Below are positions 1-64,000 of a stretch of 64,000 nucleotides of DNA, one piece after another. The translations under genes were made by a program, and so were the position numbers. The notes below the pieces were generated by a model. The model made no database searches. It was not told the DNA's origin and saw only the letters and a list, made by a program, of their open reading frames with translations. Each line of letters starts with the position of its first letter. Within the stretch, counting starts at the first letter, position 1. This DNA comes from Candidatus Methanoperedens sp. BLZ2 (lineage in GTDB: Archaea > Halobacteriota > Methanosarcinia > Methanosarcinales > Methanoperedenaceae): contig NZ_NTMG01000084.1 in NCBI RefSeq assembly GCF_002487355.1, positions 1 through 64,000 of the forward strand. Direction: 5' to 3'.

Positions 1-1
1 T

Positions 2-145
2 CGGAATATTGCCGTTCTCGGTATATCTGGAAACGGCAGGCTGCCTGTAACTCATCCGTACATCGCATGTGATGAAGTTGAAGCCCGCAAGGGAATTGAT
101 ACTGAACATAGTGATAATGCTCCGCACTTTAAAAGTGCGGAGTAA
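2..145 (+). CDS. 3' end of a possible TnpB (IS200/IS605 OrfB) gene, cut by the window edge
   Basis: An open frame runs from the window edge to a TAA and encodes 47 residues: a stretch reading RNIAVLGISGNG, then THPYIACDEVEARKG, and a tail ending HSDNAPHFKSAE. The start NIRNIAVLG-like context and the EAP/NAP-x-F tail resemble the ends of IS1341-type TnpB proteins downstream of the zinc ribbon, but the diagnostic RuvC and zinc motifs would lie outside the window. It is unlike the C-termini of the two other TnpB genes here, so it would be a different family. It is convergent with the membrane-protein gene that follows. The family call is a resemblance only. Confidence 0.35.
   Translation, partial: RNIAVLGISGNGRLPVTHPYIACDEVEARKGIDTEHSDNAPHFKSAE
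120..142 (+). terminator. hairpin at the end of the partial gene
   Basis: CTCCGCACTT and AAGTGCGGAG form a perfect inverted repeat that overlaps the last codons and stop of the upstream frame. It could be a transcription stop or the right-end hairpin of an IS200/IS605 element, in which tnpB 3' ends and end hairpins commonly overlap. No oligo-T tract follows directly. Confidence 0.4.
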
Positions 146-173
146 AGTTACTTTACACGTTCTTATATATTCA

Positions 174-1055
174 TTAAATAAAAATCCAGATCGCAATTAC
201 TCCTGCAATCACTATGCAGGCAAGAATTACTGCATCGATCCATTTCCTGTTTATCTTGCGCTCAGTTTTCTCCTTTTCGAAGTAAGTATCCATGTTTTTA
301 AGGAGATAATCCCTGATCATTGTCATATCGAACAATTTGAACCCTACAGTAACATAGGCTGCCCAGGAATAATAAAGATAGACATAGAAGAATAATAGAC
401 CGAATAAAATACCCATCATAATATTTGGTCCCCATGCTGCATCAAGTATAATTCCCCCGACAGGAACGGTCATTATTGGAGCAAGCGCCCAAACCCAAGC
501 CATCTTGTTATTGAAAAGTTTATATTCTGATGTGAATAATGCCCACCATATCAGGTAAATAACCAGGATAAAATAATGAACAATACCCAGCGGATATTCA
601 GCCACATATACTAATGCAGAGAACGTAAAGACTATCACTACAAGAACTTTTGCTATAAATTTAAAAGATGCGCCCGGAAAAATATATACTTTTGAAGCAT
701 CCATGTCCTGCATCTTTGTCACATAATCAAGAGTCGTATCCACCCTTCGATTGGTCTGCATTACCTGTGTTTCCATTGCATTGATCCTGCCAACCGTATC
801 AGTAAGCATATTCATAATTGGCTTAATTTTATAATCCCATTCCTTATCCATTTTATCGTTAGCGATTTTCTGCATAAGAATATGCCTGACACCGATCCAT
901 GCAGTCATGTAAGAGAAGACTATTATAATGAGATCTATCAGGATACCAACTAGATTACCGATAAAAAATGCATCAATTATAAGTGATATTGTTGCAAATA
1001 AGCCTACTACCATACCCAGTAAGATAGCACTGAAGACTGCGATTTTATCTTTCAT
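174..1055 (-). CDS. polytopic membrane protein, last gene of cytochrome cluster A
   Basis: A 293-residue integral membrane protein of no family I recognise. It has two N-terminal membrane segments (about residues 5-30 and 32-55), a soluble stretch with a likely coiled coil (about 60-120), four or five further membrane segments (about 130-235), then a charged region and a final membrane segment ending in WIFI. It is clearly paralogous to the 337-residue protein at the end of cluster B: both share the order TM-TM-coiled coil-TM block and the pattern WW-x5-EY-x-L followed by W-x-A/M in the TM block. The start is supported by a GAGATGA sequence just upstream. It is the last gene of a run led by multihaem cytochromes, so a role as membrane anchor or conduit for them is an inference from context. 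Confidence 0.75.
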   Translation of the reverse strand: MKDKIAVFSAILLGMVVGLFATISLIIDAFFIGNLVGILIDLIIIVFSYMTAWIGVRHILMQKIANDKMDKEWDYKIKPIMNMLTDTVGRINAMETQVMQTNRRVDTTLDYVTKMQDMDASKVYIFPGASFKFIAKVLVVIVFTFSALVYVAEYPLGIVHYFILVIYLIWWALFTSEYKLFNNKMAWVWALAPIMTVPVGGIILDAAWGPNIMMGILFGLLFFYVYLYYSWAAYVTVGFKLFDMTMIRDYLLKNMDTYFEKEKTERKINRKWIDAVILACIVIAGVIAIWIFI

Positions 1056-1100
1056 TTTTTATCATCTCATATGATTTTTCAAATTTAATAATTCTAAATT

Positions 1101-4100
1101 CTAATAATTATAAATCCTCTGGTAATCAAGGTATAAGATTCCCTGCTGCTGTGCGCTTGCGTTCAAATCCATATAACGAACAAGTGAATAGGACTTATTA
1201 ATACTTCCTGCATTACCCGCCAGTGTTCCATAGGAGATCAACTCTTCGGGGTATAAAGTAATGTTGCGGTAGGATAGTGATGTATCGTTTAGAGTTGTCC
1301 TGTTGTTCCATGATGAACCATTCCAGAGCTGCACCGTGAAGTTATCTCCGGAAACATTGTATCTCAGCTCCAGTGTATGTATACTGGCGTCCGGTATATC
1401 AGTGGTATTCGTTGTGACATTGAGCTGGTACGATCCACTCGCATTAACTTCTGCAAAGACTGAAACAGCCCCATCACTTGCATTCCGGGCGCTGCTGAAG
1501 TTCGATACTGTTCCTGTATCATTTATGAAACTAAATACATAAGTGAGTTCAGAGGAAGTAGCTGCTGTATTATTGACCCATGTAGTATTCACATTACTGT
1601 AATTATCCACCGTTCGTGTTGAAATTGTGTATGTCAAATTCGGTGCAAAATAACTTGCATTGTAGAATTGCCAGCCTCTGGTTACATTCGTCTTGAACAC
1701 ACTATCGATATATATTTCCACATGATCAAAGTCAGGATTTGACGGATCTGACCATGTCCAGTTAATATACAAAGGTGTTGAAGTAGCTGAAATGGTGTTG
1801 ATACTGGCTGGCGGTGTGGTATCATATAGTGTCTTATTCGCGCTGGTGTTGTCTGCTCCGCTAATTGTGATCTCTAAATATTCGGTATTAAATCCGGCTT
1901 TTGAATAGCTGAAGTTATAGGTGCCATTTGAAAGATTGGTTATGGAATAATATCCTGATGCTGAGGTATTACTCTGTTTGCTGCCATTCTGGACCAGGAC
2001 ACTTCCCAATCCTGCACCGGCATTATCAAACACATAACCGCTTACATTATAAGATGGTATGGATTTCACGGTAACAGTGATAGTCTCAGGCGCTGTTCCG
2101 CCATAATTATCGCTGCTATTGAAGTACCAGACATAGATTCCCACGTCATCAGTATTGGTCTGCCAGGAATAGGTGCCTGTTGTACTGTTCAATGTGCCGT
2201 TCGTTGCATTCGTGCCGTAGGTGATTGTGTCATTATCCGCATCTGTTGCTGAAACTATGAAAGTTAACAATGAGCCTGCTGTTACTGTCTTGTTTCCAAT
2301 TGTGGTTTGATCAGGCACGTTGTTTGAAACCTGGACATTATTGGAGACAGGGGTCGTGTTCAATGTTCCTGTGCCTGAACTATTGTATGAATAGACAGAA
2401 ATATTGCTCCAACCATGGGCTGCAACTGTAGTGTTGTTGTAGGTGCTGATTGTTCCGTTCGTCCAGAGGTTGTTAACGCTTACGTTATAGCTATCCGTGT
2501 CATTGCCTGCTCCGGCTTCCCATGTATGATTTATCCAGAAGTTGCCCTGGGTGCTAATGAGGTTCACGGGAATCGGCGGGAGATAGGTCGGAATTTCAGC
2601 TACAGTTACGGTTACGGTGAAATTTGCAGATGAAACTGAACCATACCCGTCTGTTACGTTTATCTTCAAGGAATGGATGCCTGCATCACTGCTTGCTGCC
2701 GTCCAGATAAATGTACCATTATTGGTATAGAACGTACCGTTGGTGAAGTTCCGACCAAAAGCCGGCGTGTCGAAATCCTGGTCGCTTGATGTCGGATAGA
2801 TGGAGACTGTGTCACCAGCTGTAATAGTATAGCTGGATGAAATATTTGCGATCGTTACTAAATTATTGGAAACCTGGGTGTTCCGGGTTAAAGCAGTAGT
2901 ATTCAATGTACCTGTGCCTGAACTATTGTATGAATAGACAGAAATGTTGCTCCAGCCATGCGGACCGACTGTGCTGTTATTATAATTGGCTGTCGTTCCA
3001 TTTATCCATGCGCCGTTAACGTTTACGTTGTAGCTGTTCGTGTCATTGCCTGCTCCTGGTTCCCAGCTATGATTTATCCAGAAGTTGCCCTGGGTGCTGA
3101 TGAGGTTGACCGGTGATGGTGGCGTGTAATTCACGGATAATGCTGCGGTCACTGTGATGGTAATGGTTTCACCATCAAATCCGCCGTAATTATCGGTGCT
3201 ATTGAAGTACCAGACATAGGTTCCCGCATCGCTGCTGTCGGTCTGCCATGAATATTCTCCAGTTGTGGCATTAAGGCTACCATTGGTGGCATTGGTGCCG
3301 TAGGTGATTATGTCATTATCTAAATCATTAGCTGTAACATTGAAGGTCAATAGATCGCCTGCTGTTATTGTCTTATCTCCAATACCTGTCTGGTCGGGTA
3401 TGTTATTGGCTAGCTGGATATCCTGGGAGACAGGAGTAAGGTTAAGGGTTCCCGCGCTTGAAGCGTTGTAGGCATGGACCGAAATGTTGCTCCAACCATG
3501 GGCTGCAACTGTAGTGTTATTGTAGGTGTTGATTGTTCCGTTCGTCCAGAGGCCGTTCACGTTTACGTTGTAGCTATCCGTATCATTGCCCGCTCCTGGT
3601 TCCCAGCTATGATTTATCCAGAAGTTACCCTGAGTGCTGATGAGGTTGGTCGGTGATGGAGGCGTGTAATTCACGGGTAATACTGCGGTCACTGTGATGG
3701 TAATGGTTTCACCATCAAATCCGCCGTAATTATCGGTGCTATTGAAGTACCAGACATAGGTTCCCGCATCGCTGCTGTCGGTCTGCCATGAATATTCTCC
3801 AGTTGTGGTATTGATCATACCGTTCGTTGCATTTGTTCCATAGGTGATTATGTCATTATCCGCATCTGTTGCTGAAACTGTAAATGTTAACAGGTCGCCG
3901 GCCGATACGGTCTGATTATCTGTGTGGGACTGGACTGGTATATTATTCAATACCTGTGTTTCACCGGAAATAGGGGTAAGGCTCAGCGTTCCACTGCCCG
4001 AAGAATTGTAAGCATAGACAGTTATGTTGCTCCAGCCATGCGGGGCGATGCTGGAATTGATATAATTACTGGTCGTGTCGTTTGTCCATGTACCATTAAC

Positions 4101-7100
4101 GTTTACATTATAGCTGTCAGTGACATTGCCTGCTCCTGGTTCCCAGGTGTAATTGACCCAGGAGCTGCTCAGAGTACTGTTAAGATTTACAGGATCTGGC
4201 GGGAGATAGGTCGGAATCTCGGTAACGGTTATGGTTATTGTTTCGGTCGCTGTGCCACCATAATTATCGCTGCTATTGAAGTACCATACATAAGTTCCAG
4301 TGTCAGTACCATTTGTTAGCCAGGAATATTCTCCGGTTGTGGCATTGATCGTGCCGTTAGTGGCATTGGTGCCGTAGGTGATTGTGTCATTATCTAAATC
4401 ATTAGCCATAACATTAAAGGCCAATAGATCGCCGGCTGTTATTGTCTTATCTCCAATACTCGTCTGGTCGGGTATGTTATTGGTAAGCTGGATATTCTGG
4501 GAGACAGGGGTAAGGCTCAGCGTTCCACTGCCTGAAGCATTGTAGGCATAGACTGTTATGTTGCTCCAGCCATGCGGGACTATGCTGTTATTGACGTAAT
4601 TGTTGGTTGTACCGTTCGTCCAGCTGCCATTAACGCTTACGTTGTAGCTGTCCGTGTCATTGCCCGATCCTGCTTCCCAGCTATGATTTATCCAGAAGTT
4701 ACCCTGAGTGCTAATGAGGTTGACCGGTGATGATGGCGTGTAATTCACGGGTAATACTGCGGTCACTGTGATGGTAATGGTTTCTGTTGCTGTTCCGCCG
4801 TAATTATCGGTGCTATTGAAGTACCAGACATAGGTTCCCGCATCGCTGCTGTTGGTTTGCCAGGAATATTCTCCGGTTGTGGCATTGATCGTGCCGTTCG
4901 TTGCATTCGTACCATAGATGATTGTGTCATTATCCGCATCTGTTGCTGAAACTATGAAAGTTAACAATGAGCCTGCTGTAACTGTCTTGTTTCCAATTGT
5001 GGTTTGATCAGGCAGATTGTTGGCAAGCTGTGTATTACTGGAGACAGGGGTGGTGTTCAGGGTTCCCGTGCCTGAGGCGTTGTATGAATATACCGAAATA
5101 TTGCTCCACCCGTGTGCTGCAACTGTAGTGTTATTGTAAGTGCTGGTTGTTCCATTTGTCCATGTGCCGTTAACATTTACATAGTAGCTGTCTGTGACAT
5201 TGCCTGCTCCCGGTTCCCATGTATAATTGATCCAGAAGTTGCCCTGGGTGCTAATGAGGTTCACAGGAACTGGCGGGAGATAGGTCGGAATTTCGGTTAC
5301 AGTTACATTTACGGTGAAATTTGCAGATGAAACTGAACCATACCCGTCTGTTACGTTTATCTGCAACGAATGGATGCCTGTATCGCTGCTTGCTGTTGTC
5401 CAGATGAATGTACCGTTATTGGTATAGAATGTACCGTTGGTGAAGTTCCGATCAAAAGCCGGCGTATCTAAATCCTGGTCGCTTGATATCGGATAGATAG
5501 AAATTGTGTCACCAGCTGTAATAGTATAGCTGGATGAGATATTTCCGATCGTTACTAAATTATTGGAAACCTGGGTGTTCCGGGTTAAAGCAGTAGTATT
5601 CAATGTTCCTGTGCCTGAACTGTTGTATGAATAGACAGAAATGTTGCTCCAGCCATGCGGGTCGACGCTGGTATTGATGTAATTGATGATTGTATCGTTT
5701 GTCCATGTGCCATTAACATTTACATTGTAGCTGTCAGTGACATTGCCTGCTCCTGGTTCCCAGCTATGATTTATCCAGAAGTTGCCCTGGGTGCTAATGA
5801 GGTTGACCGGTGATGGTGGCGTGTAATTCACGGGTAATACTGCGGTCACTGTGATTGTAATAGTTTCACTCGCAACTCCACCGTAATTATCGCTGGAATT
5901 GAAGTTCCAGGTATATATTCCCGTATCGCTGCTATTGGTCTGCCAGGAATATTCTCCGGTTGTGGCATTGATCGTGCCGTTCGTTGCATTCGTGCCGTAG
6001 ATGATTGTATCATTATCCGCATCTGTCGCTGAAACTATGAAGGTTAACAATGAGCCTGATGTTACTGCTTTATCCCCGATAGGGGCTTGCAGGGGAGCAG
6101 CATTCAATACCTGCGTTTCACCGGAAACCGGGTTGAGACTCGGGGTTCCACTGCCTGAAGCATTGTAGGCATAGACTGTTATGTTGCTCCAGCCATGCGG
6201 ACTGATGCTGGTATTGATGTAATTATTCGAAGTACCGTTTGTCCATGTGCCGTTCACGTTTACATTATAGCTGTCTGTGACATTGCCTGCTCCTGGTTCC
6301 CATGTGTAATTGACCCAGGAGCTGCCACGGGTACTGTTGAGATTTACAGGATCTGGCGGGAGATAAGCCGGAATTTCGGTAACGGTTATAGTTATTGTTT
6401 CGGTCGCTGATCCGCCGTACGTATCATTTGTTTCGAAATACCAGACATAAGTCCCGACATCGCTTGCATTTGTTGGCCAGGAATAGGTTCCGGTTGTGGT
6501 GTTCAGTGTGCCGTTGGTTGCATTTGTGCCGTAGGTGAGTGGATCAGAATCCGCATCCGTGGAGATGATGGAGAAGGTCAGTTCCATTCCGGCTGTTACT
6601 GCTTTATCCCCGATAGGGGCTTGCAGGGGAGCAGCATTCAATACCTGCGTTTCACCGGAAACCGGGTTGAGACTCGGGGTTCCACTGCCTGAAGCATTGT
6701 AGGCATAGACTGTTATGTTGCTCCAGCCATGCGGGCCGACTGTAGTGTTATTGTAGGTGCTGGTTGTTCCATTTGTCCATGTACCATTAACGTTTACATT
6801 ATAGCTATCCGTAACATTGCCTGCTCCTGGTTCCCATGTGTAATTGACCCAGGAGCTGCCACGGGTACTGTTGAGATTTACAGGATCTGGCGGGAGATAA
6901 GCCGGAATTTCGGTAACGGTTATGGTTATTGTTTCGGTCGCTGTGCTGCCATAATTATCGCTGCTATTGAAGTACCATACATAAGTTCCAGTGTCAGTAC
7001 CATTTGTTAGCCAGGAATATTCTCCGGTTGTGGCATTGATTGTGCCGTAGGTGGCATTTGTCCCATAAGTGATCGTGTCATTATCCGCATCTGTCGCTGA

Positions 7101-10100
7101 GATATTGAAGGTTAACAGGTCGCCTGCTGTTATTGTCTTATCTCCAATACCTATCTGGACAGGGATGTTATTGGCAAGCTGGATATCCTGGAAGACAGGG
7201 GTGGCGTTCAGGGTGCCTGGGCCCAGACTGTTGTAGGCATAAACTGTGATGTTGCTCCAGCCATGCGGTTCAACTGTAGTGTTGTTGTATGTGCTTGTAG
7301 TTCCGTTCGTCCAGATGCCGTTCACGCTTACGTTATAGCTATCCGTAGCATTACCTGCTCCCGGTTCCCAGGTGTGATTTATCCAGAAGTTACCCTGGGT
7401 ACTTGAGAGGTTAACAGGAACTGGCGGAACAAGGGCCGGGATTTCGGTTACGGTCACGTTGATGGTTTCAGTCGATGTGCCGCCATAATTATCAGTACTA
7501 TTGAAGTACCAAATGTAAATTCCAGCGTCAGTACTATTTGTTGGCCAGGAATATTCTCCAGTTGTGGCATTAAGGCTGCCGTAGGTGGCATTTGTCCCAT
7601 AAGTGATCGTGTCATTATCCGCATCTGTTGCTGAGACATTGAAGATTAACAGGTCGCCTGCTGTTACGGTCTTGTTTCCAATTATGGTCTGATCGGGCAC
7701 ATTGTTAGGTATTGTAATGTTGAACCAGACATTTGTTGTATTAATGTTTCCATATATATCAGCGGTCCGGGCGCTGATATTCTGAATCTCATGCGGCGAT
7801 AATCCGGTACGGTTCCAGAAAGTTGTAGTGCTGTTAGCCACAAAAGCAGCGGTTCCATTTGAATAATTGAAATTGGTATTATTGAAATCTACATCCGCCG
7901 GATTAGTCCATGTATTATTGATATAAAAGTTACCTGTTATCATATTCGGATTAGATACTGAGTCCAGCGGCGTATTATCATAGATCGTTTTGTTCGCATT
8001 TATTATAACTGCTCCGCTAAATGAAAATTCAAAATAGCCAGTACTAAATCCGTCTTTAGAATAGCTGAAATTATATGTTCCGTTTGACAAATTTGTTATT
8101 GAATAGTAGCCTGAAGGAGATGTAATATTCTGATAACTGCCATTCTGCACCAGCACACCCGATAACGGTGAACCAAAATTATCGAATACAAACCCGCTTA
8201 TGCTATTATTGCTTCCACCGCTGCCCCCTCCCCCCTCTACTCCTCCCATGCTTCCAGCCGTAACATTCCAGCTCCAGTTGCGTGAAATAGAATCATATCC
8301 ATCGTTTGAAATGGCCGTTATGTTATAAATTCCAACGCTTGCTACTGAATTTGTATAATTTGCAGATGATATGCCCGTGACCGTGAATTTTTCAATGCCG
8401 TTATTGTACCAGGTGACATCTCCAATTCTATTAAGAGTCAGGCCGAATGTTTGAGCAATACCGGATGGAGTAACGGGATCTACAGGTGGTAATGAATCTA
8501 TGATAGAAAAAGGGACATCATTAACTGTAACATTAATCGTTTCATTCGCCACACCACCATATCCATCGCTGGAATTGAAATCCAATATATATACACCTGC
8601 ATCTCCATAGCCAGGGACCCATAAGAACTGCCCTGAAGTTGCATTTAAAGTGCCATTTATTGCATTAGTTCCATAAGTCATTGTGTCATTATCAGCATCC
8701 ACAGAGGAGATATTGAATGCAAGCAATTCGCCTTCATTTACTGTTTTATTTCCAATTGGAGACAAAACCGGGATATTATCCGGTATGGTAGCATTGAACC
8801 ATACAAGAGTCTCATTCTCATTTCCGAAATTATCTACCGTCCGGGCAGTAATATTCTGAACATAATGCGGGGAAAAAGTAAGATTGAGATAATTTGTAGA
8901 GTTGTTAAGACTCTGGAAAGTACTTCCATTGCCATATCTGAACATCGTTCTATTGAAGTCAATATCTTGCGGATTTATCCATGTATTGTTTATGAAGAAA
9001 TTACCGGTTGTTGAATTTGGATCGGTAACCGAACCCGGAGGTGTCCTGTCAAAGAGAGTCTTATTCATATTTTCCATAGTAATGCCGCCAAGTGAAAATA
9101 TGAAATAATCACTGTCAAATCCGGCTTTGGAATATGTGAAATTGTATTCGCCATTAGGGATATCTGTTATCGAGTAAAAGCCTGATTCTGAGGTATTATT
9201 CTGGTAGCTACCATTTTGAACAAGCACACCTGAAAGTGGTGTACCAAAATTATCGAATACATATCCGCTTATATTGTTCGAAGTACCACTTCCTATACCT
9301 CCGCCGCTACCGCCGCTTCCACCGCTTCCACCGCCTCCTCCACCTCCGGTTCCGTTAGTGACATTCCATATCCATGTCCTTGCGGTTGAATCATAACGAT
9401 CACTGGCAATTGCTGTAATATTATAAACTCCAGGAATTCTTTTTGAATCTGTATAACTTGCAGATATCACGCTTAAGACCCTGAAAATCTCAGAACCGTT
9501 ATTATACCAGGTGATATCTGCAAATCTGTTCAGGGTTGCGGAAAATGTTTGAGATACACCCGCTGGTGTGGTTGGGTCGCCGACAGGTGATGAATCGGTT
9601 ATGTTCAAAGGAAAAATTATCCGGAATTCAACATCATAATAAGGTTCTTCACGAACATTGAAACTTATTGCGCCACCAGGTGCTGGCCAGCCCGCGGATT
9701 TACATGATATGCAGACAAGGCTGCGGTACAAATGAGGAACTGTATTTATATTTGAAAAGAAATTGCCTGGATGCGTTGAATTATAAGCTTGATGGCATTG
9801 TTCACACGTAGTCTTTTTTATGGAATGTTGTTGGTTCTGGAATTTCGTATCGTTATTGTTATGGCATGTCCTGCACCATTCTTCAGGGGTGGAGTTAGAA
9901 TTATTATGGTAATCCACTTGCGTTCCATTTCTGGCAAGTACCACAGCATGACCGCCTAACGAAACCGCATCAAAAATATCTTTATGGCAGTCTTTACATG
10001 AGACATTTTTTATATTATGCTTTCCCCCCTGTCTCATAGCATCATATGATAGATTTAATGTTCCTTCGGTTTTAAAATCTGAGATTATCCAGTTTCCATT

Positions 10101-10496
10101 ATTATTTTTAATTGTATAGTCGATATATTCTGGCCGGGAATAGTTTAAGATCGCGTTATAGGTCGAATGGCAGGCTACACACCCTTGTGAACCCATAGGT
10201 GAAAAATCCGGGTGGGCTTCTAATGTATCGCTCATACTCGATGTAGCATGACAGTAACCACACTCTGGTTGCTTGTTAGTATGGTTAGTTGCAGATCTGG
10301 CATGACAGTTAACACATGAGAAATTTGTATGCTGGTCTGATGTGGAAAGCTGTGCCTTGATATCTCCATGGCATTTTATGCATTTGTCCTGGACTGATTG
10401 ATAAAATTGATGATCGCCGATAATGAAGGAAACGGTCTGACTAATAGTGGTTATTGCTAAAACCAAAACTACTATCAGATATAAATTCTTATTCAT
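1101..10496 (-). CDS. giant surface multihaem cytochrome with Ig/fibronectin-like repeats (3131 aa)
   Basis: An N-terminal hydrophobic segment (residues 5-25) is followed by a cytochrome domain (about 30-280) with seven CxxCH motifs and a final CISCK. This part matches the whole of the neighbouring 295-residue cytochrome. After it come an Ig-like (PKD-type) segment, a glycine/serine-rich linker (about 382-400), carboxypeptidase-regulatory-like domains containing SGYVFDN (three in all, one near the C-terminus), cadherin-like Ig domains (consensus DADNDTITYGTNA), and ten fibronectin-like modules marked by PVNL-x-STQG and HGWSN, alternating with Ig domains. N-x-S/T sequons are extremely dense. 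I see no C-terminal membrane segment, so anchoring would be N-terminal. It is probably an extracellular, heavily N-glycosylated fibre or adhesin with a haem head that passes electrons outward; the function is inferred. It lies in cluster A, 57 bases after the eight-motif cytochrome gene. The ribosome-binding site is weak. Confidence 0.88.
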   Translation of the reverse strand: MNKNLYLIVVLVLAITTISQTVSFIIGDHQFYQSVQDKCIKCHGDIKAQLSTSDQHTNFSCVNCHARSATNHTNKQPECGYCHATSSMSDTLEAHPDFSPMGSQGCVACHSTYNAILNYSRPEYIDYTIKNNNGNWIISDFKTEGTLNLSYDAMRQGGKHNIKNVSCKDCHKDIFDAVSLGGHAVVLARNGTQVDYHNNSNSTPEEWCRTCHNNNDTKFQNQQHSIKKTTCEQCHQAYNSTHPGNFFSNINTVPHLYRSLVCISCKSAGWPAPGGAISFNVREEPYYDVEFRIIFPLNITDSSPVGDPTTPAGVSQTFSATLNRFADITWYNNGSEIFRVLSVISASYTDSKRIPGVYNITAIASDRYDSTARTWIWNVTNGTGGGGGGGSGGSGGSGGGIGSGTSNNISGYVFDNFGTPLSGVLVQNGSYQNNTSESGFYSITDIPNGEYNFTYSKAGFDSDYFIFSLGGITMENMNKTLFDRTPPGSVTDPNSTTGNFFINNTWINPQDIDFNRTMFRYGNGSTFQSLNNSTNYLNLTFSPHYVQNITARTVDNFGNENETLVWFNATIPDNIPVLSPIGNKTVNEGELLAFNISSVDADNDTMTYGTNAINGTLNATSGQFLWVPGYGDAGVYILDFNSSDGYGGVANETINVTVNDVPFSIIDSLPPVDPVTPSGIAQTFGLTLNRIGDVTWYNNGIEKFTVTGISSANYTNSVASVGIYNITAISNDGYDSISRNWSWNVTAGSMGGVEGGGGSGGSNNSISGFVFDNFGSPLSGVLVQNGSYQNITSPSGYYSITNLSNGTYNFSYSKDGFSTGYFEFSFSGAVIINANKTIYDNTPLDSVSNPNMITGNFYINNTWTNPADVDFNNTNFNYSNGTAAFVANSTTTFWNRTGLSPHEIQNISARTADIYGNINTTNVWFNITIPNNVPDQTIIGNKTVTAGDLLIFNVSATDADNDTITYGTNATYGSLNATTGEYSWPTNSTDAGIYIWYFNSTDNYGGTSTETINVTVTEIPALVPPVPVNLSSTQGNFWINHTWEPGAGNATDSYNVSVNGIWTNGTTSTYNNTTVEPHGWSNITVYAYNSLGPGTLNATPVFQDIQLANNIPVQIGIGDKTITAGDLLTFNISATDADNDTITYGTNATYGTINATTGEYSWLTNGTDTGTYVWYFNSSDNYGSTATETITITVTEIPAYLPPDPVNLNSTRGSSWVNYTWEPGAGNVTDSYNVNVNGTWTNGTTSTYNNTTVGPHGWSNITVYAYNASGSGTPSLNPVSGETQVLNAAPLQAPIGDKAVTAGMELTFSIISTDADSDPLTYGTNATNGTLNTTTGTYSWPTNASDVGTYVWYFETNDTYGGSATETITITVTEIPAYLPPDPVNLNSTRGSSWVNYTWEPGAGNVTDSYNVNVNGTWTNGTSNNYINTSISPHGWSNITVYAYNASGSGTPSLNPVSGETQVLNAAPLQAPIGDKAVTSGSLLTFIVSATDADNDTIIYGTNATNGTINATTGEYSWQTNSSDTGIYTWNFNSSDNYGGVASETITITVTAVLPVNYTPPSPVNLISTQGNFWINHSWEPGAGNVTDSYNVNVNGTWTNDTIINYINTSVDPHGWSNISVYSYNSSGTGTLNTTALTRNTQVSNNLVTIGNISSSYTITAGDTISIYPISSDQDLDTPAFDRNFTNGTFYTNNGTFIWTTASSDTGIHSLQINVTDGYGSVSSANFTVNVTVTEIPTYLPPVPVNLISTQGNFWINYTWEPGAGNVTDSYYVNVNGTWTNGTTSTYNNTTVAAHGWSNISVYSYNASGTGTLNTTPVSSNTQLANNLPDQTTIGNKTVTAGSLLTFIVSATDADNDTIIYGTNATNGTINATTGEYSWQTNSSDAGTYVWYFNSTDNYGGTATETITITVTAVLPVNYTPSSPVNLISTQGNFWINHSWEAGSGNDTDSYNVSVNGSWTNGTTNNYVNNSIVPHGWSNITVYAYNASGSGTLSLTPVSQNIQLTNNIPDQTSIGDKTITAGDLLAFNVMANDLDNDTITYGTNATNGTINATTGEYSWLTNGTDTGTYVWYFNSSDNYGGTATETITITVTEIPTYLPPDPVNLNSTLSSSWVNYTWEPGAGNVTDSYNVNVNGTWTNDTTSNYINSSIAPHGWSNITVYAYNSSGSGTLSLTPISGETQVLNNIPVQSHTDNQTVSAGDLLTFTVSATDADNDIITYGTNATNGMINTTTGEYSWQTDSSDAGTYVWYFNSTDNYGGFDGETITITVTAVLPVNYTPPSPTNLISTQGNFWINHSWEPGAGNDTDSYNVNVNGLWTNGTINTYNNTTVAAHGWSNISVHAYNASSAGTLNLTPVSQDIQLANNIPDQTGIGDKTITAGDLLTFNVTANDLDNDIITYGTNATNGSLNATTGEYSWQTDSSDAGTYVWYFNSTDNYGGFDGETITITVTAALSVNYTPPSPVNLISTQGNFWINHSWEPGAGNDTNSYNVNVNGAWINGTTANYNNSTVGPHGWSNISVYSYNSSGTGTLNTTALTRNTQVSNNLVTIANISSSYTITAGDTVSIYPTSSDQDFDTPAFGRNFTNGTFYTNNGTFIWTAASSDAGIHSLKINVTDGYGSVSSANFTVTVTVAEIPTYLPPIPVNLISTQGNFWINHTWEAGAGNDTDSYNVSVNNLWTNGTISTYNNTTVAAHGWSNISVYSYNSSGTGTLNTTPVSNNVQVSNNVPDQTTIGNKTVTAGSLLTFIVSATDADNDTITYGTNATNGTLNSTTGTYSWQTNTDDVGIYVWYFNSSDNYGGTAPETITVTVKSIPSYNVSGYVFDNAGAGLGSVLVQNGSKQSNTSASGYYSITNLSNGTYNFSYSKAGFNTEYLEITISGADNTSANKTLYDTTPPASINTISATSTPLYINWTWSDPSNPDFDHVEIYIDSVFKTNVTRGWQFYNASYFAPNLTYTISTRTVDNYSNVNTTWVNNTAATSSELTYVFSFINDTGTVSNFSSARNASDGAVSVFAEVNASGSYQLNVTTNTTDIPDASIHTLELRYNVSGDNFTVQLWNGSSWNNRTTLNDTSLSYRNITLYPEELISYGTLAGNAGSINKSYSLVRYMDLNASAQQQGILYLDYQRIYNY
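2060..7440 (-). repeat. tandem Ig/fibronectin coding repeats in the giant gene
   Basis: Ten modules, each with a fibronectin-like half (PVNL...HGWSN) and usually a cadherin/He_PIG-like half (TVTAG...DADND...YGG), give units of roughly 170 codons, about 500 bp. Neighbouring units are very similar in DNA. The stretches near 6064-6200 and 6598-6732 look identical over about 135 bases. Such repeats can expand or contract by recombination and can also be collapsed by short-read assembly. Confidence 0.85.
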
Positions 10497-10553
10497 TTTT
10501 CTTAAATACTCTGGATATCATCGGGGAATATGAGCTTGAGCTTGAACATTTGA

Positions 10554-11441
10554 TCACGACATCGTTACATCGAAATACGGCTCTTGATGTACTTTAAACT
10601 TCAATGTTGTGCCAGGTACCTGCCATCCCACAGATTTACATGATATGCACACCAGACTTCGGTATAAACGAGGAACAGTTTTGATATTAGTATAGAAATT
10701 ACCCGGATGGGCTGGTAAATTATAGGCTTCATGGCATTCTTCACAGGTTGTTTTGCGTGCTGAATGCTGTGCTGAAAATTTGTTATCTCTCGGATTATGG
10801 CATGTGAGACACCATGCTTCCCTGCTTATTGTGTTATTTGTATTATGGTAAAGTGATTCTTTCCCATCTTTTCCTTCGACGACAGCATGACCCTTCACAG
10901 AAACCGCATCGAATATATCTTTATGGCAATCTTTGCACGATACATTCTTAACATTATGGTTGCCTCCGGATTTCATTGCATTATAAGAGAGATTCAATAC
11001 GCCTGTTGTTGCTAAATTGGAGATGATCCAGTTTCCCGAATCGTTCGTGATTGTGTAAGAAATAAATTCGGGTCTTGAATAATTAATTATTACATTATAG
11101 TTCGTATGACAAGCTATACAACCTTCTGAACTCAAAGGTATGAAATCGAAATGGGCTTCATCGGTATCACCCAATTGCGTTACATCATGGCAGTATTCAC
11201 ATTCCGGAGCCTTATTTGTATGATTAAGCGGTGATTTGGGATGACAGTTTGTACAGGAAAATGAGGAGTGCTGGGATGATGCGGATAATTGGTTCTTTAC
11301 ATTCTCATGGCAATTTATGCATTTATCCTGGCCTTGCTGGAAAATTGGAATATCGTTACTGATAAATGAAATTGTTTGAATCAATGCAGTCACTATAACT
11401 GCAAGAATTACTACATTATATAAACTTTTATTTTTATTCAT
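10554..11441 (-). CDS. membrane-anchored multihaem cytochrome c (7 CxxCH + 1 CxxCK)
   Basis: The 295-residue product starts with a hydrophobic segment (about residues 7-27) and carries CINCH, CTNCH, CEYCH, CIACH, CKDCH, CLTCH and CEECH, then CISCK near the C-terminus. Several extra histidines could be distal ligands. It aligns over its full length with the head of the 3131-residue protein and ends right after the shared EPYFDV segment, where that protein continues into its repeats. Its start overlaps the stop of the signal-peptidase gene by four bases, so the two are translationally coupled. The CxxCH motifs establish covalent c-type haem binding. A role in electron transfer outside the cytoplasmic membrane is inferred. 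The cognate cytochrome maturation genes are not in the window. Confidence 0.9.
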   Translation of the reverse strand: MNKNKSLYNVVILAVIVTALIQTISFISNDIPIFQQGQDKCINCHENVKNQLSASSQHSSFSCTNCHPKSPLNHTNKAPECEYCHDVTQLGDTDEAHFDFIPLSSEGCIACHTNYNVIINYSRPEFISYTITNDSGNWIISNLATTGVLNLSYNAMKSGGNHNVKNVSCKDCHKDIFDAVSVKGHAVVEGKDGKESLYHNTNNTISREAWCLTCHNPRDNKFSAQHSARKTTCEECHEAYNLPAHPGNFYTNIKTVPRLYRSLVCISCKSVGWQVPGTTLKFKVHQEPYFDVTMS

Positions 11442-12124
11442 CTTTTATTCCCAAACATAGATAATATTAAAGCGCTAAAAGCAATTAAGGTTATGACGTA
11501 TCCCCATGTTCTTATTGTCATGAAGAGATTCTGGAAGAATTCATACTGGTCACCGAATCTGCTTAGTTTACCTTCTTTGGAAAAATCCAGGATGAAAAGA
11601 GACCCAACACCTTTTAGCACGACAGGATGGCCTTCTATGACAACAGCTTTTGAAATAACATCATTCTTAGTTGTTCCATAATCATCAGCCGCAGGATTAT
11701 TATCTCCTTTTGTGGATACATAATTACTTTGAATACCGGTGACCCTGTGAGTCACAGGATTTGGAACATTGGCTGCCCTAAATGTAATTATATCTCCAAT
11801 TTGGGGGTCTTTAGATATCGATTGTGTCATTACAAGATCACCTCTTTGGAATTGAGGCTTCATAGAATCCGATATGACCGCTGCAAATCCAATAAGTTTT
11901 AAGCCAAATCCTGCTATAAGAATTATCAGGATAATTAACAGGACAATATCTTGCTTCCGGGTATCTTTTTGTATAACAGCTCTGCTGTATCTGTTTTTCA
12001 TATACCATGAAGAAACAAGGCGCATAAAAACAGAATTTTCAGATTTGTAAAGGTAAAATCCTGACAGTACTAATGCAAAAATCCCCGAAACAAGCAATGG
12101 CACTGTGTAATCTACTTCTTTCAT
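11438..12124 (-). CDS. archaeal signal peptidase I (S26B, Sec11-like) of cluster A
   Basis: The 228-residue membrane protein has hydrophobic segments at about residues 7-25, 60-80 and 203-222. The catalytic serine sits in ISDSMKP (about residue 85), the Sec11-type histidine in NPVTHRV and the acidic residue in TKGDNNPAADD. These are the hallmarks of archaeal and eukaryotic signal peptidases, which use histidine rather than the bacterial lysine. It lies six bases after the CARDB-protein gene and overlaps the following cytochrome gene. Position inside a cytochrome operon, together with a paralog in the same place in cluster B, suggests it is dedicated to processing these cytochromes. That specialisation is inferred. 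Confidence 0.88.
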   Translation of the reverse strand: MKEVDYTVPLLVSGIFALVLSGFYLYKSENSVFMRLVSSWYMKNRYSRAVIQKDTRKQDIVLLIILIILIAGFGLKLIGFAAVISDSMKPQFQRGDLVMTQSISKDPQIGDIITFRAANVPNPVTHRVTGIQSNYVSTKGDNNPAADDYGTTKNDVISKAVVIEGHPVVLKGVGSLFILDFSKEGKLSRFGDQYEFFQNLFMTIRTWGYVITLIAFSALILSMFGNKR

Positions 12125-12129
12125 TTAAA

Positions 12130-13587
12130 TCAGCCGCGTGGTTTTTTCTTAAGTATTTTTTTTATCTTACTGCTGAATATTTCTACTTGATTGGTGAGTT
12201 TGATCTTTATATCCGATATCTTATTTTCTTCGGGCTTATTCGAAATTCCCTGTGAAAGAGCATTAACGGGAATTTCTTCTTTTAACTTATTTCTTACATA
12301 GTAAAGCATTCCGGCAAACATAAGGAACACCATTACCATCGATAATTTCAAACTGTTCTCCTTAACTTTAGTAAGAACAGTATTTTGTCCTGTTGCCGAA
12401 GTTCCGCCATCCTGCACAAATACATTCCTGAAAAGTGCAGGGGCATCAGATACTGTTATTTTGTTTATCCCTGTATTTTTCAAAGTTACGGGTATTTCTA
12501 TCGACTTTTCTTCAAGATACGGCAGCTCGACTTCAGACGAACCGATCGGTTCCCTGTTAGAATAAACCGTTATGGTCTTGTTTCCGGTCTTACCATTATT
12601 GATCAAGTTCACTGTTACGATCACATTGTCACCTACTCCGGCAAACTCTTTATTAACATTCATTCCGGTTATTGTTATTTTTGGAAGTTCAAGTCTCGTG
12701 GAATCGGTCTCATTCTTAATGGTGAACGTCAACTCAGCATTCCTGTATTTCACATCATTTGTGTCGGCCCCGAAATGCAACTTGAAAGTTCCGATTTTTC
12801 CTGCTTTTGCATCGAAGGTAATATTGGAGGTACTGAGCCCTTTTACAGTAACGTCTTTTGTAGATACAAGACTATTATCCACCAGCATAGCAAGCTTGAT
12901 CTGGGCATCATCTTTGTAATTGTTATCGATCTTGACTTCGATCAGGAGTTTCTCTCCAATTATGCGGTCAGTACTATCATCAACGAACCTGACATCATGA
13001 AGAAGGAGCCTGTCAGGCGGATATATACTAATATTTTTGTCTATCTTAAAATTTAATACTGCCCGTGCTGCCGGAACGCCAAGCTCACGAAGCACACCCA
13101 GATCTTTAGCGTTTGCACCAGTATCGTAGAATGTCTTATACATATCCGGATTAATGCCGATAGCAAATGGGTCACTTGAAACATTTTCATCGTATGCTTC
13201 ACGGTCAACCATATCGAATACAACGATCTTGATCTTGTAGATTCCTTCTATCCAATCGTCTTTGGGATGCAGGGTATAATAAACAATATTAGGGTCGTAA
13301 CTTCTTTTGAAGGAACTTATTTTTTCTACTGCCACGATATTATCCATAGGATCGTAAACCGCATAGACAAAACCCAGGGCTGACAATCGTTTATATGCCA
13401 TGTTTTTAGCTTCCGAATAAACGATTATATCAGCCTTCGGATCCGGAGGATATGCAGCAGACCAGTGCTTTACATAAGCGCCATCACTCTGGCTTTTGGC
13501 TGCAAGATCAAAAAGGAATTCACCCTGGGCTGATACAAGTGGCGAAAAGAGCAGTAGAATTAAAACGGAAATAATTACATATCTCAT
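12130..13587 (-). CDS. secreted CARDB-domain protein with a C-terminal membrane anchor
   Basis: The 485-residue product has a signal peptide (MRYVIISVLILLLF...VSA, cleavage near residue 20). An N-terminal beta-rich domain follows (about 30-150), with YPPDPKADIIVYSEA and WIEGIYKIKIVVFD segments. Then come two CARDB/Ig-like modules (about 190-290 and 300-395), the second with ITGMNVNKEFAGVGDNVIV. A membrane helix (about 410-432) and a lysine-rich cytoplasmic tail end the protein. The N-terminal domain is shared with the 429-residue protein upstream of MinD. It is an extracytoplasmic scaffold or adhesin-like protein held in the membrane, and no enzymatic motif is seen. A TATA-like element in the 98-base gap upstream suggests a promoter of its own in addition to read-through. 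Confidence 0.78.
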   Translation of the reverse strand: MRYVIISVLILLLFSPLVSAQGEFLFDLAAKSQSDGAYVKHWSAAYPPDPKADIIVYSEAKNMAYKRLSALGFVYAVYDPMDNIVAVEKISSFKRSYDPNIVYYTLHPKDDWIEGIYKIKIVVFDMVDREAYDENVSSDPFAIGINPDMYKTFYDTGANAKDLGVLRELGVPAARAVLNFKIDKNISIYPPDRLLLHDVRFVDDSTDRIIGEKLLIEVKIDNNYKDDAQIKLAMLVDNSLVSTKDVTVKGLSTSNITFDAKAGKIGTFKLHFGADTNDVKYRNAELTFTIKNETDSTRLELPKITITGMNVNKEFAGVGDNVIVTVNLINNGKTGNKTITVYSNREPIGSSEVELPYLEEKSIEIPVTLKNTGINKITVSDAPALFRNVFVQDGGTSATGQNTVLTKVKENSLKLSMVMVFLMFAGMLYYVRNKLKEEIPVNALSQGISNKPEENKISDIKIKLTNQVEIFSSKIKKILKKKPRG

Positions 13588-13617
13588 ATTATCTCAGATT
13601 GATAGTTGGTCTGTCAG

Positions 13618-13640
13618 GTTTATATAGTTTATATTCGTAT
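13618..13640 (-). promoter_or_regulatory. TATA-like promoter element for the CARDB-protein gene
   Basis: On the minus strand an ACTATATAAAC sequence lies about 30-50 bases ahead of the CARDB gene start, in an AT-rich gap between two genes of cluster A. It matches the archaeal TATA-box pattern and spacing for a short leader. No BRE was judged. Confidence 0.35.
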
Positions 13641-13685
13641 CCATATATATAATAATGTTTATAATGATTATAATGATTAATTATC

Positions 13686-14660
13686 TCAGACTATGGTCTC
13701 ATTTGATATTGCAAAAACATCACCGGATTGGGTCCCAAAGGTCTCTATTCTTACTGGATTGGTCTGGTAGTTTTTAGTAATTGTAATATTGTTGCCATCA
13801 GAACTGGTTTCAAAAGCTATGGTGCTCGGACGCGTCCAGTTTATCGATACTGCTGTTGAAGTATGGCAGGATATACAATTGTCATTGGTATTATGTTCCA
13901 TACCATATTTGATGAATGCCTCATGTATTATATCCGGAGTATTGTTCAGGTATTCTGAATGACAGTCTGCGCAAAGTATAGTGGAAGATGCATGGGCTAA
14001 TGTACCTGAAGTTATTACTTTTGATCCTGAGCCTGTAAGATCATCAGTACCATCTGGATATGGATTCACATTGATTTTCCTTGTTTCAAGAGCCGAATTC
14101 GAAGTGGCCGGATCTGTGTCTTTTGGCACACCGTTAATATACGTTGAAATTGCGTTCTCTCTTTCATAATTATAAATTATACCAGCTTCCCCTAGTGTCA
14201 TATTTCCCATATATTGGCCGTTTTCATCACGGAATTGCGCCTCATCGTTTCCAGCAGCTGCCCACTGGTCGATTGTGATCTCACCTGAGATTGATTTTGG
14301 GAAATTTCCACTCTGGTAGTTCTGGATTGTGGTCGCAAGAACCCTGTTCCCTATGCTCGATGGTCCTGTTACGTTTATATATATCAATCGTTCATAAGCA
14401 TTGTCGCCGCTTGCGTATTGAACGCCTTTTTGGACACGGTGGCAATCGGAACATGTAAAGTTGTTATGTATAAAACCAGAATGTAATTGCATATCTATCT
14501 CACCATGACATTTCTTGCATGGGACCTGGGAGCCGACGGGATCAATGTTATAGAAACTATGTCCACCGCTAAAGATAGAGAGGGTATTGGGGATAAGCCA
14601 TATTGAAATCCCTGCTAATGCAAGCAATACCCACACTAATTTCATATCACTCCCACTCAT
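13686..14660 (-). CDS. membrane-anchored tetrahaem cytochrome c of the 'FAGQH' family
   Basis: The product has 324 residues. A hydrophobic N-terminus (about 8-30) ends in SIFSGGHSFYNID, followed by CKKCH, CSDCH, CADCH and CISCH, so four c-haems. Between the second and third motifs lies a long insert (about 85-235) with little recognisable character, starting ASGDNAYERL as in the two five-haem cytochromes nearby. The protein therefore belongs to the same family as the 434-, 418- and 231-residue cytochromes of this window. Its start overlaps the preceding small gene by 14 bases, so MKLVW six codons in is an alternative start. It probably faces the outside of the cytoplasmic membrane and could be a filament-type or shuttle cytochrome, which is a guess from size and haem number. 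Confidence 0.86.
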   Translation of the reverse strand: MSGSDMKLVWVLLALAGISIWLIPNTLSIFSGGHSFYNIDPVGSQVPCKKCHGEIDMQLHSGFIHNNFTCSDCHRVQKGVQYASGDNAYERLIYINVTGPSSIGNRVLATTIQNYQSGNFPKSISGEITIDQWAAAGNDEAQFRDENGQYMGNMTLGEAGIIYNYERENAISTYINGVPKDTDPATSNSALETRKINVNPYPDGTDDLTGSGSKVITSGTLAHASSTILCADCHSEYLNNTPDIIHEAFIKYGMEHNTNDNCISCHTSTAVSINWTRPSTIAFETSSDGNNITITKNYQTNPVRIETFGTQSGDVFAISNETIV

Positions 14661-15099
14661 AAAAAGCTGTTGTCTTATACATTACAACAGCTGTACTGCC
14701 AATGATCCTTATCGGCAAAATAAGAATATCTCCTTGCTTTGGTTCTTTGCCATCCCTGAAATAGATCTTTACCTCATAATGCCCATCATCTTTAGTAAAA
14801 GGTGTTGATGCCCAGAAACTTGCAGGCGCAGTATCCAACGCGTTCAGACGGGCGTTAACTTCTATTTCCGGAAAAGTGGGTATCGCATCCGCCCGCTTAT
14901 AAAAAACCGGAACATTTGACTGCACAAATGTGACATTATTTATCTGGATAGCTCCTTTTTCTGACAGATTTGTTGAAATCTTTAATACTAGCACGGGTTT
15001 TGCCAGACCCATATCTGTTGCATGCTGATAAAGATAGTAACCGGCGACTGAAAAAATCAGCAATGCAATAATTACATATTTTATGTTTTTTTTATCCAT
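14647..15099 (-). CDS. small membrane-anchored protein of cytochrome cluster A
   Basis: A 150-residue protein with one N-terminal membrane segment (about 8-25) and a soluble beta-rich domain (LVLKISTNLSEKG, YEVKIYFRDGKEPKQGD). It resembles the 145-residue lipoprotein in the equivalent place of cluster B: both have the pattern V-x-VF/Y-x6-PTFPEI/ESFPAI-x-A-R, then a G-x-Y/H-x-V/F-x-I-x-F-K/R-D segment. Function is unknown. Its fixed place between a six-haem and a four-haem cytochrome suggests an assembly factor or a structural partner. It starts directly at the stop of the six-haem gene and overlaps the following cytochrome gene. Confidence 0.7.
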   Translation of the reverse strand: MDKKNIKYVIIALLIFSVAGYYLYQHATDMGLAKPVLVLKISTNLSEKGAIQINNVTFVQSNVPVFYKRADAIPTFPEIEVNARLNALDTAPASFWASTPFTKDDGHYEVKIYFRDGKEPKQGDILILPIRIIGSTAVVMYKTTAFYEWE

Positions 15100-15672
15100 T
15101 TATTTCACTCCGAATATAATATTAAATAATGATTTTATGAAATAGAATACTGTAAATTTTTCTAACTGAGCCTGTTCTTGAGACGTATTTGATGATAGGG
15201 CATTGGTATTATATACTTTTCCTTTTGCCCATGAACCATGACATATAGGACAGATATTATCGATGTTTTTTATGTGGATCGAATGGACCTTATTGCTATG
15301 GCAGGATACGCAAACATATCCATTGTTTTTGATCTTTATTACTGTAAAGTTATCCTCTGTATGGCATCTGGTGCACTCTATATTATTGTGACCATTGTGG
15401 AAGATCTGTTTCTGGCTTGCATTGACCATTGTATTTCCAAAATGGCAAGCTGTACAAATCTTTGGATTGTGATCAGATTCCAGAAGAGGAATGTTAAACT
15501 TATAATCGTGGCAGTTACCACATTCCTGACTTCCATAATCCGCTTTTATGGTTTCTAAATGACACCCAAAACATGGGGTAGGTTTATGCCAATCCATTTC
15601 TCCTGCCTTCGCAAGCCCGATACTGAATAAAATTGAAAAGATAATAAATAAGAATTTGATGTTTTTATTCAT
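15100..15672 (-). CDS. secreted hexahaem cytochrome c (cluster A)
   Basis: The chosen start is MNKNIKFLF, preceded by a GGAAAAAAA sequence, which gives 190 residues. An in-frame start 54 bases upstream also exists but would put a polar stretch ahead of the signal peptide. The signal peptide is about 20 residues and ends in LAKAGEMDWH. Six motifs follow: CFGCH, CGNCH, CTACH, CTRCH, CVSCH and CPICH, spaced as in small NrfH/doxH-like multihaem proteins. A hydrophobic C-terminal end (VFYFIKSLFNIIFGVK) may attach it to the membrane. It is paralogous to the 224-residue cytochrome of cluster B. It probably acts as an electron-transfer module on the outer face of the membrane. The start nearly abuts the stop of the 80-residue gene upstream. 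Confidence 0.87.
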   Translation of the reverse strand: MNKNIKFLFIIFSILFSIGLAKAGEMDWHKPTPCFGCHLETIKADYGSQECGNCHDYKFNIPLLESDHNPKICTACHFGNTMVNASQKQIFHNGHNNIECTRCHTEDNFTVIKIKNNGYVCVSCHSNKVHSIHIKNIDNICPICHGSWAKGKVYNTNALSSNTSQEQAQLEKFTVFYFIKSLFNIIFGVK

Positions 15673-15907
15673 TTTTTTTTCCATTTCTATAATTGTTGAA
15701 CATTTTTGAGTCTGAAAGTTTTTCAACTATTTCTTCATGAGCAGTATTTTTCCAAACTTCCAGTAATAGATTCAAGAATGATGAATCCTTTAGCGTACTT
15801 ATCTCTGCTACATTACATTGAGCTTCTTTTGATAAGCATGATTTAAACTCAGCTTTGATATTGTCAAACCTGATCTTATCAACATCGTCTATCCTGATGA
15901 CTTTCAT
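15665..15907 (-). CDS. 80-aa soluble protein at the head of cluster A, unknown
   Basis: A short charged, soluble protein starting MKVIRIDDVDKIRF, with no membrane segment and two cysteines not arranged as haem motifs. I do not recognise a family. Its last codons overlap the start region of the six-haem cytochrome gene, and a TATA-like element lies about 30 bases upstream, so it is probably the first cistron of cluster A. Coding is supported by the tight junction and a GATGGG sequence just before the ATG. A small regulator or assembly factor is possible, but nothing in it says so. Confidence 0.55.
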   Translation of the reverse strand: MKVIRIDDVDKIRFDNIKAEFKSCLSKEAQCNVAEISTLKDSSFLNLLLEVWKNTAHEEIVEKLSDSKMFNNYRNGKKNE

Positions 15908-15935
15908 CCCATCACAAAGTAATTAATGTAACTAA

Positions 15936-15947
15936 GGTATATAAAGT
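15936..15947 (-). promoter_or_regulatory. TATA-like promoter at the head of cluster A
   Basis: On the minus strand ACTTTATATACC lies about 30 bases before the ATG of the 80-residue gene, which suits a short-leader or nearly leaderless archaeal transcript. The 157-base gap between this gene and the next cytochrome gene is otherwise AT-rich and without other features I can name. Confidence 0.4.
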
Positions 15948-16064
15948 TGTTTACACTCAACGAAAACATCTTTAATCAATAATTATTATAATCCAAAAAA
16001 CTTTTCATTGAACAAGAAAACATTAAAAAAGAAAAAAAAGAGAAATGGGGATTTCCCATTTAAT

Positions 16065-17369
16065 TTACGGGGTTGTCAATGCAGCGTAGGAATCGCTTGA
16101 TTCTCCAGTTAGAGCTGGAACAACCGTTGTATTGCTGGTACCATCACTAATATACATAGTTTGTGTTGGTGTCCAGGTATAGGACTTGTCACCCACACCG
16201 AAGGTCGCGCCAGAGCCGTTACCGTATATGTCAACGTGGACTGTTCCCTCAACTTTTGTATCGGAAACGCTATAAGTACCGGTTGCGCTCTCGGTTGCAG
16301 TGAATGCGAGCTTGTAGCCCTTATTGAATGAAATGTCCACTGCTACGTGTGTATGACATCCAATACATGCACCGTTATTTGCTTTACCATTCGGTCCGCC
16401 GAATCTGTTTAAGCCATCATCAGTTTTTACCCATGCATTGTGGGCTTCTGATGTGCCAGTGTCATCTGACATGCCGGTGAGATTGAATCCGCCTGCAGAC
16501 AAAGTAGTCATTTTCTTCGCACCGTTTAAAGTTCCGGAACCACCATAGTGACAGTTATTGCATGGCGTTGTTCCTGATTCCTGTTCGACACGTCTGTAGT
16601 GTGCCATAGGTTCTTCTCCTCCATGGCATTCCATACAGGAAACAAGTGATGCTGCATGATATTTGCTGCCCGGGTTGACTGTTTTAGAACCAGCATTGTC
16701 CAGTGAAAAACTCCCATCGGCGGCAACTGTTGCTTTTGACAGATCTAATCCACCTTCAGCTGACGAAGTATTTGTATCCAATGGTTTACCAGTTGTTGTA
16801 CTATAGGTTTGCATTAATCTGAAACTCGACTTCGGACCTATATATAGAGTTGCATTTTCAGTAGCATTGGAATTAACATCTAGTGGAGAAATTTGACCTG
16901 CCCCATGTAACAGAGTTACACCAGCAAGAGTTGTTTGTTTGTTTGTGAATAAGTCTGTGCCGTTGATAACTGCAGGATAATTGCCTGCTTCCCAATCAGC
17001 GACTGTCAATATTGCAGATCTGACTCTTACACCAGCCCCATCAGGCTGATTATAATAGAAAATGCGCCCGAATGCATTGTCACCGCTTGCTGAACCCTGC
17101 TCTATCCTGTGGCAGTACTCGCACTTGAATGCTGCGTGTGGCCCTGGTGTAAGAGGTCCATTTGCTGGATTTGTATTTGCGTTTGATCCTAATTCTGCTT
17201 TTACATCACCGTGACATTTCTGACACGGGACCTGGTTGCCTGTTGCGTCAATGTTATAGAACGAGTGCTGGCCAGCGAACAACGACATGGTTGATGGCAA
17301 AGCGAACACGCCTATTCCAACTAACGCAATTATTGCTAAAGTAAATTTTGCGTTCATTTTTTGATTCAC
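16065..17369 (-). CDS. pentahaem cytochrome c of the 'FAGQH' family, first of a tandem pair
   Basis: The product has 434 residues. An N-terminal hydrophobic segment runs into PSTMSLFAGQHSFYNID and then CQKCH, CEYCH, CMECH, CNNCH and CIGCH. Between the second and third motifs is a long variable insert (about residues 95-225). A conserved C-terminal beta-rich domain (about 330-434, with GTVHVDIYGNGSG) follows the last haem. It is nearly identical at both ends to the 418-residue cytochrome encoded 1.3 kb away, but the middle differs. A strong AGGATGTGA ribosome site precedes the start. The leader is about 100 bases long, and the promoter abuts an array of palindromes shared with the divergent response-regulator gene. 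It is probably a secreted or membrane-tethered electron carrier that is separately regulated. Confidence 0.88.
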   Translation of the reverse strand: MNQKMNAKFTLAIIALVGIGVFALPSTMSLFAGQHSFYNIDATGNQVPCQKCHGDVKAELGSNANTNPANGPLTPGPHAAFKCEYCHRIEQGSASGDNAFGRIFYYNQPDGAGVRVRSAILTVADWEAGNYPAVINGTDLFTNKQTTLAGVTLLHGAGQISPLDVNSNATENATLYIGPKSSFRLMQTYSTTTGKPLDTNTSSAEGGLDLSKATVAADGSFSLDNAGSKTVNPGSKYHAASLVSCMECHGGEEPMAHYRRVEQESGTTPCNNCHYGGSGTLNGAKKMTTLSAGGFNLTGMSDDTGTSEAHNAWVKTDDGLNRFGGPNGKANNGACIGCHTHVAVDISFNKGYKLAFTATESATGTYSVSDTKVEGTVHVDIYGNGSGATFGVGDKSYTWTPTQTMYISDGTSNTTVVPALTGESSDSYAALTTP

Positions 17370-17432
17370 ATCCTATTTTTTTATTCCTAAAAGTCCGTCT
17401 GGGAAAAGAATTCTTCAAACGAACCTATCCAA

Positions 17433-17445
17433 GCCCATAATGGGC
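17433..17445. other. 13-bp palindrome in the leader of the pentahaem cytochrome gene
   Basis: GCCCAT-A-ATGGGC is a perfect short inverted repeat between the TATA-like element and the start codon of the 434-residue cytochrome gene. It could be an RNA hairpin in the leader or a protein-binding site. Confidence 0.35.
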
Positions 17446-17466
17446 GTATTTCTAAAATGACTTTCA

Positions 17467-17479
17467 CATTATATAATAG
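17467..17479 (-). promoter_or_regulatory. TATA box for the pentahaem cytochrome gene
   Basis: CTATTATATAATG on the minus strand is a good archaeal TATA-box match about 100 bases before the start codon. The first palindrome of the adjacent array begins five bases upstream of it, where the BRE would lie. Confidence 0.5.
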
Positions 17480-17483
17480 TTTT

Positions 17484-17588
17484 TTGAAAAACATTTCAAT
17501 TAAGAGGGTTTTATTTGAAAAAAGATTCAATAAGCTATTTTATTGTAAAAAACTTCAATATTTAGTATTTATTTGAAAAAATCTCCAA
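17484..17588. promoter_or_regulatory. array of four TTGAA-N6-TTCAA palindromes
   Basis: Copies begin at 17484, 17515, 17543 and 17573, so their spacings are 31, 28 and 30 bases, close to three helical turns. The first two are exact (TTGAA-N6-TTCAA). The third is TTGTA-N6-TTCAA and the fourth TTGAA-N6-TCCAA. They lie just upstream of the TATA box of the 434-residue cytochrome gene, in the 505-base region shared with the divergent response-regulator gene. They are probably binding sites of a dimeric regulator; the adjacent response regulator is the obvious candidate, but this is inferred. Confidence 0.6.
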
Positions 17589-17685
17589 TTAAATTCGAGT
17601 ATTTAACTTATTTTCAATAAACTGGGTTAGTTATAACTTTACTTCAAAAAATGTTTTTATATTGTGAGATTCTAATAGAGATTTT

Positions 17686-17717
17686 GGATGTGACATCCTT
17701 GGTGATAAATCACATCC
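17686..17717. promoter_or_regulatory. inverted repeat GGATGTGA...TCACATCC
   Basis: Two perfect eight-base arms are separated by 16 bases within the region between the cytochrome and response-regulator genes. The right arm and the bases after it (TCACATCCTATCTTTAAA) repeat the ribosome-site region of the 418-residue cytochrome gene, so this may be the relic of a third copy's leader. It could also be an operator. Confidence 0.4.
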
Positions 17718-17782
17718 TATCTTTAAAATTTCTGCAATTTTTGGTCATATTATGATATATTTTTGATTTGAAGTTATGTCCG

Positions 17783-17796
17783 ATAGATATAAATAA
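17783..17796 (+). promoter_or_regulatory. TATA-like element upstream of the response-regulator gene
   Basis: GATAGATATAAATA lies about 80 bases before the ATG of the response regulator in an AT-rich stretch. It is a plausible TATA box for a leadered transcript; other AT-rich candidates exist nearby. Confidence 0.3.
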
Positions 17797-17874
17797 TGAG
17801 ATAAATAAGTTAATGAATCTGTTCATGAATGCAATTCAGTCAAATACAGAAAATGGAGAAATAACAATTAAAAT

Positions 17875-18528
17875 ATGAAAAATATACTGGTAATAGAAGA
17901 CGACAAGAAAATGCGGGATGGATTAGTAGAAATATTAACAGATGAAGGGTATAATGTAGAGTCTGCCGAGAATGGTCAAGTCGGGCTTGAAAAGATCAAG
18001 AAAAAGGAATTTGATGTTATTTTAACTGATCTTATTATGCCTGTAATGGGGGGAATGGAGGTCTTAATGGAAATAAAACATATTAAACCGGGAGCAAACG
18101 TAATAATAATTACAGCATTCGGGACAATTGAAAATGCTGTAGATGCAATAAAGGCTGGAGCTTCGGATTATATAACAAAACCATTTAAGATAGACGAGGT
18201 ACAGACAAAGATCAGGATGGTTATTGCAATGGAAGAGATTAATAAATATCCGCAACTCCTTGAATCTGATTTAATTAAGGCGATCTCAAATCCAATAAGA
18301 AAAGACACCCTGAAACTTCTTAATAAAGCAGGTAAACTCAAGTTCACAGAAATTAAAAACATACTTAAGATAGATGATGCTACAAAACTCAGCTTTCATC
18401 TTCGTATCCTGAAGTCATATAATGTCATTGAGCAAGACAGCGAGAAGGTATATATGCTGACCCATGCCGGAAGAAAAATGATTGAGAACCTGAAAACAAT
18501 TGAAGGGGTATATAAAAGCGGTAATTAG
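17875..18528 (+). CDS. response regulator: receiver domain plus ArsR-like winged helix
   Basis: The 217-residue product has a receiver domain (1-120). Its acidic pocket is in VIEDD, the phosphoacceptor aspartate in VILTDLIMP, the conserved threonine in IITAFG and the lysine in ITKPF. The C-terminal part (about 130-205) reads as an archaeal winged helix of the ArsR type (AISNPIRKDTLKLL, LSFHLRILKSYNVI). A receiver fused to such a DNA-binding domain is a direct transcription regulator. No kinase gene is adjacent. It is divergent from the 434-residue cytochrome gene and convergent with the 418-residue one, with palindromes in the shared upstream region, so control of these cytochromes is likely. 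Confidence 0.85.
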   Translation: MKNILVIEDDKKMRDGLVEILTDEGYNVESAENGQVGLEKIKKKEFDVILTDLIMPVMGGMEVLMEIKHIKPGANVIIITAFGTIENAVDAIKAGASDYITKPFKIDEVQTKIRMVIAMEEINKYPQLLESDLIKAISNPIRKDTLKLLNKAGKLKFTEIKNILKIDDATKLSFHLRILKSYNVIEQDSEKVYMLTHAGRKMIENLKTIEGVYKSGN

Positions 18529-18645
18529 TATTCAAAATTCGCAAAAATAATCCCCAATAAGTTATTACAGAAATATTCACTTTATAAATAAGATTTCAGT
18601 TAAAGAGAAAAATAAAAAAAGAGAAATGGGGAATTCCCATTTCAT

Positions 18646-19902
18646 TTAGTTTGTTAGAGCATCTGCGCTGTCGCTTGTTTCTCCATCGAGACCGGTAATT
18701 AAAGTTCCGTTCCCATTGAGATACAAGGGCGTGGTTGGTGTCCAGGTATAAGACTTGTCGCCTACACCAAAGGTTGCGCCAGATCCGTTGCCGTATATGT
18801 CAACGTGGACTGTTCCCTCAACTGCTGTGTTGCTAACGCTATATACACCTTCTGCGGTTTCGGTTGCAGTGAATGCGAGCTTATATCCCTTATTGAAGGA
18901 AATGTCGACTGCTACGTGGGTATGACATCCAATACATGCACCGTTGTTTGCTTCCTTGCCCTGTTGTCCACCGAATCTATTTACGCCATCATTGGTTTCT
19001 ACCCATGGGGTGTGGGCTTCTGATGTGCCAGTGTCATTTGCGGATGTTGTAAGTCCGAAGCCGCCTGCTGCGAGCTGAGTCCATCTTGCACCTGGAACTG
19101 GGTTGTAACCGTAGTGACAGTCAGAACATCTGGTTCCGCTTGTAACTCTGGTATAGTGACCCAGTGGTTCTTCGCCACCGTGGCATTCCATGCATGATAC
19201 AAGTGATGCCGCATGATATTTGCTGCCCGGGTTGACTGCCTGTGAACCTGCATTCAAGAAATCAAGACTAACGTATGGTCTAGCAGTATTTATAGTGACG
19301 TTTATCTTCGATGGGTCAATTCCACCATACATTGTGGATGCGTTTGTATCCTTGGGTAAGCCAGTAGTTGCATCATATGATGCCATTATTGTCCAATCTT
19401 GTCTGGGAGCTACTTCTAATGTTGCATCGGCTGTAGCTGCACTGATAGCACCCTTACCGAATTGTAATTTTGTACCATTAAGAGTTGTACTGCTGCTAGT
19501 AAATAGCATAGCACCCGTAATTCCAGTTGGGAAATTACCTGCTTCCATGTCTGATACTGGTATTGCAATTGCCCTTATAATTGCTCCTGTCGCATTTTCG
19601 TATGGAACTATTGCAACTGCATTGTCACCGCTGGAAGCACCCTGTTCTATCCTGTGGCAGTACTCGCACTTAAATGCTGCGTGTGGTCCTGCTGTCAGGG
19701 GTCCATTGGCTGGATTTGTATTTGCGTTTGATCCCAATTCTGCTTTCACATCACCGTGGCATTTCACACACGGGACCTGGTTGCCTGTTGCGTCAATGTT
19801 ATAGAACGAGTGCTGGCCAGCGAACAACGACATGGTTGATGGCAGGGCGAACACGCCTATTCCAACTAACGCAATTATGGCTAAAGTAAATTTTGCGTTC
19901 AT
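18646..19902 (-). CDS. pentahaem cytochrome c of the 'FAGQH' family, second of the tandem pair
   Basis: The 418-residue product has CVKCH, CEYCH, CMECH, CSDCH and CIGCH after a hydrophobic N-terminus and the FAGQHSFYNIDATGNQVPC segment. The first 85 residues and the last 160 are almost the same as in the 434-residue cytochrome, while the insert between haems two and three (about 90-215) is different in sequence. DNA identity at the 5' end is also high, which points to recent duplication or gene conversion. The AGGATGTGA ribosome site is shared as well. The palindrome array of its paralog is absent upstream, so it is likely regulated differently. Confidence 0.88.
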   Translation of the reverse strand: MNAKFTLAIIALVGIGVFALPSTMSLFAGQHSFYNIDATGNQVPCVKCHGDVKAELGSNANTNPANGPLTAGPHAAFKCEYCHRIEQGASSGDNAVAIVPYENATGAIIRAIAIPVSDMEAGNFPTGITGAMLFTSSSTTLNGTKLQFGKGAISAATADATLEVAPRQDWTIMASYDATTGLPKDTNASTMYGGIDPSKINVTINTARPYVSLDFLNAGSQAVNPGSKYHAASLVSCMECHGGEEPLGHYTRVTSGTRCSDCHYGYNPVPGARWTQLAAGGFGLTTSANDTGTSEAHTPWVETNDGVNRFGGQQGKEANNGACIGCHTHVAVDISFNKGYKLAFTATETAEGVYSVSNTAVEGTVHVDIYGNGSGATFGVGDKSYTWTPTTPLYLNGNGTLITGLDGETSDSADALTN

Positions 19903-20012
19903 ATATTATTCACATCCTATCTTTAAACCCTAATCCAAGTTGGTTTTTTTAGAATAAGAATCAAGCAAATACAATCTTCCTTTTGCTATCTCTCCTATCC
20001 TATCCATTTTCC

Positions 20013-20066
20013 CAATTTGGTATCAATTTGGGTATTATTAGGATATGAGTTTAGAACATATATACT
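20013..20066 (-). promoter_or_regulatory. upstream region of the second pentahaem cytochrome gene
   Basis: Two direct copies of CAATTTGG, 11 bases apart, lie at 20013-20031, and an AGTATATATG TATA-like element on the minus strand lies near 20056-20066. This gives a leader of about 150 bases for the 418-residue cytochrome gene. The repeat spacing of about one helical turn is compatible with a binding site. Confidence 0.3.
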
Positions 20067-20095
20067 TTTCGATTCATTAATTTCATGCTGGAAAT

Positions 20096-21838
20096 TCACA
20101 AAAGTGCCTGGTACATCCATTTCAAAATACTCTCCAGGATTGGCAGTATGGTATAGTTTTGTGATGGCGAAATATAGGTAATAGTAACAACCCAGTAATA
20201 AAAAATCAGTATTATGGAAGCTTGCGCAAGCGATAATGCGATTAAAAATAATGTAATTTTATCCAATAAATCAGCAAGAGGTTTATTATTCTCAATTAAA
20301 AGGCTCATTGATAATGAGATTAATAAAACGATTGAAGTGATCAGCGCCAAAGAATAATAAATATTCATAAAAGGCGGAGGATATATACTGATAAAATATA
20401 ATATCAGTATTATCACTGCGGCTGCGTATAACTGAACTATTTTCTTAAAGTTATTTTCGATCAGATCTCTTATTTTATCTATTCTGAGGGCAAAATAAAG
20501 CAGCACTATATACATTATTAGTAAATACCTGTACTCAAGAACTATCGGGGTATCAGTAATTATTAATAGAATGTAATTTTTATGTAATAAAACAAATATT
20601 AAAGCATATAGCCCCAATAGTTTATCTATTACATTTAACCTGATTTTCTTTTTTATCCTGTCTATTACAAACGCAAACGCAGTTATCAAGAAAGGACTTA
20701 TTAAGAGAAGACCGAATGTGTTTCCTAATTTCCGAACCGTTATATCTGACATAATGTCCAGAAAACCAGTCCTGATTTCCGGATTCCAGATAAAGCCAAG
20801 ATTATTCAGAAGTTCAATTTGTCTGTCTTTGAAAGCACTTTCATTAAGTCTGATCATATTTTTTTCAACCTGCATTTTCATTGGAGTATCACTTAAAGGG
20901 TGTGCTTCTATTATCGAAAATGGACTCCCCAGTATTAATTGGTTAAATGTGAAAAAAGGGATAAGTGATATAAGAATGATCAATGAGATCAATACTATAT
21001 GTTTGATGCTTCGCCTGAAAAATAATATATCCACTATCAGGAATGACAGCAGAAGCGCCGCACCTTCTGCAATTCTCGTCCAGATGCAAAGTCCTGCTAA
21101 TAGATAAGCAGAATAAATGAACTTATTTTCTTTTCTTTCCTGGTATTTATAAAAAAAGTAAAAAGCCAATACAGTTAATAACAGAGCAAGAGAATGATGC
21201 TTTAAAGTAATTGAATAAAAGGAAATGGGCGTAGCGAATATAACAAAAAGAGATGCAAAGATAGCGATTTTATTATTAAATAAATTCCTGAATAAGAAAT
21301 ATACCATTAAAACCAAAAAAGAAGAAATCAGGATATTAGTAAATTCAATTGAGATAATTTCCCCCCATTTAGGAAAATAAATTGGATCAAATGATCGCAG
21401 ATTGACAATTATTAATATGAAATAAGATACAACCCCACCGAACGCCGCATTCTTTATTTTCCAGGTTTTTGCGAGAAGATAAACACTGATCCCGCCGCTC
21501 AATGCCCATATCTGCAAAAGGAATAAATGAGCGCCGTACAGATAATCCATACTTCTTAATACAAAATATACAGGTAATGACAAAATAAGCAATGAATAGC
21601 TGAATTTTCCATACAGGTGATTTTCAACAGTTATGTATATCCCGCTTTCCACGTTCACTTTGGCTGTTTGTAAATCTAAAGAACCATGTATAAAATTATA
21701 AAACTGGCTTACGATAATCCCCTCATCCGAAAAGAGCATACGTGTGCCTGCAAAGCTAAGAAATATAAAAAGTGAAATGAAAAATAATATTAATGGAATT
21801 CGGTTAGATTCAATTAACTTGACAATTTTTTTATGCAT
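20096..21838 (-). CDS. polytopic membrane protein, GT-C glycosyltransferase-like
   Basis: The product has 580 residues and at least eleven membrane segments. After the first one the external loop reads TRMLFSDEGIIVSQ, with an Asp-Glu pair where GT-C (ArnT/PMT-type) enzymes keep their catalytic acid. The remaining helices and the absence of a large soluble domain fit that fold. The likely activity is transfer of a sugar from a polyprenyl-phosphate donor on the outside of the membrane, possibly for S-layer or cytochrome glycans; substrate is unknown. It stands alone between the second pentahaem cytochrome gene and a degenerate insertion element, with a gap of 193 bases downstream of its stop. 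Confidence 0.6.
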   Translation of the reverse strand: MHKKIVKLIESNRIPLILFFISLFIFLSFAGTRMLFSDEGIIVSQFYNFIHGSLDLQTAKVNVESGIYITVENHLYGKFSYSLLILSLPVYFVLRSMDYLYGAHLFLLQIWALSGGISVYLLAKTWKIKNAAFGGVVSYFILIIVNLRSFDPIYFPKWGEIISIEFTNILISSFLVLMVYFLFRNLFNNKIAIFASLFVIFATPISFYSITLKHHSLALLLTVLAFYFFYKYQERKENKFIYSAYLLAGLCIWTRIAEGAALLLSFLIVDILFFRRSIKHIVLISLIILISLIPFFTFNQLILGSPFSIIEAHPLSDTPMKMQVEKNMIRLNESAFKDRQIELLNNLGFIWNPEIRTGFLDIMSDITVRKLGNTFGLLLISPFLITAFAFVIDRIKKKIRLNVIDKLLGLYALIFVLLHKNYILLIITDTPIVLEYRYLLIMYIVLLYFALRIDKIRDLIENNFKKIVQLYAAAVIILILYFISIYPPPFMNIYYSLALITSIVLLISLSMSLLIENNKPLADLLDKITLFLIALSLAQASIILIFYYWVVTITYISPSQNYTILPILESILKWMYQALL

Positions 21839-21942
21839 TGGTATTCGGATTGCACCACTTCAAGTGGCTATATAATTAAGCTTCTATATTTAAATTTAAC
21901 TCCCGATCACAATGATTTTTCAGAATGTTACAGAAACGGGTT

Positions 21943-21995
21943 CAAAGGGGCAAGAAAGCTCTCGGCTTCAGCCGTGGAGATGAATTGCCCCTTTG
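21943..21995 (+). repeat. left-end imperfect palindrome of element copy 1
   Basis: The outer arms CAAAGGGGCAA (21943-21953) and TTGCCCCTTTG (21985-21995) are perfect. The inner stem is CGGCT-TC-AGCCG (21963-21974). IS200/IS605 ends are recognised by TnpA as such subterminal hairpins. Confidence 0.7.
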
Positions 21996-22069
21996 TAATA
22001 ATAATGGAATACTTTCAGGTTGCTCAGCTAAGACTCAAGACAAAAAATGTCCATACAACGATATGAAAT

Positions 22070-23394
22070 ATGAAAAGCGAAACTCCTTCTTTCGTACTGG
22101 AACTACCGTTAAAAAGCACATCAGTACAGGAATCTATCATTTTAACAAGGCTGGAAGCTGGAAGGCAGCTGTACAATGCTTGTCTTGGAGAAGCTCTGAA
22201 AAGACTTGATCATATCAGACAATCCAGAGAGTTTCAGAAAGTCATAATATTGCCGGATGGTAAAGAAAGAACTGTGAGATTCAAGAATTTGATACTCTTG
22301 AAGGGAAAAACAACCAGACAGGATTGATATTCAGAAACAATAACTTATATTGGTCAGGTTTGGAAATAGCCTGCATAATCGAAGAGAATAATAAAATCAT
22401 AGAGTATGGATTAAAACCAGAACACCGAATCAAATACTGTAGGATTGTAAGAAGGAAGATCAATTCCAGAAACAGGTTCTATCTCCAGCTCATTCTCGAA
22501 GGAAAACCATACCAGAACCCGGATAACAAGATAGGTTTTGAAGAAATAGGACTTGATGTAGGCCCGAGTACCATTGCAATTGTCGGCGATACTAAAGCTG
22601 AACTGAAACAGTTTTGCAGCGATCTTGTGCCGAAGCAAAAAGAGAAACGGAAACTGCAGAGGAAAATGGACCGGCAGAGACAGGCAAACAATCCTCAAAA
22701 TTTTAATACGAATGGAACTATCAAGAAGGGTAAGAAGAAATGGAAAAAATCCAATCATTATAAGAAAACAAGCAGCAATGCAGCAGAACTCGATAGAAAG
22801 TTAGCTGCTCACAGAAAATCCCTTCACGGTAAAGATATTAACGAGATAATGGCTATGGGAACAAGGATAAAGACCGAAAAAATCCCATACAAATCATGGC
22901 AGAAAAATTTTGGTAAATCAGTGATGGTGAGAGCGCCATCAATGTTTATTAGCGGCCTCAAACGAAAAGCTGAGAATGCTGGAGGCAGCTTTAACGACTT
23001 TCCAACACACACAACAAAATTGTCTCAGGTATGCCATATCTGCGGAAATACGGTTAAGAAACCGCTTAGCCATAGGTGGCATATATGCTGTGGTATAGAG
23101 ATGCAGAGAGACTTATATTCAGCGTTCCTGAGCAAATGTGTTAATGTGAATACAGGCTCCCTTGATATAGCCAGGGCAAGAATGCTCTGGCCAGGTCTGG
23201 AACCGGTCCTGAGCGCGGCGATATCAAGGGTAATTCAATCTGCAAATGGTTGGAATTGCCCTGCCAGCTTCGGTCTGGAATACCGGAGACAGAGCGGATC
23301 GCCCGTTAAACCGGAAGCGACTGTAACCGAGGCTGTGGATGCTGTAATCCGAGATCAAATCTATGAAGATGAGAGCCACAGAGAGGTTATATGA
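22070..23394 (+). pseudogene. tnpB: broken tnpB (internal deletion plus frameshift)
   Basis: The reading frame opens MKSETPSFVLELPLKSTS and matches the intact TnpB of the second element closely. After about 65 residues it loses roughly 70 codons, and it stops in a wrong frame near 22327. The matching frame resumes there (TGLIFRNNNLYWSGLE) and runs to the natural stop. This second part keeps the RuvC-I motif GLDVGPSTIA, the zinc-binding CHIC ... HICC pair and MQRDLYSAFL. The lost part includes the region between the N-terminal domain and the nuclease core, so the product should be inactive unless the second part is made from its own start. The usual partner, tnpA, is missing. Confidence 0.85.
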
Positions 23395-23403
23395 ACTCTG
23401 GAA

Positions 23404-23426
23404 TCTCCCGGCTTCAGCCGTGGAGA
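23404..23426 (+). repeat. right-end hairpin of element copy 1
   Basis: TCTCC-CGGCT-TC-AGCCG-TGGAGA folds as a hairpin ten bases after the tnpB stop. It corresponds to the right end of the second element, which differs by only a few bases. In this family the tnpB 3' region and right end normally encode the guide (omega) RNA. Confidence 0.6.
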
Positions 23427-23473
23427 GGTCTCAATGCAAAATCTATTTGTAGCCCGATACAAATATTACCACA

Positions 23474-24079
23474 ATGAAGATTAAGGCAAAAATAATTGGA
23501 AACAAGGTGCATGAAGTAGGCTACCGTGTATTCTTGCTTCGAAAAGCCCTTGAGCTGGGGGCGGAGCGATTCAATGCCTATAACACAAAGGAGAACGGAG
23601 ATCAGGTACTCATTTCATTCCTGGAGGGTGACAGCGATCAAATATCGATATTCCAGGATTATGTTCAGAATAATAAACCTGAAAATGCAAAGGTATCAGA
23701 TATCATTTTTGAAGACTATACTGGTTATCTGATAGGAATAGTTGATTATATGCATTTGATCCAGGTAGAGCAGCTAAGCAAGGGAATACCAGCCATCCTG
23801 AGCATAGACAGAAAACAGGATAAAATGCTGGAGAAACAAGACCAGATGCTGGAGAAACAAGACCAGATGCTGGAAAATCAAGACCAGATGCTGGAAAATC
23901 AAGACCAGATGCTGGAAAATCAAGAGAAGACTCTGGGGAAGTTAGATCAAACCAGGACGGAGATCAGCAGTGAGATCAAGGAATTGCGGCTGGATTTAAG
24001 ATCATATCTTGATGAAAAATTGATCAAAATCGAAAGCGATATATTGCAGATCAAGGCAAAAATCGGACTTGAAACATAA
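23474..24079 (+). CDS. acylphosphatase-like domain fused to a heptad-repeat coiled coil
   Basis: The 201-residue product begins with an acylphosphatase-like fold (1-95): GNKVHEVGYRVFLLRKA corresponds to the phosphate-binding loop with its conserved arginine, although the usual GRVQGVGFR is altered. A linker is followed by about five exact or near-exact heptads of the type DQMLEKQ/DQMLENQ (about 113-148) and a further alpha-helical stretch to the end. It should form a long coiled coil. I do not know its role. Acylphosphatase-type domains can also serve as non-catalytic binding modules. It lies 48 bases after the right end of the degenerate insertion element and is convergent with the membrane-protein gene that follows. 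Confidence 0.65.
   Translation: MKIKAKIIGNKVHEVGYRVFLLRKALELGAERFNAYNTKENGDQVLISFLEGDSDQISIFQDYVQNNKPENAKVSDIIFEDYTGYLIGIVDYMHLIQVEQLSKGIPAILSIDRKQDKMLEKQDQMLEKQDQMLENQDQMLENQDQMLENQEKTLGKLDQTRTEISSEIKELRLDLRSYLDEKLIKIESDILQIKAKIGLET
23813..23938 (+). repeat. 21-bp tandem repeat encoding coiled-coil heptads
   Basis: Six units of 21 bases (consensus AAxCAAGACCAGATGCTGGAR) lie head to tail; the middle four are nearly identical and the first and last are degenerate. Each unit adds one heptad without a frame change, so copy number could vary between strains. Confidence 0.85.
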
Positions 24080-24151
24080 CACTATGCAGCCGGGGATACC
24101 GTGTACTATTATGGCGTATTCGGGTTGTCTGGATTTTGTCCTTTTTTAAAA

Positions 24152-24757
24152 TCATGCGATGAGCCCAAAGTAAATGATCAGTATAATTAAAACTATCATC
24201 GAGGCAAGAAGTATCAAATCGACCATCTTTTGAAACTTTAAATTTCGTTCTTTTTTCTGTTCTATAACTGATAAAATAAATTCGTCTATTGGCATCCAGA
24301 CATCTTCGGGATTATTTTTCACAAAGTCTTCTATGGCTTCTTTTCCCCTGGAAGTAATCACACAATATTGAAAATATTTTATAAATCCATCTTGAATAAG
24401 TTTATAGATATGCTTCTCTATGACCATTGTCCTTATTTGCAGCGCTTCTGCAATTTCTTTTATGGTCTTAAAACCCAGAGTCACTGATTTCAGGATAGCA
24501 TAATCCACTTCACCAAATTCATTTTCAGAAACATCGGTTTTTGCATCAATATCTTTTGTTAATACTTTTGCGACGTTTATATGCCCCATAGTTTCAGATT
24601 TTTTATTTTCAAGGGTGATTTTATCAGATGGGCTGACTTCTTGTTTTTGTTTTTCAATTTCCTGTTGTTTTTGAACGGTCTTTTTCCCGGGACTTTTTTC
24701 CCATGTGCCATCATCCATAAGAAAATCCAGAACTTTCCTGTCGTTAGTCTTGTCCAT
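24152..24757 (-). CDS. winged-helix protein with a C-terminal membrane helix
   Basis: The chosen start is MDKTNDRKVLDFLM, two bases after the MinD stop, giving 201 residues. An upstream in-frame start would overlap MinD. The N-terminal third is charged and probably disordered (KSPGKKTVQKQQEIEKQ). The middle (about 85-150) looks like a winged helix (VTLGFKTIKEIAEALQIRT, VITSRGKEAI). One membrane segment closes the protein (about 178-200). This resembles archaeal membrane-bound transcription regulators, but binding to DNA is not shown. As the third gene of the CARDB-MinD operon it may act with MinD at the membrane. Confidence 0.65.
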   Translation of the reverse strand: MDKTNDRKVLDFLMDDGTWEKSPGKKTVQKQQEIEKQKQEVSPSDKITLENKKSETMGHINVAKVLTKDIDAKTDVSENEFGEVDYAILKSVTLGFKTIKEIAEALQIRTMVIEKHIYKLIQDGFIKYFQYCVITSRGKEAIEDFVKNNPEDVWMPIDEFILSVIEQKKERNLKFQKMVDLILLASMIVLIILIIYFGLIA

Positions 24758-24759
24758 AA

Positions 24760-25497
24760 TTATCCTAATAATCTCTCTAAAATACTTTTTTTCTCCGGGA
24801 TCCCGCACACTTTTCTTGCTATTTGCAGTAATGCTTTTGCAGGAGCTGACTTTGGTTTCAGCATTATTATAGGCTTTTTTGAGTCCCTGGATTTAACGAC
24901 AGCATCATCTACAGGTACGACCCCGATAACCGGCAGTCCTAATTTTATTCCAATATCCTCATAACTACTCTTTTTATATTTATTCACAATTATGCCTGTG
25001 ATCTTCATATCAGTAAGACCGGAAATTGTTCTTACCTTCTGGGCATCTGATATAGAAGCAGCATCCGGATTGACAATGAGTATAACCTCATCGGAATATG
25101 TCATTGGCAATAAACTGAACTTGGAAAGGCCTGCAGGAACATCAAGAATTATAAAATCAAATTCGCTGTTCTTTAATTCTGTAATTATTTCTCCCAACTT
25201 ATCAATATCTGCACCACGTAAAGCTTCAATAGAAGAACCGCATGGCAGGATGTTCAGTCCCATCTGGATAGAGTATATTGCGCTCTGGATATTTGCTGAG
25301 CCATTCAATACATCAAGAAGAGTTATTAATGGTTTTTCAAGTCCTGTGTAAAGATCCAGATTCGGAAGAGATACGTCAGTGTCTACGACCAGAATATTCT
25401 TTTTTAATGAGGCCATAGCAAATCCCAGGTTCAATGCGATAGTCGTTTTACCGACACCACCTTTTCCAGAAGCTATAGCGATTACTCTTGCTACCAT
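24760..25497 (-). CDS. minD: MinD/ParA-family ATPase
   Basis: The 245-residue product has the deviant Walker A motif GKGGVGKTT at residues 10-18, a switch region VVDTDVSLPNLDLY, and FIILDVPAG as the Walker B-like segment. These are the marks of MinD proteins, which dimerise on ATP and bind the membrane through a C-terminal helix. The end here (KKSILERLLG) is short and amphipathic, as in MinD. Archaeal MinD proteins mainly position surface machines such as archaella and chemosensory arrays. It sits between a CARDB surface-protein gene (four-base spacing) and the membrane winged-helix gene (two-base spacing), so it may position that surface protein. Confidence 0.85.
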   Translation of the reverse strand: MVARVIAIASGKGGVGKTTIALNLGFAMASLKKNILVVDTDVSLPNLDLYTGLEKPLITLLDVLNGSANIQSAIYSIQMGLNILPCGSSIEALRGADIDKLGEIITELKNSEFDFIILDVPAGLSKFSLLPMTYSDEVILIVNPDAASISDAQKVRTISGLTDMKITGIIVNKYKKSSYEDIGIKLGLPVIGVVPVDDAVVKSRDSKKPIIMLKPKSAPAKALLQIARKVCGIPEKKSILERLLG

Positions 25498-25501
25498 TTT
25501 A

Positions 25502-26782
25502 TCACTTCCACCTGTTTTTTAAATATAATCTTAATAAATATATCAATATAACAATAACTGAAAGGCCGATTACGACCCTAAGCTGCGGCTTTTTTTCTAT
25601 TTTGGGTTCAACTGTTGCGGCAGGAACAGGTGTGCTTGATTCCACAAAAAAAATCTTGCTGAGATTTGATTTATCAACTGTAACCCTGTATGCGCCAACA
25701 TCTCCTTTAGTTACATTGAAATAAACATCTTTAATTTCCGAAAAGTTTAGATTTACCTGTTTTCCCTCTTCCAGCACATCGTTAATAAACAACTCTACAG
25801 GCTGGGTTCCTTCCTTTCCGGTATTTTTTACTGTCACAGCAATAGTCACGGTCTGGTTTGGCTCGACGCTTAATTTATCTATCTGTATATCCTGATAAAC
25901 AAATTCCGTAGGTGTTTCTATCTTATTTTCTGCGCTCACTGTGAAGACAACAGACATATTTAACCCGATAGTATTCATTCCAGTCGGTATAATCTCTACA
26001 GTATGATCCCCGATAATTCCGCTGGAAACTGTGAAATTAGTCTGGCTGGAGCTATAACTTTCAATTTCCAGTGTAGTTTTGTTAATTACTTTATTATCTA
26101 ATAACAAATCAAGTGACGTGGAACCTTTATCATAAAAAGTATTGCTCACATTTACGCTAACTGTAACTGGCATATCTGGTGCCACACTTGTTCTATCAAG
26201 CATGATTTTTTCAATTCTGAATCTGTCAACAGGGTATTTATTTGCATACCTGTCGACAAAAAATGTTTTTGTAATTACCAGGTGCTGTTCCGGCAGAGCT
26301 GATGCATTGCTTCTATTCATTACCGGAAGATCAGGCCTGTCACTCTCATTCAAATATGAATTTATAAGTTCACTATAATATGTATCCATAAGTGATTCAT
26401 TTAACAGGTCAAAAATATGTACATCAGCCGTATAAACCCCATCAACCCACCCTTGAGGCACATTTTTTGAATATGTCATGAAATCATTTTCCCTGTAATC
26501 TTCATATCTGTTGCTATATAATGACGTATCTACAACATTATTATTTGGATCTTTAATGATAAATATGTAATCAACTGCCACCTCACGCTGATGATTCACA
26601 CCGTTTGCTTCTGCATAAATTTTTAAAATGCTTCCGGGAGGAAACCTGTCATTCCAGTGCAGATCATAATCCTGCAATCCTCTTACATTATAAACTATCC
26701 TGGCATATCCATTATCAACAGCCATGGAGGGAACGGTTAAGATAATGAATACCATAATTAGTAAAGTAAGTTTATATTCCAC
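25502..26782 (-). CDS. CARDB-domain surface protein with a C-terminal membrane anchor
   Basis: I chose a GTG start three codons after the longest possible TTG start, giving a signal peptide (MEYKLTLLIMVFIILTVPSMA). The 426-residue protein has an N-terminal beta-rich domain (about 25-150: GSILKIYAEANG, WVDGVYTADVHIFD), two CARDB-like modules (about 185-285 and 290-375: VEPNQTVTIAVTVKNTG), and a C-terminal membrane helix (about 397-418) followed by a basic tail. It is paralogous to the CARDB protein of cluster A throughout. It heads an operon with minD and is divergent from the propeller lipoprotein gene, 32-40 bases away. It is an extracellular scaffold of unknown role. Confidence 0.75.
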   Translation of the reverse strand: MEYKLTLLIMVFIILTVPSMAVDNGYARIVYNVRGLQDYDLHWNDRFPPGSILKIYAEANGVNHQREVAVDYIFIIKDPNNNVVDTSLYSNRYEDYRENDFMTYSKNVPQGWVDGVYTADVHIFDLLNESLMDTYYSELINSYLNESDRPDLPVMNRSNASALPEQHLVITKTFFVDRYANKYPVDRFRIEKIMLDRTSVAPDMPVTVSVNVSNTFYDKGSTSLDLLLDNKVINKTTLEIESYSSSQTNFTVSSGIIGDHTVEIIPTGMNTIGLNMSVVFTVSAENKIETPTEFVYQDIQIDKLSVEPNQTVTIAVTVKNTGKEGTQPVELFINDVLEEGKQVNLNFSEIKDVYFNVTKGDVGAYRVTVDKSNLSKIFFVESSTPVPAATVEPKIEKKPQLRVVIGLSVIVILIYLLRLYLKNRWK

Positions 26783-26823
26783 GCACAACAATATACTGAT
26801 TAACTTATAAAGATTTTGAAAAT

Positions 26824-28350
26824 ATGAAAAGACACAGAAGTATATTTATTATAAATCTCTTAATATTAATATTAATATTAATATTAGCAAGTGGTTGTAT
26901 CCAACAGGAAACTCCATTAAGAACTCAAAATAATAAAGAAATAGCTGGCAGGGTGATTTCAGAAAAACTTATTGTTAAATTCGGATTTTTTTCCGGGATT
27001 CCGGAGAATTTCAAGGTAAGTCCGGATAGTACGCGATTTGTTTATGTTGAAAAAGAAAGAGAAAAGCGATTCATTGTCCTGGATGGAGAAAATGAAAAGA
27101 AATATGATGATATAAATGGTTTCACTTTCAGCCCTGATAGCAAGCGCCTGGCTTATGTGGCAAAAGAGAATAATATGTCTTTTGTTGCAATTGATGGAAA
27201 AGAACAAACCCACTATGAAAATGTGAAAAGCCTGATCTTCAGTCCGGATGGCAAGCGCCTGGCTTATGTGGCAAATGATAGCGGAAAATGGTTCGCTATA
27301 ATAGACGGAAATGAGGAGAATAGATACGATCGTAGCGAAATACCTGTCTTTAGCCCTGATAGCAAGCAGGTGGCATATGCAGTAAGAAACGAAGATAAAT
27401 GGTTTGTATTAATAAATGGAAAAGAACAGAAACATTTTGAAATCAGTTTAACACCTATCTTTAGTCCTGATAGTAATCGAGTGGCTTATATTGCTAGAGA
27501 CAGAGATAAAATGTTCGCAGTATTTGATGGAATAGAGAAAAAAAGGTATGATAGCATCCTGGCAAACACTCTTATCTTCAGTCCGGATAGCAATAAAACA
27601 TCCTATGTGGCAAAAAAAGATGGAAAGTGGTTTGTGGTAATGAATGAAGACGAAGGAAAAGCATTTGATGAGATTCTGAAATATACTCCCATCTTCAGCC
27701 CGGATAGCAAAGTTGCTTATGCAGCAAAAGATAAAGATGGATGGTTTGTAGTGGTGGATGGAAAAGAGGAGAAGCGATATGCCAGCATATTGAAACATAC
27801 TCTTACTTTCAGTCCCGATGGAAAACGGGTTGCTTATGCAGCACGAGAAGGAGATAAGTGGTTTGTAGTTGTGGATGGAAAGGAAGGAAAACGATATGAT
27901 GATATCATGAAGTATACTCCCGTATTTAGCCCTGACAGCAAACGGGTTGCTTATGCAGCACGAGAAGGAGATAAATGGTTCGTGATAGAGGAAACAACTG
28001 ATGGGGATAGATTTAAAAATATTATTACCTTCAGACCTGACAGCAATTTTGGTGAGGTCAGAAACGATGACGCAAAAGATGTTATTAGCAGTATAGGGAA
28101 TCAATACGATGGTATCATAGAAGGTTCCTTAATTTTTAGCCCTGATAGCAAGCATCTGGTTTATGGGGTTTCAAACAGTGACGGGCAATTCGTTGTTATG
28201 GATGGAAAAGATGGAAAAAGATATGATTCTATTATATTTATCTACGATGGAGGAGGGATCATATTTGATTCACCGGATCTTTTCCATTATCTCGCACGAA
28301 AGAACGGAGGAATTTATTTGGTGGAAGAGATTGCAGCTATTTATATATGA
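26824..28350 (+). CDS. secreted lipoprotein with a PD40/TolB-like beta-propeller
   Basis: The product has 508 residues. The leader contains a run of leucine/isoleucine and ends in a lipobox-like LASGC, so the cysteine at about residue 27 may be lipidated. The rest is a series of about eleven repeats of some 40 residues, each with a FSPDS/G-K-x-x-A/Y segment (for example FSPDSKRLAYVAKE and FSPDGKRVAYAAREG) and a FVVVDGKE-type strand. This is the WD40-like PD40 pattern found in the TolB propeller. The later repeats are the most alike, which suggests expansion by duplication. The propeller probably binds proteins or ligands at the cell surface; no active site is seen. The next gene starts five bases after its stop. 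Confidence 0.82.
   Translation: MKRHRSIFIINLLILILILILASGCIQQETPLRTQNNKEIAGRVISEKLIVKFGFFSGIPENFKVSPDSTRFVYVEKEREKRFIVLDGENEKKYDDINGFTFSPDSKRLAYVAKENNMSFVAIDGKEQTHYENVKSLIFSPDGKRLAYVANDSGKWFAIIDGNEENRYDRSEIPVFSPDSKQVAYAVRNEDKWFVLINGKEQKHFEISLTPIFSPDSNRVAYIARDRDKMFAVFDGIEKKRYDSILANTLIFSPDSNKTSYVAKKDGKWFVVMNEDEGKAFDEILKYTPIFSPDSKVAYAAKDKDGWFVVVDGKEEKRYASILKHTLTFSPDGKRVAYAAREGDKWFVVVDGKEGKRYDDIMKYTPVFSPDSKRVAYAAREGDKWFVIEETTDGDRFKNIITFRPDSNFGEVRNDDAKDVISSIGNQYDGIIEGSLIFSPDSKHLVYGVSNSDGQFVVMDGKDGKRYDSIIFIYDGGGIIFDSPDLFHYLARKNGGIYLVEEIAAIYI
26861..26884 (+). repeat. (TAATAT)4 microsatellite in a signal peptide
   Basis: Four exact hexamer units encode the LILILILI run in the leader of the propeller lipoprotein. 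Gain or loss of units keeps the frame but changes the length of the hydrophobic core; loss of single bases would switch the gene off. Confidence 0.8.
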
Positions 28351-28354
28351 TACT

Positions 28355-28948
28355 ATGAAAAGAATAAACCGTAAAAACACTGTAATTATCCTTGCATTTT
28401 CCCTGTTGATTGCCATAAATATACCTTTTAAAACAGCCCTACCTTATTCCGATACTGAATATTATACTTTTGAGGAACCATATACAGATTTTAACTATTA
28501 TAATTATACAGTTAACGAATCATACATAGCGGAAGTGCCACTTGATTATATCATAATGGATGCCCAATATGCAGATTCTGCATTGTCTTCCCCATCTTAT
28601 GTATGGGTTATAATCAAGAATAATGACACAATAAATGGAAATTTTAATGTGGATTTTTATATTACTACTAAAAAGGGTATACTTATTCCATCGGTCACTA
28701 AACTATCTTCGACTGGAAATTATATTTCATCCGGAGAAACGAAAACAATCAAACTAAGTTATAACGAAACTATTACGGAATTTAAATACGATATAATCCC
28801 GCCAACAAAAGAAGTTACAAAATATAGAAACGTGACAATGAAAAGAACTGAAACAAAATATCGTACAATCCAAAAATCTCGTGATGTAATTAAATTCAAG
28901 AATGAAAGTATGTCAGTCCTTCAAAGACTTTTTCCATATATAATCTGA
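28355..28948 (+). CDS. small secreted protein, unknown
   Basis: The chosen start is MKRINRKNTVII, five bases after the upstream stop; it gives 197 residues and a signal peptide (about 1-27). A longer in-frame reading would overlap the propeller gene by 190 bases and lacks sense. The mature part is rich in tyrosine and has a predicted beta sandwich (YVWVIIKNNDTINGNFNVDFYI, SSGETKTIKLSYNET), like a FxLYD/CARDB-type domain. A polar tail of T-K-Y-R repeats follows (TKYRNVTMKRTETKYRTIQKS). No family is recognised. It probably forms an operon with the propeller lipoprotein. Its end overlaps the convergent membrane-protein gene of cluster B by 36 bases. Confidence 0.65.
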   Translation: MKRINRKNTVIILAFSLLIAINIPFKTALPYSDTEYYTFEEPYTDFNYYNYTVNESYIAEVPLDYIIMDAQYADSALSSPSYVWVIIKNNDTINGNFNVDFYITTKKGILIPSVTKLSSTGNYISSGETKTIKLSYNETITEFKYDIIPPTKEVTKYRNVTMKRTETKYRTIQKSRDVIKFKNESMSVLQRLFPYII

Positions 28949-29926
28949 TTCCTGCTTTTCCTTGTCTTCCTGTAATTTTTGTTTAACTTTTGAAATTGAT
29001 GCATCAAAAACTTTTTTCAGCATACCTTTTTGTTGTAAAGCGAAAAATCCATTCTCTACCTGTTCTTGTTTTCTTGGCGCGATTAATGGCAGGCTTCCTG
29101 TTGATGCATATACAGCCCAGATGTAATAAATAAAGGTATATAATCCAACAGATACATATAGTGTTGCCATTAATACGTTATAATTCAAAAGATTAGCTAA
29201 AAGCATGACAGCTACAGGTATCACAAGTATGGGGAAAAAAGCCATTACCCATGCTGAAGATTCTTTCCATAAATTATATTCATTAGTTATGAATCCCCAC
29301 CATGCAATAAATACCAGGAGAACAGCATAGGGAGTAATGCCTCCAAGATTAAAATTCAAAAGAAACATAAAGGCAGCCATTGTCACAACTATTAAAAAAA
29401 TCGATTTGATCGCGAATTTAATTGAGGTTGCAACAGCAATGGGCTCCTGTAAAAGATTACCTGATTTTACATCCCTTGCATAACGCTCCTTTAAGATATT
29501 TTCAACCTTCAAATCTATATTGGACATCCTGTCCAGAATAATATTTGTATCCACATGCGACTCAGCTATATTTTCCACTAAAGGCGCAAGTCTTGAATAA
29601 ACTCCTTCCTGGAATGCAGTATCTATCAATATATCAGTGATTACTCTTTTCTTAAAAGCATTTAAGACAAAATGAACAGCGCCGAGGGAGAATATAAAAA
29701 TAAATAAATCTATGAAAGTATTAAGATAATTTGATTTCACAATAAAATCGATATAAAGAGAAATGATTGACATTAATAATATCGCCACTGTCAGGACCAG
29801 AGCACTGGCAACGCCTATTTTATCAAAGAACGAATAATGCTCCAGAGGCCTGATGGATACATCTTCATTTACATCAAGTAGAGGGTTCTTAATTTTATTT
29901 TGGATATTGCTGCGTCCCATTGACAT
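28913..29926 (-). CDS. polytopic membrane protein, last gene of cytochrome cluster B
   Basis: The 337-residue product has an N-terminal charged region (1-30), two membrane segments (about 38-60 and 66-88), a soluble stretch (about 95-165) with a likely coiled coil (ILDRMSNIDLKVENILK), four or five membrane segments (about 170-275) and a charged C-terminal helix. It is paralogous to the 293-residue protein at the end of cluster A, with the WW-x-F-x-TNEYNLW pattern in the equivalent place. It overlaps the preceding twelve-motif cytochrome gene by 32 bases, so the two are coupled. A start two codons later (MGRSN) is possible. Its fixed position after the CxxCK cytochrome in both clusters suggests a direct partnership with it, as an inference. 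Confidence 0.75.
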   Translation of the reverse strand: MSMGRSNIQNKIKNPLLDVNEDVSIRPLEHYSFFDKIGVASALVLTVAILLMSIISLYIDFIVKSNYLNTFIDLFIFIFSLGAVHFVLNAFKKRVITDILIDTAFQEGVYSRLAPLVENIAESHVDTNIILDRMSNIDLKVENILKERYARDVKSGNLLQEPIAVATSIKFAIKSIFLIVVTMAAFMFLLNFNLGGITPYAVLLVFIAWWGFITNEYNLWKESSAWVMAFFPILVIPVAVMLLANLLNYNVLMATLYVSVGLYTFIYYIWAVYASTGSLPLIAPRKQEQVENGFFALQQKGMLKKVFDASISKVKQKLQEDKEKQESDYIWKKSLKD

Positions 29927-31460
29927 AAACCTTTACCTCTGGTTCAGTATATAATTTAAAGTGTAATGAAGTATTCGGAACAGGATTCCCGGTGTTCTTA
30001 CATGCTATGCACAGGTACGATTGAATAAAATCCGGCTGGAAACTGATTGAAGTCTCTATGCTGCCCATGGAAGTACTGTTGTAAGGTGGCGTCTTCATAA
30101 TTCCATTGAAATTTACTGAGAAGCTTCCTGGTCTGCCATGACAGTCCATACATGATATTTTAATAGAACCATGATTGATGGAGTTAAAAGGATAGGCTGG
30201 ATATGGGGAATTATTAAGGTTATCTTTAGTAAAGGGATCATGGCATGAACTGCAATAAACGTTCATATCGCTATAACCTGTATAATTATGTTTCATTCCC
30301 CACTGCTCGTTAGAATGCCCGCCATTAGAGACTGCCTGCTTTATGTCATCGTGACAGGATATGCAACTTGTCTCCATCGAGATATTATGAGATTTTCCAT
30401 CTAAATATTTTGTAACCTTTACTTCCTTTGTTTCTCCCAATGCAAGATTTTGTACTGTCCACGTGCCGCCTGAATTTTCAACATCCCATTCAATATATTC
30501 CGGTCTTGAAAAGATAATATTATTATTTAAACCGGAATGGCATGAAGAGCATGCAATATTACTGCCTGCAGATAAATTACTTGAATTGGCACTCAGGACA
30601 AAAGGGATATGTGCATCTGCACCTGCCGGGTTTTCCGCATAAACCTGAGCTACAGATGCAACATATGTATTCTTTTTCACATCAGTGACCATCTTTGGTT
30701 CCTTGCCATGACATTCAAGACATGGGGGAATACTTGAAACATGGTATGTTGAATACAACTGATGGCAGGAGATACATGAAAAGGATATATGATGGGAGGA
30801 ATTTGTGAGGTCTTCTTCAATATTCGGATGACATTTTTCACATTTCAATTGATTTAATGATAAAAACAGATGCTTCCCGGAAGATTCACTGGATTGAATA
30901 TTCAAATTTGCTGAATTTTCTGCATTTTTCGAATAATTCCATATTTGCCAGCTGTCATTGACCCTGCGGGAATTCAATGTGTATGTATCTGCATAACGTA
31001 TATTGATGCTTACAGATTTCCTGGTATGGCAGGAAACACATGCTTCATTTTCGCCTTTCATCAGAGGCGATGAATTTGCCCCTGCTATAAAAGGATTATG
31101 GGATTCCGCATTTGTTACATTTTCTCCAAAAACATTTGCAAGAGGAGTAAGGAATGTATTTCCATTTGAATCTGTCACAATACGGCCGGGATTGAAATGA
31201 CAATCAAGGCATCTTGGTAAAACCACATTTCCATGCGTTGCATTTGAATTCGTATTGACAGTGTGGCAGTTTTCACATGTAAAAGTATGATGAAATTGAG
31301 AATCAAGCTCCTGTTTGATATCAGAATGGCATTTTAGACAATAGGATACTCCGGTATCATAAAACCAGTGCTGGCCAGCAAATAAAGAATAAATGTTTGG
31401 CATTACGAATACTATTGCAGAAAGTAACGCCACGATAAGCAAGATATGCCTCTTTTCCAT
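29895..31460 (-). CDS. membrane-anchored multihaem cytochrome c (11 CxxCH + 1 CxxCK)
   Basis: The product has 521 residues. The N-terminal hydrophobic segment leads into MPNIYSLFAGQHWFYD, then CLKCH, CENCH, CLDCH, CVSCH, CEKCH, CISCH, CLECH, CSSCH, CISCH, CSSCH and CMDCH, with CIACK close to the C-terminus. The first and second thirds repeat each other (four-motif units with LDCHFNPGRI/LECHGKEPKM and a DSNGNTFLTPLA/DVKKNTYVASVA strand), so the protein grew by internal duplication. Its last third matches the cytochromes of cluster A that end in CISCK. It probably forms the main haem wire of cluster B, anchored in the membrane and facing out. It lies 24 bases after the signal-peptidase gene. 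Confidence 0.9.
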   Translation of the reverse strand: MEKRHILLIVALLSAIVFVMPNIYSLFAGQHWFYDTGVSYCLKCHSDIKQELDSQFHHTFTCENCHTVNTNSNATHGNVVLPRCLDCHFNPGRIVTDSNGNTFLTPLANVFGENVTNAESHNPFIAGANSSPLMKGENEACVSCHTRKSVSINIRYADTYTLNSRRVNDSWQIWNYSKNAENSANLNIQSSESSGKHLFLSLNQLKCEKCHPNIEEDLTNSSHHISFSCISCHQLYSTYHVSSIPPCLECHGKEPKMVTDVKKNTYVASVAQVYAENPAGADAHIPFVLSANSSNLSAGSNIACSSCHSGLNNNIIFSRPEYIEWDVENSGGTWTVQNLALGETKEVKVTKYLDGKSHNISMETSCISCHDDIKQAVSNGGHSNEQWGMKHNYTGYSDMNVYCSSCHDPFTKDNLNNSPYPAYPFNSINHGSIKISCMDCHGRPGSFSVNFNGIMKTPPYNSTSMGSIETSISFQPDFIQSYLCIACKNTGNPVPNTSLHFKLYTEPEVKVYVNGTQQYPK

Positions 31461-31484
31461 CTATGTACCTATCATTTCTGCATA

Positions 31485-32210
31485 TTATCTACTTTGCCAT
31501 GGCTTTTGCTTTAATGTCATAACAATATAAAGGAATAAAGAAAATACTGCAATAACGTATCCATAAATTTTTATAACCTGGAAAAACAAAAAGTATCTTC
31601 CGTAATCCTTCCCCAGAGGACCAAAGTTTTGACTTCGTTCATCAATTATGAAGAACTTACCATATTCTTTTATAACTACTGGTTTTTTCTGTATCATAAT
31701 AGCTTTTCCGGAAATATTTTCTTTTTCGAGTTCCCACCAGTCTATCTGACCTGTGGCATCTCCTGCTGTATTTATGCCTTTGTCTGTAATCAGGCTTATC
31801 CTGTGTACAATGGGATATGAAGTATCCGGCCTCTCGAACATTATTATATCTCCAGGTTTGTATGTACGATCGATATTCTGCATCAGGACAAGATCATCCT
31901 TATTGAAAGTAGGATACATGCTGCCTGATACCACAGCAGTGAAAAAAATTGCTTTTGACGCAAAAAGGAACATTATAATTAGTGCAATGGTAAAAATAAA
32001 TAGCTCTTTGAATATAACTTTCTGGGATTCTTCTGGTCTTTGATTTATTTGTTTAATATAAGCATTGATCCTGTGCTTCCTGTCAAATGTTTTAAAAGTC
32101 TGGATAATTGGCTCAAAAGAATTAATGCTATAAATAATTCTTCTATATACCATTATTAAAAATACCAAAAGTATTAAAAGAAACAGTATATCATTTAATG
32201 ATATATACAT
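31485..32210 (-). CDS. archaeal signal peptidase I (S26B, Sec11-like) of cluster B
   Basis: The 241-residue product has membrane segments near residues 5-25, 70-90 and 212-232. The catalytic serine is in VVSGSMYPTF, the histidine in YPIVHRISL and the acidic residue in TAGDATGQID. These are the same landmarks as in the signal peptidase of cluster A, and the overall layout is the same, although sequence identity looks modest. It sits between the four-haem and twelve-motif cytochrome genes, which is also where the cluster A copy sits apart from the CARDB gene. A housekeeping signal peptidase would not be expected twice inside cytochrome operons, so a dedicated role is likely but inferred. Confidence 0.88.
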   Translation of the reverse strand: MYISLNDILFLLILLVFLIMVYRRIIYSINSFEPIIQTFKTFDRKHRINAYIKQINQRPEESQKVIFKELFIFTIALIIMFLFASKAIFFTAVVSGSMYPTFNKDDLVLMQNIDRTYKPGDIIMFERPDTSYPIVHRISLITDKGINTAGDATGQIDWWELEKENISGKAIMIQKKPVVIKEYGKFFIIDERSQNFGPLGKDYGRYFLFFQVIKIYGYVIAVFSLFLYIVMTLKQKPWQSR

Positions 32211-32254
32211 AAAAAAGATAAAAATAGGAAAAAATTTTAATTTTTCCTATTTAT

Positions 32255-32938
32255 TCATGGATTGGCTGGATCAAATCCTAATGGTGTGGGTGAAATAGAT
32301 ACTACTGGTTCTGTTGCACTATTGATCTCACCGGATCTATTACCGTATGTCTGTATCTGGACAGTTCCTTCTGTAGCGAAGTTATTAACAGTCCATTCGT
32401 GAAGGCCAGTTGTTGCATTTTCCATAGCATTAAAGCTAATCTTATATGCCTTTGTCCAGTTGATATCCACCGCAACGTGTGTATGACATGAAATACAGGC
32501 TTCATTGGAACCCCTGAGGAGCAAAGAGTCATTAGCCTGACCTGCAAATGCTACATGAGCTTCCGCCGGACCACTAAGAATCGATCTGGCATCAAGCCCC
32601 GGTCCCGTGCCGCTGTGGCAATCCAGACATAAAGGCAATGCAGCTGCATGGAAATCACTGCCCAGAGCTCCTCCCTGGGTGAGACCTTCCTTTGTTGGTG
32701 CTGTCGTTACATGGCATCCTTCACATCCTTGTGCCATATGAATGGCATTTACTGACCCGGGCTGGCTCAGTTCTGAAAATACATCCGCATGACATTTCTC
32801 GCATGGTACAGATGCAGCACCAGCGCCTATGGTATCATAAAAGTTATGCTGTCCTGCAAATAATGCTAATGTTTGCGGTAATGCAACTAATCCTATTGCC
32901 GCTATGGCAATCCCAATTAATATCATTTTGTTAGTCAT
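32255..32938 (-). CDS. membrane-anchored tetrahaem cytochrome c of the 'FAGQH' family (cluster B)
   Basis: The chosen ATG (MTNKMILIGI) has an AGGTGGA ribosome site eight bases upstream; the longer frame would need a GTG start on that very site. The 227-residue product has a hydrophobic N-terminus ending in LPQTLALFAGQHNFYD and then CEKCH, CEGCH, CLDCH and CISCH. The C-terminal domain (INWTKAYKISF...TEGTVQIQTYGNRSGE) matches that of the two pentahaem cytochromes. It lacks their long variable insert, so it is the minimal form of the family. It occupies the place of the 324-residue cytochrome in cluster A. Confidence 0.87.
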   Translation of the reverse strand: MTNKMILIGIAIAAIGLVALPQTLALFAGQHNFYDTIGAGAASVPCEKCHADVFSELSQPGSVNAIHMAQGCEGCHVTTAPTKEGLTQGGALGSDFHAAALPLCLDCHSGTGPGLDARSILSGPAEAHVAFAGQANDSLLLRGSNEACISCHTHVAVDINWTKAYKISFNAMENATTGLHEWTVNNFATEGTVQIQTYGNRSGEINSATEPVVSISPTPLGFDPANP

Positions 32939-33020
32939 AAAACATTCCACCTATTAGAGCAAATATCCATACCTCTCATATTTAATTATTTCTTTTATTC
33001 GCATAAATACTTTATGATTT

Positions 33021-33458
33021 TCATTTCCAGATCATATCCTGCACAAAATAACCTGTTTGTCCTCCCTTTCTATCAACAATCATAATTGAAATATGCACTG
33101 TATCGTTCAGTAGAGGATACTTATCTTCTTTAAATCCAATATTAAACGAATATGTTCCATTTCCTTTATAGGGCAATGTTTCCCATGGCCCTATGGAACT
33201 ATTTTTACCCTTCACTATCATCGTTCTTGCAGTTATGGCAGGGAAAGATTCTGCCTTGGTGGCTCTTGGCCTGCTAAGATAATTGACCATCTCCCGGGTT
33301 AATTTGTAATTTTCCACTTGAACATATCCGTCTTTTTCAACCAGTGTCATATTAACATGTACTACAGGCACTTGTTTTGTAGAATTTCCTATGCAGCCTG
33401 AGACTATCATTCCTGAAAGGAAAAACAACATTAAAATTAACTTCAATTTCATACTCAC
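33021..33458 (-). CDS. small lipoprotein of cytochrome cluster B
   Basis: The 145-residue product has a leader with the lipobox-like VSGC at about residues 19-22, so it is probably lipid-anchored. The mature domain is beta-rich (VPVVHVNMTLVEKDGYVQVEN, TYSFNIGFKEDKYPL, HISIMIVDRKGGQTG). It is the counterpart of the 150-residue protein of cluster A, which is anchored by an uncleaved helix instead. Function is unknown. Its start overlaps the stop of the preceding cytochrome gene by four bases. Confidence 0.7.
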   Translation of the reverse strand: MSMKLKLILMLFFLSGMIVSGCIGNSTKQVPVVHVNMTLVEKDGYVQVENYKLTREMVNYLSRPRATKAESFPAITARTMIVKGKNSSIGPWETLPYKGNGTYSFNIGFKEDKYPLLNDTVHISIMIVDRKGGQTGYFVQDMIWK

Positions 33459-34129
33459 CTGAATATTTGCATTACAGACTCAACCAGATTACTTATAATC
33501 TGCCCGATTGTCGGGTATTCCTTAACTGCTGCTTCAGGCCTGGTTGATACAGGATTTATTGTTTTGTCCCCAACATAGTTTTTCGCAAACTCCCCATGAC
33601 ATGTCTCACACATTTTTTCCAGCCTGTTGCCGTGAACTACATGCGGATCGCCTGAGTGACAGTCTGAGCAGTTCGTTTTTAGCGGCTTCTGGATTATACC
33701 ATTCTCATAAGTATGGCAGGTCATACATGCCTGTTTGCTCATTATCCTGTGGAAATCAGCCGCGGTCACATTTGTTCCGTCCTTCACACCAACATGGCAT
33801 CTGATACAAACAATATCCTTATGGATATTGAAAATCTGTTTCATATCAACACTATATTTATCTTCTATATTTTTCGGCCTGTAATCATGACATTTACAGC
33901 CAGAGGATATCGATTGGGCTTTATCAGTACTCAGCAGGGTATAATGACAGGGTATACAATAGGCGCCAGGATGCCATTTATCAGTTAATCCGTCCCTATA
34001 TTCCGGCCTTTCGTATGCATTTACTGATATTGCCAGAGATGAAACTAAAATTATTAAGACAGATAATATTAAGGTTCTCTTTATTAGCTGACATTCCCTG
34101 TTTTTTTTTGTAACGAATTCTTTCAACAT
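33455..34129 (-). CDS. secreted multihaem cytochrome c with five CxxCH and one CxCH
   Basis: The product has 224 residues. A signal peptide (about 17-38, ending SVNA) is followed by CIPCH, an unusual SGCKCH, CIRCH, CMTCH, CSDCH and CETCH. In the paralogous six-haem cytochrome of cluster A the second motif is a normal CGNCH, so one residue is missing here. Whether a haem is still attached at CxCH is open. A slightly hydrophobic C-terminal helix (GQIISNLVESVMQIFR) may associate with the membrane, as in the paralog. A later start inside the N-terminal region is possible. It is the first cytochrome gene of cluster B, 17 bases after the surface-protein gene. Confidence 0.86.
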   Translation of the reverse strand: MLKEFVTKKNRECQLIKRTLILSVLIILVSSLAISVNAYERPEYRDGLTDKWHPGAYCIPCHYTLLSTDKAQSISSGCKCHDYRPKNIEDKYSVDMKQIFNIHKDIVCIRCHVGVKDGTNVTAADFHRIMSKQACMTCHTYENGIIQKPLKTNCSDCHSGDPHVVHGNRLEKMCETCHGEFAKNYVGDKTINPVSTRPEAAVKEYPTIGQIISNLVESVMQIFR

Positions 34130-34146
34130 ATAGGAAACCTATTAAT

Positions 34147-35751
34147 TCATTTTCTAATATTCAATTTTCTTATAACCAGGAAGAAAATAATAAGCATATA
34201 TACTTCAAATCCGGGTGAAGATTTAGGTGTTTCGGCTGGAACATTTGTCTCAATACTTACAGGACTGGCGGATTTTCGGGGGGCGGAAGTTATTTTAACA
34301 GAGGGAGATTCTATTTCCAATGGCTCTCTAACTTTTATTATCAATTCAGCCGAAGTGGCATTTTGTGTATATCGTTCATCCTTATACATGATCTTGTCAA
34401 GGATTGTTGCTCTTGCTGGCGGGAGAATAAAACTTCCTGTGCCAGATGTAAAAATCAAATAAGAGAATGATCCCGATATCCCAGGATGAAGTACCATAGT
34501 ATCTGAAATATTATCGTATGTTTGGTCCTCTGAAGCCAGGGAATAATTCACCGGGATAGTATCAATAAGTTTTACAATTGCAGTGGCATCTCCCAGGTTT
34601 TTAGCTTCTATTGTTATATTGATTTTTTCACCTTTTACAGGATCATAACTACTTGCAGATTTCAATAAAATCACATAGGGACCGCCGACAATCAATTTGA
34701 CAGGTTTTTTATTGTAATCCAATATTCCCTGATATTCAATAATTGAACCTCCAGGTAAGAATAAGTAAGTTCCGGGTTTTTGGGGTTTTACCATATATGA
34801 TATTGTTTTTTGTTCAAATGGTCCCAGATTAAAATTCCATGAAAGATTTGTATCTATTGGTTCAATCCCTTGTGGAAGACTTTCAGTTAAATTTACATTA
34901 TCAATTTTATAACTTCCATTGTTCTTGATAGACAAAGAAACTGTTGCAACGTCACCCATATATACTTTTTCCGAAACATATTTTATAAGTTCAATTTTAT
35001 TATCAAATTGAGGTATTACTTCGACAGATGCTGAATCAGCTGCACGATGTGCCTTTCCAAATATATCATAACCTGTAGCCTCCACTGAAATCGATATTAA
35101 TTTTCTTTCTTCTGTGTACGGTGCCTGGAACCTGACAGTGATCACATCTGATTCGTTTCCTGCCCCCAATTCGAGTATTTCATAATTTAATTTTTCATTA
35201 TAAAGCACAGGCATCGAGGTATTGATTTTCAAGATCATATCTTTTAGCTTGGCCTTACCCTCGTTCCTGATAGAAAAATTTATTGGGATTTCCGAACCCG
35301 GAATATAAGTACGCCTGACAATTGTTCTATTTTTGATTTCTATCCCTTTTGGAATAATTGATAATTTAATTGAGGGACTTCCCTTTACTCTCGTCTCTAT
35401 CTTTACCCATTGATCCACAGATACATTGAATCCGAGATTTGCGCCTATGTTTCCCCTGACTTCTTGAAGGTCAATAATTGTAATATTCATCCTGTCATCA
35501 ACCACAAAATAATCATTGATTCTTGTAAGATTTCTTGTCACAAGGTTTCCTTTTGTATCAAAGACAGTTATCAATGCTGAAGAATCATAGAAGTCGGTTG
35601 CTTCTATCACATAGCCTCCTCTTGTAAAAGATTCTGTCATTCTCATTGTTTTTTCCTGAGGGTCCACCCATTCCGGCTCCTCAGCAAATGCCGGGTAAAT
35701 AGCTGAACAAAGTATAATTAATATTATAATTATTTTGCATATGGGTTTCAT
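34147..35751 (-). CDS. surface protein with Ig/CARDB-type domains and a PGF-CTERM-like tail
   Basis: The 534-residue product has a signal peptide (about 1-23, ending AFA) and an N-terminal domain with SFTRGGYVIEATDFYDSSALITVFD, as in archaeal S-layer-associated proteins. Three or four CARDB/DUF11-like modules follow (about 150-240, 250-345 and 355-470). Then comes a proline/serine/threonine-rich stretch and a tail reading SPGFEVY, a short hydrophobic helix and basic residues. This end has the layout of PGF-CTERM signals cut by archaeosortase A, but is shorter than usual. It overlaps aglB by four bases and probably provides the scaffold of the cluster B complex. No archaeosortase gene is in the window. 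Confidence 0.7.
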   Translation of the reverse strand: MKPICKIIIILIILCSAIYPAFAEEPEWVDPQEKTMRMTESFTRGGYVIEATDFYDSSALITVFDTKGNLVTRNLTRINDYFVVDDRMNITIIDLQEVRGNIGANLGFNVSVDQWVKIETRVKGSPSIKLSIIPKGIEIKNRTIVRRTYIPGSEIPINFSIRNEGKAKLKDMILKINTSMPVLYNEKLNYEILELGAGNESDVITVRFQAPYTEERKLISISVEATGYDIFGKAHRAADSASVEVIPQFDNKIELIKYVSEKVYMGDVATVSLSIKNNGSYKIDNVNLTESLPQGIEPIDTNLSWNFNLGPFEQKTISYMVKPQKPGTYLFLPGGSIIEYQGILDYNKKPVKLIVGGPYVILLKSASSYDPVKGEKINITIEAKNLGDATAIVKLIDTIPVNYSLASEDQTYDNISDTMVLHPGISGSFSYLIFTSGTGSFILPPARATILDKIMYKDERYTQNATSAELIIKVREPLEIESPSVKITSAPRKSASPVSIETNVPAETPKSSPGFEVYMLIIFFLVIRKLNIRK

Positions 35752-38009
35752 AAGTTCACCTTAATTATATTTCCATTCAGGACATCATTCTCTGATATGT
35801 TGATAGAAATACTTGAATTGTCGTATCTCAGGTAATAATCCTTTAATAATCGTGTTTCGTAAGAGCTATCTGTGGAATATGGGACAGTGAACTCAAAATA
35901 TCCCTTCTCATCAGCTTTTGCTTCCTGTGAATAATCGAATATTCGTTCCTGGTTTGTAGTTATTTTTCCCGAAATAAAAGCAGTTCCATTTGATGACGCT
36001 TTTCCTGTAATTTTCGCTCCTTTTACATATTCAAATATTTTGATACTCCCTGTGGGTCTGTCAAATAAGTTATAATGTGTTTCTTTTGATTCGTATATCA
36101 TCCTGTAATTATTAAGTCCATTCCCGTCAAATACGTGCATTCTGGCATACATGGTTTGAAAATAATTATCATTAGGAAGGTTATACTTATCTAAATATGT
36201 TTCAAAATTTTTATCTGCAAAACTCAAGATCGTCATGAACGTTCCTTTTAATACGGGCTGTCCGTTCTGCATGAACTTATTCAGGCCCATCCTGCGGTCA
36301 ACGACAACATATCTTGCTTCTCGCATATCCATTATCTTATTTGCAAGAGCTTCATCAGGTTGAATAAAAAACCTGGCAGCTTCATCCCCCCCTATCTGGA
36401 AATTATTGGCAACAACAGGGCGCTTTGAGATATACAGGATCCAGTTCCCATAATCCCACCATGTCATAATTCCATATTGAGGAGGTTTTCCAGGACCAGG
36501 AGTGTTCTCTCTTAACCATGTCAATGAATCATACCAGTCACCCGATGGCCTGGGCGGGGACTGTGCCATGTTATACGCCAATACCAAATTTGGAATACAA
36601 AGAACCATGAGAATAAACAAAGCGATATGACCCGGTTTCAAATTCAAAACCCTAAAATTATATATATCACGTATATTGGTGATCTTATCTATAAAAAATC
36701 CCGATAATATCGCAACATTCACTGCGAAAGTATAAGTGAACCGTCTCTGGAACAATGCAAGCACAAGGACGATCAATGTCCATATTACAAGAAACAATCT
36801 TCCTTTATCTATTCCTGTTCGATTATAATATAACAACAAGAAAAGTCCGATGATCGCAAGATAAAAACTAAAAGCAAATGAATACCAGACAGGGTTACTG
36901 AAGAATTGCCATCCCAGGAAAAACCCGTCATATGTATAAAATAACGGCTGCGCCTCAATTATTTGTTTTAATACAGGTGCATCCCTGAGCAAATATCCTA
37001 TGCTATTTGATAGATTGTCATAGAAAGATGGCAAACTAAATATCAGTATTAAAACGAATGAAGCGAACATAACTAGAATTATTGATGGAAATAAAAACCA
37101 TTTTTGATTCTTCATTATCCTGAAAATAATTCCTACAAAAATTACTGTTAATGCACATAAAAATACAAACAGCGGCTGAAAATATGAGAGAGTACCTGCC
37201 TGGATATCCCTTTGCCATGGTGTCCAGAGATAGAAAAAGATAATCGTAACAAATGCGATCAAAAATGAAATAGTACCGTTTTTCAGAAGATAATTAGAAT
37301 TAACATTTGATTTTTTATCCAGAACGAATTGAATGATTATATAGGATAATATTATCCCGATGAATATCGGAGCTCCGATCCATGTAAGAAATGATAACCC
37401 GATCATGATCCCGGATAAGATAGAAAATTCGTATGAATCGTTTTTTAATGATTTTATAAAAAACAAATAAGCTAATACCGAAATCAGGACCTCTGCAATA
37501 TGATGGTCTGTAAATCCAAGAAAAGATATCTGGGCGTGTGCAGGCATCACTGCAAGTAAAAGGGAACTGTAAATGGCGATTCGTTCATTAAAAATTTCTT
37601 TTGCTATATAATATACTGAAATTATTGAGAAAATACCCAAAATAACAGGTATAAATGCGCCTATAGTTTCAACAAGATGTATGCCGGGTTTCCCAAGACC
37701 TGCTATTAAAGATATTAGCGCGATAATTTGATCAAAGAGAGGCGGCCAGCCCACAACAACACCGTACGGATAATTAATAAACGAATCAAAAAAGAATGTT
37801 TCAGGGAACGACTCAATATATGAAAATACCCTCCACATGTGATAATACGGATCTGCCTCAAGAAACACTATCCTGCCAGGTTCAAATACCTGCGAAAAAG
37901 TAAAAAACCTTACAATAAGACCGATCAAAAGTATTAAAAATAAGTAAATATGGCTCTTAAGATCCAACTTTATTTTATTCCAAATTATCATTTTTGCATT
38001 AATGCTCAT
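35748..38009 (-). CDS. aglB: oligosaccharyltransferase AglB (STT3 family)
   Basis: The product has 753 residues. Thirteen or so membrane segments cover about residues 15-480, and a soluble C-terminal domain makes up the rest. The first external loop holds EADPYYHMWR with its metal-binding aspartate, a second has FTDHHIAEV, and the soluble domain starts with the WWDYG signature (TWWDYGNW). These define STT3/AglB, which transfers a lipid-linked glycan onto asparagine in N-x-S/T sequons on the outside of the membrane. It is coupled to the following surface-protein gene by a four-base overlap and lies 12 bases after the propeller gene, so glycosylation of the cluster's own exported proteins is likely. 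Confidence 0.92.
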   Translation of the reverse strand: MSINAKMIIWNKIKLDLKSHIYLFLILLIGLIVRFFTFSQVFEPGRIVFLEADPYYHMWRVFSYIESFPETFFFDSFINYPYGVVVGWPPLFDQIIALISLIAGLGKPGIHLVETIGAFIPVILGIFSIISVYYIAKEIFNERIAIYSSLLLAVMPAHAQISFLGFTDHHIAEVLISVLAYLFFIKSLKNDSYEFSILSGIMIGLSFLTWIGAPIFIGIILSYIIIQFVLDKKSNVNSNYLLKNGTISFLIAFVTIIFFYLWTPWQRDIQAGTLSYFQPLFVFLCALTVIFVGIIFRIMKNQKWFLFPSIILVMFASFVLILIFSLPSFYDNLSNSIGYLLRDAPVLKQIIEAQPLFYTYDGFFLGWQFFSNPVWYSFAFSFYLAIIGLFLLLYYNRTGIDKGRLFLVIWTLIVLVLALFQRRFTYTFAVNVAILSGFFIDKITNIRDIYNFRVLNLKPGHIALFILMVLCIPNLVLAYNMAQSPPRPSGDWYDSLTWLRENTPGPGKPPQYGIMTWWDYGNWILYISKRPVVANNFQIGGDEAARFFIQPDEALANKIMDMREARYVVVDRRMGLNKFMQNGQPVLKGTFMTILSFADKNFETYLDKYNLPNDNYFQTMYARMHVFDGNGLNNYRMIYESKETHYNLFDRPTGSIKIFEYVKGAKITGKASSNGTAFISGKITTNQERIFDYSQEAKADEKGYFEFTVPYSTDSSYETRLLKDYYLRYDNSSISINISENDVLNGNIIKVNL

Positions 38010-38021
38010 ACAATAATATTA

Positions 38022-39674
38022 CTATTTAAGCTTTGCAAAAATAATTTTTTGATTTTTTTTAATTTTGCTAACAATTACAATTGCTGCAAAGGATATTAAA
38101 GAAAAATAAAATGAAAATCCCGGGGTTTGAATAGCAGGTGTTTCCTGGATTTCCGGAGGAATATATCTAACCGTGCGAATCTCAGTTTTAATGTTTCCTG
38201 CTTTATCTACTGCCTTTATTGATATAATGTTTATACCTTCAGAAAGTGTTAATGTTGCTTTCCAGTTATCTGCGCCGGCATCGATACCATTTACTGTAAC
38301 AATTAATATGCCGGCCGGATCTTTTGCTGTGCCTGAAACGGTCAGTGTTTCAGAAGTGATATTTATGGGAATAGGATTTATTCTAAGTTCAGGAGGTATC
38401 AAATCCTGGGCAACTTTAGATATTGTTGTAGATTCAGGGACCTCTGTGCCAAAAGCATAAACATAACCATCATTTGATGTGGCATATAATATATTATCCG
38501 ATATTGCCAGGGATATTATTCCACTACCTGCATCATAACTGCTGACTTTAGTTCCTTTTTCCCTGTCAATAGCGTAAATAGTTCCGTCCTTTGATCCTGC
38601 ATAAACAATATCCTTTGTCACTATTGGCTGTGAGTCGATCCATCCACCGGTTACAAATTTCCAGATAATATCCCCGTTATCCATATCTATTGCGTATAAT
38701 GTATTATCATTAGAACCTGCATAAACCGAATTTTGAAAAACTGCAGGAGATGATTTTACTACATCATTGGTTTTTTCTCGCCATTTCAATTCTCCGCTAT
38801 TCGCATCAACTGCATAAACATTGAAATCATTTGCTCCTGCAAATACAATGCCGTTGATAACAGCCGGAGATGATGTGATGCTCCCGCCAGCCGGGTATTT
38901 CCATCTGAGATTTTTATTTCCTGCATCAAGAGCATACAGGTAATTATCATTTGAACCTGCATATACCATGCCCTGTGAAATTGCAGGCGCGGATTCGACC
39001 CATCCACCGGTTGCATATCTCCAATCTGTACTGCCATTGTTAACATATATCGCATAAATGTATCTATCAGATCCCCCATATAGAATATTGTTATAAACAA
39101 TTGGTGGTGAAGCCGTACTAAATCCGGTATTTGAGCTCCATTTCTGGTTTCCATTATAATCTATAGCGTAAATATTATTATCAAAAGAAGCTGCAAAAAC
39201 CACCCCGTTCTTTGCTGCCGGAGTATAGACTTTTCCAAGAGTGGGGAACTGCCATTTTAACTCACCCTTAACAGCGTCTATAGCATACAAATTATTATCG
39301 TCAGAGCCTGCAAAGAGTATTCCTGCATCAATTATAGGTGCAGATATTTCTGAATTCCCTATATGGTATTTCCACTTTAATTCCAGTGGAATTGGCGAAC
39401 TATCTGAATAACCGCTATGCGCAAGATCCCCACCATAATTCTGCCAGTTCGCTGATACTGATGAAGGCAAAAAGATGAAAATAAGGCTCAAAATCAATAA
39501 TTTATGAAGAGGTGTGTATAAAGTCAAAATATTCACTTTCTTTTTCCTGCCGGATTTCACTCTTGATAACTTATTTACAATTAGATACTCAAGCATATAA
39601 CCCTTATGATTTCGAGAGGCTGTTGCAGTGCTCGTTGGTTTGATTTTTACTTCTTTATTTGAACCCTCTCCCAC
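38022..39674 (-). CDS. secreted PQQ-type beta-propeller protein with an Ig-like domain and C-terminal anchor
   Basis: The propeller (about residues 75-400) is made of repeats of the type LYAIDAxKGELKWxFxT and VFAGSxDNNLYAID, the PQQ enzyme-repeat pattern (eight or so blades). It is followed by an Ig-like domain (about 415-515) and a tail TPGFSFYF plus a hydrophobic helix and basic residues, similar to PGF-CTERM. The signal peptide is the segment LHKLLILSLIFIF...SVSA, near residues 57-77. A start so far upstream is unlikely. A GTG (VNILTLYTPL) at about 39537, or an ATG (MLEYLIV) near 39596, is more plausible. The first codons of the long frame overlap the right end of the insertion element. 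It may bind a ligand or proteins; no cofactor residues were judged. Confidence 0.72.
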   Translation of the reverse strand: MGEGSNKEVKIKPTSTATASRNHKGYMLEYLIVNKLSRVKSGRKKKVNILTLYTPLHKLLILSLIFIFLPSSVSANWQNYGGDLAHSGYSDSSPIPLELKWKYHIGNSEISAPIIDAGILFAGSDDNNLYAIDAVKGELKWQFPTLGKVYTPAAKNGVVFAASFDNNIYAIDYNGNQKWSSNTGFSTASPPIVYNNILYGGSDRYIYAIYVNNGSTDWRYATGGWVESAPAISQGMVYAGSNDNYLYALDAGNKNLRWKYPAGGSITSSPAVINGIVFAGANDFNVYAVDANSGELKWREKTNDVVKSSPAVFQNSVYAGSNDNTLYAIDMDNGDIIWKFVTGGWIDSQPIVTKDIVYAGSKDGTIYAIDREKGTKVSSYDAGSGIISLAISDNILYATSNDGYVYAFGTEVPESTTISKVAQDLIPPELRINPIPINITSETLTVSGTAKDPAGILIVTVNGIDAGADNWKATLTLSEGINIISIKAVDKAGNIKTEIRTVRYIPPEIQETPAIQTPGFSFYFSLISFAAIVIVSKIKKNQKIIFAKLK

Positions 39675-39690
39675 GGCTAAAGCCGGGAGA
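39667..39690 (-). repeat. right-end hairpin of element copy 2
   Basis: On the minus strand TCTCCCGGCTTTAGCCG followed by TGGGAGA folds as a hairpin ten or so bases after the tnpB stop. It differs from the corresponding end of copy 1 mostly in the loop. Confidence 0.65.
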
Positions 39691-39701
39691 TTCCCATACG
39701 C

Positions 39702-41213
39702 TCATATAAGCTCTCTATGGCTCTCATCTAGGGGGATTACAGCATCCATAGCCTCACTTATAATTCGTACAGGATTAACGAGCGAACCACTCTGGCTCTG
39801 GATTCCTTTGAATCCAAAGCTGGTAGGGCAAACCTTACCTATCGCAGTTTGTTTCGCCCTTGAAATCGCATCGCTAAGGATAGATTCCAGACCTTGCCAG
39901 AGGTCTTTCGCTCTGGCTAAATCAAGGGCGCTTGTTTCCTTATCCACACATTTTGCCAGAAATGCAGAATACAAGTCCCTCTGCATCCTGATACCACAAC
40001 AGATATGCCATCGTTTGCTAAGTGGTTTCTTAACAGCTTGCTCGCATATATGGCATATTTGAGATAGTTTCGTTGTCGGTGTTGGAAATTCAAATAAGTA
40101 GCCACCAGCATTTTCAGCTTTTCGTTTGAGGCTATTCATGAACATGGATGGAGCACGCATATTAATCGATCTGCCATATCGCTTTTGCCAGCCTTTATAT
40201 GATACTTTTTCGGTTTTTATCTGTGTACCCATTGCGATTATTTCGTTTATATCTTTTCCATGAAGGGATTTTCGATGTGCAGCTAAGATTCGATCTGTTT
40301 CAGCAAGGTCTTTGCTTATTGTTTTATACCGATTTGATTTTTTAAACTTCTTTCCCTTCTTAACCGTTCCGTTTTTATTATAATTATCAGGATTGGTAGC
40401 CCGGAGTGACCGATCAAGTTTACGTTGTAGTTTTCGTTTCTTTTTCTGATCCGGGATTAACTCACCGCAAAACTGTTTCAGAGTAGCTTTTGTATCTGCA
40501 ACTGTTGCTATTGTACCTGTTCCTACATCCAGCCCGACCCCTTCTGTCCCGATCTTGTTTTTAGGATTCTGGCATGGTGTTCCTTCATTGACCAATTGAA
40601 GATAGAATCGGTTCTTGCCATTGATCTTTCTTCGGACAATTCTACAATACTTAACTTTATGGTTTAAACCGTATGCGATTAAATCATTATCCTGGTCGAT
40701 AATACATGGTATTTCAAGACCAGACCAATAGAGGCTATTGTCCCTGAATATTAATCCGGTTTCATTGTTTTTTCCTTCCAGAGAATCCATTTGGTTTTTT
40801 CCTTTAAATCTCACGTTTTTCGCTTTTCCAAATGCTTTTTTCTGGACTGCTTTGAAGGCTCTCGTTGCTAATTTCTGAGCGATATGAGCATGAATATGCT
40901 CTTCCATCCAGCTATTCCTTATTCCAGTTGCATAATGCTGAATATCATAATCGGTAAACCCTTCCTTCCTGTTAAGATCATTGAATGCTTTTGTTCGTTC
41001 CTTTTTCTGTTTACCATTAATGGTTTTTGGGAGTTTCTGGATTTCCTGATACTCTTTTGATTGCTGGATAAGTCCAAGTCGTTCCAGGGCTTCCCCAAGA
41101 CATGCATGATACAACTGCCTGCCAGTATCCAGACGTATAAGTATAGTAGCTTCGTCTGCCGATGTGGTTTTTAAGGGGAGTTCTGTTACGAACGATGGAG
41201 TTTCTGATCTCAT
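39702..41213 (-). CDS. tnpB: TnpB, RNA-guided nuclease of an IS200/IS605 element
   Basis: The 503-residue product starts MRSETPSFVTELPLKTTS. Its helical N-terminal part is followed by the RuvC-like core: GLDVGTGTIATVAD carries the first catalytic aspartate, and MQRDLYSAFLAKC carries the third. Between them is a four-ligand zinc site (CHIC, then HICC). TnpB proteins of this type are RNA-guided DNA endonucleases, and the guide RNA comes from the 3' part of the gene and right end. It is longer than the common 400 residues, with an extra C-terminal stretch (about 415-503). It overlaps tnpA by four bases. No frameshift is seen, so it may be active. Confidence 0.88.
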   Translation of the reverse strand: MRSETPSFVTELPLKTTSADEATILIRLDTGRQLYHACLGEALERLGLIQQSKEYQEIQKLPKTINGKQKKERTKAFNDLNRKEGFTDYDIQHYATGIRNSWMEEHIHAHIAQKLATRAFKAVQKKAFGKAKNVRFKGKNQMDSLEGKNNETGLIFRDNSLYWSGLEIPCIIDQDNDLIAYGLNHKVKYCRIVRRKINGKNRFYLQLVNEGTPCQNPKNKIGTEGVGLDVGTGTIATVADTKATLKQFCGELIPDQKKKRKLQRKLDRSLRATNPDNYNKNGTVKKGKKFKKSNRYKTISKDLAETDRILAAHRKSLHGKDINEIIAMGTQIKTEKVSYKGWQKRYGRSINMRAPSMFMNSLKRKAENAGGYLFEFPTPTTKLSQICHICEQAVKKPLSKRWHICCGIRMQRDLYSAFLAKCVDKETSALDLARAKDLWQGLESILSDAISRAKQTAIGKVCPTSFGFKGIQSQSGSLVNPVRIISEAMDAVIPLDESHRELI

Positions 41214-41599
41214 TGTGTATTCTGTTCCTGAATATATTCCTTGATCGTTTCACTGCTAACATTTCCAGCAGTTGATACAAAATAAGAATGAGTCCACAGA
41301 GAAGGGAGTTTCAAAAGCTCAGGATACTCTTTTCTTAATAGATTTGAACTTCTGCCTTTGAAGGCTTTGATGAGATTATGAATTAATATGTTCGGATGAG
41401 ATGATACAAACAAATGCAAATGATCTGGCATGATTTCAAGGGCTAAGATTTCCACATTTTTCTCTTTTGCTACTTCATTTATGATCTGCTCTAACCGTAT
41501 TTTAATGTCGCCAACTAATACTTTCTTCCTTCGTTTCGGACACCAGATAAGGTGATAGTTTATGAGAAATACCTTATTTCTTGAATGTTTATATTGCAT
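41210..41599 (-). CDS. tnpA: TnpA, Y1 HUH transposase of an IS200/IS605 element
   Basis: The 129-residue product has the typical size and layout of the family. It opens YHLIWCPKRRKKVL, the HUH motif is MPDHLHLF near residue 60, and the catalytic tyrosine is in ETIKEYIQEQ near residue 122. It cuts and rejoins single-stranded DNA at the hairpin ends of the element. It is intact and immediately followed by tnpB. A small reading-frame remnant ends seven bases upstream of its start. Confidence 0.92.
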   Translation of the reverse strand: MQYKHSRNKVFLINYHLIWCPKRRKKVLVGDIKIRLEQIINEVAKEKNVEILALEIMPDHLHLFVSSHPNILIHNLIKAFKGRSSNLLRKEYPELLKLPSLWTHSYFVSTAGNVSSETIKEYIQEQNTQ

Positions 41600-41605
41600 G
41601 TGAAA

Positions 41606-41908
41606 TTATTCATAACCGGATGGAAGTTCATTATAAATTCGTTCGGGATCATCATATTTTTGTATTAACGACTCCATTTCTTTTTTACTCAATATTTCGT
41701 GACCACAAGTACAATTTAAATAAGAACCAATAATCTCATCGTCCGATTGTCTTTTAATCATCTCTTCATAATCATGTTTTGATTTTCCAAGAGATTTAGA
41801 TAATTCGGTGCTTTGAGCATAATGTCTTTGCCTTAAATATTCGGCATAATCTGATTTTTTCGTTTTATCACCTGAGATACGATAATGTTGTTGTTGTTGT
41901 GTGTATAG
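41606..41908 (-). pseudogene. gene fragment or passenger frame between the IS left end and tnpA
   Basis: A 101-codon open frame without a start near its beginning ends in QKYDDPERIYNELPSGYE and contains RQRHYAQSTELSKSLGKSKHDYEEM and a CTCGHEIL segment. The composition (charged, helical, one CxCGH) looks like a real protein rather than noise. An internal ATG would give only 52 residues. It lies inside the element's left structured end and stops seven bases before tnpA. Either it is the remnant of a target gene, or a cargo gene that lost its start. I do not recognise the family. Confidence 0.4.
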
Positions 41909-41944
41909 TTATCTACTACTATTAAATGATGTAGTCGCTGATAC

Positions 41945-41997
41945 TAAGGGGTTCGCTATCCCCACGGCTAAAGCCGGAGGCTTGCGCTCACCCCTTA
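41945..41997 (-). repeat. left-end structure of element copy 2
   Basis: The outer arms TAAGGGGT (41945-41952) and ACCCCTTA (41990-41997) enclose an inner hairpin around CGGCTAAAGCCG. The layout and loop lengths match the left end of copy 1, although the outer-stem bases differ on both sides and still pair. Confidence 0.6.
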
Positions 41998-42214
41998 ACC
42001 CCACAATTTGTCATGCGGATTACAAAAACTTACACGCAATTTTCTCAAAAATATATATTCGTCACTACCCCAAATAGAATTCAGAAGGCATCCCCGCGGG
42101 TGCATTAGGTCTCGATTGCTTATGTGTTGTTTTGCTTTAGATCGATAAAAATTGCACTAATTTACCTTGGGCATACCGAAGAAAAATTACTTTGGGATTA
42201 AAATTTTTCCCTAT
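41998..42214. other. intergenic region next to the insertion element
   Basis: It is AT-rich with one GC-rich spot: GCATCCCCGCGGGTGC near 42090-42105, which can form a short hairpin. I see no gene in it. Confidence 0.3.
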
Positions 42215-42853
42215 TCATCTAGAAAAATAATAAATTGCATAATATGTTATGACTATACTTAACGACAACGCAATTAAAGACTCTCCTTTAGATAAAATAA
42301 CGCCACTCCCTAAATACTTACCTATAACTGCCAATACAATAATCCAAAAAACGATCCAAAACCATCCATATAAAAAATTGACATTCACCATTCCCAATCT
42401 TATCTTGAGAAAAGTTGGAATTGTTGCCCCGGTTATATATAATTGATATTTTCCAGTTGTTTTTGGCGAAAAGATAAGGGTTGTAAAAGTAGTGCTTGAT
42501 TTATAATCATCCTTCTCTTTATTCGGAACATGAAACGCCATATTCAAGGAAGAAGAATTACGATTTGGGTCTATGATAGTAATCTTCAGTTGTTCATGTG
42601 AATATATATAAGATTGTGTGGCACTGAAAATAAAGGTTATGTCTTTAATATCGTAGACAAAAAATTCGCCTGCAAAGGTATTCCCCGGAAGAACCTCATC
42701 ATCTAATAGTAAATCTCCAGTATATCCTGTTAAGATGTAACCACCGACAAAAAAGAAGATGTTAAAAAGTGCAACCGCGAAAAATATATTCAAATGCTGC
42801 ATGAATGTATTTTTTAAAAGATTTATGATGTCATGGAAAGACTTTATACCCAT
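42215..42853 (-). CDS. membrane protein with an extracellular beta domain, unknown
   Basis: The 212-residue product has a membrane segment at about residues 22-42, an external domain of about 110 residues (TFAGEFFVYDIKDITFIFS, TGKYQLYITGATIPTF), and two membrane segments near the C-terminus (about 160-180 and 188-208). The external part has the rhythm of a GOLD/Emp24-like or C2-like beta sandwich. I recognise no family. It stands alone between the insertion element and the rlmE gene, with 249 bases of AT-rich DNA upstream that contain a TATA-like TATATCTATATATT stretch near 42887-42900. Confidence 0.6.
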   Translation of the reverse strand: MGIKSFHDIINLLKNTFMQHLNIFFAVALFNIFFFVGGYILTGYTGDLLLDDEVLPGNTFAGEFFVYDIKDITFIFSATQSYIYSHEQLKITIIDPNRNSSSLNMAFHVPNKEKDDYKSSTTFTTLIFSPKTTGKYQLYITGATIPTFLKIRLGMVNVNFLYGWFWIVFWIIVLAVIGKYLGSGVILSKGESLIALSLSIVITYYAIYYFSR

Positions 42854-43102
42854 ATTTTTCTCCTAAATCTTCTTTATATCAGTAAGTATATCTATATATT
42901 TATTGTTAATTTTACCTCATAGTTGCTATCTATTATAAAATATCAACACCTGATGCCATAAAATCATTCCGTGCCAACGCTTCAAGATATGTTAACAGAT
43001 GCATGAGAACCCCTATCGTTCTGAGTCACAAATCATGTATTTATAAATTGTGTTGCACATTGACAAAACTACCAACATGAATTGAAACTGTTTTGATTCC
43101 GA

Positions 43103-43864
43103 TTAAATTCTATCCCCGAATGCAAAATTGGGTTTGATGAACCTGATCCGGATATTGAGTTTCTCCCCCTTTTTTGCATCTTTTACGAACACAACGAAAT
43201 CATTGATCTTTGCGATCCCGTCCCCGCTTGCGCCTGTGTCCTCTATTGTTACAGCATATTCCCCGTTCATCTTGACCGCGTCTGTCAATAATTCCTTTCC
43301 GATAATATAGATCTCAGCGCTCTGCTGCCTGGACGCTTCGGGAGAAAAAGCCTGTACCTTTCCAAAAATCCCCCGGACCTTATTGAGAAAGTTCGGGAAC
43401 ATATCTCCCTGGAAGACTTTAACCGCAAAATTTCCTCCATTCTTTAGTATCTTTCTTGCGCACTCAAGAGCTGAAGTTGAAAGGTCAATAGAACGGGCAT
43501 GGTCATAACTCCAGCTCCCTGAAAGGTTGGGCGCAGCATCGCAAATTACAGCATCAGCCCTATCCGACTTGATCTTCTCCCTTATCTTTTCAATGGTTTT
43601 ATCAAGCCGGATATCACCTTTTATTACATCCACACCTTCTATCTCCTCGATATCCAGAATATCCACGCCTACAACTATTCCGCCAGATAGTTCTTTTGCA
43701 ACCTGGAGCCATCCCCCGGGCGCTGCGCCAAGATCAACAACAGTATCTCCTTTATTAATTATCTTAAACTTTTCATTGATCTGCTTGAGTTTAAAAGCAG
43801 CGCGGGAACGATAACCTTCATCCTTTGCTTTTCTATAGAAAAAATCCCTTCTGTCTCGCGGCAT
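43103..43864 (-). CDS. rlmE: 23S rRNA 2'-O-methyltransferase RlmE/FtsJ with TRAM domain
   Basis: The product has 253 residues. The FtsJ core (1-195) opens with YRSRAAFKLKQI, holding the first catalytic lysine, has the SAM-binding DLGAAPGGWLQVA, and the aspartate in VICDAAPNLSGSW; the second lysine is in GGNFAVKVFQGD. This is the K-D-K-E arrangement of the family, which methylates the ribose of a uridine in 23S rRNA. The C-terminal 55 residues form a TRAM domain (GASGDGIAKINDFVVFV), an RNA-binding addition common in archaeal members. It lies 28 bases after the methyltransferase gene upstream. Confidence 0.93.
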   Translation of the reverse strand: MPRDRRDFFYRKAKDEGYRSRAAFKLKQINEKFKIINKGDTVVDLGAAPGGWLQVAKELSGGIVVGVDILDIEEIEGVDVIKGDIRLDKTIEKIREKIKSDRADAVICDAAPNLSGSWSYDHARSIDLSTSALECARKILKNGGNFAVKVFQGDMFPNFLNKVRGIFGKVQAFSPEASRQQSAEIYIIGKELLTDAVKMNGEYAVTIEDTGASGDGIAKINDFVVFVKDAKKGEKLNIRIRFIKPNFAFGDRI

Positions 43865-43892
43865 TTTTTAATCCTTTATTACTATTAATATT

Positions 43893-44825
43893 TTATTCTT
43901 TAGTTCCTGCATATACCCACTGGTCATAAATGCCTTTGCTATCGGTATTATCAATTAATTGTCCCCTGATCCCATTTATTTCAAGTGCGTTTTTCAATAT
44001 CTCTATCTCTTCTTTCTTATTTACTGTCAACAGGATCATTCCTCTGGGTTTGAGAATCGACACTGATTCAACCATCATTTTTTCCCATATACTTTTATTG
44101 AAAGGATATATCGTCCCAAGCATAAAGCCCACTATTGTATCAAAAGAATTTATATTGAAGAATTCTGAAAGCCTCGTGGCATCAATAACTATTGTCCTCT
44201 TCGGGTCAAGCACACTATGTTCAAGTCCCTGGCATATCTGGCATTTATCATAATCAATAGATAGAGGATCATATCCCATATTATGGAGCGGCAGGGTGGA
44301 CATCCCGTTCCCGCAGCATATTTCCAGTATGCTGCCCTCAAGTCTGTATTTATCAAGGATTCCTTTTAGCCTGGCATTCCTGCTTTCAATATAAACCATA
44401 TTATAGGGTTCTTTGTTCACGTGGCAATTTTCACATAGATGCCTGCTAACAAGCTCGATGGAAAAATATTCATATACAGCTTCGCTAAATTCCCGGATCG
44501 TTGTGTTATACGAATTTTGCAGCTTCATATCTTTAACAATTCCGGAAAAAATCATGCTGCTATTATTTGGAACCGGCCTTGATGAAATTATATTTGTAAA
44601 AATTGCATGGAACGATTCTGATTCTTCGGATTCAGGATTAATAAGGACAAGTCCAATAACGTTATCATTTTCATCTTTTATCCCTGATACCAGGGCATCC
44701 GGGTCTTTCCTGATATTTCCCAGATACTGCAATGTAAGCGTATTGTTTTTTAAAGAAGCAAAACTTTCTTCAACAAAACAGATATTCTCATTTTCAGGAA
44801 GACATAAGATTTTGTGGATAAGCAT
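43893..44825 (-). CDS. SAM-dependent methyltransferase-like protein
   Basis: The 310-residue product has an N-terminal domain of no clear family (1-130, with ALVSGIKDENDNVIGLVLINPE) and a class I methyltransferase core (about 160-305) with ILEICCGNGMSTLPL as the SAM loop, SIDYDKCQIC and FDTIVGFMLGTIYPF. The cysteines in CENCHVNKEP and CQICQ are cytoplasmic and probably structural or metal-binding; the chance CxxCH is not counted as a haem site because there is no export signal. Substrate unknown. It lies between the DUF2150-like gene (seven bases) and rlmE in one run of minus-strand genes. Confidence 0.7.
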   Translation of the reverse strand: MLIHKILCLPENENICFVEESFASLKNNTLTLQYLGNIRKDPDALVSGIKDENDNVIGLVLINPESEESESFHAIFTNIISSRPVPNNSSMIFSGIVKDMKLQNSYNTTIREFSEAVYEYFSIELVSRHLCENCHVNKEPYNMVYIESRNARLKGILDKYRLEGSILEICCGNGMSTLPLHNMGYDPLSIDYDKCQICQGLEHSVLDPKRTIVIDATRLSEFFNINSFDTIVGFMLGTIYPFNKSIWEKMMVESVSILKPRGMILLTVNKKEEIEILKNALEINGIRGQLIDNTDSKGIYDQWVYAGTKE

Positions 44826-44832
44826 CTAAATT

Positions 44833-45432
44833 TCAATTGCCTTCATCGGGTTCATCGTCACGATAGCTTGTATCCCCTATCATTGCTGCCCGGAGTGAAT
44901 CTACCCCATCAAGCCATTCAGCCACAAGTCCGTCAGGAATATCCTCAAGGTCCTTATCTTTTATTTTCCCGCCCGCAAGGATGTTTGCGCCGATCTCTGC
45001 AATATTTCCAAGGACTGCTCCCATATTCTCTTCTTTCTCAGCTTCTATTGCTTTTTTGATCAAAGGCTTGAGAGATTTTGTTTTTTCAAACGCTTTCTCT
45101 ATGTAACATTCACATGAAGCAAAAACACCCATTAGCGATAATTGCGTGGATTCGATCATCATATCGATATCCTCAGAAATGGGCTCAACTTGTTTAAGGA
45201 CTATTTCCTTAATTGCTGTGATCTGTCCCAGCGCATCTTCTTTTGTGATTAAGTTCTTATCAAATTTTGCAATAATTTTAAGACATGCAAGGACAACGTC
45301 ATCTTCCATATTAACAAAAATCGCTCCTTTTTGCTGGTCATCGATCTTAAAACCGCTTTCTTTGACCTGTATTATCCAGTTCTGCCATCTTTCCTGTGTA
45401 TAAAAGGGAATTATAATTTTTTGTACTTGCAT
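44833..45432 (-). CDS. archaeal conserved protein, DUF2150-like
   Basis: The 199-residue soluble product starts MQVQKIIIPFYTQERWQNWI and has GAIFVNMEDDVVLACLKIIAKF and an ASCECYIEKAF segment. The pattern of an ERWxNW opening followed by MxDDVVLAxxK is what I recall for DUF2150, a family confined to archaea, but I cannot check it. It is acidic and mostly helical, with no catalytic motif. It is followed by the methyltransferase and rlmE genes. Confidence 0.6.
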   Translation of the reverse strand: MQVQKIIIPFYTQERWQNWIIQVKESGFKIDDQQKGAIFVNMEDDVVLACLKIIAKFDKNLITKEDALGQITAIKEIVLKQVEPISEDIDMMIESTQLSLMGVFASCECYIEKAFEKTKSLKPLIKKAIEAEKEENMGAVLGNIAEIGANILAGGKIKDKDLEDIPDGLVAEWLDGVDSLRAAMIGDTSYRDDEPDEGN

Positions 45433-45475
45433 GATATTCTCTCATTGTTTTGAATAATATTTTAATTTATGGTCG

Positions 45476-45871
45476 TTATTTGTTTTTTTCCGTTGATTCT
45501 GTCAATTTCTTCACTTTGCTGATTAATTCATTTTTCCCGAATGGTTTAGTTATATAATCATCAGCTTTTAAAACATGCAGCCCAAGCAATTTATCGATAT
45601 TCTGCGCTTTTGCGGTCAAAATAGCGATGGGAATGCCCGGGTCTCTTTCTTTCATTTTCCTGAATACATCCCATCCATCCATGTCAGGCATCATGATGTC
45701 AAGAAGGACCAGATCGGGCCGTACGGTAGCTATTTGATCCAGAGCTTCCTTTCCGTTATTTGCAAGAATCGCTTCAAAACCCCCGCTCTCAAGTACCAGC
45801 TTAACAAGTTCGAGCGTATCAGGTTCATCATCCACTACAAGAACTTTTTTTGTTGAATTATCTGCACTCAT
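45476..45871 (-). CDS. single-domain response regulator
   Basis: The 131-residue receiver domain has the acidic pair in VVDDEPD, the phosphoacceptor aspartate in LVLLDIMMPDMDGW, the threonine in AILTAKA and the lysine in ITKPFGK. There is no output domain, so it passes phosphate to another protein or acts by binding one. Its ATG shares a base with the stop of the sensor-kinase gene, making the two an obvious pair. Confidence 0.9.
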   Translation of the reverse strand: MSADNSTKKVLVVDDEPDTLELVKLVLESGGFEAILANNGKEALDQIATVRPDLVLLDIMMPDMDGWDVFRKMKERDPGIPIAILTAKAQNIDKLLGLHVLKADDYITKPFGKNELISKVKKLTESTEKNK

Positions 45872-48519
45872 TATTTCACCCGTTTTGGCAACAAAATATG
45901 AAAGGTACTCCCCCTATTTTTACTTTCCGCCCATATTCTGCCATTATGCGCGTCTATAATTTTCTTCGATATCCATAAACCCAATCCAGTACCGCCGAAT
46001 TTTCGTTTATCTGATGAATCCACCTGATAGAACCTGTCAAATATCTTTTCCATCTTATCTTCAGGGATACCAATCCCTGTATCGCTGATCACAATATGGA
46101 CCTTTTCATTATCCGTTTCTCCTTTTATAATTATCTCACCCGCGATTGTGAATTTAATGGCATTTTCCACTATATTTGAAAATACTTCTATTAATCTTTC
46201 GTTATCTCCTTCAACAATCAGGGAGTCAGGGATATCAATGGTTATAGGTATATTCTTACTAACTGCAATGTTCTTCATATCTTCGACCACACTCGTGATA
46301 AGTTCATTAATCACTATATTTTCTCTGGTGAGTTGGAGATCGCTTGAGTCGATTATCTGGGTATCAAGAAGTGACCTTATCAACCTGTATAATCGTTTTG
46401 AATTCCGGAATATGATTTCAATTTTATGACGTTGTTTTTGCGTCAAATTTTCTTCCAGCATTAGTTCAGTATATCCCATAACAGATGTAAGTGGAGTTCT
46501 AAGTTCATGAGATATACTTGAAAGAAAATTATCTTTGATCTTATACAGTTCCTGGAGTTTCGAATATGTTAATTTAAGCTCTTCATAAGAGTCTTTAAGT
46601 TCTTCCTCAAGTTTTTTCTTTTCAGATACATCCTTGATAACAGTTATAATCTTTTCAACTGATCCATTCTTGTCCTTGACGGGGATTTTGCTGGTGCTTG
46701 TATATATTATTTCATCATAATATTGTATTTTTTCCTCACTTTGAAAAATTTCTCCGGTTTTAATAACATGATCATACTCCTGATCGACATGTCTTTTCTT
46801 AAGGAATGAAAATATATCGTAAAGATTCTTATTTATGACCTCTTCTCTTTTAATCCTGCCAAGTTTTATTAATTCATCATTTACAGCAAGGATTTTCATA
46901 TCCCTGTCAACAACATGCAACGCAAGATTTATATTATTCAGGATTTCATCGTTAAATTCTTTAAGATATTTTATATTATCATAGAAATTTATATTCTCTA
47001 TGGCCACACCAATCTGGTTTCCTATAGCCGAGAAAAGTTCTTTTTCCCTGCTTGAAAAAATATGATTTTTCTTGCTTGTGATCTTAATTACCCCAAAAAC
47101 TTTATCTTTTGATTTAAGTGGAATAACTGCATAAGAATAATTAACATCCTCTGTCGGTAAAGTATTTTCCTTGCCTTCAACGATCAGTACTTCATTTACC
47201 TTCCCGGGTTCAAAAGAATCATTGTGTTTTTCACCCTGATGATTTATCAGGGTAAATTTCCCGGTTTTGTCATCAATCAGATAAGCTTTCCCATATTCCA
47301 TATCTGTCAATTTTAGAATATTTTCAAGAGATTTTGTTACTATTCTATCAATATCAAATGCTTCACTAATATTCTTTGAAATTTCATTTAGCACCGTAAG
47401 TTCACGATTTCGAAGCAATATCTCATTTTCAAGATTTTTATGCTGTGTTACATCCCTTATTACCATTATAATATTTGGATTTTCCTTTTTATCGATGAAC
47501 AGTGATGAATTTATATCAAGAATTTTTGTGCTGGAATTGAATTTACTCTCTTGCATAAATCGTATTGGCTGCCCCGTTTGCAATAATCTATTGATCGGAC
47601 ACCCTTCCTTTTGAGAAGGTAATATTGCAAAAATCAATTCATGGCATGTTTTTCCTAAAACCTCTTTCTCACTCATTCCCGTCATTTTCAAGAAAGAGCT
47701 GTTCATTTTAATGATCTCATGGTTAATGTTCATGACAATAATTCCATCTTCAATACTGTGGAACAATGTCTCCAGATATCTTTCTGCATTTTCGGTTTTT
47801 TCTTTTGAAGTAATAAGTTCCTTGATCTTTTGATCAAGGGTATAAGACATATCATTAAATGTTCGTGCAAGTTCCCCCATTTCATCATTGGAACCTACTT
47901 CTATCTTCTGGTCAAGAATACCTTTATTTATTCTTTTTGCCCCTTCATTAAGCCTTATGATAGGCTCTGTCAATCGTTTTCCTATAAAATAGATAAAAAT
48001 CGCACCAAGCAGCACGGCGCAGATAGCCAAAAACAGGATTTTTCGTGATGCATCAAGGATTTGTGCTCTTACCTTGTTTTCTGATAATCCGATATGTACA
48101 TACCCAATATTCTTGAAAAGAGGTGCATCAAATTCATGTATGATTCCCTTTTCAGTTTCTAATATCTTTTCTTTCCGGACATTTTCAGGCTTGGCAAAAT
48201 CGATTAGTGCTTTTGGGAAACCGTTTTCAAACGTATGAACAAGCACGATTCCCTGTGAATCCACCACATATATATATTCGATCTCAGGATAGCTGTTCTT
48301 TGCATTATCTACTGTTTTACTCACCTCAACAAAATCATTTATAAGAAAATTATTTGAAATTTCCGAAGCAAGGTTATTTGCCAATAAAAAACCTACATTC
48401 CTGAATTCTCCTTCGATTATTCCTGTTTGTATATCCTGGATAACAAAATTTGAACCTGCAACGATCAAAAAAATAATTGCCAGCATGGATATTATGAGCC
48501 GGCCGCGAAGGCTGCTCAT
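45871..48519 (-). CDS. membrane sensor histidine kinase (HAMP-PAS-GAF-PAS-HisKA-HATPase)
   Basis: The product has 882 residues. An external sensor domain (about 30-155) lies between two membrane helices. HAMP follows (about 178-235), then PAS (about 245-365), GAF (about 375-520), a second PAS (about 525-640), the dimerisation domain with the phosphorylated histidine in SISHELRTPLTSV (near 672), and the ATP-binding domain with NIVENAIKFT, DTGIGIPEDK and GGTGLGLWISK. All catalytic boxes are present. It overlaps the PhnD-like lipoprotein gene upstream and the receiver gene downstream by a few bases each, so ligand-binding lipoprotein, kinase and receiver form one unit. Confidence 0.92.
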   Translation of the reverse strand: MSSLRGRLIISMLAIIFLIVAGSNFVIQDIQTGIIEGEFRNVGFLLANNLASEISNNFLINDFVEVSKTVDNAKNSYPEIEYIYVVDSQGIVLVHTFENGFPKALIDFAKPENVRKEKILETEKGIIHEFDAPLFKNIGYVHIGLSENKVRAQILDASRKILFLAICAVLLGAIFIYFIGKRLTEPIIRLNEGAKRINKGILDQKIEVGSNDEMGELARTFNDMSYTLDQKIKELITSKEKTENAERYLETLFHSIEDGIIVMNINHEIIKMNSSFLKMTGMSEKEVLGKTCHELIFAILPSQKEGCPINRLLQTGQPIRFMQESKFNSSTKILDINSSLFIDKKENPNIIMVIRDVTQHKNLENEILLRNRELTVLNEISKNISEAFDIDRIVTKSLENILKLTDMEYGKAYLIDDKTGKFTLINHQGEKHNDSFEPGKVNEVLIVEGKENTLPTEDVNYSYAVIPLKSKDKVFGVIKITSKKNHIFSSREKELFSAIGNQIGVAIENINFYDNIKYLKEFNDEILNNINLALHVVDRDMKILAVNDELIKLGRIKREEVINKNLYDIFSFLKKRHVDQEYDHVIKTGEIFQSEEKIQYYDEIIYTSTSKIPVKDKNGSVEKIITVIKDVSEKKKLEEELKDSYEELKLTYSKLQELYKIKDNFLSSISHELRTPLTSVMGYTELMLEENLTQKQRHKIEIIFRNSKRLYRLIRSLLDTQIIDSSDLQLTRENIVINELITSVVEDMKNIAVSKNIPITIDIPDSLIVEGDNERLIEVFSNIVENAIKFTIAGEIIIKGETDNEKVHIVISDTGIGIPEDKMEKIFDRFYQVDSSDKRKFGGTGLGLWISKKIIDAHNGRIWAESKNRGSTFHILLPKRVK

Positions 48520-49427
48520 TTTATTTGTTTCCTCATTTCCCTGATAGAATCATAAGCATTATCTTCGAGATAAACGAACCTGTTGACCTTGACCAATGAA
48601 AGTATTCTCTTTCCCTCTTCATCTTTATCCATATTCAAGAAAACATTCCTGAGTCTTTCCTCCAGAAAAGGATCCATATCCTTTGAAACAACGACAGGAG
48701 GAATACCAAAAGATGGTGATGTTTCAATGATTCTCGTTTTAGCTATTATTTCAGGGCGCGTTTCTTTCATATATTCGTATACAAGGCTGTCTACCGCTGC
48801 TCCTTCTGCCAGTTGCTCAGCTACTGCAATTATGGAATTATCGTGACTGTATGTGTAAAACCAATTATTTCTTCCCTGCCCGTCAATTCCAAAGAATGAG
48901 TCCGGCGTTTCATTAATAAGAAAAAGCCTGTATGTCGGATAAAGTTTTCCTGAATTTGAGAGTGGATCTGTAAAAGCAAATTTCTTGCCTCTTAAGTCGA
49001 TCAAATTGGTATAATTGCTATTGTTGTGGACAATTATATATGAATGATATGTTGTATTCCCGTTAACTTCAGGCACAACAAGGATCTTCATCCCGAATTC
49101 CGAGTTTCCATCAATGTATGCCCCGCCGCATACAAAAGCAAAGTCAATTTCATTGTTTTTAATAAGTTCATTTATTTCCTGATAACTTCTTCTCTGTATT
49201 ATTTTTACATTACCACGCAGAGACCGGGAAATATATTGGATCATTTCGTTATAATATTCATATGATTCTTTTGGGGAAACTACCGAAGCGATCGCCACAT
49301 TAATTGAAGAATCATTCTTTATGGTTTCAGGCTCCTGAATTACATTAAGATCTATTTTTTCGATTTTATCAATACAGCCCGATATTAATAAAATAAAGGT
49401 TACAGATAGTATATATACATATTTCAT
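48516..49427 (-). CDS. PhnD-like substrate-binding lipoprotein
   Basis: The 303-residue product has a lipobox in ILLISGCIDK (cysteine near residue 18). The mature protein has the ABC-type phosphate/phosphonate-binding (PhnD/SsuA/transferrin-like) fold: VAIASVVSPKESYEYYNEM, then RSYQEINELIKNNEIDFAFVCGGAYI, LIDLRGKKFAFTDPLSNSG and a late TSPSFGIPPVVVSKDM. No permease or ATPase gene is adjacent. Instead it is fused in operon with a histidine kinase. PhnD-like proteins next to sensor kinases commonly present a ligand to the kinase's external domain. The ligand is unknown. Confidence 0.85.
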   Translation of the reverse strand: MKYVYILSVTFILLISGCIDKIEKIDLNVIQEPETIKNDSSINVAIASVVSPKESYEYYNEMIQYISRSLRGNVKIIQRRSYQEINELIKNNEIDFAFVCGGAYIDGNSEFGMKILVVPEVNGNTTYHSYIIVHNNSNYTNLIDLRGKKFAFTDPLSNSGKLYPTYRLFLINETPDSFFGIDGQGRNNWFYTYSHDNSIIAVAEQLAEGAAVDSLVYEYMKETRPEIIAKTRIIETSPSFGIPPVVVSKDMDPFLEERLRNVFLNMDKDEEGKRILSLVKVNRFVYLEDNAYDSIREMRKQIK

Positions 49428-49432
49428 TACGA

Positions 49433-49732
49433 TTAACCTCTAAATAATTCTATAATTAACCAGCCCCAGTATCTTATTGATGCGATAAGACCCAGAGTAA
49501 GCCCGATTGAAAAAAAGACATATCCATAAAAATCTGTATATTGAATTCCTACAGATAATATCTTTATGATAGAAGCAAATAATAAGAAAAATATTCCAAG
49601 ATAATAAATATAATAATACTTTCTCAATCCCATAACATTGCCCAATCGTTTGCTTATGACACTCAGAAAATATAGTATAAGAGCGAATAAAAGAAAAGAA
49701 ACGATATCAAGAATTTCAAAATAGTCTATCAT
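49433..49732 (-). CDS. small membrane protein of the signalling module
   Basis: A 99-residue protein with three predicted membrane helices (about 10-28, 42-62 and 70-90) and a conserved-looking MGLRKYYYIYYLG. It has no family I recognise. Its start overlaps the stop of the next gene upstream by four bases and it lies five bases before the PhnD-like gene. It resembles the preceding small membrane protein in size and helix number, so the two may be partners or paralogs. Confidence 0.6.
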   Translation of the reverse strand: MIDYFEILDIVSFLLFALILYFLSVISKRLGNVMGLRKYYYIYYLGIFFLLFASIIKILSVGIQYTDFYGYVFFSIGLTLGLIASIRYWGWLIIELFRG

Positions 49733-50010
49733 TTTACTCCCACCATTATTCTGTAAAGGTAATAAGTAGCAATGAAAGAGATAAATACCCCGATAAATTC
49801 CACATATTCACTTTCAAGCTTATTGAATGAATACAAATTAATGACTACAGCAAAAAGGAAAATTATCGGAATAAGATAAAAATAATAAAAAGTCTTCACT
49901 CCAAATTTTTTTTGATAAAACATGGCTATTGCAGCTATAAAAATCATGATAAAACTGGCAATTATCCAGGAATAAATTTTAATGATTTGCTCAAGTGATA
50001 TTTCAATCAT
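49729..50010 (-). CDS. small membrane protein of the signalling module
   Basis: The chosen start MIEISLEQIIKIYSW lies five bases after the KaiC stop and gives 93 residues with three membrane helices (about 8-28, 40-58 and 65-85). A longer in-frame start would overlap KaiC by 104 bases. It is of unknown function, but fixed between the KaiC-like gene and the other small membrane protein, and might link cytoplasmic KaiC/roadblock signalling to the membrane. Confidence 0.55.
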   Translation of the reverse strand: MIEISLEQIIKIYSWIIASFIMIFIAAIAMFYQKKFGVKTFYYFYLIPIIFLFAVVINLYSFNKLESEYVEFIGVFISFIATYYLYRIMVGVK

Positions 50011-50014
50011 AAGG

Positions 50015-51457
50015 TTATTTCTTAAACGCTTCCACAAAAGCCTGAGATGGAATCTTAATAGGGTTGCCTGATAATAAACCTGAGTATTCACTGAAAGGCA
50101 ATTTGATTTCAGCACCATTCTTAGTGATAACGATTTCCCTTATCTCTTTATCATGGTCGCTTCCCCTCATCTTAAGTACTGATATGGCTTTTCGCATCTC
50201 GCTTTTTATCTCTACGTACCGAAGCAGTATAACTGTATCCAGAAACGGGGAGATGCCCGTTCCTGTGATCTGTGTTGCTCCTGTCAGGTTTGAAGTCTCA
50301 TTTGTATAGACTGCCGTTATATTCTTATTTTTTAGGATATTACTGACCGTCCCCATATATTCAGGCAGTTGTGCATATTGGGGTAACATTCTCTGTAATC
50401 TTCCTGTCCCATCCAGCAGTAAACGTGTAGCTTTTATAGTGTCAATTGTCTCTTCGATCTGTAGTGCCAGTTCATATGCATCATATTCAAGAGGAGATAT
50501 TATTTTCAGTAATTTTTTATTTTCAAATTCCTCCAGGTTCCAATTGAACACTTTAGAATTTTCACGGATTTGCTCTGTGTCCTCTTCAAAAGAAACTATT
50601 ATACCAGGTTCATTTTTTAAGAGGCCATCTATGATGAATTGTATCCCAAGTATTGTCTTCCCTGTTCCACTTGAGCCGGAGATCAATATTGAAGAACCAC
50701 GTACGAAGCCTCCACCGGTCATTTTATCCAGTCCCTTTACACCTGTTGATATCCGTTCATTGAAGACAGATTTCCTGGCTATTGCATGTATTCTGGGAAA
50801 TACTATAAATCCATCTTTATTAATTTTACACGAATGTTTACCACCCTGGATTTCCTGTCCCCTCATTTTGAGAACATTCAGGTATCTGATGTTTTTTTCA
50901 TAAAATGGCTCATTGCTGATCTGGATTATACCATCGACCATATAACTCAGTGTACTCTTGATAAGCTCCTCTCCTGTAAATTCCCCGGTTAATAGGACAA
51001 GAGAATTCCATCCTTTCATGCTGGTAAAAAAATCATAGTAAAACTGCCTCTGTGATTCGCTATCCAATCCATAAGCAAACACGTTCACAGGGTCAATGAC
51101 GATCCTGTCAGGCTTGATTATTTCAATATTCCGCTCCATTTCCTTAATGATCGCTTCAGAACCCTTATGAATTATATCGATACCGATAGGCACATACTTA
51201 ACATTACCTTTTGCAAGAAGTGAAATATTATAGAAAGAGAATTGTGACATGAAGTTGTTGATCATGGCAATGGGCTCGGAAATTGCAGTTATGTACATAC
51301 AGATCTCCTCATTTTTTGCAGAGTTAAAAATTGATTGCATTACCAGTGTTGTTTTTCCAGTCCCGGCAGTACCTGCTATCAATACAATTGAGGGTCTAAG
51401 GAAACCTCCTTTAAGTACTTTATCAAGACCATTTACTCCTGTTATGACCTGCTTCAT
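50015..51457 (-). CDS. KaiC-like double ATPase
   Basis: The product has 480 residues with two RecA-like halves. The first has Walker A GTAGTGKTT (about residues 29-37) and RIVIDPVNVF; the second has GSSGTGKTILGIQF (about 261) and LLLDGTGRL. This is the double-domain layout of KaiC. Archaeal KaiC-like proteins act as ATP-dependent signalling hubs in motility and gene control. I did not identify the Ser-Thr autophosphorylation pair known from cyanobacterial KaiC. Its gene follows the roadblock gene by 74 bases and precedes two small membrane-protein genes and a kinase pair. Confidence 0.88.
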   Translation of the reverse strand: MKQVITGVNGLDKVLKGGFLRPSIVLIAGTAGTGKTTLVMQSIFNSAKNEEICMYITAISEPIAMINNFMSQFSFYNISLLAKGNVKYVPIGIDIIHKGSEAIIKEMERNIEIIKPDRIVIDPVNVFAYGLDSESQRQFYYDFFTSMKGWNSLVLLTGEFTGEELIKSTLSYMVDGIIQISNEPFYEKNIRYLNVLKMRGQEIQGGKHSCKINKDGFIVFPRIHAIARKSVFNERISTGVKGLDKMTGGGFVRGSSILISGSSGTGKTILGIQFIIDGLLKNEPGIIVSFEEDTEQIRENSKVFNWNLEEFENKKLLKIISPLEYDAYELALQIEETIDTIKATRLLLDGTGRLQRMLPQYAQLPEYMGTVSNILKNKNITAVYTNETSNLTGATQITGTGISPFLDTVILLRYVEIKSEMRKAISVLKMRGSDHDKEIREIVITKNGAEIKLPFSEYSGLLSGNPIKIPSQAFVEAFKK

Positions 51458-51531
51458 GACATGCTCATTTTATGATTTGAGACTATAACAACTTTTCTCT
51501 ATCTTTTCTATTTAGCCACATGAAAGAAACA

Positions 51532-51897
51532 TTATCCAATAATATTTCTTATCTGCTCAGATGCTTTTGCCATTTCAATTAGGACCAATCCAAGACTTGC
51601 ATCTGGTTTTGTCATGACCAGAAGCAATGCTTTTGGTCCAGCACCTGTTCCGATTATTCTCCCGCTATTCGATTCAACAATTATTCTCTCAGGAATGCCT
51701 TTTCCAAGCTCTGTTGTTGCTGTTTCCGCCGCTCCTATCATTGTAGCTGACATGGCCACAAAGGTCTCAGCATGCTGCTTTTTACTTATAGTCGAACAGA
51801 TCAGCAAACCATCCCTGCTTGCCACAGCCGATTCTTCAACACCCCCGATATTATTGATATTTTTCAGTACCTTTTCAAGCATTTCTATTGTTGTCAT
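51532..51897 (-). CDS. roadblock/LC7-domain protein
   Basis: The 121-residue product is a single roadblock domain: a helical start (EMLEKVLKNINNI), the VEESAVASRDGLLI strand-turn-strand, the AMSATMIGAAETATTELG helix and a late ERIIVESNSGRIIGTGAG strand pair. Such proteins dimerise and commonly regulate small GTPases or KaiC/GvpD-type ATPases. It stands just upstream of the KaiC-like gene, so it probably regulates or is regulated by that ATPase. The gene is divergent from the FilR1-like regulator, with palindromes between the two. Confidence 0.85.
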   Translation of the reverse strand: MTTIEMLEKVLKNINNIGGVEESAVASRDGLLICSTISKKQHAETFVAMSATMIGAAETATTELGKGIPERIIVESNSGRIIGTGAGPKALLLVMTKPDASLGLVLIEMAKASEQIRNIIG

Positions 51898-52033
51898 ATT
51901 ATGTTAAAATTACTTTATTTTTAACTATCACATTTGAATCATACAGATTACAATTAATACATTATCATTATGTACGTATCGAATCTGACATATTACTGTA
52001 TGATTTAGATATATAAGAAGATTGTCATTCAAA

Positions 52034-52060
52034 CAATATTGCTTAATTTAAGCAATATTG
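52034..52060. promoter_or_regulatory. perfect 27-bp palindrome in a divergent promoter region
   Basis: CAATATTGCTTAA-T-TTAAGCAATATTG is exact over 13 bases per arm. It lies in the 307-base region between the roadblock gene and the FilR1-like regulator gene, 145 bases before the latter. A second, shorter copy follows 79 bases away. Operator for the adjacent regulator is the likely meaning. Confidence 0.65.
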
Positions 52061-52114
52061 CTATAAAATAAAAACATAATTTGACAATCTATTTAAGCAC
52101 GTATTATATTAATT

Positions 52115-52137
52115 ATATTGCTTCAATTAAGCAATAT
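52115..52137. promoter_or_regulatory. second palindrome of the same type
   Basis: ATATTGCTT-CAATT-AAGCAATAT repeats the core of the longer palindrome (ATATTGCTTxA/TTAAGCAATAT). Its right side ends about 68 bases before the start of the regulator gene. A half-site ATTTAAGCAC lies in between. Together they look like a two-site operator. Confidence 0.6.
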
Positions 52138-52204
52138 TTCAATTGTTACAGTATAGACTATAGGTGTTGATTTAGCTGAAAAAACGAAGTAAGGTGATAA
52201 ATAT

Positions 52205-52993
52205 ATGAATACCAGGGATATACTCCATCTAACAGCCTGCTCTGATCTGCGAAGGAATATCCTTATCAGCATGATTGAACAAGATAAATCGCTGGGTGAT
52301 TTGCGAAAGGGGCTGAATATAAGTTCAACTACGGTCCTGCATGCATTAAAAGAGCTTGAAAAGAATAACCTGACCTTTCAACAGAAAAATAAAAATTATG
52401 CGCTCACAAATACAGGAAGGATTATAACCCTGAAGCTTATAGATTTCAGTAATGCTGCCGAGGTGATGAGAAAGCATGAAAGGTTCTGGCTTGATCACGA
52501 TATAAGTGGAATTCCTGATCATTTGATGGAGAAGATTGGAAAGCTAAAAAACTCTTTTATTGAAAAAGCTCCCAGCACTAATATTTTTAAAGTTTATTCC
52601 ACATTTATCGAAATGCTAAAAAGTGGAAAAGAAATTAGAGGTATATCTTCCGTATTTGCTCCTGATTATCCATCTACATTTAAAGAACTGATTTTAAATA
52701 AAAAAATTGATACAAAACTTGTATTAACAGAGGAAGTAATGAGCAGAATAGATAAAGAAACCGTTAATGAAATTTATAATTCTAAGGACAAAAAACTTGA
52801 AATATACATCAGCGAACCAAATATTAAAATCGGATTTATGAGTACTGATTCTGCCCTTTCCCTCGGTTTTTACGATCATCAAGGCATATACGACTGGAAT
52901 CAAGATTTAATTAGCTATGATAAAGATGCAATAGCTTGGGGATATGATTTGTTTGAATATTACGCTAAAAAATCAAAAATGATTCGTTTATGA
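52205..52993 (+). CDS. FilR1-like winged-helix regulator (DUF1724 type)
   Basis: The 262-residue product has an N-terminal winged helix (about 1-80: TTVLHALKELEKNNLTFQ, YALTNTGRIITLKL) and a FilR1-like middle domain (about 100-255: FWLDHDISGIPDHLMEKIGKL, NIFKVYSTFIEMLKSGKEI). This layout belongs to methanogen regulators of the FilR1 type. It has no receiver, so it would respond to a bound ligand or partner. A GTAAGGTGAT ribosome site precedes the start. The palindromes upstream suggest that it controls its own gene and perhaps the roadblock/KaiC operon. Confidence 0.82.
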   Translation: MNTRDILHLTACSDLRRNILISMIEQDKSLGDLRKGLNISSTTVLHALKELEKNNLTFQQKNKNYALTNTGRIITLKLIDFSNAAEVMRKHERFWLDHDISGIPDHLMEKIGKLKNSFIEKAPSTNIFKVYSTFIEMLKSGKEIRGISSVFAPDYPSTFKELILNKKIDTKLVLTEEVMSRIDKETVNEIYNSKDKKLEIYISEPNIKIGFMSTDSALSLGFYDHQGIYDWNQDLISYDKDAIAWGYDLFEYYAKKSKMIRL

Positions 52994-53068
52994 AATTCGA
53001 AATTTACTTATTAATTCAATTAACTTAAGCTAATGGAAAATCTTTTTCCTCCAAATAAGGAAAAGATT

Positions 53069-53980
53069 ATGTCTGAATATAAAAATATTTTAAAAAAAAT
53101 CAGTTTATTAACTTTTAATTTTGTATCATTCTTGTCGATATCTTCGATATTGATTGCGTTAGTCGGTATTTTATTACCTTATTTTACTTTTCTGATGTAT
53201 AATATTAAACCCGATTTTTATTTACTTTTATCATCCTATCTCCTTACTTTTACTGTATACAGCATTGATAAATTATCCAATATAAATGAAGATTCAATAA
53301 GCTTGCCAGAAAGGGCGGAGTTTATTGTCAGGTACAGGAAAATATTAATTTACGTAACAATAGCATCGTATATTGTTGCTCTCACTTTGGCCCTTTTAAA
53401 AAATACTCTTGCCCTTTATGTAATTCTTTTTCCTTTATGTATTGGATTGATATATAGCATAAAGATATCGAATTTTCGGTTAAAAGATATTCCTGCCTTA
53501 AAGAACATATCAATTGCATTATCATGGGCAGTCGTAGGAACATTTCTTCCTTTAGCAGTTTCGTCTAAACCCTTTGCCTCCACTGTGCTTATTTTTTCTT
53601 TTATTTTTGTTAAATGTTTTATTAATTCGGTTCTATTCGATGTCCGGGATATTGAAGGCGATAGAGTAAATGGAGTAAGGACAATCCCAGTTCTTCTTGG
53701 ATTGAATAATACAAAATATCTACTCTTAACTTTGAATTCTACTCTCATCCCCTGGCTCATGATTTCTTATTCCAAGGGTTATTTTCATAAATATATTATT
53801 ATTATTATAATATTAACAATATTATATGGGTATCTGTATACCGTTCATTTCTGCAAAAAAAACCTAAAGATAGGGAAATCCCTAGATTTGTTAGTGGATG
53901 GTGAATGGATATATATTTCGATATTTACTTTTTTTCCATTGACGGGATATAATTTTATAATAACAATACTTTGCTTTTAA
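53069..53980 (+). CDS. UbiA-family prenyltransferase
   Basis: The chosen start (MSEYKNIL) has an AAGGA ribosome site; an upstream ATG 36 bases earlier has none. The 303-residue product has about nine membrane helices and the two aspartate-rich motifs of UbiA enzymes: YSIDKLSNINED in the first and DVRDIEGDRVNG in the second, which bind the Mg-diphosphate of the prenyl donor. It attaches a prenyl chain to an acceptor that I cannot name; archaeal candidates are glycerol lipids, quinone or haem precursors. It lies 75 bases after the FilR1-like gene and is convergent with leuS, with a gap of one base. Confidence 0.85.
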   Translation: MSEYKNILKKISLLTFNFVSFLSISSILIALVGILLPYFTFLMYNIKPDFYLLLSSYLLTFTVYSIDKLSNINEDSISLPERAEFIVRYRKILIYVTIASYIVALTLALLKNTLALYVILFPLCIGLIYSIKISNFRLKDIPALKNISIALSWAVVGTFLPLAVSSKPFASTVLIFSFIFVKCFINSVLFDVRDIEGDRVNGVRTIPVLLGLNNTKYLLLTLNSTLIPWLMISYSKGYFHKYIIIIIILTILYGYLYTVHFCKKNLKIGKSLDLLVDGEWIYISIFTFFPLTGYNFIITILCF

Positions 53981-53981
53981 C

Positions 53982-56846
53982 TTATTCAATGAATATCGCA
54001 GGCCTCATCGGAACTGCATGCTTGCTTTTCCCCTGCGGATCATATCCTGGCTCATCGGCGCTGTATATCTCGATATTGCATCCTATCTCGCAGCTTAAGA
54101 AATCCACAGCTTCATAAAGAGCTTTTGTTTCATCAAAATCCACTTCGGTCAGGGAGTCCATCATTTCTTTTTCCATCCCCTGGACATCAGTTATTATCTT
54201 TTGCGCAAATTTCGGGACCTCTTTTGCAAATGGCCTCATCAAAGGATCGCTCATGAGTGCATTCATGAGAGTTTTCATATCAAGAACATTATCTTTTTTC
54301 ATCATGATAGCTTTTACCAGGACCTTTTTCTTCCAGGAAGCTGCAGTATATAGAACTACTCTTTTTGGTTTGATTCTAATGAGCCTTATTATTTCCTCAA
54401 TATCCCTGAGAGTATTACCCGTTATTTCTTCTGCAAGTTCTGCGCCCCTGTCAATTAATGAAATATTTGCTTCAGGGAACTTATCCAATGAAATGAAATC
54501 CTTTCCGGATCTTTCATGGATTTCTTCACAGATATGAGGTGTAAATGGCGCCATTAATCTGATCCAGACACCTATGATGTCTGCTTTTACTGCAACGCCT
54601 CCACGCCGTTCATACCATTTCATGTCATTCATCATGTGATAAAAAGCATTCTGCACCGCCCGTCTTATCTCCATTTTATTCAGGGCATCAGTAGTTTCTT
54701 TTATCCTGTATTGTAATTTACTGAGCATCCATTTATCTATGAACTTCAATTCGTAATTCCCGGCATTCCGGTCACAGGGCGGACAATCAAATGCCATTTT
54801 ATAGAATCTTTCAAATTGCTTTCGTGTGGATTCAATATCAGCAGATCTCCAATCTGCATCCTGGACATGCTCGGCCGTACTCAGGATATAAAGACGTGTG
54901 ATATCAGCGCCATATTCTTTTACAGCGGATTTTAATGTGAGGATAGGGCCTTTGGATTTACTCATCTTTTGCCCTTCAAGTGAGACAAAACCATTGATGG
55001 CAATAGCACGCGGCCAGTGGATTTTTGGAAAAATAGCTACATGATGGAACAGGAAAAACAACAGGTGATTCGGGATAAGGTCTTTCCCGGAAGAGCGAAG
55101 GTCAACCGGGTACCAGTAAAGGAAATCCTGCCTTATACTATTGATCGTGCTTTCATCGATCCCTGTAATTGAGGCTGTAGTTTGCGCTGTCCCTTCACCA
55201 AGGAAGCAATAATTGAAAAACTCGGCTTTTAATTGTTCGGGTTCAAATTCATCAAGGTATTTTGCAACAATATAATATCCCATATAAATGGTTGAATCGC
55301 CCAACGATTCTATTACCCATTCCGGGTCCCATGGAACCCTTGTTCCAAGCCCTTTCCGGCGCGCACATGCTTTATCTTTCAGCCAGTCTATCTTATTTCC
55401 AAATTCCACTCGTAATTCAGGTGGTATTATTTGCATATTTCCAAGGCATTCATAAACCTGTTCTTTCCATGAAGGATCTGAATAATTCAGGAACCACTGG
55501 TCTTTTACCATTTTTATAACACACGTGGCGCCGCACCTGCATATTACCGGCTGTTCGCTGAACTCATAGAATATATCCGCTATCCCCTGTTCAATAAAGT
55601 CGTGGGTAAGAACATCTTTAATTTTTGAGACTGCCATTCCTGCATATTTCCCGGTTGTCTCAGTAAGAACGCCCGAATGGAATTCCCGCCTGTAAACGAG
55701 TTTTGTCGCTTCTTCTGCTTTGGGATCATTCTGGTCTTTTACTTTTAATTCAGAAACCGCATCCACAGCAGGATATTTTCCGTATTCCGGCACTTTTATG
55801 AGCGAAATGAGGGGAATTGTGGAGACATCTTCTGTAATTGCGTATTTTGAGAGATCAGCACCTTTTAGATCGCGAAGTGCAAGGTAATCATATGGCGCAT
55901 GCGCCGGAACACTCATCACGATACCGCTGCCATTTTCCGGGCTTACAAAAGATGCAGGCAGTATCAAAACAAGGGAACCTGTAATAGGATTTGTGACTTT
56001 CTTACCTATCAGTTCTTCGCCATCGATCTCCCCGATAAATTCCACTTTCTTATCTGTGAATTTGAGTTTATCATAGGCCTCTTTACTTACAATCCATGTC
56101 TCATCATTTACCCTGGCTTTTACATGGAGGATTTTCGGATTGACCCACAGGTTCGTTACCCCGAATACGGTCTCAGGGCGAAGCGTGGCGCATGGGAGGA
56201 TGTCACCCCCAAGCCTGAATTTAATGAGCGTATAATCAATGATCGTGGCATCCTCGCCTTTTAAGATATCATGGTCCTCAACCGGATTTTCATCATGCGG
56301 GCACCATCTGACAGGATGCGCCCCTTTTACGACCCTGTTCTTGCTGCGAAGCAGGTTGAACTGCCACGTTATCATTTTCTTATAATGGGGGTCAGTTGTT
56401 GTGAATTTTCTTCGCCAGTCAATAGAAAATCCTATTATTTTCATAGCAGCTTCATCTTCTTTGCTGAAGAATTCAACGATCTGTTCAGGTGTCTGGATAG
56501 TGTCCAGTACCTCAAGCGGGATCTGATGGAGCTGATTATATACACGCATGGTCTCAGGATCTTTTTTTGCTATCTGTTCAGCAAGACCTACAATTGGCGT
56601 TCCTGTTGCATGAAAACCCATCGGGAAAAGGACATTATATCCAACCATGCGTTTATACCGCGCAATTACATCGCCAATAGTGAATGTCCTTGTATGCCCT
56701 GCATGAAGATTACCGTTCAAATATGGATATGGGATCGTAATGAAAAACTTTTCACGATCATCAGGTTCAGGCTCGAATATCCTGGCTTCACTCCATTTGC
56801 GCTGCCATTTTTCATCTATTTCATGCGGATTATACCATTCTTTCAT
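53982..56846 (-). CDS. leuS: leucyl-tRNA synthetase, archaeal type
   Basis: The 954-residue product starting MKEWYNPHEIDEKWQ has the class I signature NGNLHAGH (HIGH-type) near residue 40 and KMSKS in GQKMSKSKGPI. The length and an editing insertion agree with the archaeal/eukaryotic LeuRS form. A TTG seven codons upstream is possible as start but is not supported by a ribosome site. The gene is convergent with the UbiA gene, ending one base from it, and lies downstream of the DUF2298 gene by 38 bases. Confidence 0.95.
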   Translation of the reverse strand: MKEWYNPHEIDEKWQRKWSEARIFEPEPDDREKFFITIPYPYLNGNLHAGHTRTFTIGDVIARYKRMVGYNVLFPMGFHATGTPIVGLAEQIAKKDPETMRVYNQLHQIPLEVLDTIQTPEQIVEFFSKEDEAAMKIIGFSIDWRRKFTTTDPHYKKMITWQFNLLRSKNRVVKGAHPVRWCPHDENPVEDHDILKGEDATIIDYTLIKFRLGGDILPCATLRPETVFGVTNLWVNPKILHVKARVNDETWIVSKEAYDKLKFTDKKVEFIGEIDGEELIGKKVTNPITGSLVLILPASFVSPENGSGIVMSVPAHAPYDYLALRDLKGADLSKYAITEDVSTIPLISLIKVPEYGKYPAVDAVSELKVKDQNDPKAEEATKLVYRREFHSGVLTETTGKYAGMAVSKIKDVLTHDFIEQGIADIFYEFSEQPVICRCGATCVIKMVKDQWFLNYSDPSWKEQVYECLGNMQIIPPELRVEFGNKIDWLKDKACARRKGLGTRVPWDPEWVIESLGDSTIYMGYYIVAKYLDEFEPEQLKAEFFNYCFLGEGTAQTTASITGIDESTINSIRQDFLYWYPVDLRSSGKDLIPNHLLFFLFHHVAIFPKIHWPRAIAINGFVSLEGQKMSKSKGPILTLKSAVKEYGADITRLYILSTAEHVQDADWRSADIESTRKQFERFYKMAFDCPPCDRNAGNYELKFIDKWMLSKLQYRIKETTDALNKMEIRRAVQNAFYHMMNDMKWYERRGGVAVKADIIGVWIRLMAPFTPHICEEIHERSGKDFISLDKFPEANISLIDRGAELAEEITGNTLRDIEEIIRLIRIKPKRVVLYTAASWKKKVLVKAIMMKKDNVLDMKTLMNALMSDPLMRPFAKEVPKFAQKIITDVQGMEKEMMDSLTEVDFDETKALYEAVDFLSCEIGCNIEIYSADEPGYDPQGKSKHAVPMRPAIFIE

Positions 56847-56884
56847 TATTTTCTCAACTTTGCACAACTTATTAGTAAAAAGCT

Positions 56885-59059
56885 TTAACGGTTTAATTTG
56901 AAAATCCGCACATCCCCGTATTCAAACACATTTTCAAACAACTCAGGGTGTTCCTCAAAAAGCCCAGGGTTCCTGAATCGTTTTGCCTCAGCCTCACCAA
57001 AATAAACATACGAAACGTTATACTTCCTCAAAAGCCCGCTTACTTCTGTAATATCACTCGATGTGTATATTTTACCAACATCTGACCAGCGCATGTCTAT
57101 CTCGCTCCTTTTCGGGAATCTCCAGTTAAGTTCATGCCCGGCCCATCCTATTACTGTTGGAAGTCCTGTAAAGGTTGTTATGGCAGTATTCCATTCGTAT
57201 AATTCACCCGGCGCCTGCAGGATAACGGGCTGCCCTGTGATATTCCCGAACCATAATATCGCCTGGTAGTCGTGTGGATGCTCTTTTTTAACATACTCCA
57301 TGCCGTCAAGTTCAGGAACACCCCTGAAACTGCCGGATTTTCCGATTGTAGCAAAAACAGGATATATGGAAACCAGCAGGATGAGGGCGACAGCTGCGAT
57401 CCCCCATGCTTTTTTTGAATTAAAAAAATCACGCAGATGGAATACGATATAACCGGCGCAAATACCCCAGAATATCCAGTTCTGGAGATACATTTTAAAA
57501 ACAGTGTTCAGACGAATATAAATCGGATCTGCGCTTCCGAGCGCATCCTGAATATAAAAAAATTCACAGAAAAGAGATATGAATACGCCAGTTATGATTA
57601 ATAACAAAATAAAAACATTAGTCTTATCCTTCTCTTTCAAAATGGAGAGTAACGACAGAACAAGAAGGGGTATCAGTAAGATTAAAAGTTCATATTCATT
57701 GGTTTTTGGATTTGTCGCAATATTAAAAATGAATTGCCTTGCCTCAAATAGCGTTATTAATGCAGCTATTCCCGGCAAGATCAATGATAGCTTGAGTATA
57801 TTCTTATTAAAATTCCAGGTGTTTCTCAGGACAAAAGCATAAATAAGGAACAGGAATAGTCCATAGGTAGCCATATAAAAGATCAAAGATGTCCTTCCGG
57901 AAGAGACTAACGAAATAGTCTTATCTATCTTATACGAAAGATGATACGGTAGATACAATAGATAACTTGCAGCGGCCATTGCTGCTATTGATGCAAATGA
58001 GGTTAGATAAAATTTCATTTTTATCTGATTGGAGGGATTATTAATTTGATAATTAAATATTTGATTGCAGCAGATCACCATAATCGCCAGAACCAGATAC
58101 ACAGGATAATCCCACGTATTCAGTGGATACAAAAAACCTATGGACAGCCCCACAACCAGGATTGAACGCCAATCAGTGGAATTGGATTTCATTATATTCA
58201 GCAGAAGGAGAATTACAAGAAGCTGGAAGGTAATTGATATCATGTGTGGATGTAAATCACCTTGAAGGAAGCTAAAATATGGAAATTCATTAATAGTATA
58301 AGGGATAACGCGCGAACTTGGCCAGTAATTAAACGAAAGCATGTTGTTGAGCGCATTTTCTTTTCTGAAAATATCCGCCAACTGGAAAAAACCCACAAGA
58401 TTTCCCGCAATCGTAACGAAAAAGGCAGTAAGAATCCCATACTTCATTCTCCCAGTAATATTGAACCCGATACCGAAAGCGGTCGAGAAAGATAGAGCAA
58501 AAAAAGAAGCTGTAGCGAGGTTAAAGGCTATTGATGGCAATATGCCTGTAATATTTATTAAATTCGAAACTATAAGGTAGCCGAAATAATAATAATATGT
58601 CACAGTACCTGACATCCACGGGTCAGGAGGAGGAAATCCAGTGGTTCGAAGCATGCTGTTAATGAAAGTCATGTCCATGAACTTCTCGCCACCTGTCCAG
58701 TAAATGTCGGGACTGTAAGCGCGTATCAATGCAAATATCAAAAAAGCAAGTAAAAATATTATTTCAAATTTAATGATATATTTTTTTTCAAAATGTATAG
58801 AGCCTTTTTTGATATATATCAAGAACGAAAATGCTGCTATTACCACCAATGAAAGCATTATGGAAATATAAGAATAACCGACAGCAATAGAAATGATCCA
58901 GCTAATATATGTAAGAAGCAGTAATCCAAATGGCTTTGAAATGGAATAGCCGGAATCTTTTAAATTCCGGCACAAATAATAAGAAATCGGAAGGGTTAAA
59001 AATCCTATGACCTCTAAGACAAGCCACCAGACCGCAATATCAAACAGGTTCAATCCCAT
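56885..59059 (-). CDS. DUF2298 (Chlor_Arch_YYY-type) membrane protein
   Basis: The product has 724 residues. About twelve to fourteen membrane segments are followed by a soluble C-terminal part (about 610-724). The first large external loop ends in SGTVTYYYYFGYLIVSNL, the tyrosine cluster after which this family is named. The C-terminal end has ALLWFGNI-like and AGHELNWRFP segments. The fold resembles GT-C glycosyltransferases with an Asp in the first loop (RAYSPDIYW). It shares ten bases with the preceding GT2 gene, so a lipid-linked sugar made by that enzyme may be its donor. Substrate unknown. Confidence 0.85.
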   Translation of the reverse strand: MGLNLFDIAVWWLVLEVIGFLTLPISYYLCRNLKDSGYSISKPFGLLLLTYISWIISIAVGYSYISIMLSLVVIAAFSFLIYIKKGSIHFEKKYIIKFEIIFLLAFLIFALIRAYSPDIYWTGGEKFMDMTFINSMLRTTGFPPPDPWMSGTVTYYYYFGYLIVSNLINITGILPSIAFNLATASFFALSFSTAFGIGFNITGRMKYGILTAFFVTIAGNLVGFFQLADIFRKENALNNMLSFNYWPSSRVIPYTINEFPYFSFLQGDLHPHMISITFQLLVILLLLNIMKSNSTDWRSILVVGLSIGFLYPLNTWDYPVYLVLAIMVICCNQIFNYQINNPSNQIKMKFYLTSFASIAAMAAASYLLYLPYHLSYKIDKTISLVSSGRTSLIFYMATYGLFLFLIYAFVLRNTWNFNKNILKLSLILPGIAALITLFEARQFIFNIATNPKTNEYELLILLIPLLVLSLLSILKEKDKTNVFILLLIITGVFISLFCEFFYIQDALGSADPIYIRLNTVFKMYLQNWIFWGICAGYIVFHLRDFFNSKKAWGIAAVALILLVSIYPVFATIGKSGSFRGVPELDGMEYVKKEHPHDYQAILWFGNITGQPVILQAPGELYEWNTAITTFTGLPTVIGWAGHELNWRFPKRSEIDMRWSDVGKIYTSSDITEVSGLLRKYNVSYVYFGEAEAKRFRNPGLFEEHPELFENVFEYGDVRIFKLNR

Positions 59060-59757
59060 AAGAATTCATACCATAACCTGAATATCTGGGATCCCATTCC
59101 GAATACATCTTTTACGAGATTGACTTTGGTTGTGCCGCCATGCTTCCAGACAACCGGAAATTCCTTTACCCTGTATCCAGCGCGCTGTGCCCTCACAAAT
59201 AATTCAGTATCCCAGAACCAGTGGGTATCTTTGATCTCATCCATTAGCGCAAACATTGTTTCGCGCCTGAAGGATTTGAAACCGCACTGGTGATCATAGA
59301 GTTTCGAACCAAGCATAAGCCGTGTCAGGTAATTGAAACCTTTGCTTGCAAATCCTCTTTTTAAAGGCCGCTTGACATTGCTTTCCGGAAGCATCCGTGA
59401 ACCTGTGGCAAAATCATACCCATCACGGATGGATTGGATCAACTCTTTTAGATGATTCATATCAGTTGCAAGGTCTACATCTATGTATCCGAGGATTTCT
59501 CCTTTTGATTCTTTGAATGCCCTGTTCAGGGCTCGTCCCCTTCCCTGGCGTTTTTCTGAATGCAGATGCATCACAAAATTATATTTTCTTGCGAGAGATT
59601 CACATATTTTATCTGTGCCGTCAATGCTGCCATCCTCAGCAATTATTATTTCAAAAGATGAGGCAATTTCACGAAGAGCTGCCGCTGTTCGTTCAACAGT
59701 TTCTTCAATTCGTTTCGCTTCATTATAGGCAGGAAGAACGATTGAAACCTCTACTAT
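59050..59757 (-). CDS. GT2 family, dolichyl-phosphate sugar synthase-like; likely AUA start
   Basis: The frame runs back past the first ATG (59574, which would lose the nucleotide-binding N-terminus) to VEVSIVLPAYNEAKRIEETV, which is where GT2 proteins begin. No ATG, GTG or TTG precedes it; the only reasonable start is an ATA six bases after a GGAGGT ribosome site, with an in-frame TAG nine bases before that ATA. The 235-residue product then has AEDGSIDGTDK, the metal-binding DVD in LGYIDVDLATD, and the acceptor-side WFWDTELFVRAQRAGY. It ends without membrane helices. It probably makes a polyprenyl-phosphate sugar. Overlap with the DUF2298 gene supports joint action. Confidence 0.8.
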   Translation of the reverse strand: MVEVSIVLPAYNEAKRIEETVERTAAALREIASSFEIIIAEDGSIDGTDKICESLARKYNFVMHLHSEKRQGRGRALNRAFKESKGEILGYIDVDLATDMNHLKELIQSIRDGYDFATGSRMLPESNVKRPLKRGFASKGFNYLTRLMLGSKLYDHQCGFKSFRRETMFALMDEIKDTHWFWDTELFVRAQRAGYRVKEFPVVWKHGGTTKVNLVKDVFGMGSQIFRLWYEFLWD

Positions 59758-60118
59758 ATGAATACCTCCCTATTTAAATAAAAAAAGTTCACATTAAAAA
59801 ATGAATTTAATTTATATATCTGCCCGATTTAATATGAGTTCGATATGAATTTACCTTATTTCATCCCGTACACATTTTTTTTCCTTCTCTCAATTGTATC
59901 ATTTAACCTATCCCGGTCTGTGGATGGTGGTTTTACCTCCTGGAGTTTTTTCTCTTCTCTTGCAGGAGGCTTACGCTTTCGGGTTTCCCATACATTATCA
60001 TATACATCCGACATTCTTCATTCACCTTTTCGTTGATTATTTAATGCTTTTATTGATTTCATTCTTAATAAAACGAGAGGATACAATTGACAGATTTTAT
60101 TTTTCATTATCCAATATT
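59758..60118. other. intergenic region with a possible broken small membrane-protein gene
   Basis: On the plus strand an ATG at 59845 opens a hydrophobic frame (MNLPYFIPYTFFFLLSI), and about 120 bases later hydrophobic coding seems to go on in another frame (AYAFGFPIHYHIHPTFF, then LLLISFLIKR). A single shift joining them would give a two- or three-helix membrane protein running into the FAH gene end. This could be a decayed gene or chance. A TATA-like TTTATATATC lies near 59811-59820. Confidence 0.25.
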
Positions 60119-60871
60119 TTATTGTTTTATTTGCTTATCACTAACAACACTATTTTTCAATATCCCGATGCCCTCTATTTCAACTTCAACTTCATCCCCG
60201 GCCGATAATTCACCAACACCAGGCGGCGTACCTGTCGCTATGACATCCCCGGCCTCCAGAGTCATGATGCTGGAAATGAACTCTATTAATTCAGGCACAC
60301 CAAAAATGAGATTGGAAGTTCTTGAATCCTGTCGTACTTTACCATTAACCCTTGTCCTGATACAGAGGTCACTAACATCCAGTCCTGAATCTATTATAAA
60401 TGGGCCATAAGGTGCAAAAGTGTCAAAACTTTTTGCCCGTGTCCATTGTCCATCTTCTTTCTGGATATCCCTGGCAGTTACATCATTGAAGCACGTGTAT
60501 CCCATGATCACACTGCTTGCATCCCTGGATGGAACATTTTTACAGCGCTTACCAATCACAATAGCAAGTTCAGCTTCATAGTCAACTCGTTTTGCCATGC
60601 CAGGATAGACAATTTTTCCAAGATGTCCAATGACTGAAGATGGGGGTTTAAGAAAAATCAAAGGTTTTTTCGGTATCGCCATATCCAGTTCCCGGGCATG
60701 ATCCATGTAGTTTAATCCCACGCAGATTATTTTGCTCGGGATTGTTGGCGGCAATATCTCCAGCTCTGCCAGAACAAAAGTATCACAATAAAGGCCTCTT
60801 TGAACTATAACACGCTCTTCCCTGACAAGTCCCTCCAACACTTCATTATCATATTTGAATCGTCCAATCAT
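60119..60871 (-). CDS. fumarylacetoacetate hydrolase (FAH) family enzyme
   Basis: The 250-residue product has the FAH core from about residue 45: IICVGLNYMDHARELDM, then DYEAELAIVIGKRC with the two metal-binding glutamates, and YTCFNDVTARDIQ with the metal-binding aspartate. The QWTRAKSFDTFAPYGPFI and late GDVIATGTPPGVG segments complete the active site. Members of this family hydrolyse acylpyruvates, decarboxylate oxaloacetate or isomerise oxepin-type products; which one applies cannot be told from sequence. Its gene is divergent from the small-protein gene that follows. Confidence 0.92.
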   Translation of the reverse strand: MIGRFKYDNEVLEGLVREERVIVQRGLYCDTFVLAELEILPPTIPSKIICVGLNYMDHARELDMAIPKKPLIFLKPPSSVIGHLGKIVYPGMAKRVDYEAELAIVIGKRCKNVPSRDASSVIMGYTCFNDVTARDIQKEDGQWTRAKSFDTFAPYGPFIIDSGLDVSDLCIRTRVNGKVRQDSRTSNLIFGVPELIEFISSIMTLEAGDVIATGTPPGVGELSAGDEVEVEIEGIGILKNSVVSDKQIKQ

Positions 60872-60945
60872 TCGATAATACCCTCTGCCAGCTCAATTTT
60901 GCAGATGAATACCTTGCTTTACTTATTAAGTTTTTGATATGCTAA

Positions 60946-61024
60946 TACTAAATCGAAAATTGTCCATAGAAAGCTTTATACATCATTAGTATCATAATTA
61001 TGATTATAATATATTTAGTATCAT
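60946..61024. promoter_or_regulatory. repeated TTTAGTATC elements and a 14-bp palindrome
   Basis: TTAGTATCAT occurs at 60986-60995 and 61015-61024. An inverted TTTAGTAT copy lies at 60946-60953. Between the direct copies lies ATCATAATTATGAT (60991-61004), an exact palindrome. This is the region between the FAH gene and the 45-residue gene and is probably the operator/promoter region of one or both. Confidence 0.4.
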
Positions 61025-61040
61025 TTGGAGGAATTAAGGA

Positions 61041-61178
61041 ATGAAATATGTTCACGTTCAATCAGTACTTCCACAGGAGGATGTGATTGCACTGAAAGCA
61101 AAAACAGGTGAATCCTCAGTAAAGGAAGCGATTTCAAAAGCTGTTTATTTTTATTTAAAATGCGCAAAGGAAGAGTAA
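61041..61178 (+). CDS. 45-aa protein, DUF5371-like
   Basis: The short product starts MKYVHVQSVLPQEDVIALKAKTG and ends YFYLKCAKEE. The opening strand followed by a KTGESSVKEAISKAVYFYL helix resembles ribbon-helix-helix-like DUF5371 proteins of methanogens, as I recall them. A TTTGGAGGAATTAAGGA ribosome site lies just upstream. It is followed after one base by the 86-residue gene, so the two form an operon. Small size makes the family call tentative. Confidence 0.55.
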   Translation: MKYVHVQSVLPQEDVIALKAKTGESSVKEAISKAVYFYLKCAKEE

Positions 61179-61179
61179 C

Positions 61180-61440
61180 ATGAAAGAAGTCCCAAAATAT
61201 ATCACATCTATCCAGATTCAGGCAAACGAAATGAGAAATATCAACATTTCACTTGGTTTTGAAAAAAATGGGGCTATGATGTTGAATTTCCAGGATACTG
61301 CCGAACTGGAGCAAGATTCCTCTTATTTAAATGAAGCTGCTTACCCGAATAGCGCAGTTATGGTTTATGGAAAGTATTCAATGTGGCTTTCAATGTTTAC
61401 AAGACACGTTAAACCCCATAATGATGATCAACCAAAGTAA
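61180..61440 (+). CDS. 86-aa protein, unknown
   Basis: A short soluble product (MKEVPKYITSIQIQANEMRNINIS) with no recognised family. Its start lies one base after the stop of the 45-residue gene, and a GGAAGAG sequence in that gene can serve as ribosome site. The middle is acidic (DTAELEQDSSYLNE) and there is no export signal. Confidence 0.5.
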   Translation: MKEVPKYITSIQIQANEMRNINISLGFEKNGAMMLNFQDTAELEQDSSYLNEAAYPNSAVMVYGKYSMWLSMFTRHVKPHNDDQPK

Positions 61441-61534
61441 GATGACATAAAGGAGACGGGATTGGTCATCCTCCTCACCTCTCTAAAAGCTTATTCTCAA
61501 AAGGATTTTAAGTATTAATCAACCATTAATAGAT

Positions 61535-61972
61535 ATGGTTACTATTGCTATTTTGATAGGATCGGATTCAGACAGGCAGATCGCCGAAAGAACAATAAAA
61601 GTACTGGATAATGCAGGGATCGATTATGATATCCAGGTTCTATCGGCTCACAGGAATCCGGTAGAGCTTGAGGATTACATACAAAAAAGTGATGCGCAGG
61701 TGTTCATTGCAATTGCAGGATTATCTGCGGCTCTTCCCGGGGTGGTCGCATCAAGGACAAAGAAACCTGTAATAGGCGTTCCTGTAAGTTCAAAACTTGG
61801 CGGGCTTGATGCGCTTTTATCGATTGTCCAGATGCCAAAAGGAGTACCTGTTGCTTGCGTGGGAATAGATAATGGTGAGAATGCGGCTTATCTGGCATTA
61901 AGGATACTGGGAAAGAACTCCCGATTGGATAAAGATCAGTTAACAAACCGGGTTACCGAAAATAATAAGTAA
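61535..61972 (+). CDS. purE: phosphoribosylaminoimidazole carboxylase/mutase PurE
   Basis: The 145-residue product has the PurE landmarks: [12 protein letters not shown] near the start, [10 protein letters not shown] with the active-site histidine, then [25 protein letters not shown] and a late [18 protein letters not shown]. PurE acts in purine synthesis at the AIR carboxylation step. Class I (with PurK) or class II cannot be separated safely here, and purK is not in the window. It is convergent with the stress-protein gene, with a GC-rich candidate RNA between them. Confidence 0.93.
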
Positions 61973-61994
61973 TAATAATTACAATATTTATTTT

Positions 61995-62130
61995 GGAGAG
62001 CAATCCGGGTAATCATATCCGGCCACGGGAGCGCCGTAAGTCGTGAATGATATAGAAATCCAAAGACGGGTGAAGCTGTCTACGGACTAACTATGGAATA
62101 GGGTCCTGCCCGGGCTTGTATCCGTTTTTT
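61995..62130 (+). ncRNA. candidate structured RNA between purE and the UspA gene
   Basis: The stretch is GC-rich within AT-rich surroundings. CCGGG (62005-62009) can pair with CCCGG (62109-62113). An inner stem pairs TCC with GGA and AGAC with GTCT around 62059-62086. A further CCGG hairpin (62005-62022) and a CACG/CGTG arm (62024-62045) compete or stack. The plus strand ends in T6 (62125-62130), like an archaeal terminator. It has no open frame of note. I do not recognise the RNA class, and it could also be the decayed end of an IS element. Confidence 0.4.
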
Positions 62131-62137
62131 CCATCTT

Positions 62138-62578
62138 TCATCTTGCCACGAGTACCGTACACTTAGCTTTCTTTACCACAGCCTGCGCCACGCTTCCAAG
62201 CTCCGGGTTTATTTCGGTCTCACCCTCACCCCCCATGACGATCGTATGAACGTTATATTTTTCAGCAGCTTCAAGTATCGCATGCGCGATGATCTCTGCA
62301 CGGGCTCCCATCTTTGGGATTCTCTGCATGCTGACCCCAACAAGTATTTTATGGACATCTATGCCCATATCCGCTCCCATATCCACGACCCTGCCCAGTA
62401 CTTCCTCGCCATGTGATACAAGTTCCTCTCTCTCTGAATCCTTCTTTGCTACAGCCACATAAATAGCTGCCATTTTGATATTATATGATTTTGTGATCTT
62501 CATAGCTGCGATCTCTGCTTTTCTTCCATATTCGCTGCCATCGGTCGCAAGAAGTATCTCATATTTCGTCATTATCAA
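62138..62578 (-). CDS. universal stress protein, UspA family
   Basis: The 146-residue product opens YEILLATDGSEYGRKAEIAA and has IVMGGEGETEINPELGSVAQAVV near the end, which is close to the ATP-binding GxxG-x-GS motif of UspA proteins but with one residue fewer. The fold is a single alpha/beta domain. Such proteins bind ATP or other ligands under stress; a specific role is not known. The start overlaps the stop of the preceding hydrogenase-like small-subunit gene by four bases, so it is transcribed with that complex. Confidence 0.9.
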   Translation of the reverse strand: MIMTKYEILLATDGSEYGRKAEIAAMKITKSYNIKMAAIYVAVAKKDSEREELVSHGEEVLGRVVDMGADMGIDVHKILVGVSMQRIPKMGARAEIIAHAILEAAEKYNVHTIVMGGEGETEINPELGSVAQAVVKKAKCTVLVAR

Positions 62579-63057
62579 ACCTCTTTCTTTCTTATTTTCT
62601 GCTCGAGTTTATCAAGCGCAACCATAAGTCCGAAAATCACAGCCTGCGGTCTTGGAGGACATCCCGGAATATACACATCCACGGGAATAATTTTGTCAAC
62701 TCCACCACAGCTTGCGTAAGTATCGCCAAAAATCCCGCCATTGCAGGCGCACGAACCCATTGCAGCGACAAGTTTTGGTGACGGCGTTGCATTATAAGTT
62801 TTAAGAAGCGCAAGTTCCATGTTTCGCGTAACAGGGCCCGTGACAAGAAGCATATCAGCATGGCGCGGTGAAGCCACAATATGAAGACCGAATCGTTCAA
62901 TATCGTATATCGGATTTGAAAGCGCATTCACCTCAACCTCGCATGCGTTGCATGAGCCTGCATCAACTTCACGAATATGCAGTGATCGCCCGAATATATT
63001 CCTGATTTTATCATTCAGGCGCTGCCCCATTATCTCAATTTCATCTTCAACCGTCAT
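62575..63057 (-). CDS. NuoB/hydrogenase small-subunit-like [4Fe-4S] protein
   Basis: The 160-residue product has cysteines in DAGSCNACEVEVNAL (CxxCE), in AAMGSCACNGGIFG and in YIPGCPPRPQAV, which bind the N2-type [4Fe-4S] cluster. The CxxCE form and short length match small subunits of group 4 [NiFe] hydrogenases and complex I relatives (EchC, HycG, NuoB). The start overlaps the ferredoxin gene stop by four bases. It should sit at the joint between the ferredoxin-like and large subunits. See the large subunit for the missing NiFe ligands. Confidence 0.9.
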   Translation of the reverse strand: MTVEDEIEIMGQRLNDKIRNIFGRSLHIREVDAGSCNACEVEVNALSNPIYDIERFGLHIVASPRHADMLLVTGPVTRNMELALLKTYNATPSPKLVAAMGSCACNGGIFGDTYASCGGVDKIIPVDVYIPGCPPRPQAVIFGLMVALDKLEQKIRKKEV

Positions 63058-63398
63058 AACTTACTCCGGATACTGGTAACAAGGTCTTCTTTTGTCTTTG
63101 ATGCGAGTTCATATTCCTGCGTGAGTTTGATTGCGCCATATCCGCATGCCTCTTCACATCTTCCACAGAATATGCAGCCGCAATAAGATAATGAAAGAGT
63201 CTTTTCACCGCTTTTTTCCGTGAACCATATAACACCCGGCGGACAGACTTTAATGCAATCCCCGCAAAAAGTGCATTTATCTGAGATTTCAGGTTTTCCG
63301 CGAAAACCCTGGGGTGCAATATCAGGTATAGCAGGATATTTCGTCGTTTGACAGCCGGCTTTAATGGTTTTCCTGAGTATTTCAAGCATTTTTTTCAC
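63054..63398 (-). CDS. two-[4Fe-4S] ferredoxin-type subunit of a hydrogenase-like complex
   Basis: The product has 114 residues. CTFCGDCIKVCPPGVIW gives the first cluster-binding CxxCxxCxxxC set, and CGCIFCGRCEEACGYGAI gives the second. The layout matches NuoI/EchF/HycF-type subunits, which take electrons from ferredoxin or NAD(P)H modules. The gene begins next to the stop of the large-subunit gene and overlaps the small-subunit gene. Confidence 0.9.
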   Translation of the reverse strand: MKKMLEILRKTIKAGCQTTKYPAIPDIAPQGFRGKPEISDKCTFCGDCIKVCPPGVIWFTEKSGEKTLSLSYCGCIFCGRCEEACGYGAIKLTQEYELASKTKEDLVTSIRSKL

Positions 63399-64000
63399 CT
63401 ACATGTCATTGCCTGAATAAGACAAGCTCAAGCTCTTGTTTATGATCGGGAAGTCGGGTACGATGTTATCAAGCACTGCATACTCTATGGAAAGCCAGTT
63501 GCAAAAGGACGGATCACGGACTTTACATCTTTCGATCTTGTTCCCTGATGTTCGTATCCAGTAAATTGTTTCTCCTCTTGGCGCTTCGCAAATCCCGAGT
63601 GCATGACCGTCCGGGATTTTATCAACCTTTACTCTCAGGTCACCTTCAGGAAGTGACCAGAGCGCCTGTTCTATCAATCCTACGGATTCACATACTTCAT
63701 CTGCCCGTACAATAGTCCTTGCATGCACATCACCTGCTTTTGAAACAATTACTTTAAAATTGAATTCCTTGTAGGCCGCATATGGATGACCGCGCCGCAT
63801 ATCCCTGTCGATCCCGGAAGCCCGTCCGACCGGCCCTACTACATGCAATCCCTTAGCTATATCATTGTAGATACGCCCTGTTGTTTCGATCCTGTCCATC
63901 AGGGATGGGGTCGAGCTCAGATGTTCCATCAATTTCCTGAAATCCCTTTGAATAATCGAAAGGCTAAGGAGGATTTCATCCTTCCTGCCGCCAATATCGC
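63399..64000 (-). CDS. hydrogenase/NuoD-like large subunit, C-terminal part (cut by window edge)
   Basis: The frame continues open to the window edge, starting upstream with DIGGRKDEILLSL. The visible 200 residues include GLHVVGPVGRASGIDRDMRRGHPYAAY and RCKVRDPSFCNWLSIEYA. They end in VPDFPIINKSLSLSYSGNDM, an end typical of NuoD-type subunits and of hydrogenase-related (Ehr) complexes. True group 4 [NiFe] hydrogenases end with a CxxC pair (DPCxxCT) that binds nickel and iron, and it is absent here. The N-terminal CxxC pair lies outside the window. The gene is followed by ferredoxin and small-subunit genes in one operon. A proton- or ion-pumping, ferredoxin-linked complex without a NiFe site is the best reading. 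Confidence 0.85.
   Translation of the reverse strand, partial: DIGGRKDEILLSLSIIQRDFRKLMEHLSSTPSLMDRIETTGRIYNDIAKGLHVVGPVGRASGIDRDMRRGHPYAAYKEFNFKVIVSKAGDVHARTIVRADEVCESVGLIEQALWSLPEGDLRVKVDKIPDGHALGICEAPRGETIYWIRTSGNKIERCKVRDPSFCNWLSIEYAVLDNIVPDFPIINKSLSLSYSGNDM

Follow-up and report, generated by a model that had tools for sequence, protein, structure and literature searches.

A stalk-fused octahaem cytochrome of Methanoperedens as a candidate end or adaptor subunit of an archaeal cytochrome nanowire

The window analysed here, a stretch of 64,000 nucleotides from Candidatus Methanoperedens sp. BLZ2, encodes on its minus strand a protein of 3131 residues (1101..10496) in which an octahaem cytochrome head is fused to a stalk of ~2840 residues. 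The first module of the head is homologous to the filament subunits of the AvECN-type extracellular cytochrome nanowire (ECN), and the gene lies in a cluster with genes for such subunits. Judged from sequence, and with a probability of about one half, the fused protein belongs to an AvECN-type wire as a minor subunit, at its end or as an adaptor, and its stalk would tether that wire. Among electrically conducting filaments, this may be the first end piece known to carry a means of attachment. The cores of nanowire filaments are known but their ends are not, and no description of how cytochrome nanowires start, end or attach was found in the literature searched. Similarly, that search, largely of openly readable articles, returned no description of an octahaem ECN partner or of its stalked form, so prior notice is possible.

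Architecture and integrity of the fused gene

The reading frame lies on the minus strand, the plus strand at 1101-10496 being riddled with stops; the sequence-only reading had given these coordinates correctly, without a strand. An open reading frame and orthologues define the gene as a whole. Its product begins with a putative signal or transmembrane segment (residues 1-25; 10422..10496), which is shared by ECN subunits and adjoined by a signal peptidase gene. The head that follows comprises a first tetrahaem module (residues 26-153; 10038..10421), which HMM and motif-masked hhalign comparisons class as ECN-subunit-like and which contains GxHxFY, four CxxCH, EAHxxF and a beta hairpin, and a second, divergent tetrahaem half (residues 154-290; 9627..10037), which ends in CISCK (DNA 9699-9713) and an EPYYDV strand. 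The seven CxxCH motifs (residues 39, 61, 79, 106, 167, 208 and 231) and the CISCK at 262 contain all 16 cysteines of the protein and fall within residues 39-266, in keeping with the earlier count of seven CxxCH and one CxxCK in the first 280 residues.

The fusion point, at the residue where the solo paralogues end, opens a first PKD-like domain (residues 291-381; 9354..9626), followed by a Gly-rich hinge (residues 384-407; 9276..9347). The main stalk (2067..9281) holds the first two carboxypeptidase-regulatory-like (CPreg) domains, 12 Ig (Big_9) and 12 of 13 fn3-like domains, a second PKD-like domain and a second Gly-rich hinge (residues 755-763). A distal part (1569..2054), resolved by the iterated profile, carries the third CPreg and last fn3-like domains, and a conserved C-terminal beta-rich domain (residues 2977-3131; 1104..1568), found in four genomes, completes the protein on the same strand. 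No anchor was seen in this last domain, whose AF2 model (pLDDT 46) is too poor to use. With it the stalk counts ~31 domains. A Pfam scan of the protein returned Big_9 (8 stretches), CarboxypepD_reg (3), Cytochrome_C7 and a weak MtrC/MtrF domain match, with no S-layer domain, whilst the iterated profile found 12 Ig, 13 fn3-like and 3 CPreg copies; the Ig, fibronectin-like and carboxypeptidase-regulatory-like stalk first noted is confirmed. No recognisable ligand-binding domain was found in the stalk, and no source for it in another protein of the same genome, the Ig-fn3 unit having one weak outside partner (C59, 45% over 85 aa).

The protein contains 242 N-x-S/T sequons, where composition shuffles give 94 (117 at most among 500 shuffles). 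Of the spacings compared in the stalk, N-x-S/T alone is enriched, with 232 occurrences; other spacings occur 61-112 times and the reversed motif 100 times. All orthologues show this excess too. The window also encodes the oligosaccharyltransferase AglB (35748..38009, minus strand; PF22627, PF18079, PF02516), which is the predicted N-glycosylation machinery for these sequons. Both features expected of an N-glycosylated archaeal surface protein, sequon enrichment and AglB, are therefore present at the level of sequence, and the earlier picture of a haem-carrying head on a long, sequon-rich stalk is upheld, with glycosylation as a prediction. A PMT-type glycosyltransferase gene (20096-21838) adjoins the nanowire genes, and similar genes lie near the cluster in other genomes.

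Ten of the 31 Methanoperedens genomes examined carry this cluster's octahaem, and eight have it fused to a stalk; named orthologues are those of M. nitroreducens ANME-2d, isolate Mnv1 and the MAGs Ig 1, LC 1 and LFW-24. Besides that of the window, complete open reading frames encode 3250 and 2590 aa, and the open frame of ANME-2d, whose orthologue lies on NZ_JMIY01000007 at ~308.9-319.5 kb, extends to ~3540 aa. Could assembly have joined a cytochrome gene to a repeat gene? Repeats of the stalk have exact stretches in common, the longest within the fused gene being ~140 bp, and the count of repeats may be somewhat inaccurate as a result; moreover, three of the eight fused copies run off contig ends and a fourth (G005) is frame-broken within the stalk. 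The junction itself, however, is unique sequence; in every fused copy it falls immediately behind EPY[FY]DV, the strand that ends the stand-alone octahaems, and it recurs identically in eight assemblies of independent genomes, one of them with 10 contigs. An artefact is thus refuted for the junction, and misassembly is left with a negligible probability. A tree of the heads is compatible with the fusion having arisen once (support 73/96, 78% of bootstraps), and the dN/dS ratios of head (0.09-0.17) and stalk (0.18-0.23) indicate that purifying selection acts on both alike. A viral contig collection contained no relative, and hence nothing in it pointed to a copy in Borgs or viruses.

Kinship of the head and its genomic setting

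An ECN profile built from 17 tetrahaem ECN-like proteins spans the first head module from end to end, whole heads scoring 48-74 bits against <=29 bits for eleven control cytochromes. When the CxxCH letters are masked, the controls score nothing whilst many heads still score, that of the window weakly (E 0.047). In hhalign comparisons with masked motif letters, the first module matches ECN at 99.1% (E=6.8e-19, 132 columns), whereas a masked hexahaem control family is negative and controls remain below 1%. Homology of the first module to AvECN-type filament subunits is thereby shown, at the sequence level, to extend beyond the CxxCH motifs. The second half loses significance against ECN once its motif letters are masked, for which reason it is named a divergent tetrahaem half and not a proven second ECN module; the idea that the head consists of two or three identical ECN modules is weakened accordingly, the second half being ECN-like through the spacing of its haem motifs alone. 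A phmmer search of the PDB with the head alone did not match 8e5g, and a fold search with its AF2 model, a poor one (12 sequences, pLDDT 47), gave no match at E<=0.001.

AvECN-family subunits are single tetrahaem modules of ~200-430 aa, which the fused protein is not; because of its eight haems in two halves and its stalk, it is classed as an ECN-associated relative and not as a filament subunit. The ECN-associated octahaem family, as defined in this analysis (alignment A4), has eight aligned haem sites, a conserved His and a C-terminal EP strand, all of which the fused protein possesses, together with the family's linkage to genes for ECN subunits, a signal peptidase and a membrane protein. 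An alignment of 11 diverse members contains 38 invariant columns. The original remark that the family was not a known one holds insofar as no NCBIfam family covers the fused protein, but its head does belong to this octahaem family that accompanies AvECN-type subunits.

The last haem motif of the head bears on whether the protein could be a redox enzyme, with its CxxCK haem catalytic as in the NrfA nitrite reductase. Every solo copy in Methanoperedens has CxxCK at this site, as do four of the fused copies and four Archaeoglobus-like relatives, which speaks for such an enzyme. The same site is nonetheless CxxCH in the other four fused orthologues (L047, L050, L051 and L052), a natural Lys/His exchange at one haem, as read from the alignment, which argues that CxxCK tunes the haem rather than marking a catalytic site. 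Searches of PDB and NCBIfam likewise revealed no relation to NrfA, with just NrfH-like matches at the motif level; membership of the cytochrome c nitrite reductases was rejected, and a catalytic role is very improbable.

The genes around the fused gene form a cluster, with those described here all on the minus strand. A membrane protein gene (174..1055) comes next after the octahaem gene wherever this flank was read in Methanoperedens genomes. On the other side lie a stand-alone octahaem paralogue (10554..11441; 7 CxxCH and CISCK, 61% identity to the head), a dedicated archaeal signal peptidase I (11438..12124; TIGR02228, PF10502), an uncharacterised membrane-anchored protein kept in the cluster, as found by cluster comparison (12130..13587), a tetrahaem ECN-like subunit (13686..14660), a small membrane-anchored protein, also kept (14647..15099), and a hexahaem cytochrome with a hydrophobic C-terminus (15100..15726). 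Further upstream are a putative nanowire filament subunit with 5 CxxCH (16065..17369), an AvECN homologue by its match to PDB 8e5g (E=1.6e-23; a search done for this copy), and a second copy whose product is 70% identical (18646..19902). The order filament subunit, hexahaem, small membrane protein, tetrahaem ECN-like subunit, CARDB-like membrane protein, signal peptidase I, octahaem, fused octahaem and membrane protein is kept in Methanoperedens. Two genomes (G027 and G010) have only the stand-alone octahaem, and two others (G015 and G024) carry just the fused form in this cluster, so the fused octahaem can function where the solo form is absent.

A second, parallel ECN cluster (28913-35751) includes a further tetrahaem ECN-like gene (32255-32950) and, on the minus strand, a stalkless 12-haem relative of the head (29895..31460; 11 CxxCH and CIACK), a protein of the same kind with one extra N-terminal ECN module; 8-haem versions take its place in other genomes. 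Uncharacterised genes at 24152-26791 and 28913-38009 of the window, and at loci L121, L118 and L123, recur with ECN subunits in several archaeal families. This set comprises a signal peptidase, a membrane protein, a CARDB protein, a hexahaem, a small protein, a MinD-type ATPase and a wHTH-like membrane protein, in varying combinations. Acylphosphatase-like genes also lie beside ECN clusters, both in the window (23474-24079, with a coiled-coil-like tail) and elsewhere (L044 6160-6744, L047 5961-6521, L050 11089-12616 and L059 3660-6057). The ECN region is flanked by a TnpB-like gene (22324-23394) and by an IS200-type transposase with a TnpB-like neighbour (39702-41599). Elsewhere in the same genome (G000:C1:3353-10126, L061), a 2257-aa cytochrome with 54 CxxCH is followed by proteins with 18 and 13 CxxCH that have a similar end sequence.

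Of 394 genomes of the phylum, 51 contain octa- to decahaem relatives. Apart from the fused Methanoperedens genes, their frames reach at most ~530 aa, and the relatives in this sample are hence stalkless. At the loci read, from several families including Archaeoglobus-like ones, they adjoin AvECN-related genes; at many of these loci the signal peptidase and membrane protein recur, and at some there are CARDB and MinD-type genes. The C-terminal EP motif is general, and a last CxxCK recurs in Archaeoglobus-like members. Since relatives beside ECN genes lack a stalk, the stalk is a feature added in Methanoperedens to an ancient minor component of the nanowire system.

A proposed role at the end of the wire

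We propose that the wire receives the ECN-like module at one of its ends, through the inter-subunit contacts used by filament subunits. In AvECN, three of the four haems take their distal His from the neighbouring subunit (PMC12203936), which makes it plausible that a subunit-homologous module can plug into a wire end. The divergent half, with its variant last haem (CxxCK or CxxCH), would then halt polymerisation and hand electrons on, and the glycosylated stalk of ~31 beta domains would tether the wire end to extracellular matrix, partner cell, mineral or S-layer. At ~4 nm per domain, the stalk would measure ~100 nm when fully extended. The reach through or beyond the S-layer suggested by the sequence-only reading is plausible. 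More specifically, and only tentatively, the protein could be an end subunit with its own covalent, glycosylated tether that docks the wire on a partner cell, mineral or matrix. Evidence of expression was sought in Methanoperedens and ANME papers, and the passages retrieved do not mention the fused gene.

A rather unlikely alternative places the protein at the cell-proximal end, with the octahaem feeding the wire from membrane cytochromes and the stalk embedding its base in or over the S-layer. Every wire needs a base, the octahaem genes directly adjoin those for the signal peptidase and a membrane protein, and in other families a stalkless octa- to decahaem adjoins the ECN genes at the loci read. 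On the other hand, the Pfam scan showed neither an S-layer nor a membrane-anchor domain in the stalk, and the thickness of an S-layer lies far below the length of a ~31-domain stalk. Nor do we consider it likely that the protein is a free-standing surface cytochrome-adhesin, whose head would act as a short-range reductase borne by the stalk and owe its ECN homology just to ancestry by duplication. Such a history would fit a paralogue that was duplicated and then fused, and Geobacter has multihaem cytochromes with fn3 domains (PMC6199725). Against it stand the linkage to ECN genes across the genus, that of the relatives across the phylum, and the two genomes in which the fused copy is the sole octahaem of the cluster.

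Under the reading preferred here, an end or adaptor subunit with a tethering stalk, the fused gene and its stalkless relatives constitute a conserved nanowire end-piece candidate across several archaeal families, whilst the genes conserved alongside them (signal peptidase, membrane protein, CARDB protein and MinD-type ATPase) are candidate nanowire assembly machinery. Methanoperedens offers a natural contrast between stalked and stalkless forms that makes the anchoring of wires by a methane-oxidising archaeon testable, with relevance for bioelectrodes and for the removal of methane where soils and sediments are anoxic.

Comparison with known systems

Among the closest known systems is AvECN of Archaeoglobus veneficus (PDB 8e5g, F2KMU8), a tetrahaem extracellular cytochrome nanowire subunit determined by cryo-EM. 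The fused protein shares with it the N-terminal signal, GxHxFY, four haem motifs and beta hairpin, and AvECN is homologous to the first head module and to the neighbouring filament genes. In contrast to its single four-haem module, the fused protein has eight haems, a second half that diverges, a final motif that is frequently CxxCK, and the 2840-residue stalk. OmcZ nanowires have homologues in Methanoperedens and Borgs, the nanowires of Methanoperedens have been discussed as OmcZ-type, and one Borg OmcZ precursor carries two extra beta domains (PMC10874420, PMC11208441). Eight haems, the same genus and a nanowire context are common to both; however, the cluster of the fused gene has a signal peptidase and AglB, no OzpA was seen there, and membership was rejected as a phmmer search of the PDB with the head returned no OmcZ chain at E<=1.

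The joining of a cytochrome to adhesin-type domains, at first thought unfamiliar, has precedents. ANME archaea possess MHC-A/B with S-layer domains and MHC-C with a pectin-lyase-like domain, carrying 20-80 haems (PMC9012536). Like the fused protein, these belong to methanotrophic archaea and combine a multihaem cytochrome with surface-protein domains for the passage of electrons past the S-layer. The fused protein differs in its Ig/fn3/CPreg stalk and ECN ancestry, and having eight haems and no S-layer family in the Pfam scan it was excluded from MHC-A/B. A Geobacter multihaem cytochrome is joined to a fibronectin type III domain (PMC6199725), a likeness by description; that protein is bacterial, and neither a comparable stalk nor an ECN link is reported there. 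The nearest functional likeness, by analogy only, may be a pilus with a tip adhesin, in which a filament-subunit-like domain bears an adhesive part and is encoded with the filament. The proteins are unrelated and the filament here conducts electrons. Were the end subunit with adhesin to prove true, adhesion and electrical contact would be combined in a single molecule.
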